DNA from: Thiorhodospira sibirica ATCC 700588 | GTDB lineage: Bacteria > Pseudomonadota > Gammaproteobacteria > Ectothiorhodospirales > Ectothiorhodospiraceae | DNA: 59,871 nt | NCBI RefSeq assembly: GCF_000227725.2 | Contig: NZ_MU255056.1 | Coordinates: 648,541 to 708,411 of the forward strand | Reading direction: 5' to 3' | In this document: positions 1-59,871 of the stretch, one piece after another | Layout of the letters: each line of letters starts with the position of its first letter | Position numbering within the stretch: position 1 is the first letter of the stretch | Notes under the pieces: generated by a model | Database searches by the model: none | What the model was told of the DNA's origin: nothing | What the model saw: the letters and a program-made list of their open reading frames with translations, nothing else | Made by a program: the position numbers and the translations under genes

Positions 1-14
1 GGGGGGGGGGGGGG
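1..14. other. Poly-G run at window start
   Basis: The first 14 bases are an unbroken run of G at the very edge of the sequence. Such a run at a contig end is most simply a sequencing or assembly artefact. No biological role is claimed. Confidence 0.6.
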
Positions 15-55
15 TTTCAAAACAACCACCACAACCACCCCGGCGCTGCGCGCCA

Positions 56-83
56 CCCCTCCTTGAAAAGGAGGGGAGTTTTT
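56..83 (+). terminator. Rho-independent terminator
   Basis: A perfect 9-bp stem (CCCCTCCTT at 56-64 with AAGGAGGGG at 68-76) closes a GAA loop and is followed by TTTTT at 79-83. The T-tract lies on the + strand side, so it would end transcription coming from left of the window. A hairpin with almost the same stem sequence occurs at 54755-54775. Confidence 0.7.
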
Positions 84-109
84 CGTGTCCCAGGGCAATC
101 GCATGAATC

Positions 110-408
110 TTATCCAAGACCGAGGACTTCAGCGCGATAGGCATCGGATGTTGTGGCGATGAGTTGTTGAACCTTGTGGCCGCCCTTGCATCGGGAGTCG
201 GCATCAATGCCAGCAAAGACCCGGCCAACCCCGTCCAGTTTCTCCTTCCCCACGCCTCAATCTGCACAAAATCGTCAGCACCCGCCAGCACCGCGCTCAC
301 GGCAGCAACCAACAACTCCACCAGTTCGTGCTCAACTTTCTTCGCCTGCCTCGGGTCGTGGATCCCAACAAAAACGTCAGCCAGGTACAGCTTGCCTTGC
401 GTCCCCAT
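110..408 (-). pseudogene. ISAs1-family transposase remnant (N-terminal part, frameshifted)
   Basis: Reading the minus strand from an ATG at 408 gives a peptide with VFVGIHDPRQAKK and VLAGADDFVQIEAWGRR. These resemble the N-terminal associated domain of ISAs1-family (H-repeat) transposases: the IxDPR motif, then AGA..F.EI..WG. At about position 230 the frame is lost. Another frame resumes with GRVFAGIDAD, which matches the GRVFAxID motif found later in the same family, and ends at a TAA at 110-112. The stretch between the two blocks is much shorter than in intact transposases, so this is an internally deleted, frameshifted relic without the catalytic domain. The + strand frames over the same bases are shadows. 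Confidence 0.6.
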
Positions 409-603
409 GGATCGTTCCAAAAAGACACAAAACTACACAGATCAACGCGCTGTGAATGCCCCCTATAAACTATTTATCGTAAAAGCTTATTTCTTGAAGA
501 GGATATGGGCATTCATGCGATTGCCCTGGCCATCGGGTGTTCTCGCCAAGAATTATCCTTTAAACTTGGCGATTTATGCCTTTGCGGCCGTAGGGTGACG
601 CGC

Positions 604-1362
604 TTGAATGATCAGCAATTACTTCGTTATAGCCGCCAGATTCTTTTGCCTCAGATCGGTATTGAGGGGCAGGAGCGCTTGTTTGCCGCCAAGGTGCTGA
701 TTATTGGCTTGGGGGGCTTGGGTTCGCCGGTGGCCTTGTATCTTGCAGCGGCGGGGGTGGGGGAGCTGCTGCTGGCGGATTTTGATTGCGTGGATGTGTC
801 CAATCTGCAGCGTCAGATCATCCACAGCAGTCAGGATCATGGCAAGCTTAAGGTGGATTCTGCCGCAGATACGCTAAGACAGCTTAACCCTGAGGTTAAG
901 GTTGAGCGCATTGCGCAGGCGATGGCGGGGACGCAGTTGCAGCAGGCGGTGGCGCACGCGGATCTGGTGATGGATTGCAGCGATAATTTTGCCACGCGCT
1001 TTGCGGTCAATCAGGCCTGTGCGCTGGCGCAAAAGCCGTTGATTTCTGCGGCGGTCATCCGCATGGAAGGCCAGCTTGGCGTGTTCTGGCCGGGGCGCAG
1101 CGATAGTCCGTGTTATCGCTGTCTGTATCCGGAGGGCGAGGAAGGCGGCGAAAGTTGCAGCCAGACCGGGATTTTGGCCAGTTTGCCCGGCGTGTTGGGG
1201 TGTTTGCAGGCCACCGAGGCGCTCAAATTGTTAGCTGGCCTGGCCGTGCCGATAGGGCAGGTGGTGTTGTTTGATGCCTTGAGTTCGCAATGGCGTATGG
1301 TTCGTTTGCCCAAAGACCCCGCCTGTCCGATCTGCTCTGATCATGCCTGGTCTGCTCCTTAA
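604..1362 (+). CDS. moeB: MoeB/ThiF-family adenylyltransferase
   Basis: An E1-like enzyme that uses ATP to adenylate the C-terminal glycine of a ubiquitin-fold sulfur carrier (MoaD in molybdopterin synthesis; ThiS in the ThiF branch). The protein is about 252 residues, the usual MoeB length. It shows the nucleotide-binding loop GLGGLGSP, the following DFDCVDVSNLQRQI segment with the ATP-contacting Arg, and two CxxC pairs (CYRC and CPIC) that bind structural zinc in this family. The frame is open upstream to an ATG at 505, but homology begins at LNDQQLLRYSRQ. I therefore place the start at TTG 604, with AGGG at 592-595 as ribosome binding site; GTG 595 is possible. MoeB versus a ThiF or HesA role cannot be settled because no carrier gene is adjacent. 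Confidence 0.88.
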   Translation: MNDQQLLRYSRQILLPQIGIEGQERLFAAKVLIIGLGGLGSPVALYLAAAGVGELLLADFDCVDVSNLQRQIIHSSQDHGKLKVDSAADTLRQLNPEVKVERIAQAMAGTQLQQAVAHADLVMDCSDNFATRFAVNQACALAQKPLISAAVIRMEGQLGVFWPGRSDSPCYRCLYPEGEEGGESCSQTGILASLPGVLGCLQATEALKLLAGLAVPIGQVVLFDALSSQWRMVRLPKDPACPICSDHAWSAP

Positions 1363-1623
1363 ATAAATGGAGAATTGAGAATGATCAGAAGTATTAACAG
1401 TAGTTACGCCGTTGGAGACGCGAAACATATAAAAAATCATGCTTCATCCTTCGCGGCTTCGCGTGACTGATTAAAGACTGAACACTGAAAACTGCGCCGC
1501 AGCCGCCTCTGAAGGGCTGATCTCACGCGAAGACGCGAAAAATATAAAATCGAATCTGGCAAAACCAATCCGCCAGACGCTAACGGCGTAACGCCTAGTA
1601 TTCATTTTCCATTATTCCTGTCC
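1363..1623. repeat. Intergenic region with short dispersed repeats
   Basis: This 261-bp gap has no convincing gene. It contains a direct repeat GACGCGAAA..ATATAAAA at 1417-1438 and 1532-1551. At 1366-1389 it has an AATGGAGAATTGAGAATGATCAGA-type motif (written here only as a pattern) that resembles the repeat at 3746-3765 next to mfd. An ATTTTCCATTATTCC segment near 1603-1618 looks like a degenerate inverted copy of the same motif. The region resembles decayed repeat DNA and lacks a clear promoter or terminator. Confidence 0.45.
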
Positions 1624-2571
1624 ATGTCAATCATACCGATGAATCTCATGACTTTATTATTACTTTTGCTAATGTCGCCAAGCCTGGCGGCAGCGCCGCC
1701 GCACCCTTTGCTGGATACCTTATGGGAGGGTGCATCCAGGCAGCCATTGGTACAGGCGCATTTGCAGCAGCGCGTTTTAGAATCCCGATGGATTTTGCTG
1801 GGCGAGGTGCATGGTAATCCGGTGCATCATGCCCGTCAGCTTGAGGTGCTTCAATGGTTACGCGCCAGCGGCCAAACGCCGACGGTGGCTTTTGAGATCT
1901 TTGATCAGACGGATCAAGCCGCCATGACTCAGTTTATCGAGACAGGCTCAGGGGATGCGGCGGCGTTGGGTCAGCAACTGGACATGGAGGCACGCGGCTG
2001 GCCTTTTGCCAGTTATCAGCCGTTGGTGCAATATGCCCTGGATGAGGGCCTGCCGATTCTGGCGGTGAACCTGTCGCGGGCGCAGGCACAACGGGTTGCC
2101 CGCGAAGGGCCGGACGGGCTGGAATCTGTACCGGTGCGCCAGTTGCTGCAACAGCATCCTTTGGCGACCGAGGTACAGGAGGCTTTGTATGCGCATATTT
2201 TCGCCGCCCATTGCGAATATCTGCCCAAGGCGCATGTGCCTGCGGTGGCGCTGGCCCAGCAGGCCCGCGATGCCACCATTGCCTGGTTTTTGCAGCAGGC
2301 CAGCTCATCTGGCCCGGTGGTATTGATCAGCGGCGCAGGCCATGTGCGCAAGGATTACGGAGTGCCTTTTTATCTGCAGGCCCTGGATCCGGAACATGCG
2401 CCACTGAGCGTGGGCTTTATCGAGATTCATTCAGAACGCAGCACGCTTGAGGCCTATCTACACGGCCCGGAAGGCGCGCCCTACGATGTGCTGTGGTTCA
2501 GCGCCCGCACCTCACCCGAGGACCCGTGCGTCGCCTTTCGTGAACAGCTGGAGCAAATGCGTGGTGAATAA
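1624..2571 (+). CDS. ChaN-like (DUF399) exported haem/iron-associated protein
   Basis: A 315-residue protein with a hydrophobic signal sequence over the first ~23 residues (LLLLLLMSPSLAAA). The body carries ILLGEVHGNPVHH near residues 57-69 and TVAFEIFDQ near residue 90. These match the GExH and FE motifs of the ChaN/Tiki-like fold (DUF399). In Campylobacter, ChaN is an outer-membrane-associated lipoprotein that binds haem; here no lipobox cysteine is seen, so a soluble periplasmic protein is likelier. The downstream rdgB start overlaps the stop codon, so the two are probably cotranslated. The specific ligand is inferred only from the family. Another in-frame ATG lies six codons downstream. 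Confidence 0.8.
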   Translation: MSIIPMNLMTLLLLLLMSPSLAAAPPHPLLDTLWEGASRQPLVQAHLQQRVLESRWILLGEVHGNPVHHARQLEVLQWLRASGQTPTVAFEIFDQTDQAAMTQFIETGSGDAAALGQQLDMEARGWPFASYQPLVQYALDEGLPILAVNLSRAQAQRVAREGPDGLESVPVRQLLQQHPLATEVQEALYAHIFAAHCEYLPKAHVPAVALAQQARDATIAWFLQQASSSGPVVLISGAGHVRKDYGVPFYLQALDPEHAPLSVGFIEIHSERSTLEAYLHGPEGAPYDVLWFSARTSPEDPCVAFREQLEQMRGE

Positions 2572-3160
2572 ACTGGTCTTGGCAACCCAAAATCCGGGTA
2601 AATTGCGTGAATTATCCGCGCTGCTGGCAGAGATGCCGTGGGAGGTTCAGGCGCTGCCGGCGGATGCCCCCGCCGTGGAAGAGCACGGGCTGACCTTTGT
2701 GGAAAATGCCATTCTTAAAGCGCGCAGTGCTGCCGCGTTGATGGGCTGTGCGGCGATTGCAGATGATTCGGGGATTGAGGTGGATGCGCTTAACGGGGCG
2801 CCGGGGGTGCATTCCGCGCGGTATGCCGGAAGCCATGGCAATGATGCGGCGAATCTGCGCCGTTTGCTTGATGCGCTTGAGGGGGTCGCCCTGGCGCAGC
2901 GCACGGCCCGTTTTCGCTGTGTGATGGTGTATTTGCGCCATGCGCATGACCCCGCGCCGATCATTGCCCAAGGGGTGTGGGAGGGTTTTATTACCACCGC
3001 GCCGCTAGGCTCCGGGGGCTTTGGGTATGATCCGGTTTTTGCCTCGGACCTCGACGGCCCGACGGCGGCCCAATTATCCCCTGAGCAGAAAAACACCTTA
3101 AGCCATCGAGCCAAGGCTCTGCACGCGCTGGTTGCGCAACTGCAGGCCCAAGCGCAATGA
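2561..3160 (+). CDS. rdgB: RdgB/HAM1 non-canonical purine NTP pyrophosphatase
   Basis: Hydrolyses ITP, dITP and XTP to the monophosphates, keeping deaminated purines out of nucleic acid. The 199-residue product has the family hallmarks: N-terminal LVLATQNPGKLREL, the metal-binding SGIEVDALNGAPGVHSARYAG block (two overlapping shorter motifs), and GSGGFGYDPVF. The frame extends upstream to 2447, but the conserved N-terminus starts at KLVLATQNPGK. The start is therefore GTG 2561 (or the next codon, GTG 2564), with GGAG about 8 bases upstream. It overlaps the end of the ChaN-like gene by 11 bases. Its TGA overlaps the ATG of the next gene, which implies translational coupling. Confidence 0.93.
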   Translation: MVNKLVLATQNPGKLRELSALLAEMPWEVQALPADAPAVEEHGLTFVENAILKARSAAALMGCAAIADDSGIEVDALNGAPGVHSARYAGSHGNDAANLRRLLDALEGVALAQRTARFRCVMVYLRHAHDPAPIIAQGVWEGFITTAPLGSGGFGYDPVFASDLDGPTAAQLSPEQKNTLSHRAKALHALVAQLQAQAQ

Positions 3161-3780
3161 GCTGGCTGCGGCTTCCTGCTTTGGCGAGGCTATTTTGTGG
3201 GCTGTGGCTGTTGTGGCTCGGGGTCAGTATATCCACGCTGGCGGCGGCGCAAGGCATTGAGGTTCGCTTTGATGCAGAGCGCATCGAGATCAATCTGGAT
3301 GTGGTGGTGAATGCTCCCGAACCGCTGGTCTCGCAGATCGTGTATGACTATGATCACTTGGGCAAGGTGTTTCCCTTGGTCTCACGCAGTCATCTGATCC
3401 GGGAAATGGGCGATGGGCGGGCGCGGGTGCGGGCTGATCTTAAAGGTTGCATTCTGGGCATCTGTCGCGAGATGCTGCATGTGATGGACGTGGTGCGTAC
3501 CAACACGGGCTGGAATCAGGGCCGCACAGTGCCCGCTCAGAGCCATGTCCGTGCCAGTGAGATTCAATGGCGCATTGATGGGGTCAACCCGACCCAGACC
3601 CGTTTACAATTATCCGGCTGGGTGGAACTGGGCCGGCGTATTCCGCCGTTGATCGGTCGCCCCTTGATGCGCCGCGAGATCCGCCAGCAATTGGCCACCT
3701 CCGCTGCCCGCCTGGAAAAGGCCGCGCAGCCGCTCAGACCCCTTTTAATGGAGAATGGAGAATTGCGCGTTGAACATTGA
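3157..3780 (+). CDS. Exported SRPBCC/START-like (polyketide cyclase-like) protein
   Basis: A 207-residue protein with an N-terminal hydrophobic signal (LFCGLWLLWLGVSISTLAAA) followed by a domain that reads like the START/SRPBCC ligand-binding fold. The diagnostic segment is INLDVVVNAPEPLVSQIVYD then YDHLGKVFPLVSRSHLI, the usual opening of coenzyme Q-binding/cyclase-type members. Its start codon sits in the rdgB stop (ATGA overlap). The ligand is unknown. An inverted-repeat element (3750-3827) overlaps its last codons, so the C-terminal residues MENGELRVEH may be repeat-derived. Confidence 0.7.
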   Translation: MSWLRLPALARLFCGLWLLWLGVSISTLAAAQGIEVRFDAERIEINLDVVVNAPEPLVSQIVYDYDHLGKVFPLVSRSHLIREMGDGRARVRADLKGCILGICREMLHVMDVVRTNTGWNQGRTVPAQSHVRASEIQWRIDGVNPTQTRLQLSGWVELGRRIPPLIGRPLMRREIRQQLATSAARLEKAAQPLRPLLMENGELRVEH

Positions 3781-3827
3781 GAATAATCAGACGTTTTATT
3801 GCTTTACTTCTCAATTTTCCATTCTCC
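3750..3827. repeat. Imperfect inverted repeat between SRPBCC gene and mfd
   Basis: A 16-base arm at 3750-3765 (GGAGAATGGAGAATTG) pairs with CAATTTTCCATTCTCC at 3812-3827 with a single mismatch, across a 46-base AT-rich spacer. The left arm lies inside the last codons of the preceding gene. A related GGAGAATTGAGAAT motif is found at 1369-1382. It looks like a small mobile or decayed repeat, and it argues that translation of mfd starts downstream of it. Confidence 0.6.
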
Positions 3828-3854
3828 CTGCATAGACCACTGATTGATTCGTTG

Positions 3855-6800
3855 ATGTCTCACACATATTCCCCCTTTCATCCGCCCTCGACCGCTCAAG
3901 CCAAGGCTTTGCAATGCTGGCAGGGGCTGTCGGATACGGCGCTGGCCTTAAGCCTTGCCCGCTCCTTGCAGCTAGCGCCCCGGCCCATGTTGATCATCAC
4001 CGCTGATGTGCAACGCGCCCAAAGCCTGCAAGAGGCCATGCAATTTTTTCTGGCTGACGATGAAAGCCTGCCCATTGAGCGCCTGGCGGATTGGGAAACC
4101 CTCCCCTATGACGTGTTTTCTCCGCATGAAAACATCGTCTCCCAACGTCTGCAATGCCTCTCCCAACTGCGTCATTTTGTCGCCGGGGCCTTGATTGTGC
4201 CGGTGAGTACCTTGATGCAGCGCCTGTGTCCGCAGGATTGGCTGCTGGGGCAATGTTTTGCCCTGCACTGTGGTCAGCGACTGGATCAGGGCCGTTTTCG
4301 CCATACCCTTACGCAGGCGGGCTATCGCCTGGTGCAGGAGGTCATCGAGCACGGCGAATTTGCGGTGCGGGGCGGGATCTGGGATATCTTTCCGATGGGC
4401 TCAGAGCAACCCTTGCGCATTGAATGGCTGGATGATCAGATCGACTCGATGCGCTTTTTTGATCCCCAGACGCAGCGCTCACAGGCACAGACTGCGGGCG
4501 CTGGGTCCGCGACGATTGACTCGATCCAATTACTTCCGGCGCATGAGTTTCCGCTCAATAAGGACGCGATTGAGGGCTTTAAGCAGCGTTATCGCCAGCA
4601 ATTTCCGGGCACTGTACGCGACTGCGTGATCTATCGCGAGGTCAGCGAAGGGCGCGCACCCGCCGGGATTGAATACTATCTGCCCTTGTTTTTTGAGGGG
4701 CTGGAGACGCTGTTTGATTATTTGTCGGCGCAGACCGAGATGATCCGCATTGGCGACATCCCCACGGCGGCCCAGGCCTTTGCCGATGAAATCGTGCGGC
4801 GCTATGAACAGCGCGCCCATGATCGGCTGCGTCCCCTGCTGGCCCCGGAACAGCTCTACCTCAGCCCCGAGGAACTCAGCAAGGCCCTGCACACGCAGCG
4901 AGGTATCTGGATCGAGGCCCCCTCCCCGCCGGGGGATGCCAAGGTTTGCACATTCACGCGCAGTCCTGCCCCAGCGGTGCGCCTGGATCAGCGCCTTAAA
5001 AACCCGGCGCAGGCCCTGCATGAATTCCTTGCGCAGACGCCAGGGCGTGTGCTGTTTTGTGCCGCATCCATGGGGCGGCGCGAACAACTGCACATGCTGC
5101 TCTCTGGCACCGGCATTGCGACTCAAACCGTTGCCAACTGGCCCGAGTTTCTGCGTGGCTCCGTGCGCTATGGGCTGACCATCGCCCCGCTGGAACAGGC
5201 CCTGTCCGTGGCGGCATCTTGCAGAGGCCGCGATGTTGAAGCAACACCTGAAAGGTGTCGCCACGACGCAGACGAAGAAACGCTGACCATTATCACCGAA
5301 ACCTGCCTGTCCGGTGAGCGGGTCAGCCAGCAACGGCGGCGCTCCCGTCATACCCCCGATGCCGACGCCCTGATCCGCAATCTCAATGACCTGCATCTGC
5401 AAGACCCGGTGGTGCATGAGGAATATGGGGTAGGTCGCTATCTGGGCTTGCAAACGCTGGCCATTGGCGGCCAGACCCAGGAATTTCTCACCCTCGCCTA
5501 TGCCGGGGGTGACAAGATTTATGTGCCGGTCGCTTCGCTGCACCTGATCAGTCGCTACAGCGGCGCCGATCCGGCCCAGGCTCCGCTGCACAAACTCGGC
5601 ACTGAGCAATGGGTACGCGCCAAACGCAAGGCGGCGGAAAAAGCCTACGATGTGGCTGCTGAACTATTGGCCATCCATGCCAAACGGGCGGCCACTCCGG
5701 GCCAAGCCTGCGTACTGGATGCGGATGCTTATCAGCGCTTTGCAGCGGCCTTTCCCTTTGAAGAAACCGCCGATCAACAGCAGGCCATTGAGGCGGTGAT
5801 GGCCGACCTGACAGCCAAACAACCGATGGATCGAGTGATTTGCGGCGATGTCGGCTTTGGCAAAACCGAGGTGGCGATGCGAGCGGCCTTTATTGCCGTA
5901 CATGCCGGTCGCCAGGTCGCCGTTTTGGTGCCCACCACCCTGCTGGCAGAACAGCATCAGCAAAATTTTCAGGATCGCTTTGCCGATTGGCCGGTGCGCA
6001 TTGAGGCCCTGTCGCGTTTTCGCTCCCCCAAACAGCAGCAAAGCATCCTCCAGGCCGTGCAGGAAGGACAGGTTGACATTCTCATCGGTACCCACCGCTT
6101 GCTGCAAAAAGATGTGCGCTTCAAACAACTGGGGCTGGTGATTGTCGATGAAGAGCAACGCTTCGGCGTGCGCGACAAAGAGCGTCTTAAAGCGCTGCGT
6201 GCCGAGGTCGATATGCTCACCCTGACCGCCACGCCGATCCCCCGCACCCTGAACATGGCGCTGGCGGGGCTGCGCGATTTATCCATTATTGCCACGCCCC
6301 CCACCGAACGCCTCGCCATCAAAACCTTTATCAGCGAGTGGAACGATGCACTGATTGAAGAGGCGATTTTGCGCGAGCTGCGGCGCGGCGGACAGGTGTA
6401 CTTTCTGCACAACAGCGTACAAACCATCAACACCATGGCCGAACGTCTGCGCCAGATGATCCCGGCGGCCAGCATCGGCATCGCCCACGGCCAGCTCAGT
6501 GAGCGCGAACTTGAGCGGGTGATGCTGGATTTCCATCATCGCCGCTACAATCTCTTAGTGTGTACTACCATCATTGAAAGCGGCATTGACATCCCCACCG
6601 CCAACACCATCATCATCCACCGTGCCGACAAGTTGGGGCTGGCCCAACTGCACCAGCTGCGTGGCCGGGTCGGGCGCTCCCACCACCGTGCCTATGCCTA
6701 CCTGCTCACCCCCGCCCCCAAGGCCATGACCCCTGATGCGGTCAAACGGCTTGAAGCGCTGGCCGCACTCGAAGATTTAGGCATCGGCTTTACCTTGGCC

Positions 6801-7406
6801 AGTCATGATCTGGAAATCCGGGGCGCAGGAGAATTACTTGGGGATGAGCAAAGCGGCCAGATGCACGAAATTGGCTTCAGCCTCTATCATGAACTGCTGG
6901 AGCGGGCCGTGCGCACCCTCAAGGCCGGCGGTGAACTCGACACCATGCTGGATGCCCCCACGCAGCAGGCCACCGAGGTGGACCTGGGCATTCCCGCCTT
7001 ATTGCCCGATACCTATGTCGCGGACGTACACACCCGCCTGATTCTGTATAAGCGCCTGGCCAGCTGCGCAGATGAAGCCGCCTTGCGCGAGATGCAGGTG
7101 GAAATGATCGACCGCTTCGGACTGCTCCCCGAGCCCGCCAAACATCTGATCGAGGTCACCCGGATCAAATTGCTGGCAAAAACCTTAGGCATCCGTAAGC
7201 TGGAAACCGGGCCACACTCTGGACGCCTGGTATTCATCCCCCAACCGCCCGTTGACCCGCTCAAAATCATCCAGCTGGTGCAAAAAGACCCCAGCCGCTA
7301 CCGCCTGGATGGCCAGGATACCCTGCGCTTTACCCGGCCCATGCCTGAAGCGCACAACCGCATCCAGACCGTGATCACCCTGCTGAGTGAGTTAACAAAT
7401 CATTGA
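3855..7406 (+). CDS. mfd: Transcription-repair coupling factor Mfd
   Basis: Mfd is a DNA translocase that removes RNA polymerase stalled at lesions and recruits UvrA. From ATG 3855 the product is 1183 residues, slightly longer than the ~1150 usual in gammaproteobacteria. In order it has a UvrB-like N-terminal module, the RNA polymerase-interaction domain beginning near residue 515 (DPVVHEEYGVGRYLGL), and a RecG-like motor. The motor carries Walker A GDVGFGKTE (~663), the DEEQ box DEEQRFG (~764) and RGRVGRS (~935), followed by the C-terminal D7 domain. The frame is open to 3777 but that part overlaps an inverted repeat, so 3855 is preferred. Oddity: residues ~450-473 are encoded by a REP-like palindromic element (5207-5265) absent from other Mfd proteins as I know them. 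Confidence 0.97.
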   Translation: MSHTYSPFHPPSTAQAKALQCWQGLSDTALALSLARSLQLAPRPMLIITADVQRAQSLQEAMQFFLADDESLPIERLADWETLPYDVFSPHENIVSQRLQCLSQLRHFVAGALIVPVSTLMQRLCPQDWLLGQCFALHCGQRLDQGRFRHTLTQAGYRLVQEVIEHGEFAVRGGIWDIFPMGSEQPLRIEWLDDQIDSMRFFDPQTQRSQAQTAGAGSATIDSIQLLPAHEFPLNKDAIEGFKQRYRQQFPGTVRDCVIYREVSEGRAPAGIEYYLPLFFEGLETLFDYLSAQTEMIRIGDIPTAAQAFADEIVRRYEQRAHDRLRPLLAPEQLYLSPEELSKALHTQRGIWIEAPSPPGDAKVCTFTRSPAPAVRLDQRLKNPAQALHEFLAQTPGRVLFCAASMGRREQLHMLLSGTGIATQTVANWPEFLRGSVRYGLTIAPLEQALSVAASCRGRDVEATPERCRHDADEETLTIITETCLSGERVSQQRRRSRHTPDADALIRNLNDLHLQDPVVHEEYGVGRYLGLQTLAIGGQTQEFLTLAYAGGDKIYVPVASLHLISRYSGADPAQAPLHKLGTEQWVRAKRKAAEKAYDVAAELLAIHAKRAATPGQACVLDADAYQRFAAAFPFEETADQQQAIEAVMADLTAKQPMDRVICGDVGFGKTEVAMRAAFIAVHAGRQVAVLVPTTLLAEQHQQNFQDRFADWPVRIEALSRFRSPKQQQSILQAVQEGQVDILIGTHRLLQKDVRFKQLGLVIVDEEQRFGVRDKERLKALRAEVDMLTLTATPIPRTLNMALAGLRDLSIIATPPTERLAIKTFISEWNDALIEEAILRELRRGGQVYFLHNSVQTINTMAERLRQMIPAASIGIAHGQLSERELERVMLDFHHRRYNLLVCTTIIESGIDIPTANTIIIHRADKLGLAQLHQLRGRVGRSHHRAYAYLLTPAPKAMTPDAVKRLEALAALEDLGIGFTLASHDLEIRGAGELLGDEQSGQMHEIGFSLYHELLERAVRTLKAGGELDTMLDAPTQQATEVDLGIPALLPDTYVADVHTRLILYKRLASCADEAALREMQVEMIDRFGLLPEPAKHLIEVTRIKLLAKTLGIRKLETGPHSGRLVFIPQPPVDPLKIIQLVQKDPSRYRLDGQDTLRFTRPMPEAHNRIQTVITLLSELTNH
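5207..5265. repeat. REP-like palindromic element inside mfd
   Basis: The segment begins CGTGGCG and ends CGCCACG. It holds two successive hairpins: GCGGCATCT...AGAGGCCGC and CAACACCT-GAA-AGGTGTCG. The same architecture occurs at 43990-44062 in an intergenic space, and single hairpins of the family occur at 18140-18170 and 53874-53904. It is translated within mfd as SVAASCRGRDVEATPERCRH, between the conserved stretches APLEQAL and TLTIITE. Confidence 0.75.
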
Positions 7407-7423
7407 ATCTAAAATAAAAATTT

Positions 7424-8167
7424 ATGAATAACACGCGCCGTCTGTATACCGATCTGGCGTGGCTATGGCCCCTGTGGGGCGATGCTACCACCGAATACGC
7501 CCAGTATTGCCAATACCTCACCGGCCTGATTCAGCAGTACACCCGGCGTCCTGTGGCGAGCTTGCTGAACATCGGCTGTGGCGGTGGCAAAAACGTCCTC
7601 AATCTAAAACAGCACTTCGCGGTCACCGGCATTGATCTAAGCCCGGTCATGCTTGCACAGGCGCAGAGCTTGAATCCAGAATGCACCTTCATCCAGGCCG
7701 ATATGCGCACCTTTGACCTGGGGCAGACCTTCGACGCCATCCTCATGGATGATGCCATCTCATACATGACCCGCCGGGAAGATTTCAGCGCCGCCATGCG
7801 CGCAGCGTATAACCACCTAAAGCCCGGCGGGGTAATGATTACCACCCCGGATACCACCTGCGAAACATTTCAGCAAAACGCCACCCACAGCACCCACGCC
7901 AGCCGGGACGGATTAGAGGTCGTGTTTATCGAAAACGGCTATGATCCCGACCCCACCGACACACACTACGAAGCCACCATCCTCTATCTCATTCGCCAGC
8001 ATGGCACGCTACGCATGGAAACCGACCACTGGCGCCTGGGAATATTCCCCCTGGACACATGGCGGCATGTCCTCACGGAAACCGGCTTTGATATCCACGA
8101 AACCGCATATCGTCAGGAAGAAGATCAATACACCGTGTTTGCGTGTATCAAGCGCGCTGCCGATTGA
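7424..8167 (+). CDS. Class I SAM-dependent methyltransferase
   Basis: A 247-residue Rossmann-fold methyltransferase. Motif I is LLNIGCGGGKNVLNL (residues ~46-60), followed by the acidic residue of motif II in VTGIDLSPVMLAQA and by ADMRTFDLGQTFDAILMDD (motifs III-IV). The overall pattern fits the broad Methyltransf_11/25 group. The substrate cannot be read from the sequence. It begins 17 bases after the mfd stop and may be cotranscribed with it. The gene to the right is convergent. Confidence 0.82.
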   Translation: MNNTRRLYTDLAWLWPLWGDATTEYAQYCQYLTGLIQQYTRRPVASLLNIGCGGGKNVLNLKQHFAVTGIDLSPVMLAQAQSLNPECTFIQADMRTFDLGQTFDAILMDDAISYMTRREDFSAAMRAAYNHLKPGGVMITTPDTTCETFQQNATHSTHASRDGLEVVFIENGYDPDPTDTHYEATILYLIRQHGTLRMETDHWRLGIFPLDTWRHVLTETGFDIHETAYRQEEDQYTVFACIKRAAD

Positions 8168-8217
8168 ACGCCCTCAGTCGAACGCGCGTGCATAACATCC
8201 GGGGCGGCTGAGGCCGT

Positions 8218-8877
8218 TTAGCGTGGTTCAGTGTCTGAAGGGCGGCAGTGCGGTGCTTGCAGCAGATTGAGTTGTGTCGGCAGTTCGGCTTTCACGGTGT
8301 GCGCCTGTTCGGGCAGGGCCTTGAAATCAATCCAGTACATGGTGAGTGTCAGGGTGCGGGTTTCAATCTCGGCAAAATGGCCCAGACGCTTGAGTTCTTC
8401 GACCCGCCGTTGCGCCCTGGCGTGTTGGGAGAAAACGCCAAGCGCCAAGGCGTTGTTTTTCTCCCCTTCGGTGATGACATACAGATCCTCAATGCCTTGT
8501 TCGCTGAGTCGGCTGACCAGCTTGCGCGCCTGTTCACGCGTAGGTTGTGGCGGCAAATAGACACGATAGCCCAGGGTTTCCTGTTTTTCCACGGTGCGTA
8601 GCTCGGCCTCCAGGCCACGCGTTCTGAGGTGCGTCAAGGCATGTTGGGCGCTGGCCTGAAAACGAAAGGGGCCGATGGCATGGCAGATCAGTACCGGCGG
8701 GCGTTCATGCAAGAGCCACAGTGTTCTCAGCTGGGTTTCGCTTGAAGATGGCGGATTCTGCACGGTCGTGGGGACAGCGGGGGGATGGATTTGGGTATGC
8801 CACAAGGCATAGACAATATTGAGCAGGAGCAACAGGAAAAACAGCACCCGCATAAAAACTGCATGGCGTGGTGTCAT
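8218..8877 (-). CDS. SPOR-domain membrane protein
   Basis: About 219 residues from the ATG at 8877: a short cytoplasmic start, one transmembrane helix (VLFFLLLLLNIVYALW), a proline-rich linker, and a C-terminal SPOR domain. The SPOR part is seen as GPFRFQASAQHALTHLRTRG, GYRVYLPPQPTREQA and LYVITEGEKNNALALGVFS. SPOR domains bind peptidoglycan lacking stem peptides at the division septum, so a role in envelope or division biology is likely. The frame stays open into coaX, but the upstream part only repeats coaX in another frame. It follows coaX closely, consistent with one operon. Confidence 0.8.
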   Translation of the reverse strand: MTPRHAVFMRVLFFLLLLLNIVYALWHTQIHPPAVPTTVQNPPSSSETQLRTLWLLHERPPVLICHAIGPFRFQASAQHALTHLRTRGLEAELRTVEKQETLGYRVYLPPQPTREQARKLVSRLSEQGIEDLYVITEGEKNNALALGVFSQHARAQRRVEELKRLGHFAEIETRTLTLTMYWIDFKALPEQAHTVKAELPTQLNLLQAPHCRPSDTEPR

Positions 8878-8926
8878 GCGGTGTGCGTGTGGGCCTTGGG
8901 ACTCCCAGGCAGATGCTTCGGCATGA

Positions 8927-9688
8927 TTAGCCACGGCGATGTTCGCCCGCAAGCACAGCCAATCCCTCCAGCACCAGATCATCCACACAGGCATAGTCCC
9001 CGTGCAGCCAGGGCTGCAGCATGCTGGCATCGCCCCCCGTCAGGAGGGTGTGCGCCGGGGTGGGCACGGTGTTGCTGATCTGGGCACACAAGCCTTCAAT
9101 GGCGGCGGCCAGGCCCAGCAAGGTGCCACTATGAATGCCATCGGCGGTGTTGCAGGCCAGCGGCGTGATGGTGTTTCCTTCGGTCGGGGGCAGTGCCGCC
9201 AATTCGCTGCTCAATGCCCGGCGCATCAGCCCCACGCCCGGCAAGATCAGGCCGCCCCGGTGAAGATTATCAGCATCCAGATAATCCAGGGTCAAGGCAG
9301 AACCGGCATCTATCACCAGCAGGGCGCCATCGGGGTAATGGTGGCGGGCGCCCAGCATGGCCAGATAGCGATCAATCCCCAGTCGTTGCGGCTCGCTGTA
9401 GGCGCTGCGTAGCCCCAATGCCAGGATGTCGGCGGCGCTGACCGTGTAGGGCATCGGCCAGGCGTGTTGTTGACACCATGCGCGGAAGTCATTGCAAAAA
9501 TCCTCTGCCAGTACGCTGGCAAGGTAGATGCCCTGATCAGGCCGTGGGAGCTTGCCAAGGTGCGCAAATAACCGCGCCCTGGCGTGGGCGGCATAGGGCA
9601 GGGCGGTGCTGTGACTTGGGTGGTGCAGATCATCAAGCCAGCGCCATTTCAGGCGGGTATTGCCCGCATCGAGCAATAAAAAAGCCAT
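8927..9688 (-). CDS. coaX: Type III pantothenate kinase CoaX
   Basis: Phosphorylates pantothenate, the first step of coenzyme A synthesis; the type III enzyme is not feedback-inhibited by CoA. The 254-residue product starts MAFLLLDAGNTRLKW, the phosphate-binding DxGNT motif. It also has LGIDRYLAMLGA and the second phosphate loop IDAGSALTLDYL, then the conserved GGLILPGVGLM. The start at 9688 is set by the DxGNT motif at residue 7; the longer open frame upstream has no homology. The gene follows the isochorismatase-fold gene by 17 bases. Confidence 0.95.
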   Translation of the reverse strand: MAFLLLDAGNTRLKWRWLDDLHHPSHSTALPYAAHARARLFAHLGKLPRPDQGIYLASVLAEDFCNDFRAWCQQHAWPMPYTVSAADILALGLRSAYSEPQRLGIDRYLAMLGARHHYPDGALLVIDAGSALTLDYLDADNLHRGGLILPGVGLMRRALSSELAALPPTEGNTITPLACNTADGIHSGTLLGLAAAIEGLCAQISNTVPTPAHTLLTGGDASMLQPWLHGDYACVDDLVLEGLAVLAGEHRRG

Positions 9689-9705
9689 GATGTCGAGGAG
9701 CGGGG

Positions 9706-10419
9706 TTATGCTGCCTTGGCCAGTTCGGCGAGGATTTCCTCGGTACACATCACGCGGGCATAGCGGTCTTTCATGGTGGTAATGGTGGCCTGTTGTAATT
9801 CGGGGGTGACGGTGGCGCAGCCATCTTCCACCAGGGTGACATAAAAGCCTAAGTCGCAGGCGTCGCGAATGGCAGTGGAGACGCATTCATTGCTATACAC
9901 GCCGACCATAAACAAGGCCGTGATGCCGAGATTGCGCAGCACATATTCGATATTGGTTGAGGTAAACACACCGCTGGCGGTTTTGTTGATGACGATCTCA
10001 TCCCCAATGGGGGCCACCATCTCTAAAAACTCAGCCTCTTTGGAGTCAGGCGCGGCGTGTAATCCCAGGCGTTTATGCCCTGGGCCACGGTCACGCCCAT
10101 CGCGGGTCAGGGACTGGATGCGGGTATGGATGACTTCCTGTTCCATCGCCCTAAAGGCATCTTGCAGGCGGCGTACATTGGGTAAAACCAGGGTTTCCAG
10201 GCGATTGAAGTAATAATCCTGCGCCTCGGGGGCAACGCCAGAGCGTTCGCAATCGGCAAAGACGCCATAGCCGCGTGCAGCATCAAGATATTGCAGGTCG
10301 ATACACAGCAGGGCGGCATGATGGTCGCCGATGACCCGGTTAAGAAAGCGGTTGGTGATCAGCTGACCGCGATATTGCTCGCGCAGCGGATCGATATTGT
10401 CGTAATCAATAGCGTTCAA
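9706..10419 (-). CDS. Isochorismatase-family cysteine hydrolase
   Basis: A 237-residue protein of the isochorismatase/nicotinamidase fold. The expected Asp-Lys-Cys triad is visible: Asp in LLCIDLQYLD, Lys in VINKTASGVF, and Cys in VYSNECVSTA, the last with the usual GV.(T/S)N.CV context. Members hydrolyse diverse C-N, ether or thioether substrates, so the reaction cannot be assigned. Its ATG overlaps the stop of the NuoG-like gene by four bases, so the two proteins are probably made in step. This is the only clue to its role. Confidence 0.8.
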   Translation of the reverse strand: MNAIDYDNIDPLREQYRGQLITNRFLNRVIGDHHAALLCIDLQYLDAARGYGVFADCERSGVAPEAQDYYFNRLETLVLPNVRRLQDAFRAMEQEVIHTRIQSLTRDGRDRGPGHKRLGLHAAPDSKEAEFLEMVAPIGDEIVINKTASGVFTSTNIEYVLRNLGITALFMVGVYSNECVSTAIRDACDLGFYVTLVEDGCATVTPELQQATITTMKDRYARVMCTEEILAELAKAA

Positions 10420-11888
10420 GGTGTTTGATTCTTTGGTATAGGTGTTGAGGATGGCTGGAGCGCTTTGCGCAAGGCCAGGTGTTGAAAAACATCCACCGCA
10501 TCCAGCACCCCGTCGGGTTTGGCAAAACAGGGCTCAAAGGCCCCCACTTGACCCTGTTGATTGGTGTAATGTCCCGCCCGCTCGGTCTGCAGGCTCAGCG
10601 GTATCACCAGGTCGGCACGGCTCAGCCATGCGGAATCGCTGTCTTCATAGGCATTGAGCCAGATTACGCGGGCCGTGGCCGGGCAGTCTTCGACCTTAAG
10701 CCCCTCGCCCCAGAGCAACAGCAGGTCCGTGGCCGGGTCAATCTGCGGCGGTGTCGAACCGAACAGGGCCTGCGCTTGCGTCAGGTTGGGGTTTTTATCC
10801 GCCACAATCAGCCAGTCATCGGCGATCACCTCACCCGGCGCGGGCTGTTGATCGGCCTTGCAAAAGGTATGAAACACGCCGCCGAGGGTATCCTGAAAGG
10901 TCTGTAATTCCTCATTGGAAGCCCAGCTGGATACCACCGCGACCCGATGCTGGGCCTTGATCATCCAGTCATAGGCCTGTGCCAGCGCCGCTTCGTGGCT
11001 CACTGGCGCACCGGCCAAACGGGCACTGAGCAGGCGCGGACGCTCGAAGATATCCGCCAGATCACGCCCTTTATTGCAGATGAAATGGCCGTTGATTTCG
11101 GGGTTAAGACGCGGGGTGATACGTTCAATGCGCCGCTGGTGAGCGGCATCCAGCGATTTAAGCTGCCATTGCGGTTTGCGATGCCAGATGTGGATATGAC
11201 ACCCCCGCGCACATCCGGGGCAGATGGAAGGCGTGGCCTGTAGATACCAGACCCGGGCGCGATAGAAAAAGCGCCGTGACAGCAGGGCGCCGACCGGGCA
11301 CAGGTCAATGATATTGTCGGCGTAGGCGTCCTGTTCAAGGGCCTGCGGATCGGCTGGGCGCAACAGGGCATGATCGGCGCGCTGCACAAACCCCAGCGCC
11401 CTGGATTTGGAGATTTCATGGGTAAAACGCACACAGCGCGAACACAGCACACAACGCTCATTGTCCAGCAGGATGCGTGAGGACAGCGCAAAAAACTTGC
11501 TGCGCTGCAGTTTGGGATCATGCGACAGCGAGGGCTCACCGTTGTATTGGTAGTGATAATCCTGCAACAGGCATTCGCCGGATTTATCACAAATCCCGCA
11601 ATCCACCGGATGATTCAGCGTAAAAAATTGCAGCATGGCCTGGCGCGCATCCTGCACCGCTGGCGATGCGGTCAGAATGCGCATTCCCTCTTGCACCGGC
11701 ATTTTACAGGCGATGTCTATGCCGCGTCCTTCCTGCTCCACCAGGCACAAACGGCAATTGCCCGCCACCGACAGCGCCGGGTGGTAACAAAAGCCCGGAA
11801 TCGTGATGCCATGAGCGCGCGCGGCTTCCATCACCGTTTGGGTTTTCTCGGCGTTGAGGGCCTGTCCGTCAATCATGATTTCGGGCAT
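10416..11888 (-). CDS. Orphan NuoG-like iron-sulfur protein
   Basis: A 490-residue protein resembling the N-terminal half of NuoG (complex I) and the iron-sulfur subunits of NAD-linked hydrogenases and formate dehydrogenases. It has a plant-type [2Fe-2S] domain (GFCYHPALSVAGNCRLC), the His-Cys cluster domain (NHPVDCGICDKSGECLLQD), and CVLCSRCVRF. A CPGCARGCH motif follows that resembles the N-terminal cluster of molybdopterin oxidoreductases. The C-terminal ~200 residues look like a shortened NuoG molybdopterin-fold remnant. Other NADH dehydrogenase, hydrogenase or formate dehydrogenase subunits are absent from the window. The downstream cysteine hydrolase is translationally coupled. The electron partner is unknown. 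Confidence 0.75.
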   Translation of the reverse strand: MPEIMIDGQALNAEKTQTVMEAARAHGITIPGFCYHPALSVAGNCRLCLVEQEGRGIDIACKMPVQEGMRILTASPAVQDARQAMLQFFTLNHPVDCGICDKSGECLLQDYHYQYNGEPSLSHDPKLQRSKFFALSSRILLDNERCVLCSRCVRFTHEISKSRALGFVQRADHALLRPADPQALEQDAYADNIIDLCPVGALLSRRFFYRARVWYLQATPSICPGCARGCHIHIWHRKPQWQLKSLDAAHQRRIERITPRLNPEINGHFICNKGRDLADIFERPRLLSARLAGAPVSHEAALAQAYDWMIKAQHRVAVVSSWASNEELQTFQDTLGGVFHTFCKADQQPAPGEVIADDWLIVADKNPNLTQAQALFGSTPPQIDPATDLLLLWGEGLKVEDCPATARVIWLNAYEDSDSAWLSRADLVIPLSLQTERAGHYTNQQGQVGAFEPCFAKPDGVLDAVDVFQHLALRKALQPSSTPIPKNQTP

Positions 11889-11905
11889 GCTGACAACCTG
11901 TGCAA

Positions 11906-12328
11906 TTACTGAATGATAAAGCTGGTGAAATACAGCCCTGAAATGCCGGGCCGCCCGGCACGCTCGCTCAGCGCTTGGCGCACGGTATCCAGGGCCCCCT
12001 GACGCAGCACCTCTCGATTATCCACTGCGCCGACCTCATCGGCTGCCCGTCCACCAAAAAACATGATCAGACGGTCACGGATCAGGGGCATGTGGTGAGT
12101 GACCACCTCGGCATCCTGCGGGGTTTCCACATACAGCTCGGCGCGAATCTGTAAAAACTGCGCCCGGCGCTCATTGGCAATATTGACCACCAAGGGCGGA
12201 TCGAGCGTCATATAATTGGAAAAAGCCGGTGCTTTGCTCGGTGCGGCCTGCACCGCCCCGCTAAAACCCAGCGCGGTGAGTAGCGCCAAGATCAGGGCCA
12301 GAAAGGGAAGGTATTTGCTGTATTGCAT
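11906..12328 (-). CDS. FliL-like exported protein
   Basis: About 140 residues from the ATG at 12328. An N-terminal hydrophobic segment (FLALILALLTALGFSGAVQA) is followed by a domain with the FliL pattern: YMTLDPPLVVNI, FLQIRAELYV, VVTHHMPLIRDRLIMFF and EVLRQGALDTVRQAL. FliL is a flagellar basal-body-associated stator cofactor. No flagellar gene is present nearby, and AQA-like processing (VQA-AP) suggests a cleavable signal instead of the usual membrane anchor. A non-flagellar role is therefore possible. The frame extends upstream to 12406 without homology. Confidence 0.75.
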   Translation of the reverse strand: MQYSKYLPFLALILALLTALGFSGAVQAAPSKAPAFSNYMTLDPPLVVNIANERRAQFLQIRAELYVETPQDAEVVTHHMPLIRDRLIMFFGGRAADEVGAVDNREVLRQGALDTVRQALSERAGRPGISGLYFTSFIIQ

Positions 12329-12409
12329 GGTAAGGCTCCTTCGAATCAGAGGGATGAGACGGCGACTTGCGGGCGCACACCGCTGAGCGCATCTTAACAG
12401 TCTCAAGGG

Positions 12410-12907
12410 TTAATCGACAGGCGGGGACGGCGAAGGTTCTTGCAGATTCGACATCTCATCAGCGGCAGGCTCAATAAAAATGACGATGCGCGCGGGATCC
12501 ATCGCCAAAAACTGTTTAGCCTGTTCGCGGGGCAATAAGTTGCGCCGACCATCGAGCAAGGCAATGGCCAGTTCCCCGTGTGCCAGGGCCTGCTGCTGCT
12601 CGGCGGTGACATACAGATGCTTGATTTTGTCACCTTGCTGAAAATAAAAGGCGATCTCGGCGTTTGGATCATTACAGCGATGTTTGGCAATAAACTCGCG
12701 CAGTTGCGCCTTGTCCGCCCGCACCAGCACAGGCGGGCTCACCGGCTCGGTTGCAGATGAAGATATGGAGGCCAAAGGGGCAGCCGGGCGCGCTTTATGC
12801 TGTTTTTGCTGAGGGCGCCCTCGCCGCCTGGCCTCGGTTGAGGGCAGGTCGGCATGGGGTTTTGCCAGCCCGGCTTTAATTAACTGCTCACGCAAACTTT
12901 CGGTCAT
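12410..12907 (-). CDS. DUF2058 (YaiL-type) protein
   Basis: A 165-residue protein starting MTESLREQLIKAGL, the typical opening of the DUF2058 family (YaiL in E. coli). A basic linker follows (RRRGRPQQKQHKAR), then a C-terminal domain with KIKHLYVT and LAHGELAIALLDGRRNLLP. The family is sometimes annotated as a nucleoprotein or polynucleotide-associated protein, but its function is not firmly established. It is encoded on the same strand as the FliL-like gene, 81 bases upstream of it. Confidence 0.8.
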   Translation of the reverse strand: MTESLREQLIKAGLAKPHADLPSTEARRRGRPQQKQHKARPAAPLASISSSATEPVSPPVLVRADKAQLREFIAKHRCNDPNAEIAFYFQQGDKIKHLYVTAEQQQALAHGELAIALLDGRRNLLPREQAKQFLAMDPARIVIFIEPAADEMSNLQEPSPSPPVD

Positions 12908-12946
12908 CAGACGTAAACCACTTCTACTGGGATGAGCGCATCCTGC

Positions 12947-13453
12947 CTATTCGCTGGGCTGTCCTGCAGATTCAGAATCCTGCAAGGCCTCTCTGAACGA
13001 TGCATAGGCCCCGGAAAAACCCTGTTTCAGCTGCGCCCAGGCATCCGTTGAACCGCTTTGCAGTTTTTCCTGCCACACGCGCAATTCACGCTGTTGTACT
13101 TCCAGGGTTGCTAGGGCCGCCGTGGCCTGTTCACGCGCTGAGGCATCCATTTTATCCCAATTTTCTTCCATGCGTATCTTGAGTTGCTGAACCTGCTCAT
13201 CGGCGATGGCCAGCGCCGCCCTGGCGTGTTCGATAGCCCGCTGCTGCTCGTGTTCACCGTAGCGCTGCAAAGCGCCGAGCCATTCTCCGGTTTCCTGTTT
13301 CAGCGCATCGAACTCTGTACGTTCCTGCTGAATGGTCGTCTCCTGCGAAGGCTCTTTGGGTGCTTCACCGCATGCCATCAAAAGCCATGCACCCGCCAGA
13401 CTGGCCGCAAGCAGCGGCCACCGTGGATTACCTTGTCTAAAAAACATAGCCAT
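12947..13453 (-). CDS. Putative coiled-coil lipoprotein
   Basis: A 168-residue protein with a signal peptide ending in the lipobox-like LLMAC (Cys near residue 28), which predicts lipid attachment. The mature part is highly charged and rich in Glu, Gln and Ala, with heptad-like stretches (EHARAALAIADEQVQQLKIR; ATLEVQQRELRVWQEKL) that predict a long helical coiled coil. I do not recognise the family. The gene stands alone on the minus strand beside tRNA-Pro, which reads the other way. Confidence 0.6.
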   Translation of the reverse strand: MAMFFRQGNPRWPLLAASLAGAWLLMACGEAPKEPSQETTIQQERTEFDALKQETGEWLGALQRYGEHEQQRAIEHARAALAIADEQVQQLKIRMEENWDKMDASAREQATAALATLEVQQRELRVWQEKLQSGSTDAWAQLKQGFSGAYASFREALQDSESAGQPSE

Positions 13454-13523
13454 ACCACCTTATGGTTTGAGGTTTGCCTTGCTGAATGCGTGCATGCGTC
13501 TAGGCAAAGCACGCAAAGCACGT

Positions 13524-13529
13524 TATAAT
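13524..13529 (+). promoter_or_regulatory. -10 box of the tRNA-Pro promoter
   Basis: TATAAT matches the sigma-70 consensus exactly and ends 10 bases before the first base of the mature tRNA, as expected for a tRNA promoter. No strong -35 hexamer is evident 17 bases upstream. Confidence 0.5.
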
Positions 13530-13539
13530 AGTCGTTTAT

Positions 13540-13616
<77 letters not shown>

Positions 13617-13650
13617 GTTTTTCTCTCCTGCGACGTTTGAGTTTCATCGC

Positions 13651-14838
13651 TCAAAACTTCAATTCCATCCCAAAGCCAATCGCTAATGCCTGCTGACGCT
13701 CTTCATCCGTTTCCTTTTGCGGCCAGAAATAACCCACGCTGACCCGCCCTAACAGCCAATCTTCATGCAAGCTTTGGTTCCAGGTGGTACGCAGCCCGTA
13801 TTCCGCCACATCCACCCGCGAATCGGTTTCCCCATTGATCAACGCTTCTACAGCCAACAGACGAAAATCGCCAAAGCTTTTGAAAAAACCCACGCTGCTT
13901 GCCCAAGCCAGACCATTGCTTTTTTCTGAAACGGTGCCGGTATTGCGCCATTGCAAAGACACCGTCGGCGAATAGGCATGCTCATAGCTCAGCGCGGTCG
14001 TTGAACCGAAGCGGTCATCCAGCGTCCAGAAAATAGTCTCACGAAAATCAATCTGATCCTGGTCAGACAACCACCAAACCTTGCGATAACGTGCCTGAGT
14101 ATAAATCTTATACCCCCCCCGCACCCCGGCACGCAGGTCAATATTTTCCCGTAGACCGTAGCCCAGTCCGGCAAAGCGGGTCTGGTCCTGTTTGCGATTT
14201 TCTTCGAGCAACTGATCCTGACGGGTAAAGGATTCCGGACGATCCGTGACCAATTCCTCTTCGTTATCCAGACCAAAAAACAGATATGTGCTGTCTTTGA
14301 GGTTAGGCAAATCCATGCGCGCCCGCAAGCGCAGGTTAGTATTGAGCGAGCGGTCTTCACGCCACAGCGTATTCAAACCCAGACTGCCGGACACGCCTTT
14401 GCCTTCTTCAAAAGGATCATCGCCAAAACGACCATCAATTGCGCGGGCCACCCACTCCGTGGAAGCGTGCAGGCCGCTGCGGGTGCGCTCTAACAGATGA
14501 ATCATCTTGCTGCCGGGCTGGGCCACCCAATCAGCCAGCCGTGAGGGATCTTCAACCGGCACCTCAGCCGCCTCGGGCAAGATCAGCGCACCGGCGTCGT
14601 TATCATCCAGCGGTGGTGCAAAAGCTTCCTCGTCCGCCTCACTGGGTAGCACTGCCTCAGCAGCGGGTGGTGCATCCACGGTCACCTGATCCGGAATCGC
14701 CTGATCCTGCGGCGCATCCAAAGCCAAAGCCTTAAGCCCAGCGGGCGCAAAACCCAACCCCGTCAATAAGCAAAAAATAAGCGCACGTTGCACCGTCGGT
14801 AAATCCTGCAAAATGGAGCGTGAATAAGCGAAGACCAT
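13651..14838 (-). CDS. Predicted outer-membrane beta-barrel protein
   Basis: A 395-residue exported protein with a signal sequence near residues 15-40 (ALIFCLLTGLGFAPAGLKALA), a Pro/Ala/Glu-rich acidic linker, then a C-terminal ~270 residues of alternating hydrophobic and polar strands. It ends in phenylalanine (GMELKF), the usual C-terminal signature for outer-membrane barrel insertion. Strand-like repeats include LNTNLRLRARMDL, YLFFGLDNEE and FRLLAVEALINGE. I cannot place it in a named porin family. The region 14839-15003 upstream holds nothing else that I can assign. Confidence 0.65.
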   Translation of the reverse strand: MVFAYSRSILQDLPTVQRALIFCLLTGLGFAPAGLKALALDAPQDQAIPDQVTVDAPPAAEAVLPSEADEEAFAPPLDDNDAGALILPEAAEVPVEDPSRLADWVAQPGSKMIHLLERTRSGLHASTEWVARAIDGRFGDDPFEEGKGVSGSLGLNTLWREDRSLNTNLRLRARMDLPNLKDSTYLFFGLDNEEELVTDRPESFTRQDQLLEENRKQDQTRFAGLGYGLRENIDLRAGVRGGYKIYTQARYRKVWWLSDQDQIDFRETIFWTLDDRFGSTTALSYEHAYSPTVSLQWRNTGTVSEKSNGLAWASSVGFFKSFGDFRLLAVEALINGETDSRVDVAEYGLRTTWNQSLHEDWLLGRVSVGYFWPQKETDEERQQALAIGFGMELKF

Positions 14839-15003
14839 CGTCGTGGCTTCTGTCTGAACAACCGGACGTTAATTTACCAAGGTGCACGGAAAAATCCCAC
14901 TGTGGGGATCTGCTATTTTTAGGGCACTTCGAATAACCCGAGTTTTTCAATGAACCTGACCGCCAAATGATGGCCATGACCAAATTCGGTTTAATTTCCC
15001 CGG

Positions 15004-16359
15004 TATAGTGGACCCCGAAATCTGGACAACAGCTTAAGCGATGACAAAGCCTCCAGCATGGGGTAGCGAAGAGATGAGCGAGAAGAGGAAGCGGAACACA
15101 TACAACGCCGAGTTCAAGGCCAAGGTCGGGCGTGAGGCGATCCATGGGGTCAAGACCGTCAACGAGATGGGTCAAGCCTACGGGGTTCACCCGGTGCAGG
15201 TCAGCAAGTGGAAGAAGGCAATCGTTGAGCAGGCAGGGACGCGCTTTGAGGGCAAGCGTGGTCCGAAACCGGCAGCGGAGCAGGACTCGCCGGATCGGCT
15301 CTACAGCGAGATGGGCCGCCTGAAGATGGAGCTGGACGGGGACTGGCTCAAAAAAAACAGGGATCACCCTGCCATGAGCCGCCAGGGCTGGATTGAGGCG
15401 GAGGGTGCGCGCTCCATCGTGCGGCAGTGTGAGCGGGCGGAGGTAGCTCGAGCGACCGTATACGCGCATCGCCATCCATCACAGGAGAACGCGACGGCGC
15501 TGCTGCTGTGCCGTCTGCTCGACGAAATCTATACGCGGCGACCGCTCTACGGGAGCCGCCGGATAGTAGCCGAGCGGCGGGCACAGGGCCATGAAGTCAA
15601 CCGCAAGTGCGTGCAGCGACTGATGCGCCGGATGGGACTGGCGGCGATCGCGCCGGGCCCTCACACCCGCCGCCCGCACCCGCAGCACAAAGTCTATCCG
15701 TACCGGTTGCGTGGCATTCAGGTCATTCGGCCCAACCAGGGCTGCAGCACTGACATCACGTACGTGCGGCTAGCGCGAGGCTTTTGCGACCGGGTCGCGA
15801 TCATCGACGGGTACAGCCGAAAGGTCTTGAGTGAGCGGCTCAGCAACACCATCGATGCGAGCTTTTGCCTCGACTGTCTTGAGGAAGCCCTGCGGCTGAA
15901 CCGCCCTCCTGAAGTCTTCAACAGCGACCAAGGCGCTCAGAACACGGCGGAGCCATTCACCAGCGTGCTCAAGCGTGAAGGCATGACGATCAGCATCGAT
16001 GGCCGAGGGCGAGCCTTTCACAACATCTTCGTAGAGCGGCTCTGGCGAACGGTGAAGCATGAGGACACCGACCTCAAAGGCGACGCTGACCTGCGTGAGG
16101 TGACTCTTGGGCTACTGGAAGACTTCTCATTTTACAACGAAGAGCGCCCGCACCAAGCACAGGCCGACGAGACGCCAGCAACGGTCTACAGGACCCGGCA
16201 GGGAGGAGGTGCATTGATCGTAGACAAATACGGCCCAGGGCGGTGACGCCTACCGACGGTGAATCTGCGGCATCAGGGCAGCGCTGTGCAGCTGCGAGTG
16301 AGGGGCAGGCGATAACTTTAACTCGGCCACCTTTTGTCTTGACAATGGGGTCCACCTCA
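15004..16359. mobile_element. IS3-family insertion sequence
   Basis: The ends are inverted: GTGGACCCCGAAATCTGGACAAC-like sequence from 15008, and at the right end the complement GTGGACCCCATTGTCAAGAC reading leftward from 16355. They enclose one transposase frame. The ends are placed approximately. No target-site duplication is visible, and the gene on the right (Uma2) lacks its 5' half. The element has probably been involved in an adjacent deletion or rearrangement. Confidence 0.8.
15074..16246 (+). CDS. IS3-family transposase (OrfA-OrfB in one frame)
   Basis: Residues 1-90 form the helix-turn-helix OrfA region (TYNAEFKAKVGREAIHG; VHPVQVSKWKKAI). The rest is the OrfB integrase core with the DDE residues in STDITYV, FNSDQGAQ and FVERLWRTVKHED. 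Most IS3 members make OrfAB by a -1 shift on an A-rich slippery site. Here an A8 run at about 15350-15357 sits at the junction (WLKKN), and the two parts read through in one frame. The open frame reaches back to ATG 15041; MSEKRKRNTYN at 15074 is the likelier start. The junction residues look altered compared with typical members, so activity is uncertain. Confidence 0.85.
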   Translation: MSEKRKRNTYNAEFKAKVGREAIHGVKTVNEMGQAYGVHPVQVSKWKKAIVEQAGTRFEGKRGPKPAAEQDSPDRLYSEMGRLKMELDGDWLKKNRDHPAMSRQGWIEAEGARSIVRQCERAEVARATVYAHRHPSQENATALLLCRLLDEIYTRRPLYGSRRIVAERRAQGHEVNRKCVQRLMRRMGLAAIAPGPHTRRPHPQHKVYPYRLRGIQVIRPNQGCSTDITYVRLARGFCDRVAIIDGYSRKVLSERLSNTIDASFCLDCLEEALRLNRPPEVFNSDQGAQNTAEPFTSVLKREGMTISIDGRGRAFHNIFVERLWRTVKHEDTDLKGDADLREVTLGLLEDFSFYNEERPHQAQADETPATVYRTRQGGGALIVDKYGPGR

Positions 16360-16584
16360 GTTGCGGACAGCAGTCTGCAGACTGATCGCGACATCAAGAT
16401 TCCGTTGTATGCGTTTCACGCTATTCCCGAGGTTTGGATTGTGGCAATACCTGAGCGTCAGGTATTGCGTTTTGCTCATCCTTTGCAGGGTGTTTACCAA
16501 CGCGGCGACATAGTCTCGCTGAATCAACCCACTCAACTGCCAGGATTGCCGGGTTATGCCGTAGATCTGGCGGGACTTTTTTGA
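16357..16584 (+). pseudogene. Uma2-family endonuclease, C-terminal fragment
   Basis: The frame after the IS3 right end reads SVADSSLQTDRDIKIPLYA then IPEVWIVAIPERQVLRF and PGLPGYAVDLAGLF. This is the C-terminal half of the Uma2 (DUF820) PD-(D/E)XK nuclease family: the EVADSSL..D...K..LYA..GIPEYWIVD pattern and the terminal LDLAALF. The N-terminal half with the first catalytic residues is absent to the left of the IS, so the gene is dead. It ends 11 bases before the GTPase gene. Confidence 0.8.
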
Positions 16585-16595
16585 TGAATTAAGCC

Positions 16596-18125
16596 ATGCC
16601 AATCGTTAGTCATTATCCCAGTCCTCACGCATCACCGGATGGAGCAACAGCGACGATCCACCGCACCCTGCACCTTTTGATTGAGCGCCTGGGCTGTTCG
16701 GCAGCTCCGCCGGATGGCCTGCTGACAGCGCGGGTGATTGGTGAATTTTCTGCAGGCAAGACGCGTCTGTTGCGTGAATTGTTGGGCGAGCAGATTCCGC
16801 CAGCGCTGTTTCCAGTCAGTTCGCTGGAGCGTCAAACCCGCTTGCCGCTTGAAATTACCTACGGTGATCCGGCCATACTGGAGTTGATAGAACGCGCCAA
16901 CGATTACGACCCGGCAACGGTAATCAAGCCTTTGGACGCTTTCCCGCAGCGTGAACAACTGGCTGATTATGATCCGCAACGCTATCGCTTGCGCCTGGCG
17001 ATTCCTGAGCTTCGGTTATTTTTACCGACGGGTGATCATTATGGCGAGGACGATCAGGCACCTAAACGCCTGCTGTTGATCGATATGCCAGGCTGGAATT
17101 CAGGTGATGACAAAATTGCCGAAGGGGATGCTGCCGATATGCTGGCGGGCTATCACAATCTGGCGCTTGTTTTTGTCGTTAATGCCACGCGCCTTGACGG
17201 ACAGGATAACCACGAGCGTTTGCGTGATTTTCTCAATGCCTTGGTTGATGCCGATTTTGTAGGACAACCAACGTTGCTGGTTGTGATCACACACTGCCCG
17301 CCCGCTGACGCCGAGCGACTCCGTGCACGCATGCACAAACACATTATGTCTTTGTGGGCGGAGCTGGATCAGGATCTTGCATCACTGCAACTGCAGCTGC
17401 TAACCGTTGATTTTCCGGTATTGACTGCCGATGAACGTGCCACCTTTCGCGAAACTTTCTGGAGGCATCTGCTGGCCCCGATACAGCAAACCTCCGCTGC
17501 AGTGCCCATGCCCCCCTGGATTGTGGCCATGCGTCATTGGTCTGGCGATGCTAATCCCTGTTCACACCTACCCCAAGCGGCTGAGTGCATTGCCCGAGCG
17601 CGGGCACTGCTCGAACGCGCCTGCCAGAACGGGGATTTTCTGCCCGGCATGAATATGCACCGCCTGTTGGGGCTTGATGCTAAAGGCATTCATACACGTT
17701 TACTGGAAACCTGGCGGCGTCAGTTAAAATATGCTGATCTGGAGCAACTTGCGCATTATCTCGCCGTGCCGGCATCCCTTGCAGACGAGCATCCCCTCGC
17801 GCCTTGGTGGAATGACTACTGGCAAGCCAATCTGGAGCGGCTGCTTATGCCCACGCGCCGCTTTATGGTATTGGCTGAGCGTGTGCTCTGTGAAGTGCAG
17901 CCAGATACTGAGGATCTGCGTGCCCATTTAGCCGCACGCTTGACCAATCCGCACCGTCAGGCCATGCAAGCACTGGATTGCAGCTTTAGCTGTCTGGTCG
18001 AGACGGCGCAGATGCTGCTTGAGAACACACAGCCTCCACAAGCCATTGCCACACTCTTAAGCCTGTCTCTGATGGAGGCGCGCTATGCGGATCATTACGC
18101 CTGGGCGATGGATGATTTTTTGTAA
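16596..18125 (+). CDS. Dynamin-like GTPase, first gene of Hsp70-like operon
   Basis: A 509-residue protein. The P-loop is GEFSAGKT (residues 49-56). The probable switch-I threonine is T81 in RQTRLPLEITYG, a context typical of bacterial dynamin-like GTPases. The G3 motif is DMPG (163-166) in LLLIDMPGWNSG, and the G4 position reads VITHCP (~230-235) where NKxD or TKxD is usual. No membrane helix is evident. The C-terminal ~200 residues are helical with no recognised domain. It is followed by a GrpE-like gene (now disrupted) and an Hsp70-like gene on the same strand. The function of the set is unknown; membrane or envelope quality control or a defence role are guesses. Confidence 0.7.
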   Translation: MPIVSHYPSPHASPDGATATIHRTLHLLIERLGCSAAPPDGLLTARVIGEFSAGKTRLLRELLGEQIPPALFPVSSLERQTRLPLEITYGDPAILELIERANDYDPATVIKPLDAFPQREQLADYDPQRYRLRLAIPELRLFLPTGDHYGEDDQAPKRLLLIDMPGWNSGDDKIAEGDAADMLAGYHNLALVFVVNATRLDGQDNHERLRDFLNALVDADFVGQPTLLVVITHCPPADAERLRARMHKHIMSLWAELDQDLASLQLQLLTVDFPVLTADERATFRETFWRHLLAPIQQTSAAVPMPPWIVAMRHWSGDANPCSHLPQAAECIARARALLERACQNGDFLPGMNMHRLLGLDAKGIHTRLLETWRRQLKYADLEQLAHYLAVPASLADEHPLAPWWNDYWQANLERLLMPTRRFMVLAERVLCEVQPDTEDLRAHLAARLTNPHRQAMQALDCSFSCLVETAQMLLENTQPPQAIATLLSLSLMEARYADHYAWAMDDFL

Positions 18126-18139
18126 GCGGCTGATTATGT

Positions 18140-18170
18140 CACGGGGCAGCCTCTTGCAAATGTTGCCACG
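18140..18170. repeat. REP-like hairpin
   Basis: GGCAGCCTCTTGCAAATGTTGCC, flanked by ACGG and ACG, forms an imperfect hairpin. It matches the first half of the palindromic element in mfd (5207-5265) and lies in the gap between the GTPase and GrpE-like genes. Confidence 0.45.
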
Positions 18171-18430
18171 ACAATCGAACGCTCCTGCTGCATAGATTTA
18201 ACAAAAAAGTTGCTTCATCTATGAACGAAAAACAGCAAAAACGCTGGCGCGAACTCCAACGGGACGCCCAAAAAGATGTTGGCGATTATTTGTGTGAAAA
18301 ACTCACCTATCCAGACATCGTACTCTTACTTCAACAGGATCTGCAGATTCGCACGCTGATACGTGAAATCCTTGAGTGTTCACATCAAGAGGAGGTTGTA
18401 TCAGATGATAAATCCACGTCAACCGATTTA

Positions 18431-18440
18431 CCGGTGTATG
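18431..18440. repeat. Left target-site duplication of IS4-type copy 1
   Basis: CCGGTGTATG directly precedes the element and is repeated exactly at 19630-19639 directly after it. A 10-bp duplication is usual for parts of the IS4 family. Confidence 0.9.
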
Positions 18441-19629
18441 CTTACCACCTATCAGTTACTCGCGGGCATAAAAAGCGGGTAACGGGCTGTTGTTTTGGAG
18501 ACAGCGCTGTAGATAGCGCAGACCGCGTTTAAACCAGGACAGCAGGCTGCGGGAGGCTTTTTTGAAGGTCCAATGCTCAGGGTCGTGTTGGGTCTGGAGT
18601 TTTTTTCAAGGGGTGTTGGGGAGGCGAGTGCCTCGGCGCGCCCCGCACGCACGCACCAATACATGGCCAGGGCCATGATCAGGACAAGGCGCTCCAGACG
18701 GTCGGCGTGCTGGAGTTGGGAGTGCTGGAGGTTGAAGCCCCGGCTCTTGAGGTCCGAGAACATCGGCTCGATGCACCAGCGTGCGGCATAATCCAGAACG
18801 CGCGTGCGTGTGGGCAGGGCGTCCATTGCGATGATCCAGGGCTGTGGATGCCCGGGGTCGTGCAGGATCCCGAGATGGGTTCGCACCCCGCAGGCAAACA
18901 GGCCGACCTCGGTGAGATAGCGCTCGCGCACGCCTTGGGCCAGTGCCCCGGTGGTCGTCTCCTCGCTCTGCCCACTGTCGACGCGCAGGTTGCCTTTGAG
19001 CCGCAGCCGGTAGCTCCAGCCCTGGGCCTGGAGCCACTCCAACAGCGCCACGCTGGGATAGAACCGATCGGCGCAGAGCAACACCGCCACCCCGGGCGGT
19101 ACCCAAGAGCGAACCCGCTCCAACAGCCCCCGTTGCGCCTCCCAGCCGAGATTGGCCGCCCCCTCCTCGGCGCACCAGGCTAGGGGTAACGCCCGATCAC
19201 CCACGCGCAGCGCCACCATCAGCACCGCCATTCGATCTCCCAGGTCGCTTTGATCCAGACTCAACAACACCGTTTGATCGCCACTGGCCGCCTTGGCCAG
19301 CTCCGAACGTGCCCAGGGCTCCAAGATCGTCGCCGAATCGATCAGCCGATTCTTCAGCAACCGCCTCAACCACTGCTCGCGCATGTCTTGCCGCGGCGTC
19401 TCCAGTGGCAGCAGGTTGGCCAACTCCGCCGTGTTCGGCGTTTGCCCCTCCAGCATCGCTCCAACGGCCAGCGCCAGTTTGTCGACCACCGTCTTACGCA
19501 ACCCTGGATGCGCTTCGCGCAGTCCTCGGGCCACTTCTTCTGCCAAGCGTTTGACACTTCCCATGCTCACCCCTATGACCTCAGTTCAGCTATTCCTCAA
19601 AGTTTGCCATAAAAGTGATAGGTGGCAAG
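18441..19629. mobile_element. IS4-family insertion sequence, copy 1 (1189 bp)
   Basis: The element is bounded by CTTACCACCTATCA at the left and its near-perfect inverse TGATAGGTGGCAAG at the right, and is flanked by the 10-bp direct repeat CCGGTGTATG. Ends and length were fixed by comparison with the second copy at 36977-38165; both are 1189 bp and encode the same transposase. Perfect duplications and identical copies point to recent transposition. Confidence 0.93.
18452..19570 (-). CDS. IS4-family transposase, copy 1
   Basis: A 372-residue DDE transposase. Visible features are the first catalytic Asp in VLLSLDQSDLGDRM, the second in AVLLCADRFYPS, and the IS4 YREK-like region represented by RWCIEPMFSDLKSRGFNLQHS, which supplies the catalytic Glu. 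It is encoded opposite to the genes of the island. The amino-acid sequence is identical to that of copy 2, so the element is probably intact and may be active. A second in-frame ATG lies two codons in. Confidence 0.9.
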   Translation of the reverse strand: MSMGSVKRLAEEVARGLREAHPGLRKTVVDKLALAVGAMLEGQTPNTAELANLLPLETPRQDMREQWLRRLLKNRLIDSATILEPWARSELAKAASGDQTVLLSLDQSDLGDRMAVLMVALRVGDRALPLAWCAEEGAANLGWEAQRGLLERVRSWVPPGVAVLLCADRFYPSVALLEWLQAQGWSYRLRLKGNLRVDSGQSEETTTGALAQGVRERYLTEVGLFACGVRTHLGILHDPGHPQPWIIAMDALPTRTRVLDYAARWCIEPMFSDLKSRGFNLQHSQLQHADRLERLVLIMALAMYWCVRAGRAEALASPTPLEKNSRPNTTLSIGPSKKPPAACCPGLNAVCAIYSAVSKTTARYPLFMPASN

Positions 19630-19639
19630 CCGGTGTATG
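19630..19639. repeat. Right target-site duplication of IS4-type copy 1
   Basis: CCGGTGTATG immediately after the right inverted repeat, identical to 18431-18440. Confidence 0.9.
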
Positions 19640-20153
19640 ATCGGCATGAGCGGACTGAATCTTGTGTGGGCCCGTTGGCTGCAACGCCGCCTAAAGAGGT
19701 GCTTTTTGCATCCAGCAACCGTTCAGAGGCGCTGCGCGAGCAGCTTGCTCCAGAATTGGCGCTTCTGGCGCGATTTCGCTCCGATACCGAGCTGGTTGCA
19801 CTGTGGCTACTCAATGATAACGAGCCAGAGGGGCGGCAACTGCTTCGCCTGGTTGCGCTATTGGCGCAATGGGATCAGATACTGCAACTCTGGGATCATT
19901 TGGCCCAACGCTGTAAAGCAGCACAACGCCCAGCAAGCGAGGACGAGCGGCAGATCCTTGCTGCAGCCTTGGATATTCATAACCTCATCTGGCACGGTCG
20001 AGCGGCACGCCTGCAGTCCGTTGTACCCGGTACGGCCTTTCATTTCAAACAGCATGAGCGTGGCGTACAAACGGGTGAAATCATCCGTGCGCAATGGCTT
20101 CCTGGGCTGCTCAATGCCGCCGGTCAATTACAAAAAAAACCACTGGTCGAGAC

Positions 20154-23075
20154 ATGAGCACGCACTCCACCAATCAAATGTTGCGCGAGGTGATCGCGAC
20201 ATTGGATGCACTCAGTCAGCGACTGCCTCGGCGTGCCCTGCTTGCAAGACTCCAGGCCCATGCGCGTCAATACCATTTACAGATTGATCTCATTACGATG
20301 AACATGGATATCCCTTCTTATCTCAAAGACTTTTATTATTCCGAACAGATCGCGCCGCTTGCCCAAAAGCTTGCCGCTCAACCATTCTGGTGGGTTGGTA
20401 CGCTTACTCAAAAAGCGCTCATGCTTTACGACAGCCAAAGCCGCCTGCTTTGGGAAGCAAAACCGGATCAGCAAACCACGGTATCGCTACGAGAAAGCCA
20501 GCAACGTATCAAGCAACTTACCTCAAAATCGCTGGGTGAGTGGCGTCTACCTTCCAAAGATGAGTTAGTCCAATTCGCAACCCGGCAAACCAATCCGTTA
20601 CGCGGCGGCGGTAGTGATCGCTTGTTGCGCCAAGACTATTGGCTCTGCAAGGGGGGACGGATTGACCTGGATTCTGCCGCCTCGACATCCATCAATACAA
20701 ATGGCCCTGGCGCTATCATTGCCTGCAATGCATTTTTTGCCGACACCCCCGCAGAGGCTTTCATTGAAGCCGCTATTCAGCAGCGTTGGACACTTAAACC
20801 GTGCACTCCAACTGGGGCTGAAAACCTACTGGCGTCGCTTCAAGGATGTCCCGATCTGCCCACGCTCTACCAGCCGATTGACTGGCTTTGCGCCCGTTTA
20901 CCCCTACTTGAGGCGGTGCAGTTTTCCGACCCCAACAAAGGTCTGTGGGAATTTTGGGGACAAGATGCAGAAACGCTGCGTGAAGCCGGGATACGTGCCC
21001 GTAATCCTACCGATGACCTCAAAGATTGGAATATCGCCATCGACTTTGGCACCAGCAGCACGGTGGTGGCCTATGATGACAACGGTCAATCCAAACTGCT
21101 GCGCATCGGCGTTCAAGACTTCTGGGGCAAGGAAGAACCCAGCGATTATGAAAACCCAACCGTGCTCGAATTTATTGATTTGGCTGCGTTGTTTGATGCC
21201 TGGCGCAGTGAGGCTTATCGCCCTGGGGTTTTGTGGGATCAAGTACGCTGCTCACACGAGGCACTCCACAACTTGCGTCACAACGAGACCAATCCGTGCG
21301 TGGTGGCGAGTATGCTGGCCAAGCTCAAACAATGGGCCTTGCGCGAGGAGCTTGATGCTCCGCTGCGTATTACCGATCAGGCCAAAGGATTTGAGCATAC
21401 GCTTCACTCGCTGACCCTGCGTATGCCCGTCAAAGGCCAGACGCTCACGGTTGGCCCGGACGATCCTTTTGATCCAATCGAGCTTTATGCCTGGTTTCTG
21501 GGCTTGACCATCAATTGGCGCGGACGCGGCCTTTTTTTGCGCTATTACATGACTTTCCCGGTGGCCTATCCACGCAAAGTCAAGGACAAAATCCTTGCGT
21601 CTTTCCAGCGTGGTTTGCAGCGCAGCCTGCCAAAGGCGCTCATTGATCAGCCTGTTTTTGCAGATTTCACGGTTGCGGAATTGGCCAGTGAACCCGCAGC
21701 CTATGCAGCGGCTGCCTTGCCCTTGTTAGGTATTGAGCCGACGACGCAGGGCGTGGCCTATGCGGTGTTTGATTTTGGAGGCGGCACTACCGATTTTGAT
21801 TTTGGGCGTTATCGTCTGCCAAATGCCGGCGAGGAGGATGAAGGCTGGGAAGCGGTTTTTGAACATTTTGGAGCGGCGGGCGATCGGTTCTTGGGCGGCG
21901 AAAATCTTCTGGAAAATTTGGCCTACCTGACCTTCCTGCATAATCGGGAACTTTGTCGCCAGCATCGAATCGCCTTTACGCGCCCGCTGGATGCCGATGA
22001 CTTTCCTGGCGCGGAAATGTTTCTTGAGCGCACTCAGGCCGCACAAACCAATACCTTGATGCTGATGGCACGGCTACGCCCGTTTTGGGAACAGGGACAA
22101 TTACCCAATAGCAGCGGGGTAGAAAAAATCGAACTGTTAAATCGTGACGGCGGCAAAGTAAGCTGTGAACTTGCCATCCCCGAGACAGCGCTAACCGAAT
22201 ATCTGGAAATGCGTATCGAACAGGGCGTGCATAATTTTCTGGTGGCCATGCATCAAGCGTTTGCTGACCAACCGCCCGAACAGATTCATGTTTTACTCGG
22301 GGGAAATGCCAGTCGTTCGCAGATTGTAGGACGGTTATTGCTTGGATTGGGAGGCAAGCTGTTTGAGGGAAATAATCGCTGGGGGGAGTGGGGAGACGCC
22401 AGCCAAGCCGCAGAAACCCTGCGTCAATACATCAAGCAGAGCATCCAGTCTGCACGGAACGCAGAGTCTAAGCTGGATATTATGGTCAGCTCGCCGGAGA
22501 CTTCCACGGAGGAATCAACCGCTGATCCGCTACAACGTGGCGTTCAGGAAAGACTGCAGGCGTTGTTTGGTCAGCGCGCTCCCGATCTGTACCCCTACCC
22601 ACCCTTAACGATTGACCCCTCGGATATCTACCGCCCTACCGCTAAAACCGGCGTGGCGCTCGGACTGCTGCGGCTGTGCCCTGGTGGCGTGGTTAAGGTC
22701 GTCAACCATGCCATCATCAATAGCGGCGGCGAAGCGCCGTTTGCCTTTCATGTCGGACGCGAACGTCTGGGACGCTTCCAGGTTGGTCTGCATCAGGGCA
22801 GTCCTTACGGCGAATGGCATGAACTGGGTGCGCCGCGTGATGGGGTTTTCAACCTGTATTACAGCCAACTACCGCGTGCGCAAACCGGTGAACTGCGCAT
22901 CGGCGAACCGGGGCTTTACAAGCGCCGCATAGACCTAAGCGGAGAGTTATCCAGTCGCAAGGTTTTTGCACGGGCCATCGGACCCGATCAAATAGAGATC
23001 TGCACGGCTACATCCAGCACAGCCATCGCCAACGCCGAGACCGAAAACACCCGCACCGTGATACTGGATTATTAG
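20154..23075 (+). CDS. Hsp70-like ATPase with N-terminal DUF1566-like domain
   Basis: A 973-residue protein from ATG 20154, which overlaps the previous stop by four bases. Residues ~105-210 resemble the DUF1566 (Lcl C-terminal) domain: EWRLPSKDELVQFA then DYWLCKGG and a later IIACNAFF. An actin/Hsp70-type ATPase follows, with phosphate-1 AIDFGTSSTVVAYD (~294), phosphate-2 VFDFGGGTTDFDFG (~539) and the adenosine motif VLLGGNASRS (~712). The last ~200 residues are not recognisable as the standard Hsp70 substrate domain. Large insertions separate the ATPase motifs. With the upstream GTPase and GrpE-like genes it forms an unusual chaperone-type operon. The partner or substrate is unknown. Confidence 0.8.
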   Translation: MSTHSTNQMLREVIATLDALSQRLPRRALLARLQAHARQYHLQIDLITMNMDIPSYLKDFYYSEQIAPLAQKLAAQPFWWVGTLTQKALMLYDSQSRLLWEAKPDQQTTVSLRESQQRIKQLTSKSLGEWRLPSKDELVQFATRQTNPLRGGGSDRLLRQDYWLCKGGRIDLDSAASTSINTNGPGAIIACNAFFADTPAEAFIEAAIQQRWTLKPCTPTGAENLLASLQGCPDLPTLYQPIDWLCARLPLLEAVQFSDPNKGLWEFWGQDAETLREAGIRARNPTDDLKDWNIAIDFGTSSTVVAYDDNGQSKLLRIGVQDFWGKEEPSDYENPTVLEFIDLAALFDAWRSEAYRPGVLWDQVRCSHEALHNLRHNETNPCVVASMLAKLKQWALREELDAPLRITDQAKGFEHTLHSLTLRMPVKGQTLTVGPDDPFDPIELYAWFLGLTINWRGRGLFLRYYMTFPVAYPRKVKDKILASFQRGLQRSLPKALIDQPVFADFTVAELASEPAAYAAAALPLLGIEPTTQGVAYAVFDFGGGTTDFDFGRYRLPNAGEEDEGWEAVFEHFGAAGDRFLGGENLLENLAYLTFLHNRELCRQHRIAFTRPLDADDFPGAEMFLERTQAAQTNTLMLMARLRPFWEQGQLPNSSGVEKIELLNRDGGKVSCELAIPETALTEYLEMRIEQGVHNFLVAMHQAFADQPPEQIHVLLGGNASRSQIVGRLLLGLGGKLFEGNNRWGEWGDASQAAETLRQYIKQSIQSARNAESKLDIMVSSPETSTEESTADPLQRGVQERLQALFGQRAPDLYPYPPLTIDPSDIYRPTAKTGVALGLLRLCPGGVVKVVNHAIINSGGEAPFAFHVGRERLGRFQVGLHQGSPYGEWHELGAPRDGVFNLYYSQLPRAQTGELRIGEPGLYKRRIDLSGELSSRKVFARAIGPDQIEICTATSSTAIANAETENTRTVILDY

Positions 23076-23117
23076 CGCTATTAAGCCTCAGATAATCAGG
23101 ACAGCCGGTGGCATAAT

Positions 23118-23138
23118 GCGGGAGCGCACGGCTCCCGC
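23118..23138. other. Perfect hairpin between convergent genes
   Basis: GCGGGAGC (23118-23125) and GCTCCCGC (23131-23138) form an 8-bp stem with a 5-base loop, between the Hsp70-like gene and the convergent HMA gene. Neither side has a T-tract, so it may be a Rho-dependent end, an mRNA-stabilising hairpin or a repeat. Confidence 0.5.
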
Positions 23139-23175
23139 TGTACTCAGGTCACTGTGCGCTTACCTAAAAGAGGGG

Positions 23176-23454
23176 CTATTTCGTGTTTTGATCCATCCGC
23201 CCAACGGCGCAGCTGACAAAGGATTTGGCTTTGGCGTGTAGGGCTTTGAGGCCTTCGATGGAGCCGCGTTCGGGGTAGCCGAGGGTTTGCAGTTTGCTGA
23301 TCAATTCGGGGCGCAGTGTGTCGGGGGCCTGGATTTCTATCAGGCCGGCGTCTATGTCGATGTCGACGGCGCTGACCCGCGCATCGGCCAGTAGGGCTTT
23401 GCGGATGCTGTTGGCGCAGCCGCCGCATTTGATGTTTTCTACGCTAATCTGCAT
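23176..23454 (-). CDS. Heavy-metal-associated (HMA) domain protein
   Basis: A 92-residue protein whose first ~65 residues form an HMA ferredoxin-like domain: NIKCGGCANSIRKALL, where CGGC is the metal-binding CxxC, then VDIDIDAGLIEIQAP and LQTLGYPERGS. Such domains carry Cu(I) or Zn(II), as in copper chaperones (CopZ-like). The C-terminal ~27 residues, with one extra Cys (FVSCAVG), are unusual for a simple chaperone. It is the last gene of the yhdP-nitrilase-tldD run, 53 bases after tldD. Confidence 0.8.
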   Translation of the reverse strand: MQISVENIKCGGCANSIRKALLADARVSAVDIDIDAGLIEIQAPDTLRPELISKLQTLGYPERGSIEGLKALHAKAKSFVSCAVGRMDQNTK

Positions 23455-23507
23455 CGCGGGTTCCTCGCTTGTGTTTGCTGAAATATAAAGATAGCGGTTC
23501 GGCGGGG

Positions 23508-24953
23508 TTATGCGGCCTGGGTGCCACCGACGGTGATGCCGTCGATGCGCAGGGTCGGTTGGCCCACGCCCACGGGTAGGGATTGGCCTTCCTTGCCGCA
23601 GGTGCCCACGCCTTCGTCGAGTTGCAGGTCATTGCCGATGCGGCTGATGCGCTGCATGACCTCGGGGCCGTTGCCGATCAAGGTAGCGCCTTTGACCGGG
23701 CGGGTGATTTTGCCGTCTTCAATCAGGTAGGCCTCGGAGGCGGAGAAGACGAATTTGCCGGAGGTGATGTCCACCTGCCCACCGCCAAAGTTGACGGCAT
23801 AGAGTCCGCGTTTGACGGAGGCCAGAATGTCTTCCGGAGGTTCTTCACCGGCCAGCATGTAGGTATTGGTCATGCGCGGCAGGGGCAAATGGGCGTAGGA
23901 TTCGCGTCGTCCGTTGCCGGTGGCGGCAACACCCATCAGCCCGGCATTGAGGCGGTCTTGCATGTAGCCGCGCAAAATCCCGTCTTCGATCAGGACAGTA
24001 CGCTGGGTGAGGGTGCCTTCATCGTCAATATTCAAAGACCCGCGTCGGCCCGACAGGGTTCCATCATCCACGACTGTGACGCCTTTGGCGGCGACCTGTT
24101 GCCCCATACGCTGGCTAAAGGCCGAGGTGCCTTTGCGGTTAAAGTCGCCCTCCAGGCCATGTCCGACCGCTTCGTGCAGCAAAACGCCCGGCCAGCCCGG
24201 CCCCAGGACGACGGTCATGCTGCCTGCCGGGGCATCTACGGCCTCAAGATTTAACAGCGCCTGACGCACGGCCTCGCGCACATAGCCCAAGGCGCGGTCT
24301 TCTTCGATGAAAAAGCCATAGCCGGTACGGGCGCCGCCGCCGGCTGAGCCTTGCTCGCGCCGCGTTCCCTGTTCGGCGATCACATGGACGTTCAGACGCA
24401 CCAAGGGCCGTATATCACCAGCCAGGGTGCCGTCGCTGTTTGCCACCATGATGACCTCGTGCACCCCGGCCATGCTGACCATCACCTGGGTGATGCGCGG
24501 GTCAAGGCGGCGGGCCTCGCTGTCAAGCTTTTGCAGCAGGTCGATCTTGTCTTGCTCGCACAGGCTTTCGAGGGGATCAAGCGGGGCGTAGATATGATGG
24601 CCGTTTTGTTTGCGCGGGATTTGCAGCTGCCTATCCTGGCCTTGTTTGGCAATCGCCCGGGCGGCTTTGGTCGCGGTGTGCAAGGCCGGCAGACTGATGT
24701 CGTCAGTATAGGCAAAGCCGGTTTTTTCGCCACTGATGGCGCGTATCCCGACACCCCGGTCGATGTTGTAACTGGCGTCTTTGACGAGACTATCTTCCAG
24801 TGACCAGGATTCGCTGCGCTGGAGTTGAAAATAAATATCGCCACGATCAATGCCATGACCGAGCAGACTGCCTAAGGTCTGCTCCAGATCTTTTTCTGCC
24901 AGCCCGACGGGCTCCAGAAAACATTGACGGGCAAAATCAAGGGGATGAGTCAT
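23508..24953 (-). CDS. tldD: Metalloprotease TldD
   Basis: A 481-residue subunit of the TldD/TldE(PmbA) protease, which degrades unfolded peptides and processes some ribosomally made peptides such as microcin B17. The zinc motif HEAVGHGLE (HExxxH) is present within [16 protein letters not shown]. Other conserved parts are [20 protein letters not shown] and the C-terminal [20 protein letters not shown] (kept here as a short pattern). The start at ATG 24953 ([11 protein letters not shown]) is supported by homology; the frame continues upstream without similarity. pmbA/tldE is not in the window. Gene order yhdP-nitrilase-tldD is conserved in gammaproteobacteria. Confidence 0.95.
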
Positions 24954-25047
24954 AAGCGTTTGGGTTCCTGTAGCTGGGGATGGAGTCGTGCATCTGTAGC
25001 GCGAAAGGGTTTGTAACTGCTTGCGTATCCGCTGTATGGCGCAGATG

Positions 25048-25872
25048 CTAGGGAATGGCGCAGATAAGACGGCGATGGCTATTGACAGGAAAGGTGCGTC
25101 GGACCTGTGCCTGACGTTCCCGATCAAGGGTAGCGGTGATGATCCCGGAGCCGCGTGCCAGGCGGTCAAGCACCGTGCCCCACGGGTCAACGATCATGCT
25201 TTCGCCGTGCGTCTCGCGTCCATTGACATGATAGCCCCCTTGGGCCGCACTGATCAGATAGACCTGATTTTCAATGGCACGCGCACGGATCAGGGGCTCC
25301 CAGTGCGCCTTGCCGGTAATGGCGGTGAAGGCCGCCGGCAGGGTGATGATGTCTACCGCACGATCCAGCATGCCGCGAAATAGCTCCGGAAAGCGCAGAT
25401 CGTAGCACACCGCCAATCCCAGACGCCCAAAGGGCGTATCCAGCACCACCACCTCATCGCCGTGGGCAATGGTTTCAGATTCCGTGTAGCGTTCGCCGGT
25501 GTCGGGCAGGTCCACATCAAAGAGGTGAATTTTATCATAGCGGGCGACCCGCTTGCCCTGATCGTCATAGACCAGACAACTGGCAAAGACCTTATTGGGA
25601 TCTGGACAGGCCAAAGGAACCGTGCCGCCCACCAGCCAGATGCCATGCTGCTGTGCCTTGTGGGCGAGAAAATCCTGCATCAGGCCACTGCCGTCAGCCT
25701 CGCGCACCTTGACTTTATCATGCTCAGACAGACCCATCAGGGCAAAGTTTTCGGGTAAAACCACAAGGCGTGCGCCGGCATCGGCTGCTTTGCTGATCAA
25801 ACGGCCTGTTTCCAGCAAATTGGCTTGAACATAGGGTCCGGAGGCCATTTGAATGGCGGCAACAATGGTCAT
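25048..25872 (-). CDS. Nitrilase-superfamily amidase (Nit1/YafV-like)
   Basis: A 274-residue carbon-nitrogen hydrolase. The Glu-Lys-Cys triad is seen in [21 protein letters not shown] and [13 protein letters not shown]. The position between yhdP and tldD and the length match the Nit1-type group, which includes deaminated-glutathione amidase and omega-amidase and so acts in metabolite repair. The exact substrate is inferred from the subgroup only. It starts 20 bases after yhdP ends. Confidence 0.88.
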
Positions 25873-25892
25873 GCAGTTTCCTTATAAGCTTA

Positions 25893-28800
25893 TCAGGGTT
25901 GATAATTAAAATCAGACGGTGCCAATAATGAGTCTTTTTTTTGCTCTCGTCTAGCGCGCCAGCCCTTGGCCTGGATGATGGGGTTATCCCAGGCACCGGT
26001 GAGTCGGTAATCCACGCGGGCCACTTCATCAATGCGCTCGCCCAGACCGGCCACCTGATCAAACACAAACACGGTCAAACCGGCGACCGGCCCACCCAGC
26101 AGCGCTGTCGCCAGAGGCAGGGAGGCGGTGACATTGGGCGTCACCGAGATACTTTGATCATAATCTTGCGCCACGATGCCGGTACGCCCTTCGATGCGAA
26201 GCTGAGCCACCGGTCCTTGCACCTTTAGACCGGCGGTATACAGATCGCTCCCCGCCAATACAAAATCGCCCTGAATCCGGTCAAAGCTAAAGCCCCGATT
26301 GAACAGATCACGAAAATCCAGCGCCAGGCGGCGCGGAATCAGTTGCAGGCTGAACAGGCCCAGCAGACGCCCGGCCCCCGGTTCGACCTGTTTCAAGGCC
26401 CCATCGCGCAATTGAATCCGCCCATAGCCTTGCAGACCTTCCCAGGTGAAATGCGTGGGGGCATCGGGCCAGCTCAGGCGTAATTCAATCTCGCCGCTCC
26501 CCCGATCAAAGCTGTGCGCAAAGCCTGCCTTACTCAGACTTTGCCCCAGGTCAGCAGTTTCCAGACGCCCGCGCCCGCTGCTGTGATGGCGATCATCAGC
26601 CAATACGCGCCATTCCCCGGACATCTGAACCCGACTCTGGCCGGGCGCAAAACCAAAGGCAAATTCCTCAAGGTGCAGGCCGTCGCGCAGCGTTTGCGTG
26701 ACCAGGCGCACATCCTCCCATTGCAGCGTATCGAGCAACACATACTCCGCGTGCAGATGCAGCGCGGGCAATTGGCGCGGATCGAGGCGGACGGATGTGT
26801 TAAGCGGCGCGCCGTGAGGCGCTTTCCATTGATTTAAATCCAGCCAGGCCGCCTGCAATATCAAGGCCGACTCCGCATGTCTCTGTGCCGGAAGGCTCAG
26901 TCGGCCGGTCAATAATGGCGAGGCAATTTCCATCTGCCATGCGGCCTGCGGGCTGTCCTGGCGCAGTGTCTGTAATTGAATATCCTCCACGGTACCACCG
27001 CGCCAGTGCAGTTGCTCAATCACCAGATCCACATCACGCAGCTGTTGTACCGTTTGCAGCGGATTCTCCGGCCGTGCCGTGTCCGTGGTGAATGCCTCCA
27101 GCAGCTGTTGCCAGCCATCCAGATCCAGCGCGGTGAGTACGCCGGAAAGCACAATCCCCGAGAGGTTGCGCATGGTTTGAGCGCCCGCGCCAAAATGCAG
27201 CTGGAGGTGGGGTATCTGCCCCGCATGATCAAAGGCCAGCCGGGCGGCCATCTGCGGCGCATAGTCAAGCTCCACGATCGCTCCGGGCGCGATGTCCAAG
27301 GGCAGTTGCAGCTTGAACTGTGCAGCCTCTTTGGCAGCTTTGTGCAAAGGCGCCGGCAGATCAACGCTGACGCCCTGCAAATCAGAACGCAGGGTGAGAT
27401 GGCCCGTACCATCTGGCATCCACAGCAAATCGGCCTGCCAATCCGCAAGCCCTTGAATCCGCTCGACCAACGGCCTCATCTCGGAGGTGTTCAGCCAGAC
27501 GGCTGGGTCTTGGCGGCTAAAGAGTTTAAGCTGCACACCTTGGCTGGCATCTACGGCCAGATCAAGCACGGCGGGCTGACCGTGAAGCTGGGCGCTGAGT
27601 CTGCGACCGTGGGCGCTTTGTTCATCAAAAAACACCGTCCCTTGCAGTGCCTCAAAGGTCAGCGGTACCTCCCCCCAGCGCAGCGGATTGCCCGGCAACT
27701 GCAAACGCCCCTGCAGGCGCAGACTGTCAATGTCTTCCTCCAGCGGCCACTGCAAGGCCAAGGCGAGCTGGGCGGGGCCTTGCAGCATCAAGGGCCTGAG
27801 TGCTTCCAGCAGCGCCGCCTGTTGCAGATACTCCTGCATAGCCGTTGCCGGACCGCTCAGATCGGCGCGAATTTCCAGTTGCGCTTGTTCCAGGTCTTTA
27901 ATGAGCACCGCGCCATCGGTGATGCGCAGACCCTGCACAACGCCTTGAACCCCTCGCGCAAACAGGCTGCTGTTTTGGAAAATCAGCTCCCCGGAGAGTT
28001 GTTCAATGCGGGGCCAACCGGGCTGATAGTCCAGAATGCCCTGCGCAATGTCTGCCCGCACCTGAAACAAACCCTCCCCAGCGGCAAAAGGAAAGGCGTC
28101 CACATAGCCGCTCCACAGCAGTTCACCGGTGCGAATATCGGCGTCAATGATGCTGTCACATAACCATTGGTAGGTTGCCGGAGACAGATGTGCCTCGGGT
28201 AGATAAACCGCCACGCGGCTGCCGTTGCCCTGATAAAACTGCACCGCCAGATCGAGATAGGTGCGCGTCCCCAGACTCAGCAAAAATTGCCCGCTCAGGC
28301 CGATGTCGGCATTCTCCACACGCAGCTGCTCGGCCTGCACCAGCCACTGGCCGCCCTGCTGGCGCAATGTCAGCAGCGCGGATAGCTGCTGGATCGCCAC
28401 CGGATCAGCTAGCATTGGCAATGCGAGGTGAGTCTGTTGCGCCTCCACGGCAATCTGTATGGCATCCGGCGTGCCGTGCAGCTGCAAATCCAGCGCCCCG
28501 ATACCCGGCAGATCGCCTTGCGGTGCCAGATGCAAGGCTGCCACCTGCGCCTGCCATTGCTGCAGGTATCCGGCCTGCCATTCCGCCCACAGATGCAGCG
28601 CATCCGTTTGCACCGTGCCCAGGGCAGACCAGCCATCAGCGATGGCCGCCAGCGCGTGCAGGCTGTCTGTGTGCAACGCCGGAGTATGCAAATACCCACG
28701 CCCATGCCAGACACCTTGCGAATCAAAAAAGCCCTCAAGCGCCAGATGCAGCGTTTGTTTCGGCTGGCTTAACAGTGCCAGGTCTGCACCAAGCTGGAGT

Positions 28801-29321
28801 TTTCCCCGATGCAGGCGTCCATGCAGCTGCGGCAGATGCACGCCTGGCCAGCCGGAAAGCTGTAGATGCACATCCCGCAAATCCCATGCAACCCGACTGA
28901 ATCGTTCCAGCAGGGCCATCGGAATAGGGGGCAGCGGATCAAGGACGGGGGGATCAATGCCATCCATCGCAGCTATGCCCAGCTGAATATCCGCCCCATG
29001 CAGACGGATATGACGTACCTGCCAGCGCCCGCTGCGCAGACTTTGTACGGGGTCAAGCCATAGCGTGACATGCTCAATCACCGCCTGCGCATGGGGGTGT
29101 TGTACCCGCTGTATGCGGATATCAGACATCTGAATGCGTGGCCAGAAGCCCCACCAGCTTGCGTTTAGCTGCGCCACCTCTACCTGGGCGTCACTGGCCT
29201 CGGATAAGATTTGAGCCAGTGCGCCTGCCATCTGTGGATTTTGACTCATCCACGGCAAGGCCACGCGCAGCAGGGTGATCAGCACCGCCAGAATCAGCAG
29301 AAAGAAGGTGAATACTTTCAT
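25893..29321 (-). CDS. yhdP: YhdP-family AsmA-like protein
   Basis: A 1142-residue protein with an N-terminal membrane anchor (VFTFFLLILAVLITLLRVAL) and a very long periplasmic region built of beta-strand repeats, as in the AsmA-like family. YhdP in E. coli is one of three such proteins implicated in moving phospholipid to the outer membrane and in the permeability barrier. The C-terminal block GRTGIVAQDYDQSISVTPNV and ALLGGPVAGLTVFVFDQVAG is typical of YhdP (TIGR02099). The protein is somewhat shorter than the E. coli one (about 1270). The long + strand frame at 26976-28163 is antisense to it and is not a gene. Confidence 0.9.
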   Translation of the reverse strand: MKVFTFFLLILAVLITLLRVALPWMSQNPQMAGALAQILSEASDAQVEVAQLNASWWGFWPRIQMSDIRIQRVQHPHAQAVIEHVTLWLDPVQSLRSGRWQVRHIRLHGADIQLGIAAMDGIDPPVLDPLPPIPMALLERFSRVAWDLRDVHLQLSGWPGVHLPQLHGRLHRGKLQLGADLALLSQPKQTLHLALEGFFDSQGVWHGRGYLHTPALHTDSLHALAAIADGWSALGTVQTDALHLWAEWQAGYLQQWQAQVAALHLAPQGDLPGIGALDLQLHGTPDAIQIAVEAQQTHLALPMLADPVAIQQLSALLTLRQQGGQWLVQAEQLRVENADIGLSGQFLLSLGTRTYLDLAVQFYQGNGSRVAVYLPEAHLSPATYQWLCDSIIDADIRTGELLWSGYVDAFPFAAGEGLFQVRADIAQGILDYQPGWPRIEQLSGELIFQNSSLFARGVQGVVQGLRITDGAVLIKDLEQAQLEIRADLSGPATAMQEYLQQAALLEALRPLMLQGPAQLALALQWPLEEDIDSLRLQGRLQLPGNPLRWGEVPLTFEALQGTVFFDEQSAHGRRLSAQLHGQPAVLDLAVDASQGVQLKLFSRQDPAVWLNTSEMRPLVERIQGLADWQADLLWMPDGTGHLTLRSDLQGVSVDLPAPLHKAAKEAAQFKLQLPLDIAPGAIVELDYAPQMAARLAFDHAGQIPHLQLHFGAGAQTMRNLSGIVLSGVLTALDLDGWQQLLEAFTTDTARPENPLQTVQQLRDVDLVIEQLHWRGGTVEDIQLQTLRQDSPQAAWQMEIASPLLTGRLSLPAQRHAESALILQAAWLDLNQWKAPHGAPLNTSVRLDPRQLPALHLHAEYVLLDTLQWEDVRLVTQTLRDGLHLEEFAFGFAPGQSRVQMSGEWRVLADDRHHSSGRGRLETADLGQSLSKAGFAHSFDRGSGEIELRLSWPDAPTHFTWEGLQGYGRIQLRDGALKQVEPGAGRLLGLFSLQLIPRRLALDFRDLFNRGFSFDRIQGDFVLAGSDLYTAGLKVQGPVAQLRIEGRTGIVAQDYDQSISVTPNVTASLPLATALLGGPVAGLTVFVFDQVAGLGERIDEVARVDYRLTGAWDNPIIQAKGWRARREQKKDSLLAPSDFNYQP

Positions 29322-29381
29322 CTTAATTTGGACAGAGTTTTTCGCGCTGCTCTCCCGCTGCTGGATACTCGCAGACGGAAG

Positions 29382-32300
29382 TTATTCCGTGCCCTCAACC
29401 TGCAGGCGGGTGCGCCATTGATCCAGTAAAGCAGCGGCCTGTGTGAATTGATAGCGGTCGATGTGGCGTGCCAGGGTGACGATGTCGTCGCTGGGGAGCT
29501 GGGTTTCAAGGTTTGCACGGTGGGCGGTGAAGTGGTCTTCCAGTGCGGTGTCGCAGGTGCTGGCGAGGGTATAAAGCACCTCCAGTTGTCTACTCAGCCA
29601 CCGACGCATGGCCGGGTCAAGGACGGTCGGGGTGTTTGTCGATGAGGCGAGCGGTGCCGCTTTGGGGGGTTGGGCCGGCATAGCGGTCGGGGTCAACCAG
29701 CGGGCTATTTCCGCCAGTAATAAAGGCGGGTCAATGGGCTTGGCCAGGTGCGTATTCATGCCAGCCAGCAGGGCGTCATGGATATTGTCTTCGCGGGCAT
29801 GAGCACTCAGGCCGATGATTGGAATCCAGGCTCCGTCCGGGCGGGCACGGATGCGTCGGGTGGTTTCCAGACCATCCAATTCCGGCATCTGAATATCCAT
29901 CAAGATCAAATCCCAGCCATGCACACCTTGGACCTCAATGTGTGCCAGGGCCGCCATGCCATGTTCAGCAATGCTCACCATCATTCCCGCTTGCTCAAGC
30001 ACGCGAAGGATAACAATTTGATTAACCTCATTATCCTCGACAAGCAATATCCGTCGCCCACTGAGCGCGCTGGGACGTGGTGCGCTGGACGGTGCGCGTA
30101 TGTCTGGGGAATGCGTGTCTGTTGCCACGGCAAAGGGGAGCGTCAGGAAAAAAGCGCTGCCCTGTTGTGGTTGACTGCTGACCTCAATGCTGCCCTGCAT
30201 CAGCTCAACCAAGCGCTTGCAAATCGACAGCCCCAGCCCGGTTCCCCCATAACGGCGAGTCATTGAGCTATCCGCCTGATGAAACGGCGTAAACAGTTGG
30301 GCAAGCTGCGACTTCTCCATGCCAATCCCGGTATCGCGTACCACAAAATGCACCCGCACCACCGCGCCACAATGGGTAAAACCCTCCAGGTGGACACTGA
30401 GGTCGATGCGTCCCTGTTCGGTGAATTTGACGGCGTTGTTGGTCAGATTGATGAAAATTTGCCCCAGCCGCAAGGGGTCGCCCAGCAAGACATCCGGGAC
30501 TTGGGCATCACGCTGCACATGAAAGTCAAGCCCTTTGTCTCGCGCCTGGTTACCCAGCATGGTCTCCACATCACCGAGCACCGCAGACAGCTTGAAAGGG
30601 ATGTGTTCAAGTTTAAGCTGCCCGGCTTCGACCTTGGAGAAATCCAGAATATCATTGAGCAGGCCCAGCAGGGCATTGGCGGAGCGCTGCGCCTGTTCAA
30701 GATAGCCGCGCTGGCGCGGATTTAAATGTGTTTCCAGCGCCAGATAGAGCATTCCCAGCACGGCATTCATCGGGGTGCGGATTTCATGGCTCATATTGGC
30801 CAGAAAGGCACTTTTGGCCTGATTGGCGATCTCTGCTGCTTCTTTTGTTTGTTGCAGGGCCATTTCTGCCTGTTTACGGGCGGTGATGTCGCGCACCACG
30901 ACCGTGCTGCCGACCACATGATTCTCGGCATCATAGCGTGCCGAAACACTGGCATTCCACCAGCGTGTTTCCTGGGCCATCACCAACGGATATTCGAATT
31001 GCTGGGCACCGTTGTACGTGGCAAAGTGAATGGCCTGCTTAAGTTGTGCTGAGATCTCTGCTGAAAACACCTCCTCACAGGACTTGCCCAGAAACTGTGC
31101 CGGTGGCATCAGCAAACGGCTTACATCCGAGTAATAGCAATCAATAAAGCGTTGTTTGGTATCCAGCACAAAGACCAGATCATCAATGGAGGCCAGCACC
31201 GAGCGCAGCCGCTCGCTGGCTTCCTGTAACTGTCCTTCGGCGCGTCGCCGCTTGCTGATTTGGCGCTGGAGACTGTAATTCCACAGCAAAATGGCGAATA
31301 ACAAAAGCCCCGCGCCTACCAAGACCTTCCACAGCCATTGATAATCAATCTGTATGTCATAGCGCAAGTGAATCCAGCGATGATAAATCGTGTCTTTTTC
31401 AGTCTGCGGAATGGCGTCCAGGGCTTTTTCCAAAATACCGTGCAACAGTGGCCAATCATTGCGCGATGCCAGCGCCAGATCAAAGGCCATCGGTAATTGA
31501 CCGGATACCTTGAGATTTGACAGGCCACGCTCCCGGATCAAAAAACTCACTGAGGCCAGATTGTCCACCAGCGCAAAAGAATGCCCGGTGGCAACCTGCT
31601 CCAGCCCTTCGCTCGTGGTATCCACCACCTGCACATCCAGTTCAGGATAGGAGTGCCGAAGCCATTCATAAGCGCCGACAACGGCGACTGTTTGACCGCG
31701 CAGCCATGAAGGATCGGGCAAATAATCCACATCCAGCCGGGTGACGATGACCATCGGCGAACGAATATAGGGGCGGGTAAAATTGAGATACTGATCCCGC
31801 TCAGGGGTTTGTGCTGCCATCGCCAGCATGTCAAGTTCACGCGCCTTGATTTTGCGCATCACCTCGGTCCATGAGAGATCCGTCGTGACTTCAAACCGAA
31901 CCCCTAACAGCGACTCAAGCAGCGCCAGATAATCTGCAGAAATTCCCGCGTGGCGACCCTGATCATCGACAAATTCCAAAGGATACCAGTCAGGATCAAC
32001 CCCGACGCGAATCACCGGGTGTTTGGCCAGCCAGCGGCGTTCTTCCTCGCTCAATACCATGCCGGTGGCAACTTTACTATCGGATTGAATGATGATCCCC
32101 CAGCCTTGCATAATCGCCTGCACCTCGGAGAAATCAATGGCCGCCAGGGCTTTATTGATAATGCTATGTAATTCAGGATATTCACGCCCAATGGAATACA
32201 CCAATGGCGCTTCCGTCTCCGGAATTGCAAAAGCGATTTTGATGTCATTCATCAAAGCTTGTTCGCGCAACAACTGCAAGGTATTCAAAGGACTGACGAA

Positions 32301-32891
32301 GGCATCAATCTGCCCATCAAGCAGTTGGGCAAGCATCTCCGTAGACGAGGCGAGGGGGGTTGCATGAATCTGTGGCCAACGTTGAAGGGTTTTTTGCTCA
32401 CCGAGATTACCGACCAAAAATCCCACGGATTGACCGGCCAAATCCTCCATGCGCTGGATCTGTGCAGTATCAGCGGTGCGCACAAACAGATAATACCAAA
32501 CGGAATACAGGCTACGGGTAAATAAAAAGCGTTGGGCACGCTCAGGATGGGCAATCGAATTCGCCAAGCCGTGCAATTCCCCGCGCTCGGCACGCTGGAC
32601 CATCTCTGCCCAATCGCCGACTTCAAGTTGAATTCTTGCCCCGGTCAGTGCCTGAATACGCGCCATGATGTCCGGCTCAATGCCAACGACATAATCATTC
32701 TTGAGCACAATGACCGACGGAAACCAATCCCCGATGCCTAAACGGATCTCGGGATTGGCCTGCAGCCAGGCCTGTTCCTCGGGCGTGAGGGCAATGCTGG
32801 AGGCGGCACCGTTTAGTGGAATGAGCAGTATCAGCATCAGCCAAAAAAGCGCCCAGCATTGGGGCGTCGCTCGTGCCGCCTGCAGATTCAC
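29382..32891 (-). CDS. Hybrid sensor histidine kinase with tandem solute-binding domains (BvgS/EvgS-like)
   Basis: A 1169-residue membrane kinase. After a signal segment there are two successive family-3 solute-binding (Venus flytrap) domains: the first opens EEQAWLQANPEIRLGIG, the second EERRWLAKHPVIRVGVD. Then come a membrane helix (~515-535), a PAS domain (~565-690), HisKA with the phospho-His in NMSHEIRTPMNAVLG (~703), and an HATPase domain with NLTNNAVKFT, DTGIGM and GGTGLGLSICKRL. The receiver domain has its Asp in LILMDIQMPELD (~998). The layout matches BvgS/EvgS, but no clear HPt domain ends the protein. Its ATG overlaps the stop of the upstream kinase gene. Confidence 0.9.
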   Translation of the reverse strand: MNLQAARATPQCWALFWLMLILLIPLNGAASSIALTPEEQAWLQANPEIRLGIGDWFPSVIVLKNDYVVGIEPDIMARIQALTGARIQLEVGDWAEMVQRAERGELHGLANSIAHPERAQRFLFTRSLYSVWYYLFVRTADTAQIQRMEDLAGQSVGFLVGNLGEQKTLQRWPQIHATPLASSTEMLAQLLDGQIDAFVSPLNTLQLLREQALMNDIKIAFAIPETEAPLVYSIGREYPELHSIINKALAAIDFSEVQAIMQGWGIIIQSDSKVATGMVLSEEERRWLAKHPVIRVGVDPDWYPLEFVDDQGRHAGISADYLALLESLLGVRFEVTTDLSWTEVMRKIKARELDMLAMAAQTPERDQYLNFTRPYIRSPMVIVTRLDVDYLPDPSWLRGQTVAVVGAYEWLRHSYPELDVQVVDTTSEGLEQVATGHSFALVDNLASVSFLIRERGLSNLKVSGQLPMAFDLALASRNDWPLLHGILEKALDAIPQTEKDTIYHRWIHLRYDIQIDYQWLWKVLVGAGLLLFAILLWNYSLQRQISKRRRAEGQLQEASERLRSVLASIDDLVFVLDTKQRFIDCYYSDVSRLLMPPAQFLGKSCEEVFSAEISAQLKQAIHFATYNGAQQFEYPLVMAQETRWWNASVSARYDAENHVVGSTVVVRDITARKQAEMALQQTKEAAEIANQAKSAFLANMSHEIRTPMNAVLGMLYLALETHLNPRQRGYLEQAQRSANALLGLLNDILDFSKVEAGQLKLEHIPFKLSAVLGDVETMLGNQARDKGLDFHVQRDAQVPDVLLGDPLRLGQIFINLTNNAVKFTEQGRIDLSVHLEGFTHCGAVVRVHFVVRDTGIGMEKSQLAQLFTPFHQADSSMTRRYGGTGLGLSICKRLVELMQGSIEVSSQPQQGSAFFLTLPFAVATDTHSPDIRAPSSAPRPSALSGRRILLVEDNEVNQIVILRVLEQAGMMVSIAEHGMAALAHIEVQGVHGWDLILMDIQMPELDGLETTRRIRARPDGAWIPIIGLSAHAREDNIHDALLAGMNTHLAKPIDPPLLLAEIARWLTPTAMPAQPPKAAPLASSTNTPTVLDPAMRRWLSRQLEVLYTLASTCDTALEDHFTAHRANLETQLPSDDIVTLARHIDRYQFTQAAALLDQWRTRLQVEGTE

Positions 32892-34402
32892 TGCGCCACC
32901 GACAGGGTCAGATAGATGCAGGTGTTGTTCTCTGTATCGGAGGTTTCCATGCGCAAATCCATGCCCATGGTGTCGGCCAGCAGTTTGGCAGAATAGGTCC
33001 CCAGACCGGTGCCACTGCGTTTACCGTAGGTGCAGTATTTTGCAAAAAAATGCTGGCGTATGCGCTCAGGCACAGTGCCTTGATTACGTAATGCCAGCAC
33101 CACCGGGCCGGGGGTGGTCAACTCAATGACAATGTTTGCGCCATGTGGCGAGGCCTCCACCGCATTTGTCAGCAGGTTTGCCAATAGCGAAAACAGCAAA
33201 CGCGCATCCGCACGAACCAACAGCATGGTTTCGGGGGCCAGCACCTCGCCATTCAAGCACATCTGTAGCTGCAGGTTTTTGCTTTGCATCTGGGTCGCTG
33301 CAATGCCTTGCAACTCATGTAATATCACGATTAAATTGACCGTCTGAGCCTCGTAGTGATATTGGCCCGTTTCCATTTTGAACAGATCCAGCGACAGATT
33401 GATCATATTGTGCATCTTTTGCCCGGATTCGCGGATCAGGGTGAGCGCCTCGCGCTGTTCTGTGCTTAGATTATCATCCAGCAACAACAAATCCGGGAAG
33501 CCAATCACCGGATTGAGCAGTGATTTGAGATCATGACGCATGATGTGCTCAACGTCTTCCTTGATCCGTTCCAGCTCTTTGCGATCACCGATATCTTCCT
33601 TGACAGCAACATAATGGGTGATCTGGCCCTGATCATCGAGAATCGGCGAAATCGCCACCGATTCGTAGAACAAGCTGCCCGCTTTATTTTGATTGATCAG
33701 CTCACCGCGCCAGATCTGGCCTTGGGTGATCGTCTCCCACAGATGTTGATACAGCGCTTTCTCCTGTTGGTCGGATTTCAATACCCGAGGATTCTGGCCG
33801 ATGGCTTCTTCCTGCGTGTACCCGGTAATCTGTGAAAAATAGGGATTGACATAGGTGATTGTGCCATCACGATCCGTAATCACTATCGAAGCCGGGGCCT
33901 GTTCAACCGCTTTGGCCAGAATACGCAACTGCGCCTCAGCGCGCTCACGTTCGGCAATCTCATGGGTGAGTTTTTGTACCAGGCGCTGGATTTCATCGCG
34001 CTCTGCGGAAAGTTTTTTGCGTTGCGCCGCCAAGGCCAGATGCGCCGCCACGCGGGCGAGCAAGGCCGGAGGATGGATCGGCTTGGTCACATAATCCACC
34101 GCCCCCACCGCAAACCCACGGATTTCGCTATCGCTATCGGTCTTGGCCGTGAGAAAAATGATCGGGATATCTGCCGTTGCAGAACATGCCTTGATCCGCT
34201 GGCACAGCGTATAGCCATCCATCTCCGGCATCATGATATCCAGCAACAGCAAGTCCGGCGGGGCACCCTGCGCCAGCAACCCCAGCGCCTGCGCACCACG
34301 GGTCACCGCCTGCACCCGATACAGCGGCCTGAGCACATCAGACAATAGCTTCAGATTGTCGAGCTGATCATCAACAATCAAAATGGATTGGCTGTGCGAC
34401 AT
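32888..34402 (-). CDS. Receiver-PAS-histidine kinase protein
   Basis: A 504-residue cytoplasmic protein: an N-terminal receiver (ILIVDDQLDNLKLLSDVL; phospho-acceptor Asp in LLLLDIMMPEMDGY; Lys in TKPIHP), a coiled-coil linker, a PAS domain (~175-290, ITYVNPYFSQITGYT), and a histidine-kinase module. The phospho-His candidate is in HIMRHDLKSLLNPVIG and the ATP site is NLLTNAVEAS with GTGLGTYSAKLL. No DNA-binding output is present. Its stop overlaps the start of the hybrid sensor kinase by four bases. The pair probably forms one phosphorelay whose final output regulator lies elsewhere. Confidence 0.87.
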   Translation of the reverse strand: MSHSQSILIVDDQLDNLKLLSDVLRPLYRVQAVTRGAQALGLLAQGAPPDLLLLDIMMPEMDGYTLCQRIKACSATADIPIIFLTAKTDSDSEIRGFAVGAVDYVTKPIHPPALLARVAAHLALAAQRKKLSAERDEIQRLVQKLTHEIAERERAEAQLRILAKAVEQAPASIVITDRDGTITYVNPYFSQITGYTQEEAIGQNPRVLKSDQQEKALYQHLWETITQGQIWRGELINQNKAGSLFYESVAISPILDDQGQITHYVAVKEDIGDRKELERIKEDVEHIMRHDLKSLLNPVIGFPDLLLLDDNLSTEQREALTLIRESGQKMHNMINLSLDLFKMETGQYHYEAQTVNLIVILHELQGIAATQMQSKNLQLQMCLNGEVLAPETMLLVRADARLLFSLLANLLTNAVEASPHGANIVIELTTPGPVVLALRNQGTVPERIRQHFFAKYCTYGKRSGTGLGTYSAKLLADTMGMDLRMETSDTENNTCIYLTLSVAQ

Positions 34403-34589
34403 GAAAACCCCTCAAAATTTACGAAGCAATTTACCCACTGGCGCAGGATTCGGCATAGCTTATGCACATCACGGAGAATTGCAAAGCGCAGCCCTGCACC
34501 GGGAAGCGCGGAGCACCGGCTTTGCATAAAAACGTGGCGGCCTTTTCCCGATGCTGCTGCAAAAAAGCGACGGCTAAACGCTGCCGCCA
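34403..34589. other. Intergenic region, no feature recognised
   Basis: The 187 bases between mutL and the receiver-PAS-kinase gene hold the 5' flank of the latter. I see no ORF with coding character, no strong terminator and no recognisable RNA. Confidence 0.4.
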
Positions 34590-36416
34590 TTAACGTCCGC
34601 GCAAAAACAGGCGGTCGAGTTCGGGCAGGCTGAGTTGAATCCAGGTGGGGCGACCGTGATTGCATTGATTGGCGCGGGGGGTGTTTTCCATGTCGCGCAG
34701 CAGGGCATTCATTTCGCGCAGGGTCAGTTGGCGCTGGGCGCGGACAGCGCCGTGACAGGCCATGGTGGCGAGGATGGCGTTTATGGCTTCTTCGATGCGC
34801 TGCGAGTGACCATGGGCGAGCAGTTCCGAGAGCACATCGCGCAGCAAGGTGGCGGCGTCAGCGTGTGCCAGCAGGCTGGGCAGGGCGCGGATGCAGGCAC
34901 TGTCGGGGCTGCTTTGATCCACCTCAAAGCCTAAGGCATTGAGGTGCTCGCGGTGCTGTTGCAGTCCTTCCAGTTCACGCGGGCCCAGTGGCACGCTCAC
35001 CGGCAAGAGGAGCTGCTGGGCGGTGATGGCACGATTGGCATGGGCCTGCTTGAGGCGTTCGTAGGTGATGCGCTCGTGTGCCGCGTGCATATCGACAATG
35101 ACCAGGCCGTGGGCATTTTGCGCCAGAATATAGACGCCGTGTAGCTGGGCGAGCGCTTGCCCCAGATCCACCGCTGCCGAGTCATGCGTCACGGATTCAC
35201 TGACCTGGGAAGAGAGTGCGGTGCTGGGGCTGGTGCTCTCAGGGGCAGTGCGCAGCGGGCGATAAAGCTCGGCATAGGCCGGGAGCAATGCCGCATGCAG
35301 ATGTAATGTGTTTTGCTGTGGCGGTGCGACGGGCGATGTGACCGGGCGCGAGGTCGGTGCAGCGGGGTGAGGTGGGGTATCAGACGGTGCCGCAGGCGGC
35401 ATCTGGCCGGCATTTTGATGCAAGCGGGCCAGGGATTGTTCTACGGTGTGCCGGACAAATTCATGGATTTGCCGGGCATTGCGAAAGCGTACCTCGTGCT
35501 TGGCGGGATGGGCGTTAACATCCACTTCCATCGGGTCCAGTTCGAGATAAAGCACACAGGCGGCCTGGCGTTGCTGGTGCAAGACATCCTGATAGGCTTG
35601 GCGGAGCGCATGGGTCAGGGTGCGATCCCGCACGCTGCGCCCATTGACATAAAAATACTGCAGGTCGGCCTGCCGCCGTTGATAACTCGGCAAGCCCAGC
35701 CAGCCCCATAGCCTGACATCCCCGACCCTTTGCTCAATAAACATCGCCTGCTGCACAAAGGTCTCGCCGCATAACTCGCCGACGCGCCGCTCCATGTGCT
35801 CTGGCGTGGTCGCTGGTGGCAGATGGAACAGGCGACGCTGGTTATGCGTCATCTGCACCCCCACATGAAAGCGTGATAAGGCGAGTCGGATGGCCAATTC
35901 CTGCAGGTGGCTGAATTCGGTGCGTTCGGTGCGCAGGAATTTCCGCCGCGCCGGGGTATTGAAAAACAGGTCACAGACTTCAATGCTGGTGCCTTGGGGA
36001 TGCGGCGTGGGTTGCAAGGCCTGGGTGATGTCCCCGCCATCGACCTGAATGCTAAAGCCGTGGGCGTTGCCGGCCTGGGTCGAGCTCAGCCGCATCCGCG
36101 ACACCGAGGCAATGCTGGGCAAGGCCTCCCCACGAAATCCCAGGCTAGTGACGCGCTCCAGATCATCCAGGCTGGCAATCTTGCTGGTGGCATGACGCGC
36201 CAGTGCAAGGCTCAGCTCGTCCGGGGCAATTCCCTGACCATCATCACGCACCAACAGGCGCTTGATCCCGGCGTTTTCCAGCTCAATCTGGATATGCTGC
36301 GCCTGGGCATCCAGACTGTTTTCCAGCAATTCCTTAAGCACCGAAGCCGGGCGTTCAATCACCTCACCGGCGGCAATTTGATTGATCAGGTGGGACGGCA
36401 ACAGACGGATCGGCAT
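34590..36416 (-). CDS. mutL: DNA mismatch repair protein MutL
   Basis: A 608-residue mismatch-repair mediator that couples MutS to MutH or downstream nucleases. The N-terminal GHKL ATPase shows NQIAAGEVIERPASVLKELL with ENSLDA, the DDGQGI and HATSKI motifs, and LGFRGEAL. The proline- and Ala-rich linker (~345-410) joins a C-terminal dimerisation domain. This has MHAAHERITYERLK and a CHGAVRA motif rather than an obvious DQHA(X)2E(X)4E endonuclease site. The start is ATG 36416 (MPIRLLPSHLINQIAAG). It follows the 3' end of rne by 87 bases on the same strand. Confidence 0.96.
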   Translation of the reverse strand: MPIRLLPSHLINQIAAGEVIERPASVLKELLENSLDAQAQHIQIELENAGIKRLLVRDDGQGIAPDELSLALARHATSKIASLDDLERVTSLGFRGEALPSIASVSRMRLSSTQAGNAHGFSIQVDGGDITQALQPTPHPQGTSIEVCDLFFNTPARRKFLRTERTEFSHLQELAIRLALSRFHVGVQMTHNQRRLFHLPPATTPEHMERRVGELCGETFVQQAMFIEQRVGDVRLWGWLGLPSYQRRQADLQYFYVNGRSVRDRTLTHALRQAYQDVLHQQRQAACVLYLELDPMEVDVNAHPAKHEVRFRNARQIHEFVRHTVEQSLARLHQNAGQMPPAAPSDTPPHPAAPTSRPVTSPVAPPQQNTLHLHAALLPAYAELYRPLRTAPESTSPSTALSSQVSESVTHDSAAVDLGQALAQLHGVYILAQNAHGLVIVDMHAAHERITYERLKQAHANRAITAQQLLLPVSVPLGPRELEGLQQHREHLNALGFEVDQSSPDSACIRALPSLLAHADAATLLRDVLSELLAHGHSQRIEEAINAILATMACHGAVRAQRQLTLREMNALLRDMENTPRANQCNHGRPTWIQLSLPELDRLFLRGR

Positions 36417-36503
36417 GGATGGCGTATGGTGTGCAATGTTGATAAACCGCGCTGCGGCTGCGCCCCGCCAGATGACGGGGACAGCCACAGGGTTTAAGCC
36501 TTT

Positions 36504-36976
36504 TTAAGGCTGCGGGTCGGTGTTATGACTGGGCGCGGGCAAGGGCGGGCCAATCTCTGCCGGGGAGGGCAGGGCCTTGAGGGCTTGCGCGGGCGCGGAT
36601 TCCTCAGTACGTGCCTCAGTACGCACCGGGGTATCGGTTTGCGCGGGCCCGTGTTCTGCGTTCGTCGGTGCGGCATCCTCTGGGGCTTTAGAAGTCTGCT
36701 CTGCATTAGGCCGCAAGGAGCGACTGCGGCGCAAGGTGTTAGGGCGGCGTGGCTCCGCTAAGGATGGGCTATTGTCACGCGAGTCACTGCCTGACGCATC
36801 CTGCAAGGCCGGGTTGGCATCCGTGCCAGTATCCCCTTGCTCATGCAGACTGCGGCTGCCATCGGTATTGCGCGGCGTGGAGCGGCGTTTACCACGCGTG
36901 GTACGCCGTGGGGTACGGGGGCGCTGAGGCGTGGTATCGCTGCTGCCATTGCTGTCAAGCTGTGGTGGTACCTCGG
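36504..36976 (-). pseudogene. rne: 3' end of rne separated by IS insertion
   Basis: This continues the RNase E frame on the far side of the IS4-type element. With one copy of the 10-bp duplication removed, the joined frame reads [25 protein letters not shown]... and runs to the stop at 36504. It encodes about 155 disordered residues rich in Arg, Pro, Ser and Glu (RRPNTLRRSRSLRPN; PAEIGPPLPAP). This is the last part of the C-terminal scaffold. No ribosome-binding site is apparent, so it is probably not translated. Confidence 0.85.
36967..36976. repeat. Left target-site duplication of IS4-type copy 2
   Basis: GGTACCTCGG immediately left of the element, repeated exactly at 38166-38175. Confidence 0.9.
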
Positions 36977-38165
36977 CTTACCACCTATCAGTTACTCGCG
37001 GGCATAAAAAGCGGGTAACGGGCTGTTGTTTTGGAGACAGCGCTGTAGATAGCGCAGACCGCGTTTAAACCAGGACAGCAGGCTGCGGGAGGCTTTTTTG
37101 AAGGTCCAATGCTCAGGGTCGTGTTGGGTCTGGAGTTTTTTTCAAGGGGTGTTGGGGAGGCGAGTGCCTCGGCGCGCCCCGCACGCACGCACCAATACAT
37201 GGCCAGGGCCATGATCAGGACAAGGCGCTCCAGACGGTCGGCGTGCTGGAGTTGGGAGTGCTGGAGGTTGAAGCCCCGGCTCTTGAGGTCCGAGAACATC
37301 GGCTCGATGCACCAGCGTGCGGCATAATCCAGAACGCGCGTGCGTGTGGGCAGGGCGTCCATTGCGATGATCCAGGGCTGTGGATGCCCGGGGTCGTGCA
37401 GGATCCCGAGATGGGTTCGCACCCCGCAGGCAAACAGGCCGACCTCGGTGAGATAGCGCTCGCGCACGCCTTGGGCCAGTGCCCCGGTGGTCGTCTCCTC
37501 GCTCTGCCCACTGTCGACGCGCAGGTTGCCTTTGAGCCGCAGCCGGTAGCTCCAGCCCTGGGCCTGGAGCCACTCCAACAGCGCCACGCTGGGATAGAAC
37601 CGATCGGCGCAGAGCAACACCGCCACCCCGGGCGGTACCCAAGAGCGAACCCGCTCCAACAGCCCCCGTTGCGCCTCCCAGCCGAGATTGGCCGCCCCCT
37701 CCTCGGCGCACCAGGCTAGGGGTAACGCCCGATCACCCACGCGCAGCGCCACCATCAGCACCGCCATTCGATCTCCCAGGTCGCTTTGATCCAGACTCAA
37801 CAACACCGTTTGATCGCCACTGGCCGCCTTGGCCAGCTCCGAACGTGCCCAGGGCTCCAAGATCGTCGCCGAATCGATCAGCCGATTCTTCAGCAACCGC
37901 CTCAACCACTGCTCGCGCATGTCTTGCCGCGGCGTCTCCAGTGGCAGCAGGTTGGCCAACTCCGCCGTGTTCGGCGTTTGCCCCTCCAGCATCGCTCCAA
38001 CGGCCAGCGCCAGTTTGTCGACCACCGTCTTACGCAACCCTGGATGCGCTTCGCGCAGTCCTCGGGCCACTTCTTCTGCCAAGCGTTTGACACTTCCCAT
38101 GCTCACCCCTATGACCTCAGTTCAGCTATTCCTCAAAGTTTGCCATAAAAGTGATAGGTGGCAAG
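36977..38165. mobile_element. IS4-family insertion sequence, copy 2 (1189 bp)
   Basis: Same ends (CTTACCACCTATCA / TGATAGGTGGCAAG), same length and same orientation as copy 1, with its own 10-bp duplication GGTACCTCGG. It sits inside rne. Confidence 0.93.
36988..38106 (-). CDS. IS4-family transposase, copy 2
   Basis: A 372-residue transposase identical in sequence to that of copy 1 (18452-19570), with the same catalytic-motif candidates. Here it is transcribed in the same direction as rne, so transcription through rne could reach it. Confidence 0.9.
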   Translation of the reverse strand: MSMGSVKRLAEEVARGLREAHPGLRKTVVDKLALAVGAMLEGQTPNTAELANLLPLETPRQDMREQWLRRLLKNRLIDSATILEPWARSELAKAASGDQTVLLSLDQSDLGDRMAVLMVALRVGDRALPLAWCAEEGAANLGWEAQRGLLERVRSWVPPGVAVLLCADRFYPSVALLEWLQAQGWSYRLRLKGNLRVDSGQSEETTTGALAQGVRERYLTEVGLFACGVRTHLGILHDPGHPQPWIIAMDALPTRTRVLDYAARWCIEPMFSDLKSRGFNLQHSQLQHADRLERLVLIMALAMYWCVRAGRAEALASPTPLEKNSRPNTTLSIGPSKKPPAACCPGLNAVCAIYSAVSKTTARYPLFMPASN

Positions 38166-40165
38166 GGTACCTCGGTGGAACGCACGGGCCGGGAGATCCG
38201 CGTTTCACCGTTGTCTGGCTTGCTCGTGTTGCCGTTGCCGTTGCCATTACGCGGGGGATACTCACGCAGACCTTCAGAGCTTTGCACACGCCGACTGCGC
38301 AGCGTGGTGGTGCGCCGGGGCAGGCGTTCACGCGGGGCTGAGGCAGTGGAGTTGCTGGTCGTGTCTGCTGCATCAGTGTCCGGGCGCAGTCGGCTCGTGT
38401 TACTGCGCAGACTGCCGGGGACGCGCCCTGGTGTCTTGGCGGCGGGTTTTTCGACGCTGACGTTGCTGCGCCGGGAAAACAGGCTTTGCAATACGCGCTT
38501 GAGCAGCCCTGAGCGCGGGTTATCCGGGCGCTGTTTATCCACCGTCGGTGCCGGCGTGGCGGGTAAAACACTTTGCACCGCAGCGCGTTCCAGCGCCGGG
38601 CGACGGGTATTGGTGTTGCTGGTCGCGGCAGGCGTATCTACGGTTTCCTCGTTGAGCAAGGCATAGCTTGGCTGGCTTTGCTCGTCTTCACTCAGCGTAT
38701 CGTTGCGTACCCGTTTCAGGCTGTAATGCGGCGTGACCAGGGTGGGATTGGGCACCAACAGAATGGAGACCTGATGGCGCGCTTCCAGTACCGTGATCAC
38801 CTCGCGCTTTTCATTGAGCAAAAAGGTCGCCACATCCACCGGCAACTGCGCCACCACGCGCTCGGTTTTGGCCTTCATCGCCTCTTCCTCAATTAGCCGC
38901 AACACGGACAAAGAAAGCGACTCGACACTGCGAATATGTCCATGCCCGCTGCAACGCGGGCACACGATCTGACTGGATTCTCCCAGCGAAGGCCGCAGCC
39001 GCTGGCGCGACATCTCCAGAAGGCCAAAGCGGGAAATACGCCCGACTTGAACCCTGGCACGATCCATTTCCAGCGCGGCGCGCAGCCGACTTTCCACTTC
39101 GCGCTGATTGCGCGTCGCGCTCATGTCGATGAAATCAATGATGATCAGCCCGCCCAAATCGCGCAGTCGCAGCTGGCGGGCGATTTCGTCGGCGGCTTCC
39201 AGATTAGTCGTCAGCGCGGTTTCTTCAATATCGCTGCCGCGTGTCGCCCGGGCCGAGTTGACATCAATGGAAATCAATGCTTCGGTGTGATCAAAGACCA
39301 CCGAACCGCCGGAGGGTAGCGAGATGACCCGCTCGAAGGCGGCTTCGATCTGGCTTTCGATCTGATAACGGTTAAACAAGGGAACATGATCTTCATACAG
39401 CTTGAGCTTGCGCAGGGTCTTGGGCATGACCTGCTGCATGAACTTCTGCGCCTGGGCATATACCGCCGGATCATCGACCACAATCTCGCCGATGTCATTG
39501 CGCAGGTGATCCCGCAGGGCACGGATGATGACGTTGCTTTCCTGATAGACCAAAAAGGGTGCCTTACGGCCTTGCGAGGCCTGCACAATGGATTCCCACA
39601 GGGTTTTGAGGTATTCCAGATCCCAGCTCAGTTCCTCAAAGGTGCGTCCGACCCCGGCGGTGCGCGCAATCACGCCCATGCCTGCCGGAACCTGCAACTG
39701 GCTTAAAATTTCGCGGATCTCGCTGCGCTCTTCGCCCTCAATGCGCCGCGATACGCCACCGGCGCGGGGGTTATTGGGCATCAAGACCAGATAGCGGCCG
39801 GCCAGGCTGATAAAGGTGGTCAGCGCCGCGCCTTTATTGCCCCGTTCTTCTTTTTCGACCTGTACCAAGACCTCCATGCCTTCCTTGATCACGGATTTGG
39901 CGCGTCCTAAATTGCCATGTTCATCCTCCCCAAGATATTCCGGGGAAATCTCTTTGAGTGGCAAAAACCCATGGCGCTCGCTGCCATAATTGATAAAGGC
40001 GGCCTCCAGGCTGGGTTCGACCCGGGTAATGATCCCCTTGTAAATATTGGCCTTTTTTTGTTCGCGGGAGGGCGTTTCGATATCGATGTCGTAAAGCTTT
40101 TGGCCATCGACCATCGCCACACGCAACTCTTCGGGCTGCGTGGCATTGATTAAAATTCTTTTCAT
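38126..40165 (-). CDS. rne: Ribonuclease E, C-terminally truncated by IS insertion
   Basis: RNase E starts bulk mRNA decay and processes rRNA and tRNA precursors. From ATG 40165 ([20 protein letters not shown]) the catalytic half is complete: S1 domain ([19 protein letters not shown]), the RNase H/DNase I-like parts with the Mg-binding [13 protein letters not shown] and [12 protein letters not shown], and the zinc-link CPRCSGHG. The IS4-type element enters the disordered C-terminal scaffold, so the product ends after ~667 native residues plus 12 IS-encoded ones ([12 protein letters not shown]), 679 in total. The intact gene would encode 820. The catalytic activity should survive. The lost part may include degradosome-partner or RNA-binding segments. 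Confidence 0.93.
38166..38175. repeat. Right target-site duplication of IS4-type copy 2
   Basis: GGTACCTCGG directly right of the element, identical to 36967-36976. Confidence 0.9.
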
Positions 40166-40784
40166 GAGTGATGTCTCGAAAAAAACCTGCTGCCCCTCTA
40201 GTCGTCGCCATGCTGACAGGCCGCGTAGGAACAGCCCCCCAACGCAGAAAGATGGATGCAAAAAACGGATACCAAAGGCACATCATGGCGTCTACCCAAG
40301 GCTGCAGGAAAAGATCATGTAAAATATCGCTTAAAGACATATAGATATATCTTATTCGTTTTTAAGCGATGACCGCTGGGTTACGCATCACGCAACAAGC
40401 AAACGTCATACGTAGGGAATCGGGGTCACGGCGGAAATGGAAAAGAAAACCGGAGGGATCCAAAGACATGTGGGTACGGCTCCGAAGCTAAGGGCGGTTA
40501 TCATCCCTAGGCCTTTCCTGGGTTATGAGGATTGTCCCTTGTGACCAAGCGCCAACATGCTAGATAAAACCAGGGATTAACCCGGCGGCGATGTATTGAG
40601 CTTTGCATACACCGCAAAACCCAAGGCGCTTGCAGGCCTCGTTGCCTGACAGGAGCGACCAGCGACTACCGAGCAAACATTTAAAGGGTCGTGATATCCC
40701 TTTCCTCGTGACAGTTAATCATACCAATTTGCTTAAATTCCTTCAAACTGCCGCGCAAATTCCCAATAATTCGGCGGGGTTCCA
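40166..40784. other. Long intergenic region / rne leader
   Basis: A 619-bp gap upstream of rne with no credible gene. An inverted repeat TCGCTTAAA (40327-40335) / TTTAAGCGA (40361-40369) encloses the palindrome AGATATATCT, about 160-200 bases before the rne start. Long 5' leaders with regulatory hairpins are known for rne in E. coli, where they mediate autoregulation. Farther out, GGTCAC (~40434) and GTGACC (~40540) could close a ~110-base folded region that also contains GGGAT.../ATCCC. I could not match it to a known riboswitch or small RNA. Confidence 0.4.
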
Positions 40785-41573
40785 TTAAAAAAACAGCATT
40801 TTCAGACCCAGTACACTGAGCAGGGCGGCAAACAGGGTGCGGATCAGCGGGATTGGCAGGCGGTGAGTCAGCCAGGCGCCCAGACGGGCGGTAAAGAAAC
40901 TGGCCAGGGCGATACCGACAAACGCACTCCACAGCACATAGCCGCTGCTCCCCGCTGGTAAGTCGGGGTTATTCCAGCCATGCCAGATAAAACCGATCAC
41001 TCCCCCCAGGGCAATCGGCAATCCCAGCGCGGAGGCGGTGCCGATGGCATGGCGTAAGGTGACGCCGTACCAGCTCAGCAATGGGACCATCAGCGTGCCC
41101 CCGCCAATGCCCAGCAACGCCGATATCGTGCCAATGCCGGCCCCGCCGCTGCTCAGCCAGCCGGGATGCGGTGTTGCCGGGCGCTGCGGTGGCTTGAGGT
41201 TGAGCAGCAGATACACGGCGATCAGCAGCTCAAAGATGCCAAAGACACGCCGCAACAAAAGCCCTCCCAGAAATTCGGCCAGGGCCGCGCCGAGTAAGGC
41301 CCCCAGCAGGGCGGCGGGCATCAGGTAGGCGAGCAGATCAATGCGCACCGCGCCATGACGGTGATGCGCCAGGGTGGCGGCCATCGCGGTGGGAATGATG
41401 GTGGCCAGGGAGGTGCCGATGGCCAGATGGGTGATGATGGCAGGGTTGAGCTGTTGCAGGGTAAAGAGCCAGACCAGCACGGGCACAATGATCAAGCCAC
41501 CGCCGACACCCAGCATGCCGGCGATGACTCCGGTAAAGGCTCCCAGCAGCACATAGGCTGCAAAATACTCCAC
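40785..41573 (-). CDS. TSUP-family (TauE/SafE) permease
   Basis: A 262-residue inner-membrane protein with about eight hydrophobic segments and the two internal TSUP repeats: GVIAGMLGVGGGLIIVPVLV near the N-terminus and ISALLGIGGGTLMVPLLSW in the second half. The family exports sulfite, sulfoacetate and related anions or takes up organosulfur compounds. The substrate is not deducible here. It starts 7 bases after the hemL stop on the same strand, so it is the last gene of the rpoN-hpf-ptsN-hemL run. Confidence 0.88.
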   Translation of the reverse strand: MEYFAAYVLLGAFTGVIAGMLGVGGGLIIVPVLVWLFTLQQLNPAIITHLAIGTSLATIIPTAMAATLAHHRHGAVRIDLLAYLMPAALLGALLGAALAEFLGGLLLRRVFGIFELLIAVYLLLNLKPPQRPATPHPGWLSSGGAGIGTISALLGIGGGTLMVPLLSWYGVTLRHAIGTASALGLPIALGGVIGFIWHGWNNPDLPAGSSGYVLWSAFVGIALASFFTARLGAWLTHRLPIPLIRTLFAALLSVLGLKMLFF

Positions 41574-41580
41574 GTTCGGT

Positions 41581-42864
41581 TTAGCTCAGTTCAGCAAAAA
41601 CCTTGGCGGCGGCATCCAGGGTGGCCTGAATATCTTCATCCGTGTGACTGTCGGACATAAAGCCGGCCTCATAGGCAGACGGGGCCAGATAAACGCCATG
41701 TTCCAGCATCTTGTGAAAGAATTGGCGGAAGCGCTCCAGGTTGCATTGGGTCACTTGGTAGAAGCTGCTGACGCGAGGCTGGTCGGTGAAGAAAATGCCA
41801 AACATGCTGCCGACCTGATTGGTGGTCATGGGGATGTTGGCGGTATCGGCGCGGGACTGCAGGCCCTGCATCAGTTGCTCGGTCTTGGCGGTGACGCGCT
41901 CATAAAAACCGGGACGCGAGAGGATTTCCAGCATCTTCAGGCCCGCTGCCATGGCAATCGGGTTGCCCGAGAGGGTACCCGCCTGATACACCGGACCCAG
42001 CGGGGAGAGTTTTTCCATCACATCGCGGCGTCCGCCAAAGGCCCCGACCGGCATTCCGCCACCGATGACCTTGCCCAGGGTGGTCAGATCGGGGGTGATG
42101 CCATACAGGCCCTGCGCGCCACCCAGGGCCACGCGAAAACCGGTCATGACCTCATCAAAAATCAGTAAGGCACCGTGTTCATCACACAACTCACGCAGAC
42201 CTTCGAGGAAACCGGGCTTGGGGGGGATGCAGTTCATATTCCCCGCCACCGGTTCAACGATGATGCAGGCGATTTCGCGGCCTTTTTGGGCAAAGGTTTC
42301 CTTGACCTCGCCCAGATCGTTATAGGTCAGGGTGAGGGTATGCTGGGCCAGATCGGCAGGCACTCCCGGCGAGCTGGGTACGCCAAAGGTCAGGGCGCCG
42401 GAACCGGCCTTGACCAGCAGGGAATCCCCGTGGCCGTGATAGCAACCTTCAAATTTGACGATTTTATCGCGCCCGGTAAAGCCCCGTGCCAGACGAATCG
42501 CGCTCATGGTGGCCTCGGTGCCGGAGCTGACCATGCGCACCATCTCTATCGACGGCACCAGCTCACAGACCCGCTCGGCCATGGTGATCTCAATCTCGGT
42601 CGGCGCCCCAAAAGACAGGCCGTTCACCGCAGCTTCGCACACGGCGGCCAGCACTTCCGGGTTGGCATGACCGGCAATCATCGGCCCCCAGGAGCCTACA
42701 TAGTCGATATAGCGTCGGCCATCGGCATCGTAGAGATAAGCCTGTTCAGCGCGACTGATAAAAATGGGATCACCGCCAACGCCTTTAAAGGCCCGTACCG
42801 GGGAATTGACGCCGCCGGGAATGCGCTGCTTGGCGTGTTCAAAAAGATCGTGCGATCGGGACAT
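41581..42864 (-). CDS. hemL: Glutamate-1-semialdehyde 2,1-aminomutase HemL
   Basis: A PLP enzyme converting glutamate-1-semialdehyde to 5-aminolevulinate in the C5 pathway of haem synthesis. The product is 427 residues, the standard length. The PLP lysine lies in [18 protein letters not shown]. The N-terminus ([20 protein letters not shown]) and [16 protein letters not shown] are typical. It is preceded by ptsN at 94 bases and followed at once by the TSUP permease. Confidence 0.97.
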
Positions 42865-42958
42865 TGCAAATCCTTCAAGGTAGCTATAGTTGAGTGGGGA
42901 TGTGCGCTCAGGATGCGCAAGGCACCGTCACCGCAAGGTCTGCGCACAGGTGCCGCAT

Positions 42959-43423
42959 TTAATCATGCGCAATTTCCCAGCCCTGAAAGAGCTTGAGCAG
43001 GGCACTGGTTCCCGTGGTACTGCGCAATTGCGCCAAGGCATCGGTTTCGGAAAACATGCGTGCCAGGGTGGCCAGAATGCGCAGATGCTCATCGGTGGAC
43101 TGGGCCGGGACAATCAGGGCGAACAGGATATCCACGGGTTCGCGATCCGGGGCATCGTAATCCACCCCCTGATCCAATTTTAACAAGGCTGCGCAGGCCT
43201 CGTTAATCCCCGCAAGCCGTCCGTGGGGAATGGCCACACCATGACCTAATCCGGTACTGCCCAGGCGCTCACGCGCAATCAGTGCATCAAAGATTTCACC
43301 CTCTGCCAGCAAGGGCAGATCGGCGCTGAGCATATCGCTAAGCAGTTCAATGGCGCGTTTTTTACTGCTGACTTCGGGGATGCAGCGCACCCGTTCAGGC
43401 GTAAGCAGATCGGCTATGTTCAT
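42959..43423 (-). CDS. ptsN: Nitrogen-PTS EIIA component PtsN
   Basis: The EIIA-Ntr phosphoacceptor of the regulatory PTS. From ATG 43423 (MNIADLLTPERVRC) the product is 154 residues. The phosphorylated histidine is in GLGHGVAIPHGRL, and the C-terminal helix region SALLKLFQG is typical. It lies downstream of rpoN and hpf, the classical arrangement linking sigma-54, nitrogen status and potassium homeostasis. rapZ and npr, often next in line, are absent here; hemL follows instead. Confidence 0.95.
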   Translation of the reverse strand: MNIADLLTPERVRCIPEVSSKKRAIELLSDMLSADLPLLAEGEIFDALIARERLGSTGLGHGVAIPHGRLAGINEACAALLKLDQGVDYDAPDREPVDILFALIVPAQSTDEHLRILATLARMFSETDALAQLRSTTGTSALLKLFQGWEIAHD

Positions 43424-43565
43424 CTGATATCGGCGCCCGCTCCCTAACACAGCAAGGGCGGGCGCGTTCCTCCGCTTAATATGGTCATCACCAGTAGCCG
43501 CAGCATCGTTGGCAGGACTGAATCAGTACCGTGCCCACCGATTCAGGCTAACCGGTTTGGGCACA

Positions 43566-43898
43566 TCAATCGGCATCAATTTCGTGGTTGCGATGCGAGC
43601 TGGCGCCACGGTGATGATCTTTGAGCTTTTCTTTGTGCTTGACCACCTGGCGGTCGAGTTTATCCACCAGCGCATCAATGGCGGCATACATATCCTGGCT
43701 CACCGCATCGGCAAAGATGTTATTCCCGCTCATCTGCATCTTGGCCTCAGCCTTTTGTTCGAGCTTTTCCACGGTCAGAATCACATGAACATCAATCACA
43801 TTATCGAAGTGACGCTCCAGGCGCTCGAATTTTTCATGGACGTAATTGCGCAGCGCAGGCGTCAGATCGACATGATGTCCGGTGAGATTGATATGCAT
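43566..43898 (-). CDS. hpf: Ribosome hibernation promoting factor (short HPF)
   Basis: A 110-residue protein of the short HPF/YfiA type that binds the 30S subunit and, in the HPF branch, drives formation of inactive 100S ribosomes. It opens MHINLTGHHVDLTPALRNYV and carries EKFERLERHFDNVIDVHVIL and ADAVSQDMYAAIDALVDKLD. The start is ATG 43898 with AGGAG about 8 bases upstream; the longer open frame is not homologous. It lies between rpoN and ptsN as in most gammaproteobacteria. Confidence 0.95.
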   Translation of the reverse strand: MHINLTGHHVDLTPALRNYVHEKFERLERHFDNVIDVHVILTVEKLEQKAEAKMQMSGNNIFADAVSQDMYAAIDALVDKLDRQVVKHKEKLKDHHRGASSHRNHEIDAD

Positions 43899-43989
43899 AA
43901 AGGTAACTCCTGAAAAATCCAGTGAAGGATGGTTTTTATCGAAAAAATGGCGAAGGATAACACAAATGCCCTGTAGCGATAGCGGCACA

Positions 43990-44062
43990 GTGGCGACATC
44001 TTCACGGATGCCAAGCGCGTGCTCGGCGCTCCCGCAGGCGACACCTGAACGGTGTTGCCACG
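43990..44062. repeat. REP-like paired-hairpin element
   Basis: The segment starts GTGGCGACATCTTC and ends GGTGTTGCCACG, with a second hairpin GGCGACACC-TGAAC-GGTGTTGCC (44037-44059). This is the two-hairpin layout also found inside mfd (5207-5265). It fills the rpoN-hpf gap. Confidence 0.7.
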
Positions 44063-44071
44063 AAACAACGC

Positions 44072-45607
44072 TCAGGCAAGGCGTTTGCGCTCATTGGAAG
44101 GCGGAATAGACAGCGCCTCCCGATATTTTGCCACGGTGCGCCGGGCCACATGAATGCCGCGATCCACCAAAATGGCGGCAATTTTTTTATCACTCATCGG
44201 CTTGCCTGGGGGTTCCTCGGCAATGAGTTTTTTGATCATGGCACGAATGGCGGTGGCCGAACATTCGCCGCCATCCGCTGTACCGACATGACTGGAGAAG
44301 AAATATTTAAACTCAAACACCCCTTTGGGCGTATGCATGTATTTTTGCGTGGTCACCCGCGAGATGGTCGATTCGTGCATTTCCAGCTGTTCAGCAATAT
44401 CGCGCAACACCAGCGGCTTCATCGCCTCATCGCCATGTTCCAGAAAACCGCGCTGATGTTCGACAATGGCGGTGGCCACCTTGAGCAGGGTTTCGTTGCG
44501 GCTCTGCAGGCTTTTGATGAACCAGCGCGCTTCTTGCAGGCTGTTGCGCAGGTAATTGTTGTCCTCACTGTTATCGGCGCGGCGAACCAGACTGGCATAC
44601 AGGCTGTTGATGCGCAGGCGCGGGGCAATATCGGGATTGAGCTCCACCTGCCAGTAGCCTTCCTTGCGCCGCACAAACACATCGGGCACCACATATTCCG
44701 CCTGCGAGGTGCTTAAGATCCCACCGGGGCGGGGGTTGAGGGTCTGGATCAGATCAATCGCCTGCTGCAAGGTCGGTTCATCAACGCCCAGCGCCTTGAA
44801 CAGGCCCTTGAAATCACGCGCTCCGAGTTGATCCAGATGATCTTTGACCAGCCGCTGCGCCAGGGCAAGACCGGGGGTTTGCGGGCCGCGTTGCGCCAAT
44901 TGCAGCGCCAGACACTCGGCCAGATTACGCGCCCCCACACCGACCGGATCGAGCTGTTGCACCCAACGCAACATGGCCTCCAGCTCATCAAGCTCCAGAT
45001 CCTCCAGGCTCTGCATCAGACCGGCGTGGATGTTCTCCAGGCTATCGCCCAGATAACCGTCTTCATTGATTGAATCAATCAGCGCATGGGCAATCAGGCG
45101 ATCCCGCTCGGTGAGCTGGCTTAAATGCATCTGCCATAACAGATGCTCGGTCAGCGTGTCCTCGCCACTGCTGTGATTTTCATAGATATCGCGTCCGTCC
45201 ATCTCGGGATTACCCGCACTCGGCGGAGCCAGATCATAAATATCATCCCAGTTGCTATCGACCGGCAATTCCTCGGGAATTACCTCATCGGCTTTTTCCT
45301 TGGACAACGGCTCTGGCGCTCCGGCCAGACCCTCAAAGTTATCCGCCTCGGCAAAGTCATCACGCTTGTTTTCGTGGGCCTCCAGCGTGGCCTGAGTCTG
45401 CACAAATTCGTCCAGATCCTCGTCATGATGCACGCCTTCGTTTTCGGCCTCCTCGGCCATTTCCAGCATGGGGTTACTTTCCAGGGTTTCCTGAATCTGC
45501 GCCTGCAATTCCAGGGTGGAAAGCTGCAACAGGCGAATCGCTTGCTGCAACTGCGGGGTCATGGTCAGCGTTTGTCCTAAACGCAGTTGAACGGTAGGCT
45601 TTAACAT
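44072..45607 (-). CDS. rpoN: RNA polymerase sigma-54 factor RpoN
   Basis: A 511-residue sigma-54. Region I is glutamine- and leucine-rich (LRLGQTLTMTPQLQQAI), region II is acidic (EEAENEGVHHDEDLDEF), and the core-binding region and helix-turn-helix (LEMHESTISRVTTQKYM) follow. The RpoN box ARRTVAKYRE near the C-terminus recognises the -24 element. The start is ATG 45607 (MLKPTVQLRLGQ). The adjacent upstream gap (45608-45806) holds a TATAAT on the minus strand at 45756-45751 without a convincing -35. It is preceded by lptB and followed by hpf. Confidence 0.97.
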   Translation of the reverse strand: MLKPTVQLRLGQTLTMTPQLQQAIRLLQLSTLELQAQIQETLESNPMLEMAEEAENEGVHHDEDLDEFVQTQATLEAHENKRDDFAEADNFEGLAGAPEPLSKEKADEVIPEELPVDSNWDDIYDLAPPSAGNPEMDGRDIYENHSSGEDTLTEHLLWQMHLSQLTERDRLIAHALIDSINEDGYLGDSLENIHAGLMQSLEDLELDELEAMLRWVQQLDPVGVGARNLAECLALQLAQRGPQTPGLALAQRLVKDHLDQLGARDFKGLFKALGVDEPTLQQAIDLIQTLNPRPGGILSTSQAEYVVPDVFVRRKEGYWQVELNPDIAPRLRINSLYASLVRRADNSEDNNYLRNSLQEARWFIKSLQSRNETLLKVATAIVEHQRGFLEHGDEAMKPLVLRDIAEQLEMHESTISRVTTQKYMHTPKGVFEFKYFFSSHVGTADGGECSATAIRAMIKKLIAEEPPGKPMSDKKIAAILVDRGIHVARRTVAKYREALSIPPSNERKRLA

Positions 45608-45806
45608 GCGCAAAAATCAGGGGTCAACATTCTGGCTGGATAGAAGATCGCAGGCACCTCACGCGGCGAACGCCAAGGGGCCTTTGGATACGGCCAAGGG
45701 CGGCAGCGGTTGGTCGATGGATGAGCAATCAAGTGTGACATATTTTTGAAATTATAATCGAGATTGCATGAAATGGGAGATTCCCTGTGTTGACGATGCC
45801 CGGCGT

Positions 45807-46532
45807 TCACAGGCTGAAATGCTCCCCCAGATAGACACGCCGGGTGTGAGGGTCCTGGACGATGGCCTCGGGCAGCCCTTCTGCAATCACCCGCCCTTCG
45901 CTGAGGATATAGGCCCGCGAGCAAATCCCCAGGGTTTCACGCACGCTGTGATCGGTGATCAACACGCCAATATTGCGCGCCATCAGTTGGCGGATGATGC
46001 GCTGAATTTCCATCACTGACAAGGGATCGACCCCGGCAAAGGGCTCATCAAGCAAGATAAAGGCGGGCTCAAAGGCCAGCGCACGGGCAATTTCCACCCG
46101 CCGCCGTTCTCCCCCCGACAGACTCAGGCCCAGAACATCGTGCAGATGGCTGATCTGAAACTCCTCCAGCAAGGCGGCCATTTTATCGCGGCGCTGGACC
46201 TTGTTCAGATCACGCCGCATCTCCAGCACCGCCAGCAGGTTATCCGCCACGGATAGTTTGCGAAATACCGAGGCTTCCTGCGGCAGATAGCCCACGCCCA
46301 GCGCCGCACGGGCGTGCATCGGCAGGCGCGTGATGTCGCGCTCATTGAGCGCAATCTGGCCGCCATCGCAGGGCACCAGCCCCACCACCATATAAAAGCA
46401 GGTGGTCTTGCCGGCCCCATTGGGACCCAGCAGCCCCACCACCTCGCCGCTGTGTACGCGTAAAGATACCCCGTTGACCGGCGTGCGGCCCTTATAGCGT
46501 TTCACCAGATCGGTGGCGCTAAGCACGCTCAT
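45807..46532 (-). CDS. lptB: LPS export ABC transporter ATPase LptB
   Basis: The 241-residue ATPase that powers lipopolysaccharide extraction by LptFG. Walker A is GPNGAGKTT, the signature is [13 protein letters not shown], Walker B is [12 protein letters not shown], and the switch His is in [12 protein letters not shown]. Its ATG overlaps the lptA stop by four bases, so lptC, lptA and lptB form one translationally linked unit. lptF and lptG are not in the window. Confidence 0.97.
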
Positions 46533-47029
46533 GGCTGGCCCGCCTGCTCTTGTGTCTGCGGCGAGAGAATCACCTCCACCCGCGAGCCTTGGCCACTGCC
46601 GGCGGCATCCAGGGTTTCCCGCGCCAGATCATACACAATGCGATTCCCGCGAAACTCATCCTCACCCTGCCAAAGACGCGCCTGTTCCAGCAACTCAGCA
46701 CGGCGCTCCCGGACAAAATAGCGCATCTTGCGCGCCTCGGCGTTGAGTTCACGGCCATCCTTACCCACGCTGCGTAAATGCACCGGCGAACCCTCCGCCT
46801 CCAGACGCTCAACGCGACGATTGGGGGCATGTACGGTGACCTTGGCCGCCGTAATCACGGTTTCACCCTGAGCAATGCGCACATGGCCGCTGTACACACT
46901 GATCCCGGTCTGATCATTAAACACCGCGCTATCGGCCTGAATATGAATCGGCAGAGTGCGACCATCGGCCAGCGCAAGGCCCCAACACAGCAGGGCCAAA
47001 CACCCCAGGCTCAGCGCCCTAAGGAACAT
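46529..47029 (-). CDS. lptA: LPS transport periplasmic protein LptA
   Basis: A 166-residue protein with a signal peptide ([16 protein letters not shown]) and the OstA-like beta-jellyroll: [40 protein letters not shown]. LptA monomers form the bridge that carries LPS across the periplasm between LptC and LptD. It overlaps the end of lptC by 11 bases and the start of lptB by four. Confidence 0.95.
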
Positions 47030-47582
47030 AAACCCCCCGTGTCTGGGCGTGTAATTCCACGATATCGTTGAGTAAATCCGCTTTCATGCCAATGCCTTCC
47101 AGAGAATAATGCGGCCCCTCAATGCGTGCCGGGGCGAGGGTGCTGGCCTGCTTGAGCTGCGGCCAGATGGTGACATCGTGGGTGTGAATCTGTAGCGGCG
47201 CGTGCGTCTCTGAGCCTGACTGAATCACCTGCACCGCCCCCAACAGCTGCAAGGTCTGTTGATCCGGAGACAGCCAGCCGCGTTCGGCATAGACAATCCA
47301 GTCCGTGTGCGGGTTATCCTGAAAGCTCACCACCGGGGCAATGATTTCGGCACTGTCATCGTGATAAAAGCGCGTCAAGCGCTCTCCACGCAGGCGGTAA
47401 TGCACCTGCCCCTGGGGATTGGTGACCAGGGCCTGAAAATTCACCAGATAATCATTGGCGCTTTCATCATGCAGGCGTATTTCATCCGCCTCGCGCCGTT
47501 CCAGCGCATCATGACCAAACCAAAAGCCCAAGGCCGCCAGCACGGTCAGACTCAGCAGAAAAATAAAACCACGCAGGCGCAT
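47019..47582 (-). CDS. lptC: LPS export protein LptC
   Basis: A 187-residue bitopic protein: one N-terminal helix (FIFLLSLTVLAALGFWFG), then a periplasmic OstA-like domain ([37 protein letters not shown]). It receives LPS from LptBFG and passes it to LptA. ATG 47582 is preferred over the GTG just before it. It follows kdsC by 11 bases. Confidence 0.93.
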   Translation of the reverse strand: MRLRGFIFLLSLTVLAALGFWFGHDALERREADEIRLHDESANDYLVNFQALVTNPQGQVHYRLRGERLTRFYHDDSAEIIAPVVSFQDNPHTDWIVYAERGWLSPDQQTLQLLGAVQVIQSGSETHAPLQIHTHDVTIWPQLKQASTLAPARIEGPHYSLEGIGMKADLLNDIVELHAQTRGVYVP

Positions 47583-47593
47583 CACGCTGATCC

Positions 47594-48133
47594 TTATACC
47601 AGATAGGGCGCAATGGCCTGCTCAAAGGTGCCCTGCGCCTGCATCATCGCCTCACAGATCTCACGCGCCGCGCCCTTGCCGCCGGGCGCCTCCGTCACCC
47701 AATGGGCATGCTGCCTGACCAGCGGGTGCGCATCGGCCACCGCAATCGCCAGCGCCACACTGCGCATCGCCGGCAAATCCACCAGATCATCCCCGACAAA
47801 GGCGGTGTGTTGCGGCGAGACATCCAGTTGCGCCAGCAGACTCAACAGCGCGGTTTTTTTATCGTGCTGTCCCTGCACCACCAAGGCAATCCCCAGCTCG
47901 CGCATCCGGTGCGACACCACCCGGGAATTGCGCGCCGTCACAATCGCAATCTTGATCCCGGTTTTCAGCAGCAGACTCATGCCCAGGCCATCCTTGGAAT
48001 TAAAGGCCTTGTACTGACGGCCATCATCGTCTAGCAGCAGCGCCCCATCGGTGAGAACGCCATCGACATCAAACACCAGCAGGCGCACGCCCTGAAGCTG
48101 CGGCGTTAGGGTATCGCAAAGCAGGTCTGGCAT
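47594..48133 (-). CDS. kdsC: KDO-8-phosphate phosphatase KdsC
   Basis: A 179-residue HAD-family phosphatase of KDO synthesis for the LPS core. The nucleophile motif is FDVDGVLTDG. The thread through the active site includes FNSKDGLGM, VTARNSRVV, GQHDKKTALL and the acidic motif FVGDDLVDLPAM. It directly precedes lptC, the usual kdsC-lptCAB order. kdsD, often upstream, is replaced here by an unrecognised gene. Confidence 0.96.
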   Translation of the reverse strand: MPDLLCDTLTPQLQGVRLLVFDVDGVLTDGALLLDDDGRQYKAFNSKDGLGMSLLLKTGIKIAIVTARNSRVVSHRMRELGIALVVQGQHDKKTALLSLLAQLDVSPQHTAFVGDDLVDLPAMRSVALAIAVADAHPLVRQHAHWVTEAPGGKGAAREICEAMMQAQGTFEQAIAPYLV

Positions 48134-48135
48134 AT

Positions 48136-48639
48136 CTAAAGATTCTTCTTTTTCAGATGGGAAAGATGCAACAGCTTGCGCATGGGCTTGGGCAGACTCA
48201 CCAGCAAGCGCGCCCGCTCCAGCAAGGTGCGCATCAGATCCGGCATATTATCCGAGACGCGCTCCAAAAAGGCGGCAATCGCCTCACGCGAGCCTTCCCA
48301 CCATGTGGGTCTGCGCGTGCGAATATCGTGCTCCACCTCATGCAGGCGATCACGCACATTCGCCCGCTCGCTGTAATACGCCCCGCGCCCCACCTCGGAA
48401 ATCTCCCCCACTTTGTACCAATGCTCGGCATCATCGCCGATCTTGCGGGTGAGTGCATTGATCTTGTGATGATGGGGCGAACGCAACAACTCCTCCAGGC
48501 TATACACATGGCTTTTAAAGATCAGCCAGCCATCCTTAAGATGCACCTTGTCCTGCAAGGCGCGAATCTCATGGTGAACAGGCTTGAATTTACGATGAAA
48601 AACAGCCGCTTCATCGTCATGCGCATCATCATTTAGCAT
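48136..48639 (-). CDS. Conserved-looking hypothetical protein upstream of kdsC
   Basis: A 167-residue soluble, charged protein with no signal peptide or membrane helix. It has a His/Asp-rich N-terminus (DDAHDDEAAVFHRKFKPVHH), a central helical part (INALTRKIGDDAEHWYKVGE; ERANVRDRLHEVEHDI) and a very basic end (LSHLKKKNL). Its stop lies two bases before the kdsC start, so it is the first gene of the kdsC-lpt-rpoN run. I do not recognise the family. Confidence 0.7.
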   Translation of the reverse strand: MLNDDAHDDEAAVFHRKFKPVHHEIRALQDKVHLKDGWLIFKSHVYSLEELLRSPHHHKINALTRKIGDDAEHWYKVGEISEVGRGAYYSERANVRDRLHEVEHDIRTRRPTWWEGSREAIAAFLERVSDNMPDLMRTLLERARLLVSLPKPMRKLLHLSHLKKKNL

Positions 48640-48742
48640 TACCGTGCCAACTCAATAGAGTGTGTTGAGAGTTAAGGATCCATAAAATCCTCAAGCCAAA
48701 TGAGTATAACAGCCCAACACGCCCCCGATAAGCACGTCGCGT

Positions 48743-48760
48743 TTGTCATAAAGCTGTCAT
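48743..48760 (+). promoter_or_regulatory. Pho box (PhoB site) of the pst operon
   Basis: TTGTCATA-AAG-CTGTCAT matches the 18-bp E. coli Pho box (two CTGTCAT repeats 11 bp apart) with about two mismatches. A possible -10 element, TAGACT (48771-48776), starts ten bases downstream, the spacing at which a Pho box replaces the -35. It lies 70 bases before pstC. Confidence 0.8.
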
Positions 48761-48830
48761 ACGTTCTCCCTAGACTAGGCGCCTTTAAAATATTAGCCCG
48801 CCTATTGTCTTGGTTAAACCTGAGGATTTC

Positions 48831-51131
48831 ATGAACAGCCGCGTTGATTCTATCACTAGGCCTGACCCCCATCCCCCATCACCCTCCCTCCTTCCCACCG
48901 GCGCCAAGCGTGAACGACTGCGTAAATGGCGCTATTTCAAGGATCGTTTCTCGCGCTATGGGGTGGCGGCCAGTGGGCTGGGTGTGGTGTTTGCGCTGGC
49001 ATTGATCTTCATTTATCTGTTTTCCGAGGTGATGCCGGTCTTAAAGCCGGTGACGATCACCCCGCTGCACAGCTATGCACTTTCGCCAGAGCATGGCCAA
49101 GGCACGGTGCATCTGACGGTGGAGCGTTATCAGGAAGTCGGCGCACAATGGAGCGATACCGGCGAGGTACGTTTTTTTAATACCCACGATGGCAGTCTGC
49201 GCAAGGCCTTAAGTCTGCCGCTTGCGCCGGATGATCAGATCACCGCTTTTGGGCGCGGAGACAGCCGTGATGGTCTGGTGGCTTACGGACTGGCGGATGG
49301 GCGGGTGATGCTGGCGCGGGTGAAATACCAGCTCACCTACCCCGATGATCAACGCTATATTGATCCGCAACTGGAATACCCGCTGGGCGAGGCTCCGCTG
49401 GTGCTGGATCCGCAGGGGATGGCGCTGCAAAACATCACGATCCAGCAAAGTGGACAGAGTTTTGCGGTCGCGGCGCACACAGAGGATGGGCGCATCGTGC
49501 TGGCGCGCTTTGCTGCCACGGTCTCCTTTATGACCGGCGAGGTGCAGATCAACCGCCTCAGCTATGAACTGCCCCCGCTGGCCGTCCATAGTCAGGCCAT
49601 GCTCATGGATAAGTCGCTGCGTACCTTGCTGATTGCGGATCAGCAGGGGCTGGTGCATTACTACGATGTCTCGGTGCCTGCGCAGGCAAGTCTGGTGCAA
49701 TCCCAGCGCGTGGTTCCTGAAGACGTGGCAATTACCGCCTTTGAGTATCTGGCGGGCACGGTGTCGGTGATTATCGGCGCCTCGGATGGTTCCTTGCGCC
49801 AGTGGTTTTTGGTGCGCGATGAGCAAAATGTGCATCATTTCACCCATATCCGCCAGTTTCAGTCACATCCCGCCGCGATTGTCCATATTGCGCCCGAATA
49901 CACCCGCAAAGGATTTTATGTCGTCGATGCGGCGGGCCATCTGGGTGTGCATTACGCCACCTCGCATCGCAGCCTCGCCATCGAATCCATGGGGCACGGT
50001 CCGTTGCAGTTTGTCGCGGTTTCGCCGATCAATCAGGCCCTGCTGGTGCAGGACGCAGATGGTCAGCTGCATTTCAACACCTTGTTCAATGCCCATCCAC
50101 AGGTTTCTTTCAAGGCCCTGTGGCATCGGGTGTGGTACGAAGGCCGCGCCCAGGAGGAATATGTCTGGCAGTCTTCCTCGGCCTCGGATGATTTTGAGTC
50201 CAAATTCAGTCTGATACCGTTGACCATCGGCACCCTTAAAGCGGCCTTGTTTGCCATGCTGTTTGCCATGCCGCTGGCCATCATGGGGGCGATTTATACC
50301 GCCTATTTCATGACCCCACGCCTGCGCGGCCTGGTAAAGCCTTCCATTGAAATCATGGAGGCGCTGCCGACGGTGATTCTGGGCTTTCTGGCCGGGTTGT
50401 GGCTGGCGCCCTTTGTGGAAAATAACCTGCCGGCGGTGTTTTCCATCCTGATGTTAATGCCGCTGTTTATGCTGCTGTTTGGCTTTTTCTGGCTGCGCTT
50501 GCCCAATCAGGTGCGTTTGCGCATTCCGCCGGGCTGGGAAGCGGCGCTGCTGGTGCCGGTAGTGCTGATTGTCGGCTGGCTCAGCGTGGTGATGAGTCCG
50601 CTGCTGGAGATCTGGCTGTTTGACGGCAGTATGCGTCAATGGCTGACCGATATCGGCATCAATTATGACCAGCGCAATGCCCTGGTGGTGGGGATTGCCA
50701 TGGGCTTTGCGGTGATTCCGACGATTTTTTCTATTGCCGAGGATGCGGTGTTTAATGTGCCCAAGCATCTGACCCAAGGCTCTCTTGCCTTGGGCGCCAC
50801 CGCCTGGCAGACCGTGGTCGGGGTGGTCTTGCCCACGGCCAGTCCGGGGATTTTTGCGGCGGTAATGATGGGCTTTGGGCGTGCGGTGGGTGAGACCATG
50901 ATTGTGTTGATGGCCACCGGCAACAGCCCTGTGGTGAATTTCAACATCTTTGAGGGGATGCGTACCTTATCGGCCAATATCGCGGTGGAATTGCCCGAAA
51001 CGGCGGTGGGCAGCTCGCATTATCGCATTTTGTTTTTGGCGGCACTGGTGCTGTTTGTGCTGACCTTCATCGTCAATACGCTCGCCGAGGTGATCCGCCA
51101 ACGGCTGCGCAAGCGCTACAGTAACCTTTAA
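48831..51131 (+). CDS. pstC: Phosphate ABC transporter permease PstC (long form)
   Basis: A 766-residue inner-membrane subunit of the high-affinity phosphate importer. After one helix (~48-70) it has a large extracytoplasmic insert (~80-440) of repeated beta segments, e.g. YVVDAAGHLGVHYATSH. The permease core follows, with LKAALFAMLFAMPLAIMGA and the ABC-contact loop LTQGSLALGATAWQTVVGVV. The E. coli protein is only ~320 residues; longer forms with such inserts occur in other gammaproteobacteria. The start is ATG 48831, with GAGGA upstream. pstS does not precede it. Confidence 0.92.
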   Translation: MNSRVDSITRPDPHPPSPSLLPTGAKRERLRKWRYFKDRFSRYGVAASGLGVVFALALIFIYLFSEVMPVLKPVTITPLHSYALSPEHGQGTVHLTVERYQEVGAQWSDTGEVRFFNTHDGSLRKALSLPLAPDDQITAFGRGDSRDGLVAYGLADGRVMLARVKYQLTYPDDQRYIDPQLEYPLGEAPLVLDPQGMALQNITIQQSGQSFAVAAHTEDGRIVLARFAATVSFMTGEVQINRLSYELPPLAVHSQAMLMDKSLRTLLIADQQGLVHYYDVSVPAQASLVQSQRVVPEDVAITAFEYLAGTVSVIIGASDGSLRQWFLVRDEQNVHHFTHIRQFQSHPAAIVHIAPEYTRKGFYVVDAAGHLGVHYATSHRSLAIESMGHGPLQFVAVSPINQALLVQDADGQLHFNTLFNAHPQVSFKALWHRVWYEGRAQEEYVWQSSSASDDFESKFSLIPLTIGTLKAALFAMLFAMPLAIMGAIYTAYFMTPRLRGLVKPSIEIMEALPTVILGFLAGLWLAPFVENNLPAVFSILMLMPLFMLLFGFFWLRLPNQVRLRIPPGWEAALLVPVVLIVGWLSVVMSPLLEIWLFDGSMRQWLTDIGINYDQRNALVVGIAMGFAVIPTIFSIAEDAVFNVPKHLTQGSLALGATAWQTVVGVVLPTASPGIFAAVMMGFGRAVGETMIVLMATGNSPVVNFNIFEGMRTLSANIAVELPETAVGSSHYRILFLAALVLFVLTFIVNTLAEVIRQRLRKRYSNL

Positions 51132-51164
51132 TCCGGCGGCTCGATCGGCGACAGGAACACATAA

Positions 51165-52835
51165 ATGACTTTGCGAGAATGGTTTAAAAGCGGCGCCCCA
51201 TGGGTGTGGCTCAATGCCGGGGCAGTGACCCTGAGCATGGTAATGGTGGTGGGTCTGTTGGTATTGATTGCGGTGCGCGGCTTTGGGCATTTTTGGCCTG
51301 CCGCCGTGGTGGAAACCACCATTACCCAGCCCGATGGCTCACAGATCACCGTGCTGGGACAGGTTACCCGCAGCCAGACCCTGCCCGCCAGCGTGATCCG
51401 TGATGCGGGCATTGAGGTTGCGCCGGAGGTCACCTTTGTCACGCGTCACCTGTTTAAGCAGGGTAACCGCGATGTGACCGGGCGTGATTTTGTCTGGTAT
51501 CTGCAAGATGGCATGGATGCCTGGCGCTATCCGGCGGAGGTGATCATGCTGGAGCGGCGCGAATGGGGCAATTTCTACGGCTATCCGGTGAGCCTGCTCG
51601 AAGACGGTCGCGTGGTCACGCAAGGAGATGAGGTATTCAGCGAATTGCGGACGCGGGTCAAACGGGCCAATGATTTGCATGAACGCATCCATCACATTGA
51701 GCGCTATGAGATTGGTGCGGTCAATTTCCGCATGGAGCGGGTGCGGCTGGGAGAACGGCGCCTGGATCTGGATGATCGCATCGGTGACACGGAGCGGGCC
51801 AATCGTCTTGCCGCCTTTGCCGAACAGCGCGAGGCGCTCAATCAGGAATACCGCAGCTACCAGCAAAACCTGGATGCGCTGTATCGTGATCTGCGCAGAG
51901 ATGTTTTAGTCGCCCGTACCATGGATGATCGCGAGATTCAGATCCCGGTTGGTCATATTGTGCGCGCCAGCCAGCCCAATAATATGAACGTGCTGCAAAA
52001 AAGCGCCTATTATCTGGATCGTTTCTGGGAGTTTTTCAGCGGCTATCCGCGTGAGGCCAACACTGAGGGCGGTATTTTCCCCGCCATTTTCGGCACGGTC
52101 ACGATGGTGCTGGTGATGTCGATCATCGTCACCCCCTTTGGCGTACTGGCGGCCATTTATCTGCGCGAGTATGCCAAACAAGGGCCACTGTTGCGGATGA
52201 TCCGCGTCTCCGTTTATAACCTCGCGGGGGTGCCGTCGATTGTTTTCGGGGTCTTTGGTCTGGGCTTTTTTGTCTATGTCATGGGCGGCAGCATCGACCG
52301 CATGTTTTATCCCGAGGCCCTGCCCGCGCCCACCTTTGGCACACCGGGTCTGATGTGGGCCTCACTCACCCTGGCTCTGCTGACCTTGCCGGTGGTGATT
52401 GTTGCGACCGAGGAGGGCTTGGCGCGCATCCCCAGCACCATTCGCCAGGGCAGTCTGGCGCTCGGCGCCACCAAGGCCGAAACCCTGTGGCGGGTCGTGG
52501 TGCCGCTGGCCACCCCGGCGATGATGACCGGCCTGATTCTGGCGATTGCCCGTGCGGCGGGTGAAGTTGCTCCGCTGATGCTGGTGGGCGTGGTCAAACT
52601 GGCCCCCAACCTGCCCATTGATGGCAATTTCCCGTTCATTCATCTGGAACGCAAAATCATGCATCTGGGCTTTCATATCTATGATGTCGGCTTCCAAAGC
52701 CCGAATGTGGAGGCGGCCAGACCGTTGGTGTATGCCACCGCGCTAACCCTGGTCATGCTGATCATCGTCCTGAATTTGACCGCGATCGGCATCCGCAACC
52801 ATCTGCGGGAAAAATACCGTGGCGAATCTGATTAA
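51165..52835 (+). CDS. pstA: Phosphate ABC transporter permease PstA (long form)
   Basis: A 556-residue partner of PstC. The first helix (~14-36) is followed by a large extracytoplasmic segment with a predicted coiled coil (RVRLGERRLDLDDRIGD; EQREALNQEYRSYQQNLDAL). The permease domain comes next, with the loop TIRQGSLALGATKAETLWRV. It begins 33 bases after pstC. Like PstC it is longer than the enterobacterial protein. Confidence 0.93.
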   Translation: MTLREWFKSGAPWVWLNAGAVTLSMVMVVGLLVLIAVRGFGHFWPAAVVETTITQPDGSQITVLGQVTRSQTLPASVIRDAGIEVAPEVTFVTRHLFKQGNRDVTGRDFVWYLQDGMDAWRYPAEVIMLERREWGNFYGYPVSLLEDGRVVTQGDEVFSELRTRVKRANDLHERIHHIERYEIGAVNFRMERVRLGERRLDLDDRIGDTERANRLAAFAEQREALNQEYRSYQQNLDALYRDLRRDVLVARTMDDREIQIPVGHIVRASQPNNMNVLQKSAYYLDRFWEFFSGYPREANTEGGIFPAIFGTVTMVLVMSIIVTPFGVLAAIYLREYAKQGPLLRMIRVSVYNLAGVPSIVFGVFGLGFFVYVMGGSIDRMFYPEALPAPTFGTPGLMWASLTLALLTLPVVIVATEEGLARIPSTIRQGSLALGATKAETLWRVVVPLATPAMMTGLILAIARAAGEVAPLMLVGVVKLAPNLPIDGNFPFIHLERKIMHLGFHIYDVGFQSPNVEAARPLVYATALTLVMLIIVLNLTAIGIRNHLREKYRGESD

Positions 52836-52861
52836 GGCGATGGCCGCAAATAAATGTATTC

Positions 52862-52955
52862 GAGGTGCCCGGAGGGCGGTTCGCCTGCGCGGCATGTTCA
52901 GGCAAACATCGCTGAACACGGCAGGTGGGCAACAGCACTCGCACCTCGGGTATTT
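52862..52955 (+). promoter_or_regulatory. Nested stem-loop between pstA and pstB
   Basis: Three nested stems share one axis: CGAGGTGC (52862-52869)/GCACCTCG (52942-52949), CCTGC (52885-52889)/GCAGG (52922-52926), and TGTTCAG/CTGAACA (52896-52902/52913-52919). GGTATTTTT follows. It could act as an attenuator or processing site that lowers pstB-phoU transcription relative to pstCA, or it could be a decayed repeat. Confidence 0.5.
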
Positions 52956-53025
52956 TTGTTGACAGATGCCGCTCCAAGCTTAGCCCCTGCATATGAAGAG
53001 AACCGAATTGATGGAAGACAACACC

Positions 53026-53865
53026 ATGACCCTGCAAAACCCCATGACACACAGTGTCAGTGCGAATCTGTTTGAAGGTGAGCAGCGGAAAAAACTCGAT
53101 ATCCGCAAAGAAACCATCACCATTGAGGTCAACAACCTCAATCTGTACTATGATCAGACCCCGGCGCTCAAAAATATCCAACTGCGCATCCCCAACCACC
53201 GGGTCACCGCCTTTATCGGCCCCTCGGGCTGTGGCAAATCCACCCTGCTGCGCTGTTTTAATCGCATGAACGACTTGGTGGATGCCTGCCGGATTGAAGG
53301 TCAGATCCTGCTGGAAGGAAACAATATCTATGCGCGCGGCATTGATGTAGCCGAACTGCGCCGCCGCGTGGGTATGGTCTTTCAAAAACCCAATCCCTTC
53401 CCCAAAAGTATCTATGAAAATGTCGCCTACGGCTTGCGTCTGCAGGGCGTCAATGATCGCAAACTGCTCAATGAAGTAGTGGAGCGCTCGCTGCGCGCAG
53501 CGGCCTTATGGGATGAGGTCAAGGATCGTCTGAATGAAAATGCCTTTGGGCTCTCCGGCGGCCAGCAACAGCGCCTGGTGATTGCGCGGGCGATTGCCAT
53601 TGAGCCGGAGGTGATCTTGCTGGATGAACCGGCCTCGGCGCTTGATCCCATTTCCACCGCCAAGATCGAAGAGCTGATTTATGAGCTTAAGGAACGCTAT
53701 ACGATTGTGATCGTGACGCATAATATGCAACAAGCGGCGCGTGTGTCGGACTACACTGCATATATGTATCTGGGCGAGTTGATTGAGTTTAACGACACCC
53801 TGACCGTGTTTACCAACCCGGCGAAAAAAGCCACCGAGGACTACATCACCGGGCGGTATGGTTGA
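53026..53865 (+). CDS. pstB: Phosphate ABC transporter ATPase PstB
   Basis: The ATPase of the Pst importer. Motifs: Walker [11 protein letters not shown]-loop [15 protein letters not shown], signature [13 protein letters not shown], Walker [14 protein letters not shown], and the H-loop in [15 protein letters not shown]. From ATG 53026 the product is 279 residues; GGAAG 8 bases upstream supports this start. ATG 53011 and ATG 52993 are also in frame. It is followed by phoU. Confidence 0.97.
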
Positions 53866-53873
53866 TCCCCTCA

Positions 53874-53904
53874 CGTGGCGGCATCTTCGAGATGCCGCTT
53901 CAAC
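53874..53904. repeat. REP-like hairpin between pstB and phoU
   Basis: CGTGGCGGCATCTTCGAGATGCCGC forms a perfect 9-bp stem (GCGGCATCT at 53878-53886 with AGATGCCGC at 53890-53898) and a TCG loop. The sequence matches the first half of the element in mfd (5207-5265). Confidence 0.65.
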
Positions 53905-53961
53905 TCTTGAATCTTTGTTTGCGATGCACGCCCATTTAGCGGTCTGTGCTGGAGTCTGTCA

Positions 53962-54723
53962 ATGGAAAAAATGCGTTTAAGCGGTCATTACCTGGAACAT
54001 TATGACGAAGAGCTGGAAGGGGTGCGCAATCGGGTACTGGCGATGGGCGGCCTGGTGGAAAAACAGATTGCCGACGCCATTGCTGCTCTGGGCGATAACG
54101 ACATCTACCTGGCCGAGCAGGTGGTCAAGCAGGATGCCCGCGTCAACGGCTTTGAGGTCATGATTGACGAGCATTGCTCACAAATTCTGGCGCGCCATCA
54201 GCCCACTGCCAGCGACCTGCGCTTTGTCATTGCGGTGATCAAAACCATCACCGACCTGGAGCGCATCGGCGATCAGGCCAAACACATTGCCAGCATGGCT
54301 TTGCATCTGGCAGAAAAAGACCGTCCCAAAAATGGTTATTCTGATGTGCTGGCGCTGGGTGAGCAGGCCCTGCATCTGGTGCATGATGCCCTGGACGCCT
54401 TTGCCCGCATGGATGTAGGCACCGCGCTGCAAGTGGTGCGCGAAGATGTCAACGTCGATCGGGCCTATGAATCCATCGTGCGCCAACACATTACCTTCAT
54501 GATGGAAGACCCGCGTACCATCACCCGGGCGCTGGATGTGATCTGGGCACTGCGCTCCATCGAACGCATCGGCGATCACGCCCGTAATATGTGCGAATAT
54601 GTGATCTATCTCGTCAAAGGCAAAGACGTGCGTCACGTCACTTTGGAAGAAATGCAGCAAGCCGTACTAGGCGAAGGCCACACCCTGGAAAATCCTGAAA
54701 ACACCCCTGATCCCAAGAATTAA
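53962..54723 (+). CDS. phoU: Phosphate signalling protein PhoU
   Basis: A 253-residue protein of two three-helix PhoU repeats. It links the Pst transporter to the PhoR kinase and represses the Pho regulon when phosphate is plentiful. Typical parts are HYLEHYDEELEGVRNRVLAM, RHQPTASDLRFVIAVIKTI and ERIGDQAKHIASMA in the first repeat, and SIERIGDHARNMCEYVIYLV in the second; these carry the metal-site E..D residues. It is the last gene of pstCAB-phoU. Confidence 0.96.
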   Translation: MEKMRLSGHYLEHYDEELEGVRNRVLAMGGLVEKQIADAIAALGDNDIYLAEQVVKQDARVNGFEVMIDEHCSQILARHQPTASDLRFVIAVIKTITDLERIGDQAKHIASMALHLAEKDRPKNGYSDVLALGEQALHLVHDALDAFARMDVGTALQVVREDVNVDRAYESIVRQHITFMMEDPRTITRALDVIWALRSIERIGDHARNMCEYVIYLVKGKDVRHVTLEEMQQAVLGEGHTLENPENTPDPKN

Positions 54724-54745
54724 CCCGTCCCTCTGGCCTGCTCTC

Positions 54746-54775
54746 AAAAAAACACCCCTCCTGTGCAAGGAGGGG
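54746..54775 (-). terminator. Rho-independent terminator
   Basis: CCCCTCCT (54755-54762) pairs with AGGAGGGG (54768-54775). Read on the minus strand the hairpin is followed by TGTTTTTTT, so it terminates the minus-strand gene that ends at 54783. It may also help end phoU transcription from the other side. Confidence 0.8.
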
Positions 54776-54782
54776 CTGGCCT

Positions 54783-55034
54783 TCAGTTCGCTTTGCCTAA
54801 CTCACGCAGGCGTTTTATGCCTTTGGTGCGTTGGGCGTAGATGATTTCAAGCTTGCTGCTGATTTCTTCGCGTTCGCTGGGGATGTGTGTTCGGGCAAGG
54901 TCTGCACGTAATTCACGTTCCTTTTTCTTGAGTTTTTTGAGCAGTTTTTTGATGGATTTGCACTCTTCTTGCTGGGTTTTGAGGTCAGCATTGAGTAGTG
55001 CGCCGAGTTTGGCCAGAAGTTGTTTCGTTTTCAT
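54783..55034 (-). CDS. Small coiled-coil protein
   Basis: An 83-residue, lysine- and glutamate-rich protein without signal or membrane segment. The middle (IKKLLKKLKKKERELRADLA) and end (EEISSKLEIIYAQRTKGIKR) predict a helical hairpin or coiled coil. It is followed by a good terminator and lies 60 bases from the Na/Pi cotransporter gene. Function unknown. Confidence 0.65.
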   Translation of the reverse strand: MKTKQLLAKLGALLNADLKTQQEECKSIKKLLKKLKKKERELRADLARTHIPSEREEISSKLEIIYAQRTKGIKRLRELGKAN

Positions 55035-55094
55035 CTGTGCGTTCTCTCCAGAACCATGCCTCGCTGCTGTACGCGCCAGCGGGATAATGTTGGT

Positions 55095-56933
55095 TTAGTG
55101 TTTATCGGCAAGATGGCTTGGGATGGATGCCGGGGTGCCGGCGATTTCATTGATTTCCTGCTCGCTGAGGCTCAGTGAGGCGGCCGCTACCTGTTCGGTG
55201 CGGCTGTCTGATAGCAACAGACCCTGGGCGGCATCAATCAGATTTTCCCCAATCCACTGCGCATAGCCTTCGTCATTCATCAGCGAGGTGGCGATATGCG
55301 GCGAGATACGCCGGGTGCGAATCATTTCGTCAATGGCGCTCACGTCGGTGCGGGTGGCTTTTTGCAAGGTAAGTTTAAGCGCATCTAATGACAAACTGGT
55401 GACTTCGTCGCGTTCCTGCAGCCGCAGTTGTTCGATTTCGCGCAACAGCTTGGCCAGCTGCAGGCGGATAGCGTCATAGCGTTCGCGCACCGCTAAATTG
55501 CTCGACAGACCATAGCGTGCCAGGTTTTTATGCAGGTGTTTCATGCCCTTGACCGCATCGACAATATCCTGGCTGGCCTGGCGCAGGGTGTAGAGTTCGT
55601 TGGCAATGTGTTCTGGCAAGGCCATGCCCTGGGCCTCGCTGATGTAGGCGATGATGTCGCTGTGCAGGCTTTTGATCTTGGTTTCATAGACATCATCCAG
55701 ATCCAGCGGCATGATGCGGCGCGTGTTTTTAACCGCCTCTGCCAGCGACTGATCCGAGGTGATCACCGCCCGGCGCAGACTTAAGCCGTGGGCCAGCAGG
55801 CCATAGGCATTATCATACAGCCGCGCCACTTCCTTTTTCACCGCGCCCACCGCCGTGGCTGCCGTGCCCAGGGTTTGCGGGTTGAGGTAGCGGGGTTGCT
55901 CTGCCGGGGAAGGCAGACCTTTGAGATAACGCAGCAGCAGGGTTTCGAGCTGCTTGACGAAAGGCATCAGCAACAGCACGCCCAGCAGATTAAACAGGGT
56001 ATGAAACAAGGCCAGCTTGAGCAAAAGATTATCCGCGCCAATCCCCAATAGCCCGCTCAAGGCATCCACCGCCCACATCATCTGCTCGATCAGAGCAATC
56101 GCCACGCTGGCCGTCATTACGTTAAACAAGACATGCGCCACCGCCAGGCGTTTACCACCCAGATTAGAGGTCATGCCGCCCAGAGCAGTGGTTATCGCGC
56201 TGCCTAAATTGGCCCCGATGGCCAGTGCAAGCGCATTTTCATAACTCACCTGCCCGGTAGACAGGGCGGTAATGATGATCAACAAAGTGGCATGGCTGGA
56301 TTGCATCACCACCGTGATCAACATGCCAATCACGGTAAATAACAACACCCCCGGCAGACCGGAGACGGCATAGGCCGCCAGATCAAAGCGGCCCTGAAAG
56401 GCTTCAAAGCCCTCTTTCATATAATGAATGCCGAGAAACAAAAAACCCGCCCCCAGACACACATAGCCGATGCCCTTGAGCGTCTGGCTTTTTTGCAGCA
56501 GCAAAACCACCCCAAACACCAGCATCGGCATGGCATACGCGGCAATATCCACCCGCAGCCCCAGGCCGGCAATCAGCCACGCCCCGCTGGTGGTGCCCAG
56601 ATTGGCCCCCATGATGATGCCAATCCCCGCCGCCAGCGTGATCATTTCCGCACTGACAAAGGAGATGGTAATCAGCGACACCAGGGTGCTTGACTGCATC
56701 AAGGTGGTGGAGCTGATGCCAAAGACGATGCTCTTCCACAGCCGATTGGTGGAATGCCGCAACAAGGCTTCCAAGGTGCCGCCGGTAAAGGATTTAAAGC
56801 CGTCTTCAAGACACATCATGCCAAACAGGAACAAGGCGACTCCGGCCGCGATCTCCTTAAAGTCAGGACTGATCCAAAAGCCGTAAGCCAGCAGGCACAA
56901 GGCCGCCAACAATACAATGCGTCGCGCTGTCAT
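55095..56933 (-). CDS. Na/Pi cotransporter family protein with PhoU-like C-terminus
   Basis: A 612-residue membrane protein. The N-terminal half has the two inverted Na/Pi repeats with the QSS motifs: STTLMQSSTLVSLITI and ITVVMQSSHATLLIII. The C-terminal ~250 residues are a PhoU-like helical domain. YjbB in E. coli and NptA in Vibrio are relatives; E. coli YjbB mainly exports phosphate. The start is ATG 56933; the frame upstream runs into rnpB and is not coding. Its closeness to pst-phoU supports a role in phosphate balance. Confidence 0.9.
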   Translation of the reverse strand: MTARRIVLLAALCLLAYGFWISPDFKEIAAGVALFLFGMMCLEDGFKSFTGGTLEALLRHSTNRLWKSIVFGISSTTLMQSSTLVSLITISFVSAEMITLAAGIGIIMGANLGTTSGAWLIAGLGLRVDIAAYAMPMLVFGVVLLLQKSQTLKGIGYVCLGAGFLFLGIHYMKEGFEAFQGRFDLAAYAVSGLPGVLLFTVIGMLITVVMQSSHATLLIIITALSTGQVSYENALALAIGANLGSAITTALGGMTSNLGGKRLAVAHVLFNVMTASVAIALIEQMMWAVDALSGLLGIGADNLLLKLALFHTLFNLLGVLLLMPFVKQLETLLLRYLKGLPSPAEQPRYLNPQTLGTAATAVGAVKKEVARLYDNAYGLLAHGLSLRRAVITSDQSLAEAVKNTRRIMPLDLDDVYETKIKSLHSDIIAYISEAQGMALPEHIANELYTLRQASQDIVDAVKGMKHLHKNLARYGLSSNLAVRERYDAIRLQLAKLLREIEQLRLQERDEVTSLSLDALKLTLQKATRTDVSAIDEMIRTRRISPHIATSLMNDEGYAQWIGENLIDAAQGLLLSDSRTEQVAAASLSLSEQEINEIAGTPASIPSHLADKH

Positions 56934-57082
56934 TGGGGGTGCGTACCTCGTATGTGCAGTGCCTTGAAATGGCATTAAAAAAGGGGCCGTCACGGCACGC
57001 CCCTCAATGTGGCAGGGGTGGCGTTTGGCGTGTTGCGGTCGTTGGGAAGGCTGGCTTGGCCTGAGAATAGCAGGAAAAAAGA

Positions 57083-57442
57083 GTGGAGTCAGCCGATAAG
57101 CCGGGTTCTGTCGTGGGCAATCATTCATCTGGGATCGGCGTCACCGCCGACCTCAAGCGGCCTACCCTGGTGCGATGCGGGCCACACCATACACCTCTAT
57201 TTGGCCTTGCTCCGGGGGGGTTTTCCGTGCCGCACGGTGTTACCACCGGCGCGGTGCGCTCTTACCGCACCTTTTCACCCTTACCTGTGATGCCGCACGC
57301 GACACCCATCGGCGGTTTATTTTCTGTGGCACTGTCCGTTGGCTCACGCCACCCAGGGGTTACCTGGCACCCTGCCCTATGGAGCCCGGACTTTCCTCCA
57401 TGCCTGCGGATGCAAACACAGCGATTGCCTGGCCAACTCCAC
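57083..57442 (-). ncRNA. rnpB: RNase P RNA
   Basis: The catalytic RNA that matures tRNA 5' ends. On the minus strand it has GAGGAAAGTCCGGGCTCCAT with ATAGGGCAGGGTGCCAGGTA (conserved region I), then ACAGAAAATAAACCGCCGAT. Near the 3' end are AGGGTAGGCCGCTTGAG and GATGAATGATTGCC followed by ACAGAACCCGGCTTATCGGC. GTGGAGT at the 5' end pairs with ACTCCAC at the 3' end as helix P1, which fixes the limits to within a few bases; TTTTTT follows. A possible -10 (TATGCT) lies just upstream. The reading frames inside it are not genes. Confidence 0.96.
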
Positions 57443-57508
57443 CTGACAGCATAGAGCAAACACGCACTGTTGACCAGCCCCCGTGGCTGTTCTGTTAGCC
57501 CAAAGCAG

Positions 57509-58920
57509 TAATGTCCCCTTCGTCCAATTCTAAAATGTCCCCTTTATATTTAAGCGGGAGGGGCACGCATGACGAAGGAGCACATTACGATGAGTCACAA
57601 AGAAATTGACCGACTAGAGATGATTCAGGCGGTGGCGAACAAGCATCTGCGGCAGGCCGAGGCGGCCCAGCGCCTGGGGTTGAGCGTGCGCCAGGTCAAG
57701 CGCCTGGTTCGCCGCTATCGTGAGCATGGGGCGACAGGGCTACGCAGTGGCCACCGTGGCCGACGTCCCAATAACGCCATTGCCGAGACAGTACGCCAGG
57801 AGGTGCTCGCCTTGGTCAAGACGCACTACACCGACTTTGGCCCCACCCTGGCCTGCGAAAAGCTGGCCGAGCGCCATGGTCATCATCTCTCGGTCGAGAC
57901 CCTGCGCCAGTGGATGGTGGCCGATGGGCTATGGCAGCCCAAGCAACGCAAGCAAGCCCGCATTCATCAGCGCCGTCCACGCCGCCCCTGCCTGGGGGAG
58001 CTCATTCAAATCGACGGCTCGCCCCATGACTGGTTTGAGGTGCGCGGCCCGCGCTGTACCCTGATTGTGTTCATCGACGACGCCACAGGGCGCCTGATGG
58101 CCCTGCGCTTCGTGCCCGCCGAGACCACCCAGGCCTACATGGAGACCCTACAGCAATACCTGGATCAGCACGGACGTCCGGTGGCCCTCTACTCAGACAA
58201 ACACAGCATCTTCCGTGTCAATCATCCTGAGCACGACGGGGAGCTGACCCAGTTTTCCCGCGCCCTCAAGACCCTCGACATCGCCGCCATTCATGCCAAC
58301 ACGCCTCAGGCCAAGGGGCGGGTGGAGCGGGCCAACCAGACCCTGCAAGACCGTTTGGTCAAGGAGCTGCGCCTGCGTGAGATCTCGGACATCGACGCCG
58401 CCAACGCCTTCCTCCCCACCTTCATGGCCGACTTCAACGCCCGCTTCGCCGTCGAGCCACAAAGCCCCCAGGATGCCCACCGACCGGTGCTGCACAGCCC
58501 CGAGGAGCAGGCCCTCATCCTTTGCATGCACCATACCCGTAAGCTCTCCAAGAACCTTTGCTTCCAGTTCAAGAACCGGGAATATCAGCTTCAGGGACAG
58601 GGCAAGGGCTACCGCCTGCGGGGTGCCACCCTCACCGTCTGCGAGGCCTTCGACGGCACCATCACCCTCCTGCACCAGGGGCACATCATGCCTTACCGTC
58701 TGTTGGCTGAGGGCGAACCGCCCACACCGCTGGATGATGAAAAAAGTGTCCACCACAGCGTCGACCAGGCCAAGGCAAAACAGACCGCCAAGCCAACCTA
58801 CAAACCGGCGCCGGACCACCCTTGGAGAGGTCGGGGCAACATCACTCCGGCACCAGCCCAAACACCATAACCACGCATTCTACGGGGGACACTTCTGCTT
58901 TGCACAAAAGGGGACTTTTC
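57509..58920. mobile_element. ISNCY-type insertion sequence (ends approximate)
   Basis: The left side carries two copies of a TGTCCCCTT motif (57512 and 57536 regions). The right side carries the inverted counterparts (GGGGGACACTT near 58884 and AAGGGGACTTTT near 58909). These look like repeated terminal binding sites around one transposase gene. The exact termini and target duplication are not clear. The left end is only ~70 bases from rnpB. Confidence 0.7.
57569..58870 (+). CDS. ISNCY-family transposase (integrase core)
   Basis: A 433-residue transposase. The N-terminus has two helix-turn-helix parts (AEAAQRLGLSVRQVKRLVRR; GLRSGHRGRRPNN). The rve-type core carries the catalytic residues in LIQIDGSPHDWF, ALYSDKHSIFRVN and AKGRVERANQTLQDRL, consistent with a D-D-E triad. 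This layout is typical of transposases annotated as ISNCY (ISDol1-like). The start is ATG 57569; ATG 57590 (MSHKEIDRLEMIQAV) is a likely alternative. The frame is intact. Confidence 0.85.
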   Translation: MTKEHITMSHKEIDRLEMIQAVANKHLRQAEAAQRLGLSVRQVKRLVRRYREHGATGLRSGHRGRRPNNAIAETVRQEVLALVKTHYTDFGPTLACEKLAERHGHHLSVETLRQWMVADGLWQPKQRKQARIHQRRPRRPCLGELIQIDGSPHDWFEVRGPRCTLIVFIDDATGRLMALRFVPAETTQAYMETLQQYLDQHGRPVALYSDKHSIFRVNHPEHDGELTQFSRALKTLDIAAIHANTPQAKGRVERANQTLQDRLVKELRLREISDIDAANAFLPTFMADFNARFAVEPQSPQDAHRPVLHSPEEQALILCMHHTRKLSKNLCFQFKNREYQLQGQGKGYRLRGATLTVCEAFDGTITLLHQGHIMPYRLLAEGEPPTPLDDEKSVHHSVDQAKAKQTAKPTYKPAPDHPWRGRGNITPAPAQTP

Positions 58921-58933
58921 TGAATTGGGTTGA

Positions 58934-59650
58934 CACGACCACCACGGCCAGGAACTGGGCGCGATCCTCACCGACACCTCCGACAAACTCAAGATCAAAT
59001 ACCAGCGCCGTTCCAAATTGCGCGCCCTAGCTAATCAACATCGCAACCCGCGCAAGCGTCAACACATTCGCCAGTTCAACCTGGGACGCAAAAAGCTGAA
59101 CCGGCAGATGAGCAAAACCCATGCGCGCATCCGCGACATCGTGTTCACATCGGTTCACGCCGTTGTCGATAAAGCCGCCGTGATCGCGGCGGAAAATTTA
59201 ACCGCCCCCATGGCGAGCAAGTCCTTCGGCAAGAATGCCAATCGTCGGCTGGCAAGCTGGACGAAAGGTGTTATTGCCGAAGCACTTGAGAGTGTTTCAA
59301 GCCGTCGAGGTTCGACGGTCGTTCTGGTCAATCCGGCTTACACATCGCAAATGGATTCTCGAACGGGATGCCTTGACGGCAAACGGCAAGGGGATCAATT
59401 TTACTGTTCCGACGGGGTTGTGTTGCAGGCAGACCAGAACGCTGCGCGAAACGTGCTGGCACGGTTGTTCGACCCGGACATTGAGCGGTTCACCCCGTTC
59501 AAGCGGGTCAAGGCGATCTTGCTGGAACGGACTGAGCGCCTCCGGTTGGGACTGCTCAACCCGGACTCCAGTTGCTCGCCCTTCGGGGCGCTATCAACGG
59601 AGAGCGAATTACCGAAAAACCATCCTGAGCAACTTTGTTCAGGTTTTTAG
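58934..59650 (+). pseudogene. tnpB: TnpB (IS200/IS605-type) gene, 5'-truncated
   Basis: TnpB is the RNA-guided nuclease of IS200/IS605 elements. The frame begins abruptly after a TGA at 58931, in HHGQELGAILTDTSDKLKIK. In intact relatives this lies just after the RuvC-I motif, so the first catalytic Asp and the N-terminal RNA-binding part are missing. RuvC-II (VIAAENLTAP) and RuvC-III (GVVLQADQNAARN) remain. A CGCCC-TTCG-GGGCG hairpin at 59577-59590 near the 3' end may belong to the element's guide RNA or right end. The ISNCY-type element abuts the break. Confidence 0.8.
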
Positions 59651-59664
59651 GAACAGTTTTCGCC

Positions 59665-59871
59665 ATGCCTGTTAACACAACACCTTACGCGGCTAAACCG
59701 CGCGCCGCCTGCCTTGCCCTGCCCACCGTTTTGATGCTGACATTACCGGGGCTTACGCACGCCGCGGGTTTTTATATCCAGGAACAAAGCGTCTCCGGTC
59801 TGGGTGGTGCCTTTGCCGGTGATGCCGCACTGGCCGCCGATGCCAGCAAGATTTTTTTCAACCCCGCCGGC
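59665..59871 (+). CDS. FadL/OmpP1-family outer-membrane transporter, 5' part
   Basis: An open frame from ATG 59665 to the window edge (69 residues seen). A signal peptide (ACLALPTVLMLTLPGLTHA) is followed by the mature N-terminus AGFYIQEQSVSGLGGAFAGD and ASKIFFNPAG. That is the hatch-domain start of FadL/TodX long-chain fatty-acid and hydrocarbon channels (the conserved NPA motif). AGGAA at 59649-59653 is a possible ribosome-binding site. Confidence 0.88.
   Translation, partial: MPVNTTPYAAKPRAACLALPTVLMLTLPGLTHAAGFYIQEQSVSGLGGAFAGDAALAADASKIFFNPAG

Follow-up and report, generated by a model that had tools for sequence, protein, structure and literature searches.

The locus lies in a window of 59,871 nucleotides (the whole stretch of DNA that was analysed) from Thiorhodospira sibirica ATCC 700588. 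It is a decaying, IS-interrupted copy of an NTPase module that is rare and has spread horizontally; it encodes a dynamin-like GTPase, a GrpE-like protein, and a long Hsp70-like ATPase. The features are as follows.

15041 to 16246, plus strand: IS3-family transposase, the left edge of the locus (NCBIfam transpos_IS3, 240 bits)
16243 to 16584, plus strand: 3′ end of a broken Uma2-family gene (35 bits with Pfam Uma2, covering only positions 102-171 of the 172 in the profile)
16596 to 18125, plus strand: dynamin-like GTPase (DYN2 type), 509 aa, intact frame (Dynamin_N match)
18221 to 18440, plus strand: GrpE-like gene, 5′ piece, ending in the left target duplication 18431-18440 (similarity to the L003 protein)
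18441 to 19629, minus strand: IS4-family insertion, 1,189 bp, with imperfect terminal inverted repeats (NCBIfam IS4 models)
19630 to 20157, plus strand: GrpE-like gene, 3′ piece, opening with the right target duplication 19630-19639 (similarity to the L003 protein)
20154 to 23075, plus strand: Hsp70-like ATPase, 973 aa, intact frame (hhalign, Foldseek)
20424 to 20594, plus strand: N-terminal variable domain of the ATPase, Lcl_C-like, aa 91-147 (Lcl_C E=9e-6, below the curated cut-off)
21006 to 22358, plus strand: Hsp70 nucleotide-binding domain (NBD), aa ~285-735 (invariant catalytic residues)
22731 to 23072, plus strand: C-terminal beta domain, aa ~860-973, which probably resembles SBD-beta but has no alpha lid (pLDDT, DnaK alignment)

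The original prediction read this region as an operon of three adjacent same-strand genes, the last two overlapping by four bases. All three products are found and the overlap is real (ATGA at 20154-20157), but simple adjacency does not hold, since an IS4-family element splits the middle gene; nor is the operon intact, because a further gene, LPV, has also been lost. The GrpE-like gene extends from 18221 to 20157 and is cut at 18440/19630 by the element, whose transposase frame (18452-19570, minus strand) lies inside it and which is flanked by the 10-bp target duplication CCGGTGTATG at 18431-18440 and 19630-19639. The middle ORF as first called (from 19615) starts within the IS. When the flanks are joined without the element, a single open frame of 245 aa results, and both pieces can be aligned with the 241-aa protein of a Thiocystis MAG (locus L003): the 5′ piece with 46% identity (hmmsearch E=2e-8) and the 3′ piece, which bears the GrpE-like C-terminal motif, with 66% (E=2e-66). 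The gene was therefore whole until a recent insertion. A second copy of the element in the window (36977-38165) is 100% identical and has its own 10-bp duplication, GGTACCTCGG; given two identical copies, each with a duplication, the element must have been active recently in this genome. The present copy of the module is probably dead.

The dynamin-like GTPase shows both the GEFSAGKT and the DMPG motif, as had been noted, and reaches 30.2 bits with Pfam Dynamin_N (cut-off 27, E=5e-7); its identity to L003:5348-6868 is 65%. The IS elements that had been described are indeed present, as is the broken Uma2 gene upstream of the dynamin gene. The IS3-family element occupies the place of the upstream genes of L003, with only the 3′ end of Uma2 remaining beyond it, and has probably deleted the 5′ portion of the locus. 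L003 likewise has a Uma2 gene (L003:4673-5290) directly upstream of its second dynamin gene; Uma2 genes being common, this likeness may be chance. A tRNA-Pro(GGG) gene is located at 13540-13616, about 3 kb upstream of the module, and its 3′ end is not repeated elsewhere in the window, which therefore gives no sign of an integrase island. Comparison with relatives yielded no clean empty site, since flank synteny is lost across the module.

The 973-aa protein is a true but divergent Hsp70. The three nucleotide motifs attributed to it (IDFGT, FDFGGGT, and the adenosine motif) are all present, and hhalign of its family against DnaK-type proteins gives a probability of 97 (E=1e-10). It does not reach the Pfam HSP70 threshold, with HscA/DnaK models matching residues 500-590; the family profile finds DnaK in the PDB at E=1.7e-4. 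Residues D297, T300, K392, E513, D540, and T545 are invariant across ten relatives, and were equated with the DnaK catalytic set by our own reading. The AlphaFold model, built from six sequences, is weak as a whole (pLDDT 51.6), with most of aa 861-970 in the C-terminal beta domain at pLDDT 76-89. Foldseek returned full-length DnaK/Hsp70 chains as the best matches of this model (E to 1e-10), and in VIA-align Hsp70 ranks top (Z up to 11.8), several of the alignments extending to residue 973 of the model and to ~502-512 of DnaK, the end of SBDβ. No lid follows the beta domain. From the model, we tentatively liken the C-terminus to an SBDβ that has no lid; the claim that the ATPase lacks the usual substrate domain is then probably wrong.

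For the middle protein, PF01025 (GrpE) matches no GrpE-like member at the thresholds used, and a search with a GrpE HMM gave none either. Comparison with GrpE by hhalign is weak (E=8e-4, probability 25), though aligned exactly on the GxxFDPxxH...G segment, and GrpE ranks top in a PDB search with the GrpE-like protein, at E=0.32. The AlphaFold model is uninformative (pLDDT 45), the alignment consisting of the sequences from the window, L003, and L004 only. Several members possess a coiled-coil N-terminus. Seven copies have enough flanking sequence to judge the gene order (window, L003, L004, L008, L009, G092, and G537), and each of them has the GrpE-like gene immediately before the Hsp70-like one. 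The motif alignment, the strict adjacency, and the coiled-coil N-termini make it likely that the protein serves as exchange factor for the Hsp70-like ATPase. By motif and synteny, a GrpE fold is likely as well. A second GrpE match, in the relative G037, was discarded because its neighbourhood is unrelated.

Similarity among the ATPases is unevenly distributed along their length. The NBD is 79-80% identical to that of the window within the clade and 37-58% outside it, whereas for the N-terminal 240 residues the values are 52-55% and 10-22%. The window protein and both Acinetobacter copies have an Lcl_C-like N-terminus, that of G537 a WD40 propeller; in G582, WD40 repeats are found directly 5′ of the Hsp70-like gene. 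Across these sequences, the protein combines a constant ATPase core with an N-terminal domain that is exchanged. In G537 (L076:10728-13769 and 8601-10265), the WD40 propeller is fused to the Hsp70-like core, and next to the fused gene are another copy of the core, nearly identical, and a WD40 gene that stands alone, an arrangement that looks like domain exchange in progress.

Scanning GTDB contigs gave three carriers and scanning plasmids gave two. The survey of gene neighbourhoods suggested with the original prediction recovered the same gene order in L003 and in a gammaproteobacterial MAG (L004), with 52-80% identity by region. L003 has the fuller layout: dynamin 1 (758 aa), an FGE-sulfatase-like protein, Uma2, dynamin 2, an antitoxin-like ORF, the 179-aa helical protein LPV, the GrpE-like protein (241 aa), and the Hsp70-like protein (1,015 aa). 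In L004, a hybrid dynamin gene is followed by the LPV, GrpE-like, and Hsp70-like genes. LPV is thus encoded between the dynamin and GrpE-like genes in the relatives, and is absent from the window and from the whole genome to which it belongs. In the tree, the window, L003, and L004 proteins are grouped (100/100) next to those of Marinospirillum and Acinetobacter, with the solitary class described below standing apart. The contig ends of L004 (1-6432) overlap exactly over 121 bp, giving a 6,311-bp unit that holds only these four genes and may be a circle, a tandem array, or an assembly artefact.

The dynamin branch with Hsp70 has been seen in only these three loci, plus one dynamin-only trio whose members match the window dynamin, the first dynamin of L003 and, by eye, the N-terminus of L004. 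The trio occurs in G092 and G228 (L125/L126) as three adjacent dynamin-like GTPase genes with small coiled-coil genes after them (in G092, these are repeated), and in both genomes the contig ends near the same edge. The sets of two or three dynamins seen in the relatives are what bacterial dynamin pairs would lead one to expect (PMC6104087). No nuclease or other clear effector was seen in the dynamin branch.

The conserved core of the module is the GrpE-like protein with the Hsp70-like ATPase, often accompanied by LPV. In one branch this core is coupled to dynamins, and in the other to a HerA-type ATPase and a glycine-zipper protein, in places with HEPN or HNH nucleases; with operons of both kinds built around the same core, dynamins and HerA motors appear to be alternative partners. 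The Acinetobacter plasmid encodes a WYL regulator, a HerA-type ATPase of 1,047 aa, a hydrophobic protein of 226 aa, an LPV-like protein (310 aa), a GrpE-like protein (290 aa), two tandem Hsp70-like proteins, HEPN, and a dynamin fragment, with HipBA among the neighbours. G092 and G537, two further proteobacteria from the sample, have HerA, a glycine-rich protein of 221-222 aa, the GrpE-like and Hsp70-like proteins, and a protein of 144-170 aa. On the Helicobacter plasmid, a GrpE-like gene is accompanied by an Hsp70-like gene split in two (628+220 aa) and by genes for an FtsK/HerA protein and an HNH nuclease, the latter with SMI1/KNR4. A 27%-identical HerA is found with two dynamins, HNH, and SMI1 on an E. 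coli plasmid; WHH and LHH are the HNH types that adjoin SMI1/KNR4 on these two plasmids. A Photobacterium plasmid carries the cassette of HerA and a glycine-zipper protein (213 aa) inside an McrBC-like operon with Csm6. A JetD-like gene adjoins the Marinospirillum copies of the Hsp70-like gene. Locus L005 (1-7661) has a row of three Hsp70-like genes, of which the first is truncated where the contig stops, beside a JetD-like (DUF7281) gene and an uncharacterised, possibly JetA-like gene.

The module was found in three of the 369 gammaproteobacterial genomes sampled (own genome included), in 3/78 of another class, and on two plasmids. None turned up in the genomes of the same family that were searched. 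This rarity and the plasmid-borne relatives bear out the idea of an acquired module. Dynamin and HerA queries found no match in viral contigs, in which the Hsp70-like profile had only short matches of the Hsp70-general kind (27-35% identity over ~70-110 residues); phage records and an E. coli DNA search gave no match.

The Hsp70-like gene by itself has a very different distribution in the class of G403 (probably Magnetococcia), where it occurs in 40/48 genomes (26/27 good ones), almost always as one gene of ~960 aa. None of the 17 solitary loci examined in this class has a GrpE-like neighbour. These solitary, near-universal orthologues show that the ATPase can work without GrpE-like or dynamin partners, and they look housekeeping. 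Solitary Hsp70-like genes (L059-L078) have no conserved operon partner.

Within the open PMC literature, we found no characterised system with exactly this make-up, as the original prediction had supposed; the module is most likely a variant not described in this form. The closest kinds are the GTPase-centred conflict systems (DO-GTPase/GAP1-N2) of Kaur et al. 2020 (PMC7159879) and the CoCoNuTs (PMC11090510), neither of which matches by its defining features. The former also combine one or more GTPases, Hsp70, and GrpE in one neighbourhood, with a predicted thresholding role and a constant core joined to variable parts, and their HSP70 is sometimes without the peptide-binding domain (PMC7159879). 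However, their HSP70 theme belongs chiefly to actinobacteria and firmicutes (PMC7159879), the GTPase of the window is a dynamin (12.6 bits with the DO-GTPase2 model versus a cut-off of 27), no FNIII or J-domain component is found here, and the present Hsp70-like protein belongs to a family of its own, whose N-terminal domain is exchangeable. The Pfam scan of the component proteins gave no match to a GAP1 model.

CoCoNuT Type III, which is McrBC-related and has EccE3-HerA extensions, resembles the module in having an Hsp70-like NBD/SBD protein (CnuD) in a defence operon (PMC11090510), and the HerA-type ATPase and glycine-zipper protein of the HerA branch also occur in an McrBC-like plasmid operon. 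CnuD is described as degenerate (PMC11090510), whereas the present family retains all catalytic residues, and GrpE is mentioned nowhere in PMC11090510 (0 occurrences). McrB and DUF2357 McrC are absent from the operon proteins of the window, L003, and L008; DUF2357 turned up solely in the Photobacterium locus, the one with the shared HerA cassette.

LeoABC/Eleos likewise has dynamin-like GTPases in sets, and the first dynamin of L003 matches PADLOC LeoA at E=1e-11; the window dynamin, in contrast, gives only E=0.05, the LeoA profile being reached by the extra dynamin of L003 alone. We know of no Hsp70 or GrpE partner in LeoABC. PADLOC had no meaningful model match for the Hsp70-like, dynamin-branch GrpE-like, or LPV proteins. 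SrfABC, which is reported as a toxin and was a first guess from protein sizes, was set aside, as no such Pfam family matched at E<=1 and the operon differs. The module shares with the housekeeping dnaK-grpE set the fold class of its ATPase and probably the same exchange-factor relationship. It is not that set, as had been stated: dnaK-grpE sits at a separate locus (G000:C4:2.83 Mb), structural alignment gives only ~13-16% identity to DnaK, and the present protein has a long N-terminal domain and lacks the lid. The J protein is missing too, no gene for one being recognised beside the locus.

Both an envelope-stress and a defence function had been suggested. We give about even odds to a defence or conflict module, the most likely reading, in which an Hsp70-type switch would gate dynamin GTPases, with a decaying copy here. 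A conflict role is indicated by the mobility and patchiness of the module, its N-terminal swaps, its tandem paralogues, and the WYL, HEPN, HNH-SMI1, JetD-like, and McrBC-Csm6 genes in its company. Against such a role stand the solitary orthologues of one class, the want of any meaningful PADLOC match, the small number of dynamin-branch loci, and the failure to see a clear effector in that branch. The N-terminal domain, to go by its variability alone, would recognise a trigger, for instance a signal from a phage or another invader. By turning over ATP, the Hsp70-like core would act as a threshold switch, which the GrpE-like exchange factor would reset; the client released or remodelled would be the dynamin set, which might then tether or disrupt membranes and so provide defence or self-limiting infection. 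The output of the HerA branch might be a HerA-driven nuclease or pore. Because the IS has split the putative exchange-factor gene, the switch is probably off in this genome.

A more specific form of this idea, possible but on the doubtful side, is a chaperone-based immune receptor. The Hsp70-like protein with its interchangeable sensors would be an NLR-like NTP switch, reset by the GrpE-like protein and firing dynamins or a unit of HerA, glycine-zipper protein, and nuclease. Hsp70s are known as folding machines; if the proposal were true, bacteria in conflict would be using the chaperone cycle as a switch for sensing. It would also form a link between the dynamin defence systems, the CoCoNuTs that bear an Hsp70, and the GTPase–HSP70–GrpE systems that have been predicted, and it draws attention to the near-universal Hsp70-like gene of one proteobacterial class (again, presumably Magnetococcia).

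An envelope role without any defence function is retained as a rival, which we consider unlikely. By analogy with mycobacterial iniBAC, the Hsp70-like and GrpE-like proteins would assemble or recycle dynamins that repair or bud membranes. Its best arguments are the solitary gene found in 40/48 genomes of one class, which suggests a physiological role, and the dynamin-like, cell-wall-stress-induced IniA/IniC together with a dnaK-like gene directly downstream of iniR in M. smegmatis (PMC5760070, PMC6715688). The operon forms, however, are rare, mobile, plasmid-borne, and swap dynamins for HerA; the WYL, HEPN, HNH/SMI1, and McrBC/Csm6 genes keep them company, and N-terminal swapping suggests changing recognition targets. 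The same WYL, HEPN, and McrBC/Csm6 contexts favour defence over a quite improbable third reading, an assembly chaperone for secretion or toxin delivery. There, the Hsp70-like and GrpE-like proteins would load a HerA/FtsK motor with its glycine-zipper protein, HNH toxin, and SMI1 immunity, and dynamins would replace the motor in the dynamin branch. The HNH nucleases (WHH, LHH) adjoining SMI1/KNR4 on the Helicobacter and E. coli plasmids speak for it, as does the proposal that EccE3-HerA/VirB4-like ATPases in CoCoNuTs are possibly secretion-related (PMC11090510), but neither the window nor L003 or L004 has a secretion partner or toxin gene.

With IS elements at its left edge and in its interior, with Uma2 and the GrpE-like gene broken and LPV missing, the locus might also be taken for debris, that is, unrelated genes joined by IS elements and without a functional link. 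We give this very little credence, since the gene order recurs in L003 and L004 at the identities given above and the GrpE-like gene stays next to the Hsp70-like gene on plasmids and in other genera. For the gene set, the debris explanation is refuted; for the present functionality of the window copy, it may hold. The decaying defence or conflict module is the reading that we prefer.

Elsewhere in the same genome, a second pair of Hsp70-like and dynamin matches was considered as a copy of the operon and rejected, the two being ~22 kb apart. A second dynamin-like cluster is located at G000:C4:1988.5-1993.4 kb (L118 2530-7404), with ORFs of 277, 173, 591, and 545 aa and GTPase P-loops in at least two of them.

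Follow-up and report, generated by a model that had tools for sequence, protein, structure and literature searches.

A recent IS4-type insertion in a putative GrpE-like gene of a probably already degraded GTPase/Hsp70-like operon in Thiorhodospira sibirica

Background

In the GAP1-N2 DO-GTPase conflict systems (PMC7159879), a GTPase, an HSP70 and a GrpE exchange factor occur together in one neighbourhood. The operon considered here likewise combines a GTPase, an Hsp70-like gene and a putatively GrpE-like gene, but its GTPase is dynamin-like, whereas those systems carry GAP1 and a GTPase from another TRAFAC family (PMC7159879). The CoCoNuT systems (PMC11090510) unite Hsp70-like proteins with EccE3/HerA-type ATPases, and in this respect resemble relatives of our operon in which Hsp70-like proteins accompany HerA-type ATPases; a relative of the HerA-type ATPase (hit H4) adjoins a DUF2357 protein. 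Membership in CoCoNuT/McrBC was rejected because a Pfam search of the proteins of the operon found no homologues of McrB or McrC. The Eleos system (LeoA/LeoBC) also has a dynamin-like GTPase, and in one related locus, L011, the GTPase shows similarity to LeoA at E 3.4e-22, but the GTPase studied here reaches LeoA only at E 0.048, on which ground Eleos membership was rejected as well.

No paper describing an operon of a dynamin-like GTPase, the middle gene (gene C) and this Hsp70-like gene was found in the open-access literature searched. The gene set is poorly described: a divergent Hsp70, seemingly with a private exchange factor, that travels with dynamin-like GTPases or HerA/FtsK ATPases. 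Here, we analysed the copy of Thiorhodospira sibirica ATCC 700588 within a stretch of 59,871 nucleotides (contig NZ_MU255056.1, hereafter the window), for which a first-pass annotation had proposed that gene C was inactivated by an insertion sequence (IS). The reading that we prefer, at a probability of roughly 0.75, is that an IS4-type element recently inserted into gene C, encoding a putative GrpE-like factor, of an accessory operon that was probably already degraded, and that the event belongs to neutral decay.

Results and discussion

A complete IS4-type element splits gene C

Gene C is interrupted by an element whose terminal inverted repeats agree in 13 of their first 14 bases and which is flanked on either side by a perfect copy of the same 10-bp repeat (Table 1). 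When the flanks are joined with one repeat copy kept (18221-18440 plus 19640-20157), they form 738 bp that encode 245 amino acids followed by a stop, with no internal stop codon. The precise insertion, the two perfect duplications and the restored 245-codon frame reported by the first-pass annotation are thereby confirmed.

Table 1. Features of the operon and of the adjoining mobile elements (positions within the window)
Feature	Position	Strand	Basis
IS3-type element bounded by TGGACCCC / GGGGTCCA, beside truncated Uma2	15009-16354	+	ends located; rve and HTH_21 domains
3' remnant of Uma2-type gene, 62 aa	16396-16584	+	PF05685 E 1.6e-5, 24.9 bits vs cut-off 27
Dynamin-like GTPase, 509 aa, open	16596-18125	+	Dynamin_N E 5.4e-7; 66% identical to L010 GTPase
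95-bp spacer where relatives carry coiled-coil gene B	18126-18220	+	locus comparison, no B remnant
Gene C, 5' part, 73 codons, ending with the left target duplication	18221-18440	+	44% over residues 3-65 vs intact homologue
Left target-site duplication CCGGTGTATG	18431-18440	+	sequence inspection
Complete IS4-type insertion sequence, 1189 bp	18441-19629	-	ends, duplications, transposase
IS4-type transposase ORF, open, 372 aa	18452-19570	-	ORF list, Pfam, NCBIfam
Right target-site duplication CCGGTGTATG	19630-19639	+	sequence inspection
Gene C, 3' part, whole conserved C-terminal (putatively GrpE-like) domain, open	19640-20157	+	alignment, frame
Hsp70-like ATPase with Lcl_C (DUF1566-type) N-terminal region, 973 aa	20154-23075	+	ORF, Pfam/NCBIfam, alignment

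A search of the organism's own genome returned 30 matches to the IS family, 29 of them in addition to the interrupting copy, and 10 of these others are full-length and share its end bases to within about 2, so that the boundary was not picked to fit the repeat. For a given boundary pair, the chance of finding a perfect 10-bp repeat immediately next to both ends is about 1e-6. Misassembly was ruled out, since the boundaries agree with those of the 10 other full copies and the pattern of repeat and frame is not one expected from misassembly. Assignment to the IS4 type rests on a DDE transposase (PF01609, DDE_Tnp_1, E 1.8e-11, above the cut-off), short inverted repeats and the length of the target duplication, which is about 9-13 bp in the IS4 family; the element differs from that family in that its transposase matches the NCBIfam model transpos_IS4_2 (NF033591) at E 2e-41 with 142.2 bits, just below the curated cut-off of 152.

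A second copy of the element in the window (36977-38165) differs from the first at 0 of 1189 positions and is flanked by a 10-bp duplication of its own, GGTACCTCGG, which indicates that the element moved recently, as the first-pass annotation had suspected. One identical copy lies in the RNase E tail, and a third copy, on contig C5, is internally deleted and 100% identical over its two parts. Judged by these sequences, the element is recently active, age being taken here as copy identity, which gene conversion could also produce. The population may be mixed for presence or absence of the IS at this site. We regard the insertion as routine transposition and ordinary IS decay: a complete, recently mobile IS4-type element entered the 245-codon gene and duplicated 10 bp of its target.

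That gene C might end naturally at the IS position, which the first-pass annotation had named as a possible refutation, was rejected, since its homologues continue past the site. Two intact homologues, of 241 aa in a Thiocystis metagenome-assembled genome (MAG; locus L010) and 265 aa in another gammaproteobacterial MAG (locus L011), are uninterrupted and align through the breakpoint, the N-terminal piece being matched to the Thiocystis protein only; the genomes searched for relatives include no other member of Thiorhodospira. The break falls after codon 73, in a weakly conserved linker behind a short N-terminal module.

The flanking genes encode a GTPase and a divergent Hsp70-like protein

Both neighbours of gene C are intact, as had been claimed from the sequence alone. 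The GTPase is open and full length, its 66% identity to the Thiocystis protein extending over 493 aa, and scores 30.2 bits against the Dynamin_N cut-off of 27. The Hsp70-like protein, also open and full length, is 68% identical to a relative. Its Lcl_C-type N-terminal region was recognised by a Pfam match below the curated cut-off. Models of DnaK and HscA hit residues about 499-592 with E-values from 5e-4 to 0.01 and scores that fall far short of the curated thresholds; in a profile match, the protein reached the DnaK chain 7n46_A at E 0.00098. Weak as they are, these matches lie in the expected place and point to an actin/Hsp70-type nucleotide-binding domain.

Gene C as a candidate exchange factor

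The first-pass annotation called the product of gene C a probable exchange factor. We infer, on support that is transitive through distant orthologues, that it is a dedicated and divergent nucleotide exchange factor resembling GrpE, with the C-terminal domain as the part that would act on the adjacent Hsp70-like ATPase. In all six other loci with a recognised gene C (L010, L011, L013, L014, L031 and L069), this gene stands directly before a relative of the Hsp70-like gene; two further rows of L014 (8080-8739 and 8752-9393) were rejected as C homologues. A pairing with an Hsp70 is what GrpE (PF01025) and gene C have in common, and the organism carries a normal GrpE elsewhere in its genome.

The annotation's wording is borne out by profile comparisons and not by single-family searches or structure. 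Neither piece of gene C has a Pfam match at E up to 0.01, PF01025 included, and NCBIfam and PADLOC gave nothing useful for the 5' piece. For the C proteins of L069, L031 and L014, searched at E up to 1, PF01025 was not among the matches listed, which for L069 are the best 25 of 30 families. The AlphaFold model of the Thiocystis C protein, built on an alignment of three sequences only, has a pLDDT of 47.9 and was unusable. By contrast, the profile of the same three distant C proteins aligned to the C-terminal part of GrpE with a probability of 80.9 and a score of 38.4, against 16.5 for the best of 60 column shuffles; the GrpE set comprised 9 sequences from 12 loci. The 3 left out were probably two minus-strand loci read in the wrong orientation and one whose end did not have the motif used as a filter; none was removed for its score. 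A mixed set of seven C rows scored 34.7 against GrpE (maximum of 40 shuffles, 16.2). The window-type C proteins alone scored 13.8 with three sequences (shuffle maximum 18.9) and 16.65 with four (20.3), in both cases less than the best shuffle, and have no direct profile signal to GrpE, in which they differ from the distant orthologues. They are connected to the distant C group by scores of 29.9 with three sequences (shuffle maximum 18.3) and 41.4 with four (17.5), and to the C protein of L013 at a probability of 99.

The same data bear on the possibility that gene C encodes a coiled-coil adaptor or scaffold, linking for example the GTPase to the Hsp70-like protein, instead of an exchange factor. 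Long coiled coils in several C relatives would suit such a role, as would the missing direct signal of the window-type proteins; against it, the scores of the distant C proteins against the C-terminal part of GrpE lie well beyond those of shuffles, and GrpE itself has a long helical region. We keep the adaptor in view as a credible idea, at clearly less than even odds, and retain the GrpE-like exchange factor as the working assignment.

Consequences for gene C and the Hsp70-like gene

Translation from 18221 now stops at 18532, inside the IS. Since the stop codon of gene C and the start codon of the Hsp70-like gene overlap in the sequence ATGA, translational coupling between the two genes is likely lost. 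Polarity on the downstream gene, which the first-pass annotation had raised, is plausible. The insertion would thus split the protein in its linker, end translation within the element and uncouple the Hsp70-like gene.

To say that gene C is inactivated holds for the frame, which the IS splits, and may go too far for the C-terminal domain, which is still openly encoded downstream. Because the 3' half encodes that domain whole, gene C may not be fully null, and residual production of the domain is possible. In-frame GTG codons lie at 19615, 19633, 19666 and 19699, and the fragment is open from the first of them over 180 codons. A trimmed system could then work with a domain translated from an internal start past the IS. 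Alignment with homologues shows that the conserved C-terminal positions are retained in the 3' fragment, the break lies in the weakly conserved linker and the fragment still ends in the ATGA overlap, all of which would favour such a system; however, no plus-strand promoter-like site was found between the IS and the Hsp70-like start (in a scan that performed hardly above shuffles, 6 vs a mean of 4.0), the IS transposase is oriented the opposite way, and gene B is absent too. We consider a working, trimmed gene C unlikely.

The operon was probably incomplete before the insertion

The Thiocystis locus carries, in order, a full Uma2 gene (1673-2290) just upstream of the GTPase gene (2348-3868), gene B (4628-5167), gene C (5164-5889) and the Hsp70-like gene (6001-9048). 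In L011, a different dynamin-type GTPase, to which that of the window is barely similar, is followed by gene B, gene C and the beginning of a second gene, which has the Lcl_C-type region known from these Hsp70s. The B proteins of these two loci, both encoded between the GTPase and gene C, are 60% identical. L013, too, has gene B next to gene C, and its B matches that of L010 at E 4e-12; the genes in the role of B in L031 and L069 resemble each other at E about 1e-7 and, at 16% identity, are only doubtfully related to B. A tblastn search of the window for gene B gave no match better than E 0.36, while the control, the L011 protein, found the L010 gene at E 2e-59; a search of the own genome, run without a positive control of its own, gave no match. 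Gene B was probably lost here before the IS insertion, to judge by the locus comparison; in principle, the relatives could have gained it instead.

Uma2 has fared similarly. The fragment left in the window covers positions 114-171 of the 172 in the PF05685 profile, i.e., the last third, and is the sole match under E 0.1 to the Thiocystis Uma2 protein (tblastn, E 0.002). It lies beside the IS3-type element, whose transposase ORF spans 15041-16246. The operon was thus probably incomplete already when the IS4-type element arrived. The suggestion that it was newly crippled is only partly right: the insertion is recent, but B is missing and Uma2 is truncated beside another IS. The operon would have been hit after the probable loss of gene B and of the front of Uma2, as one step in the neutral decay of an island that is sporadic and was probably acquired by horizontal transfer, and not as a single breaking event.

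The further proposal that loss of the exchange factor was selected to silence a costly conflict system, the allele being kept by selection, appeals to the still open, full-length GTPase and Hsp70-like genes and to the conflict genes (HEPN, HerA-type ATPase, toxin-antitoxin) near other family members, but is highly improbable and found no support, as insertions are common in a genome with 30 matches to the IS family, an identical copy sits in the RNase E tail, the operon was probably already short of parts and there is no sign of selection.

Related loci and distribution

Relatives of the Hsp70-like protein occur in 1 of the 96 nearest genomes (the organism's own), in 3 of 369 genomes of the class and in 44 of 398 genomes of the phylum, the last two counts again including the own genome; in the phylum there is mostly one per genome. 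By the first two counts, relatives are sporadic near this organism, and the island was probably acquired horizontally. The phylum count hinted at a core function in other genomes. Among 18 Hsp70 loci of the phylum that were inspected, 17 are without a recognised C or B, and only L069 has a recognisable one; for one of the 18, L065, the ORFs examined left out the Hsp70 itself. Hsp70s of this family thus appear often to stand alone, which makes an obligate partnership of C with the entire family less likely, and the prevalence in the phylum of mostly single Hsp70s without C or B counts against a pure defence reading. No Hsp70 relatives were found in the phage records searched. In viral contigs, all 10 matches were short, covering 84-113 residues around the ATPase motif, and they were left out of all counts of operon members.

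Where gene C and the Hsp70-like gene do occur together, their company varies. On an Acinetobacter plasmid (L013), they accompany a WYL regulator, a HerA-type ATPase, HEPN and dynamin genes and an integrase; on a Helicobacter plasmid (L014), an FtsK-type ATPase, an HNH nuclease and an SMI1 partner; and in two further genomes they again stand with a HerA-type ATPase. In the operon of the window, the GTPase, the Hsp70-like protein and the missing partner B would belong to a single accessory machine driven by NTPs, possibly one that serves in conflict or against phages. A broader idea, which we put forward tentatively and regard as rather doubtful, is that a dynamin-like GTPase, B, a new family of GrpE-like factors and an Hsp70 with a DUF1566-type N-terminus make up a conflict system that is undescribed so far, runs on NTPs and moves horizontally. 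Its switch for variable partners (dynamin-like GTPases, HerA or FtsK ATPases) would be the Hsp70 together with the private exchange factor, and the window would hold a decaying copy of it. Should the set be a defence or conflict system, the chaperone cycle would be used as a switch. Intact relatives in other gammaproteobacteria make the system testable, and the operon family merits more attention than the insertion event itself. Elsewhere, an Hsp70 relative adjoins a JetD-like gene (L012), and toxin-antitoxin genes lie near some members of the family.

Relatives of the operon genes in other genomes

Many genomes of the phylum encode a stand-alone Hsp70-like protein akin to that of the window, mostly in one copy per genome, and beside these genes (loci L057-L074) usually no GTPase, coiled-coil gene B or putatively GrpE-like gene C was recognised. 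Two related systems (L031 and L069) both have the genes tabulated below, including several Hsp70 genes of which part appear split or truncated. On two plasmids (L014, from Helicobacter, and L045), an HNH nuclease gene and an SMI1/KNR4 gene lie next to an ATPase of the FtsK or HerA type, with Hsp70 or dynamin genes alongside, and these neighbourhoods suggest a nuclease effector surrounded by interchangeable switch modules.

Insertion elements in the window

A truncated Uma2 gene adjoins an IS3-type element directly 5' of the GTPase gene; the front part of Uma2 was not found within the window. The RNase E C-terminal tail is split by a second, identical copy of the IS that also interrupts gene C, and without this second copy the frame would extend more than 100 residues further. 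Since the catalytic part is unaffected, RNase E is probably still made in this strain, its scaffold tail cut short.

Features discussed, with positions in the window or named locus
Feature	Positions	Content
Related system, L031	5839-17440	HerA-type ATPase, 221-222-residue protein, C, repeated Hsp70 genes
Related system, L069	6411-18949	as L031
Plasmid locus L014	5100-13810	HNH nuclease and SMI1/KNR4 gene by ATPase and Hsp70 or dynamin genes
Plasmid locus L045	4691-13090	as L014
IS3-type element and truncated Uma2 gene	15009-16584	immediately 5' of GTPase
Second IS copy	36967-38175	identical to first; positions include its flanking duplications; inside RNase E tail
RNase E gene	38126-40261	tail interrupted
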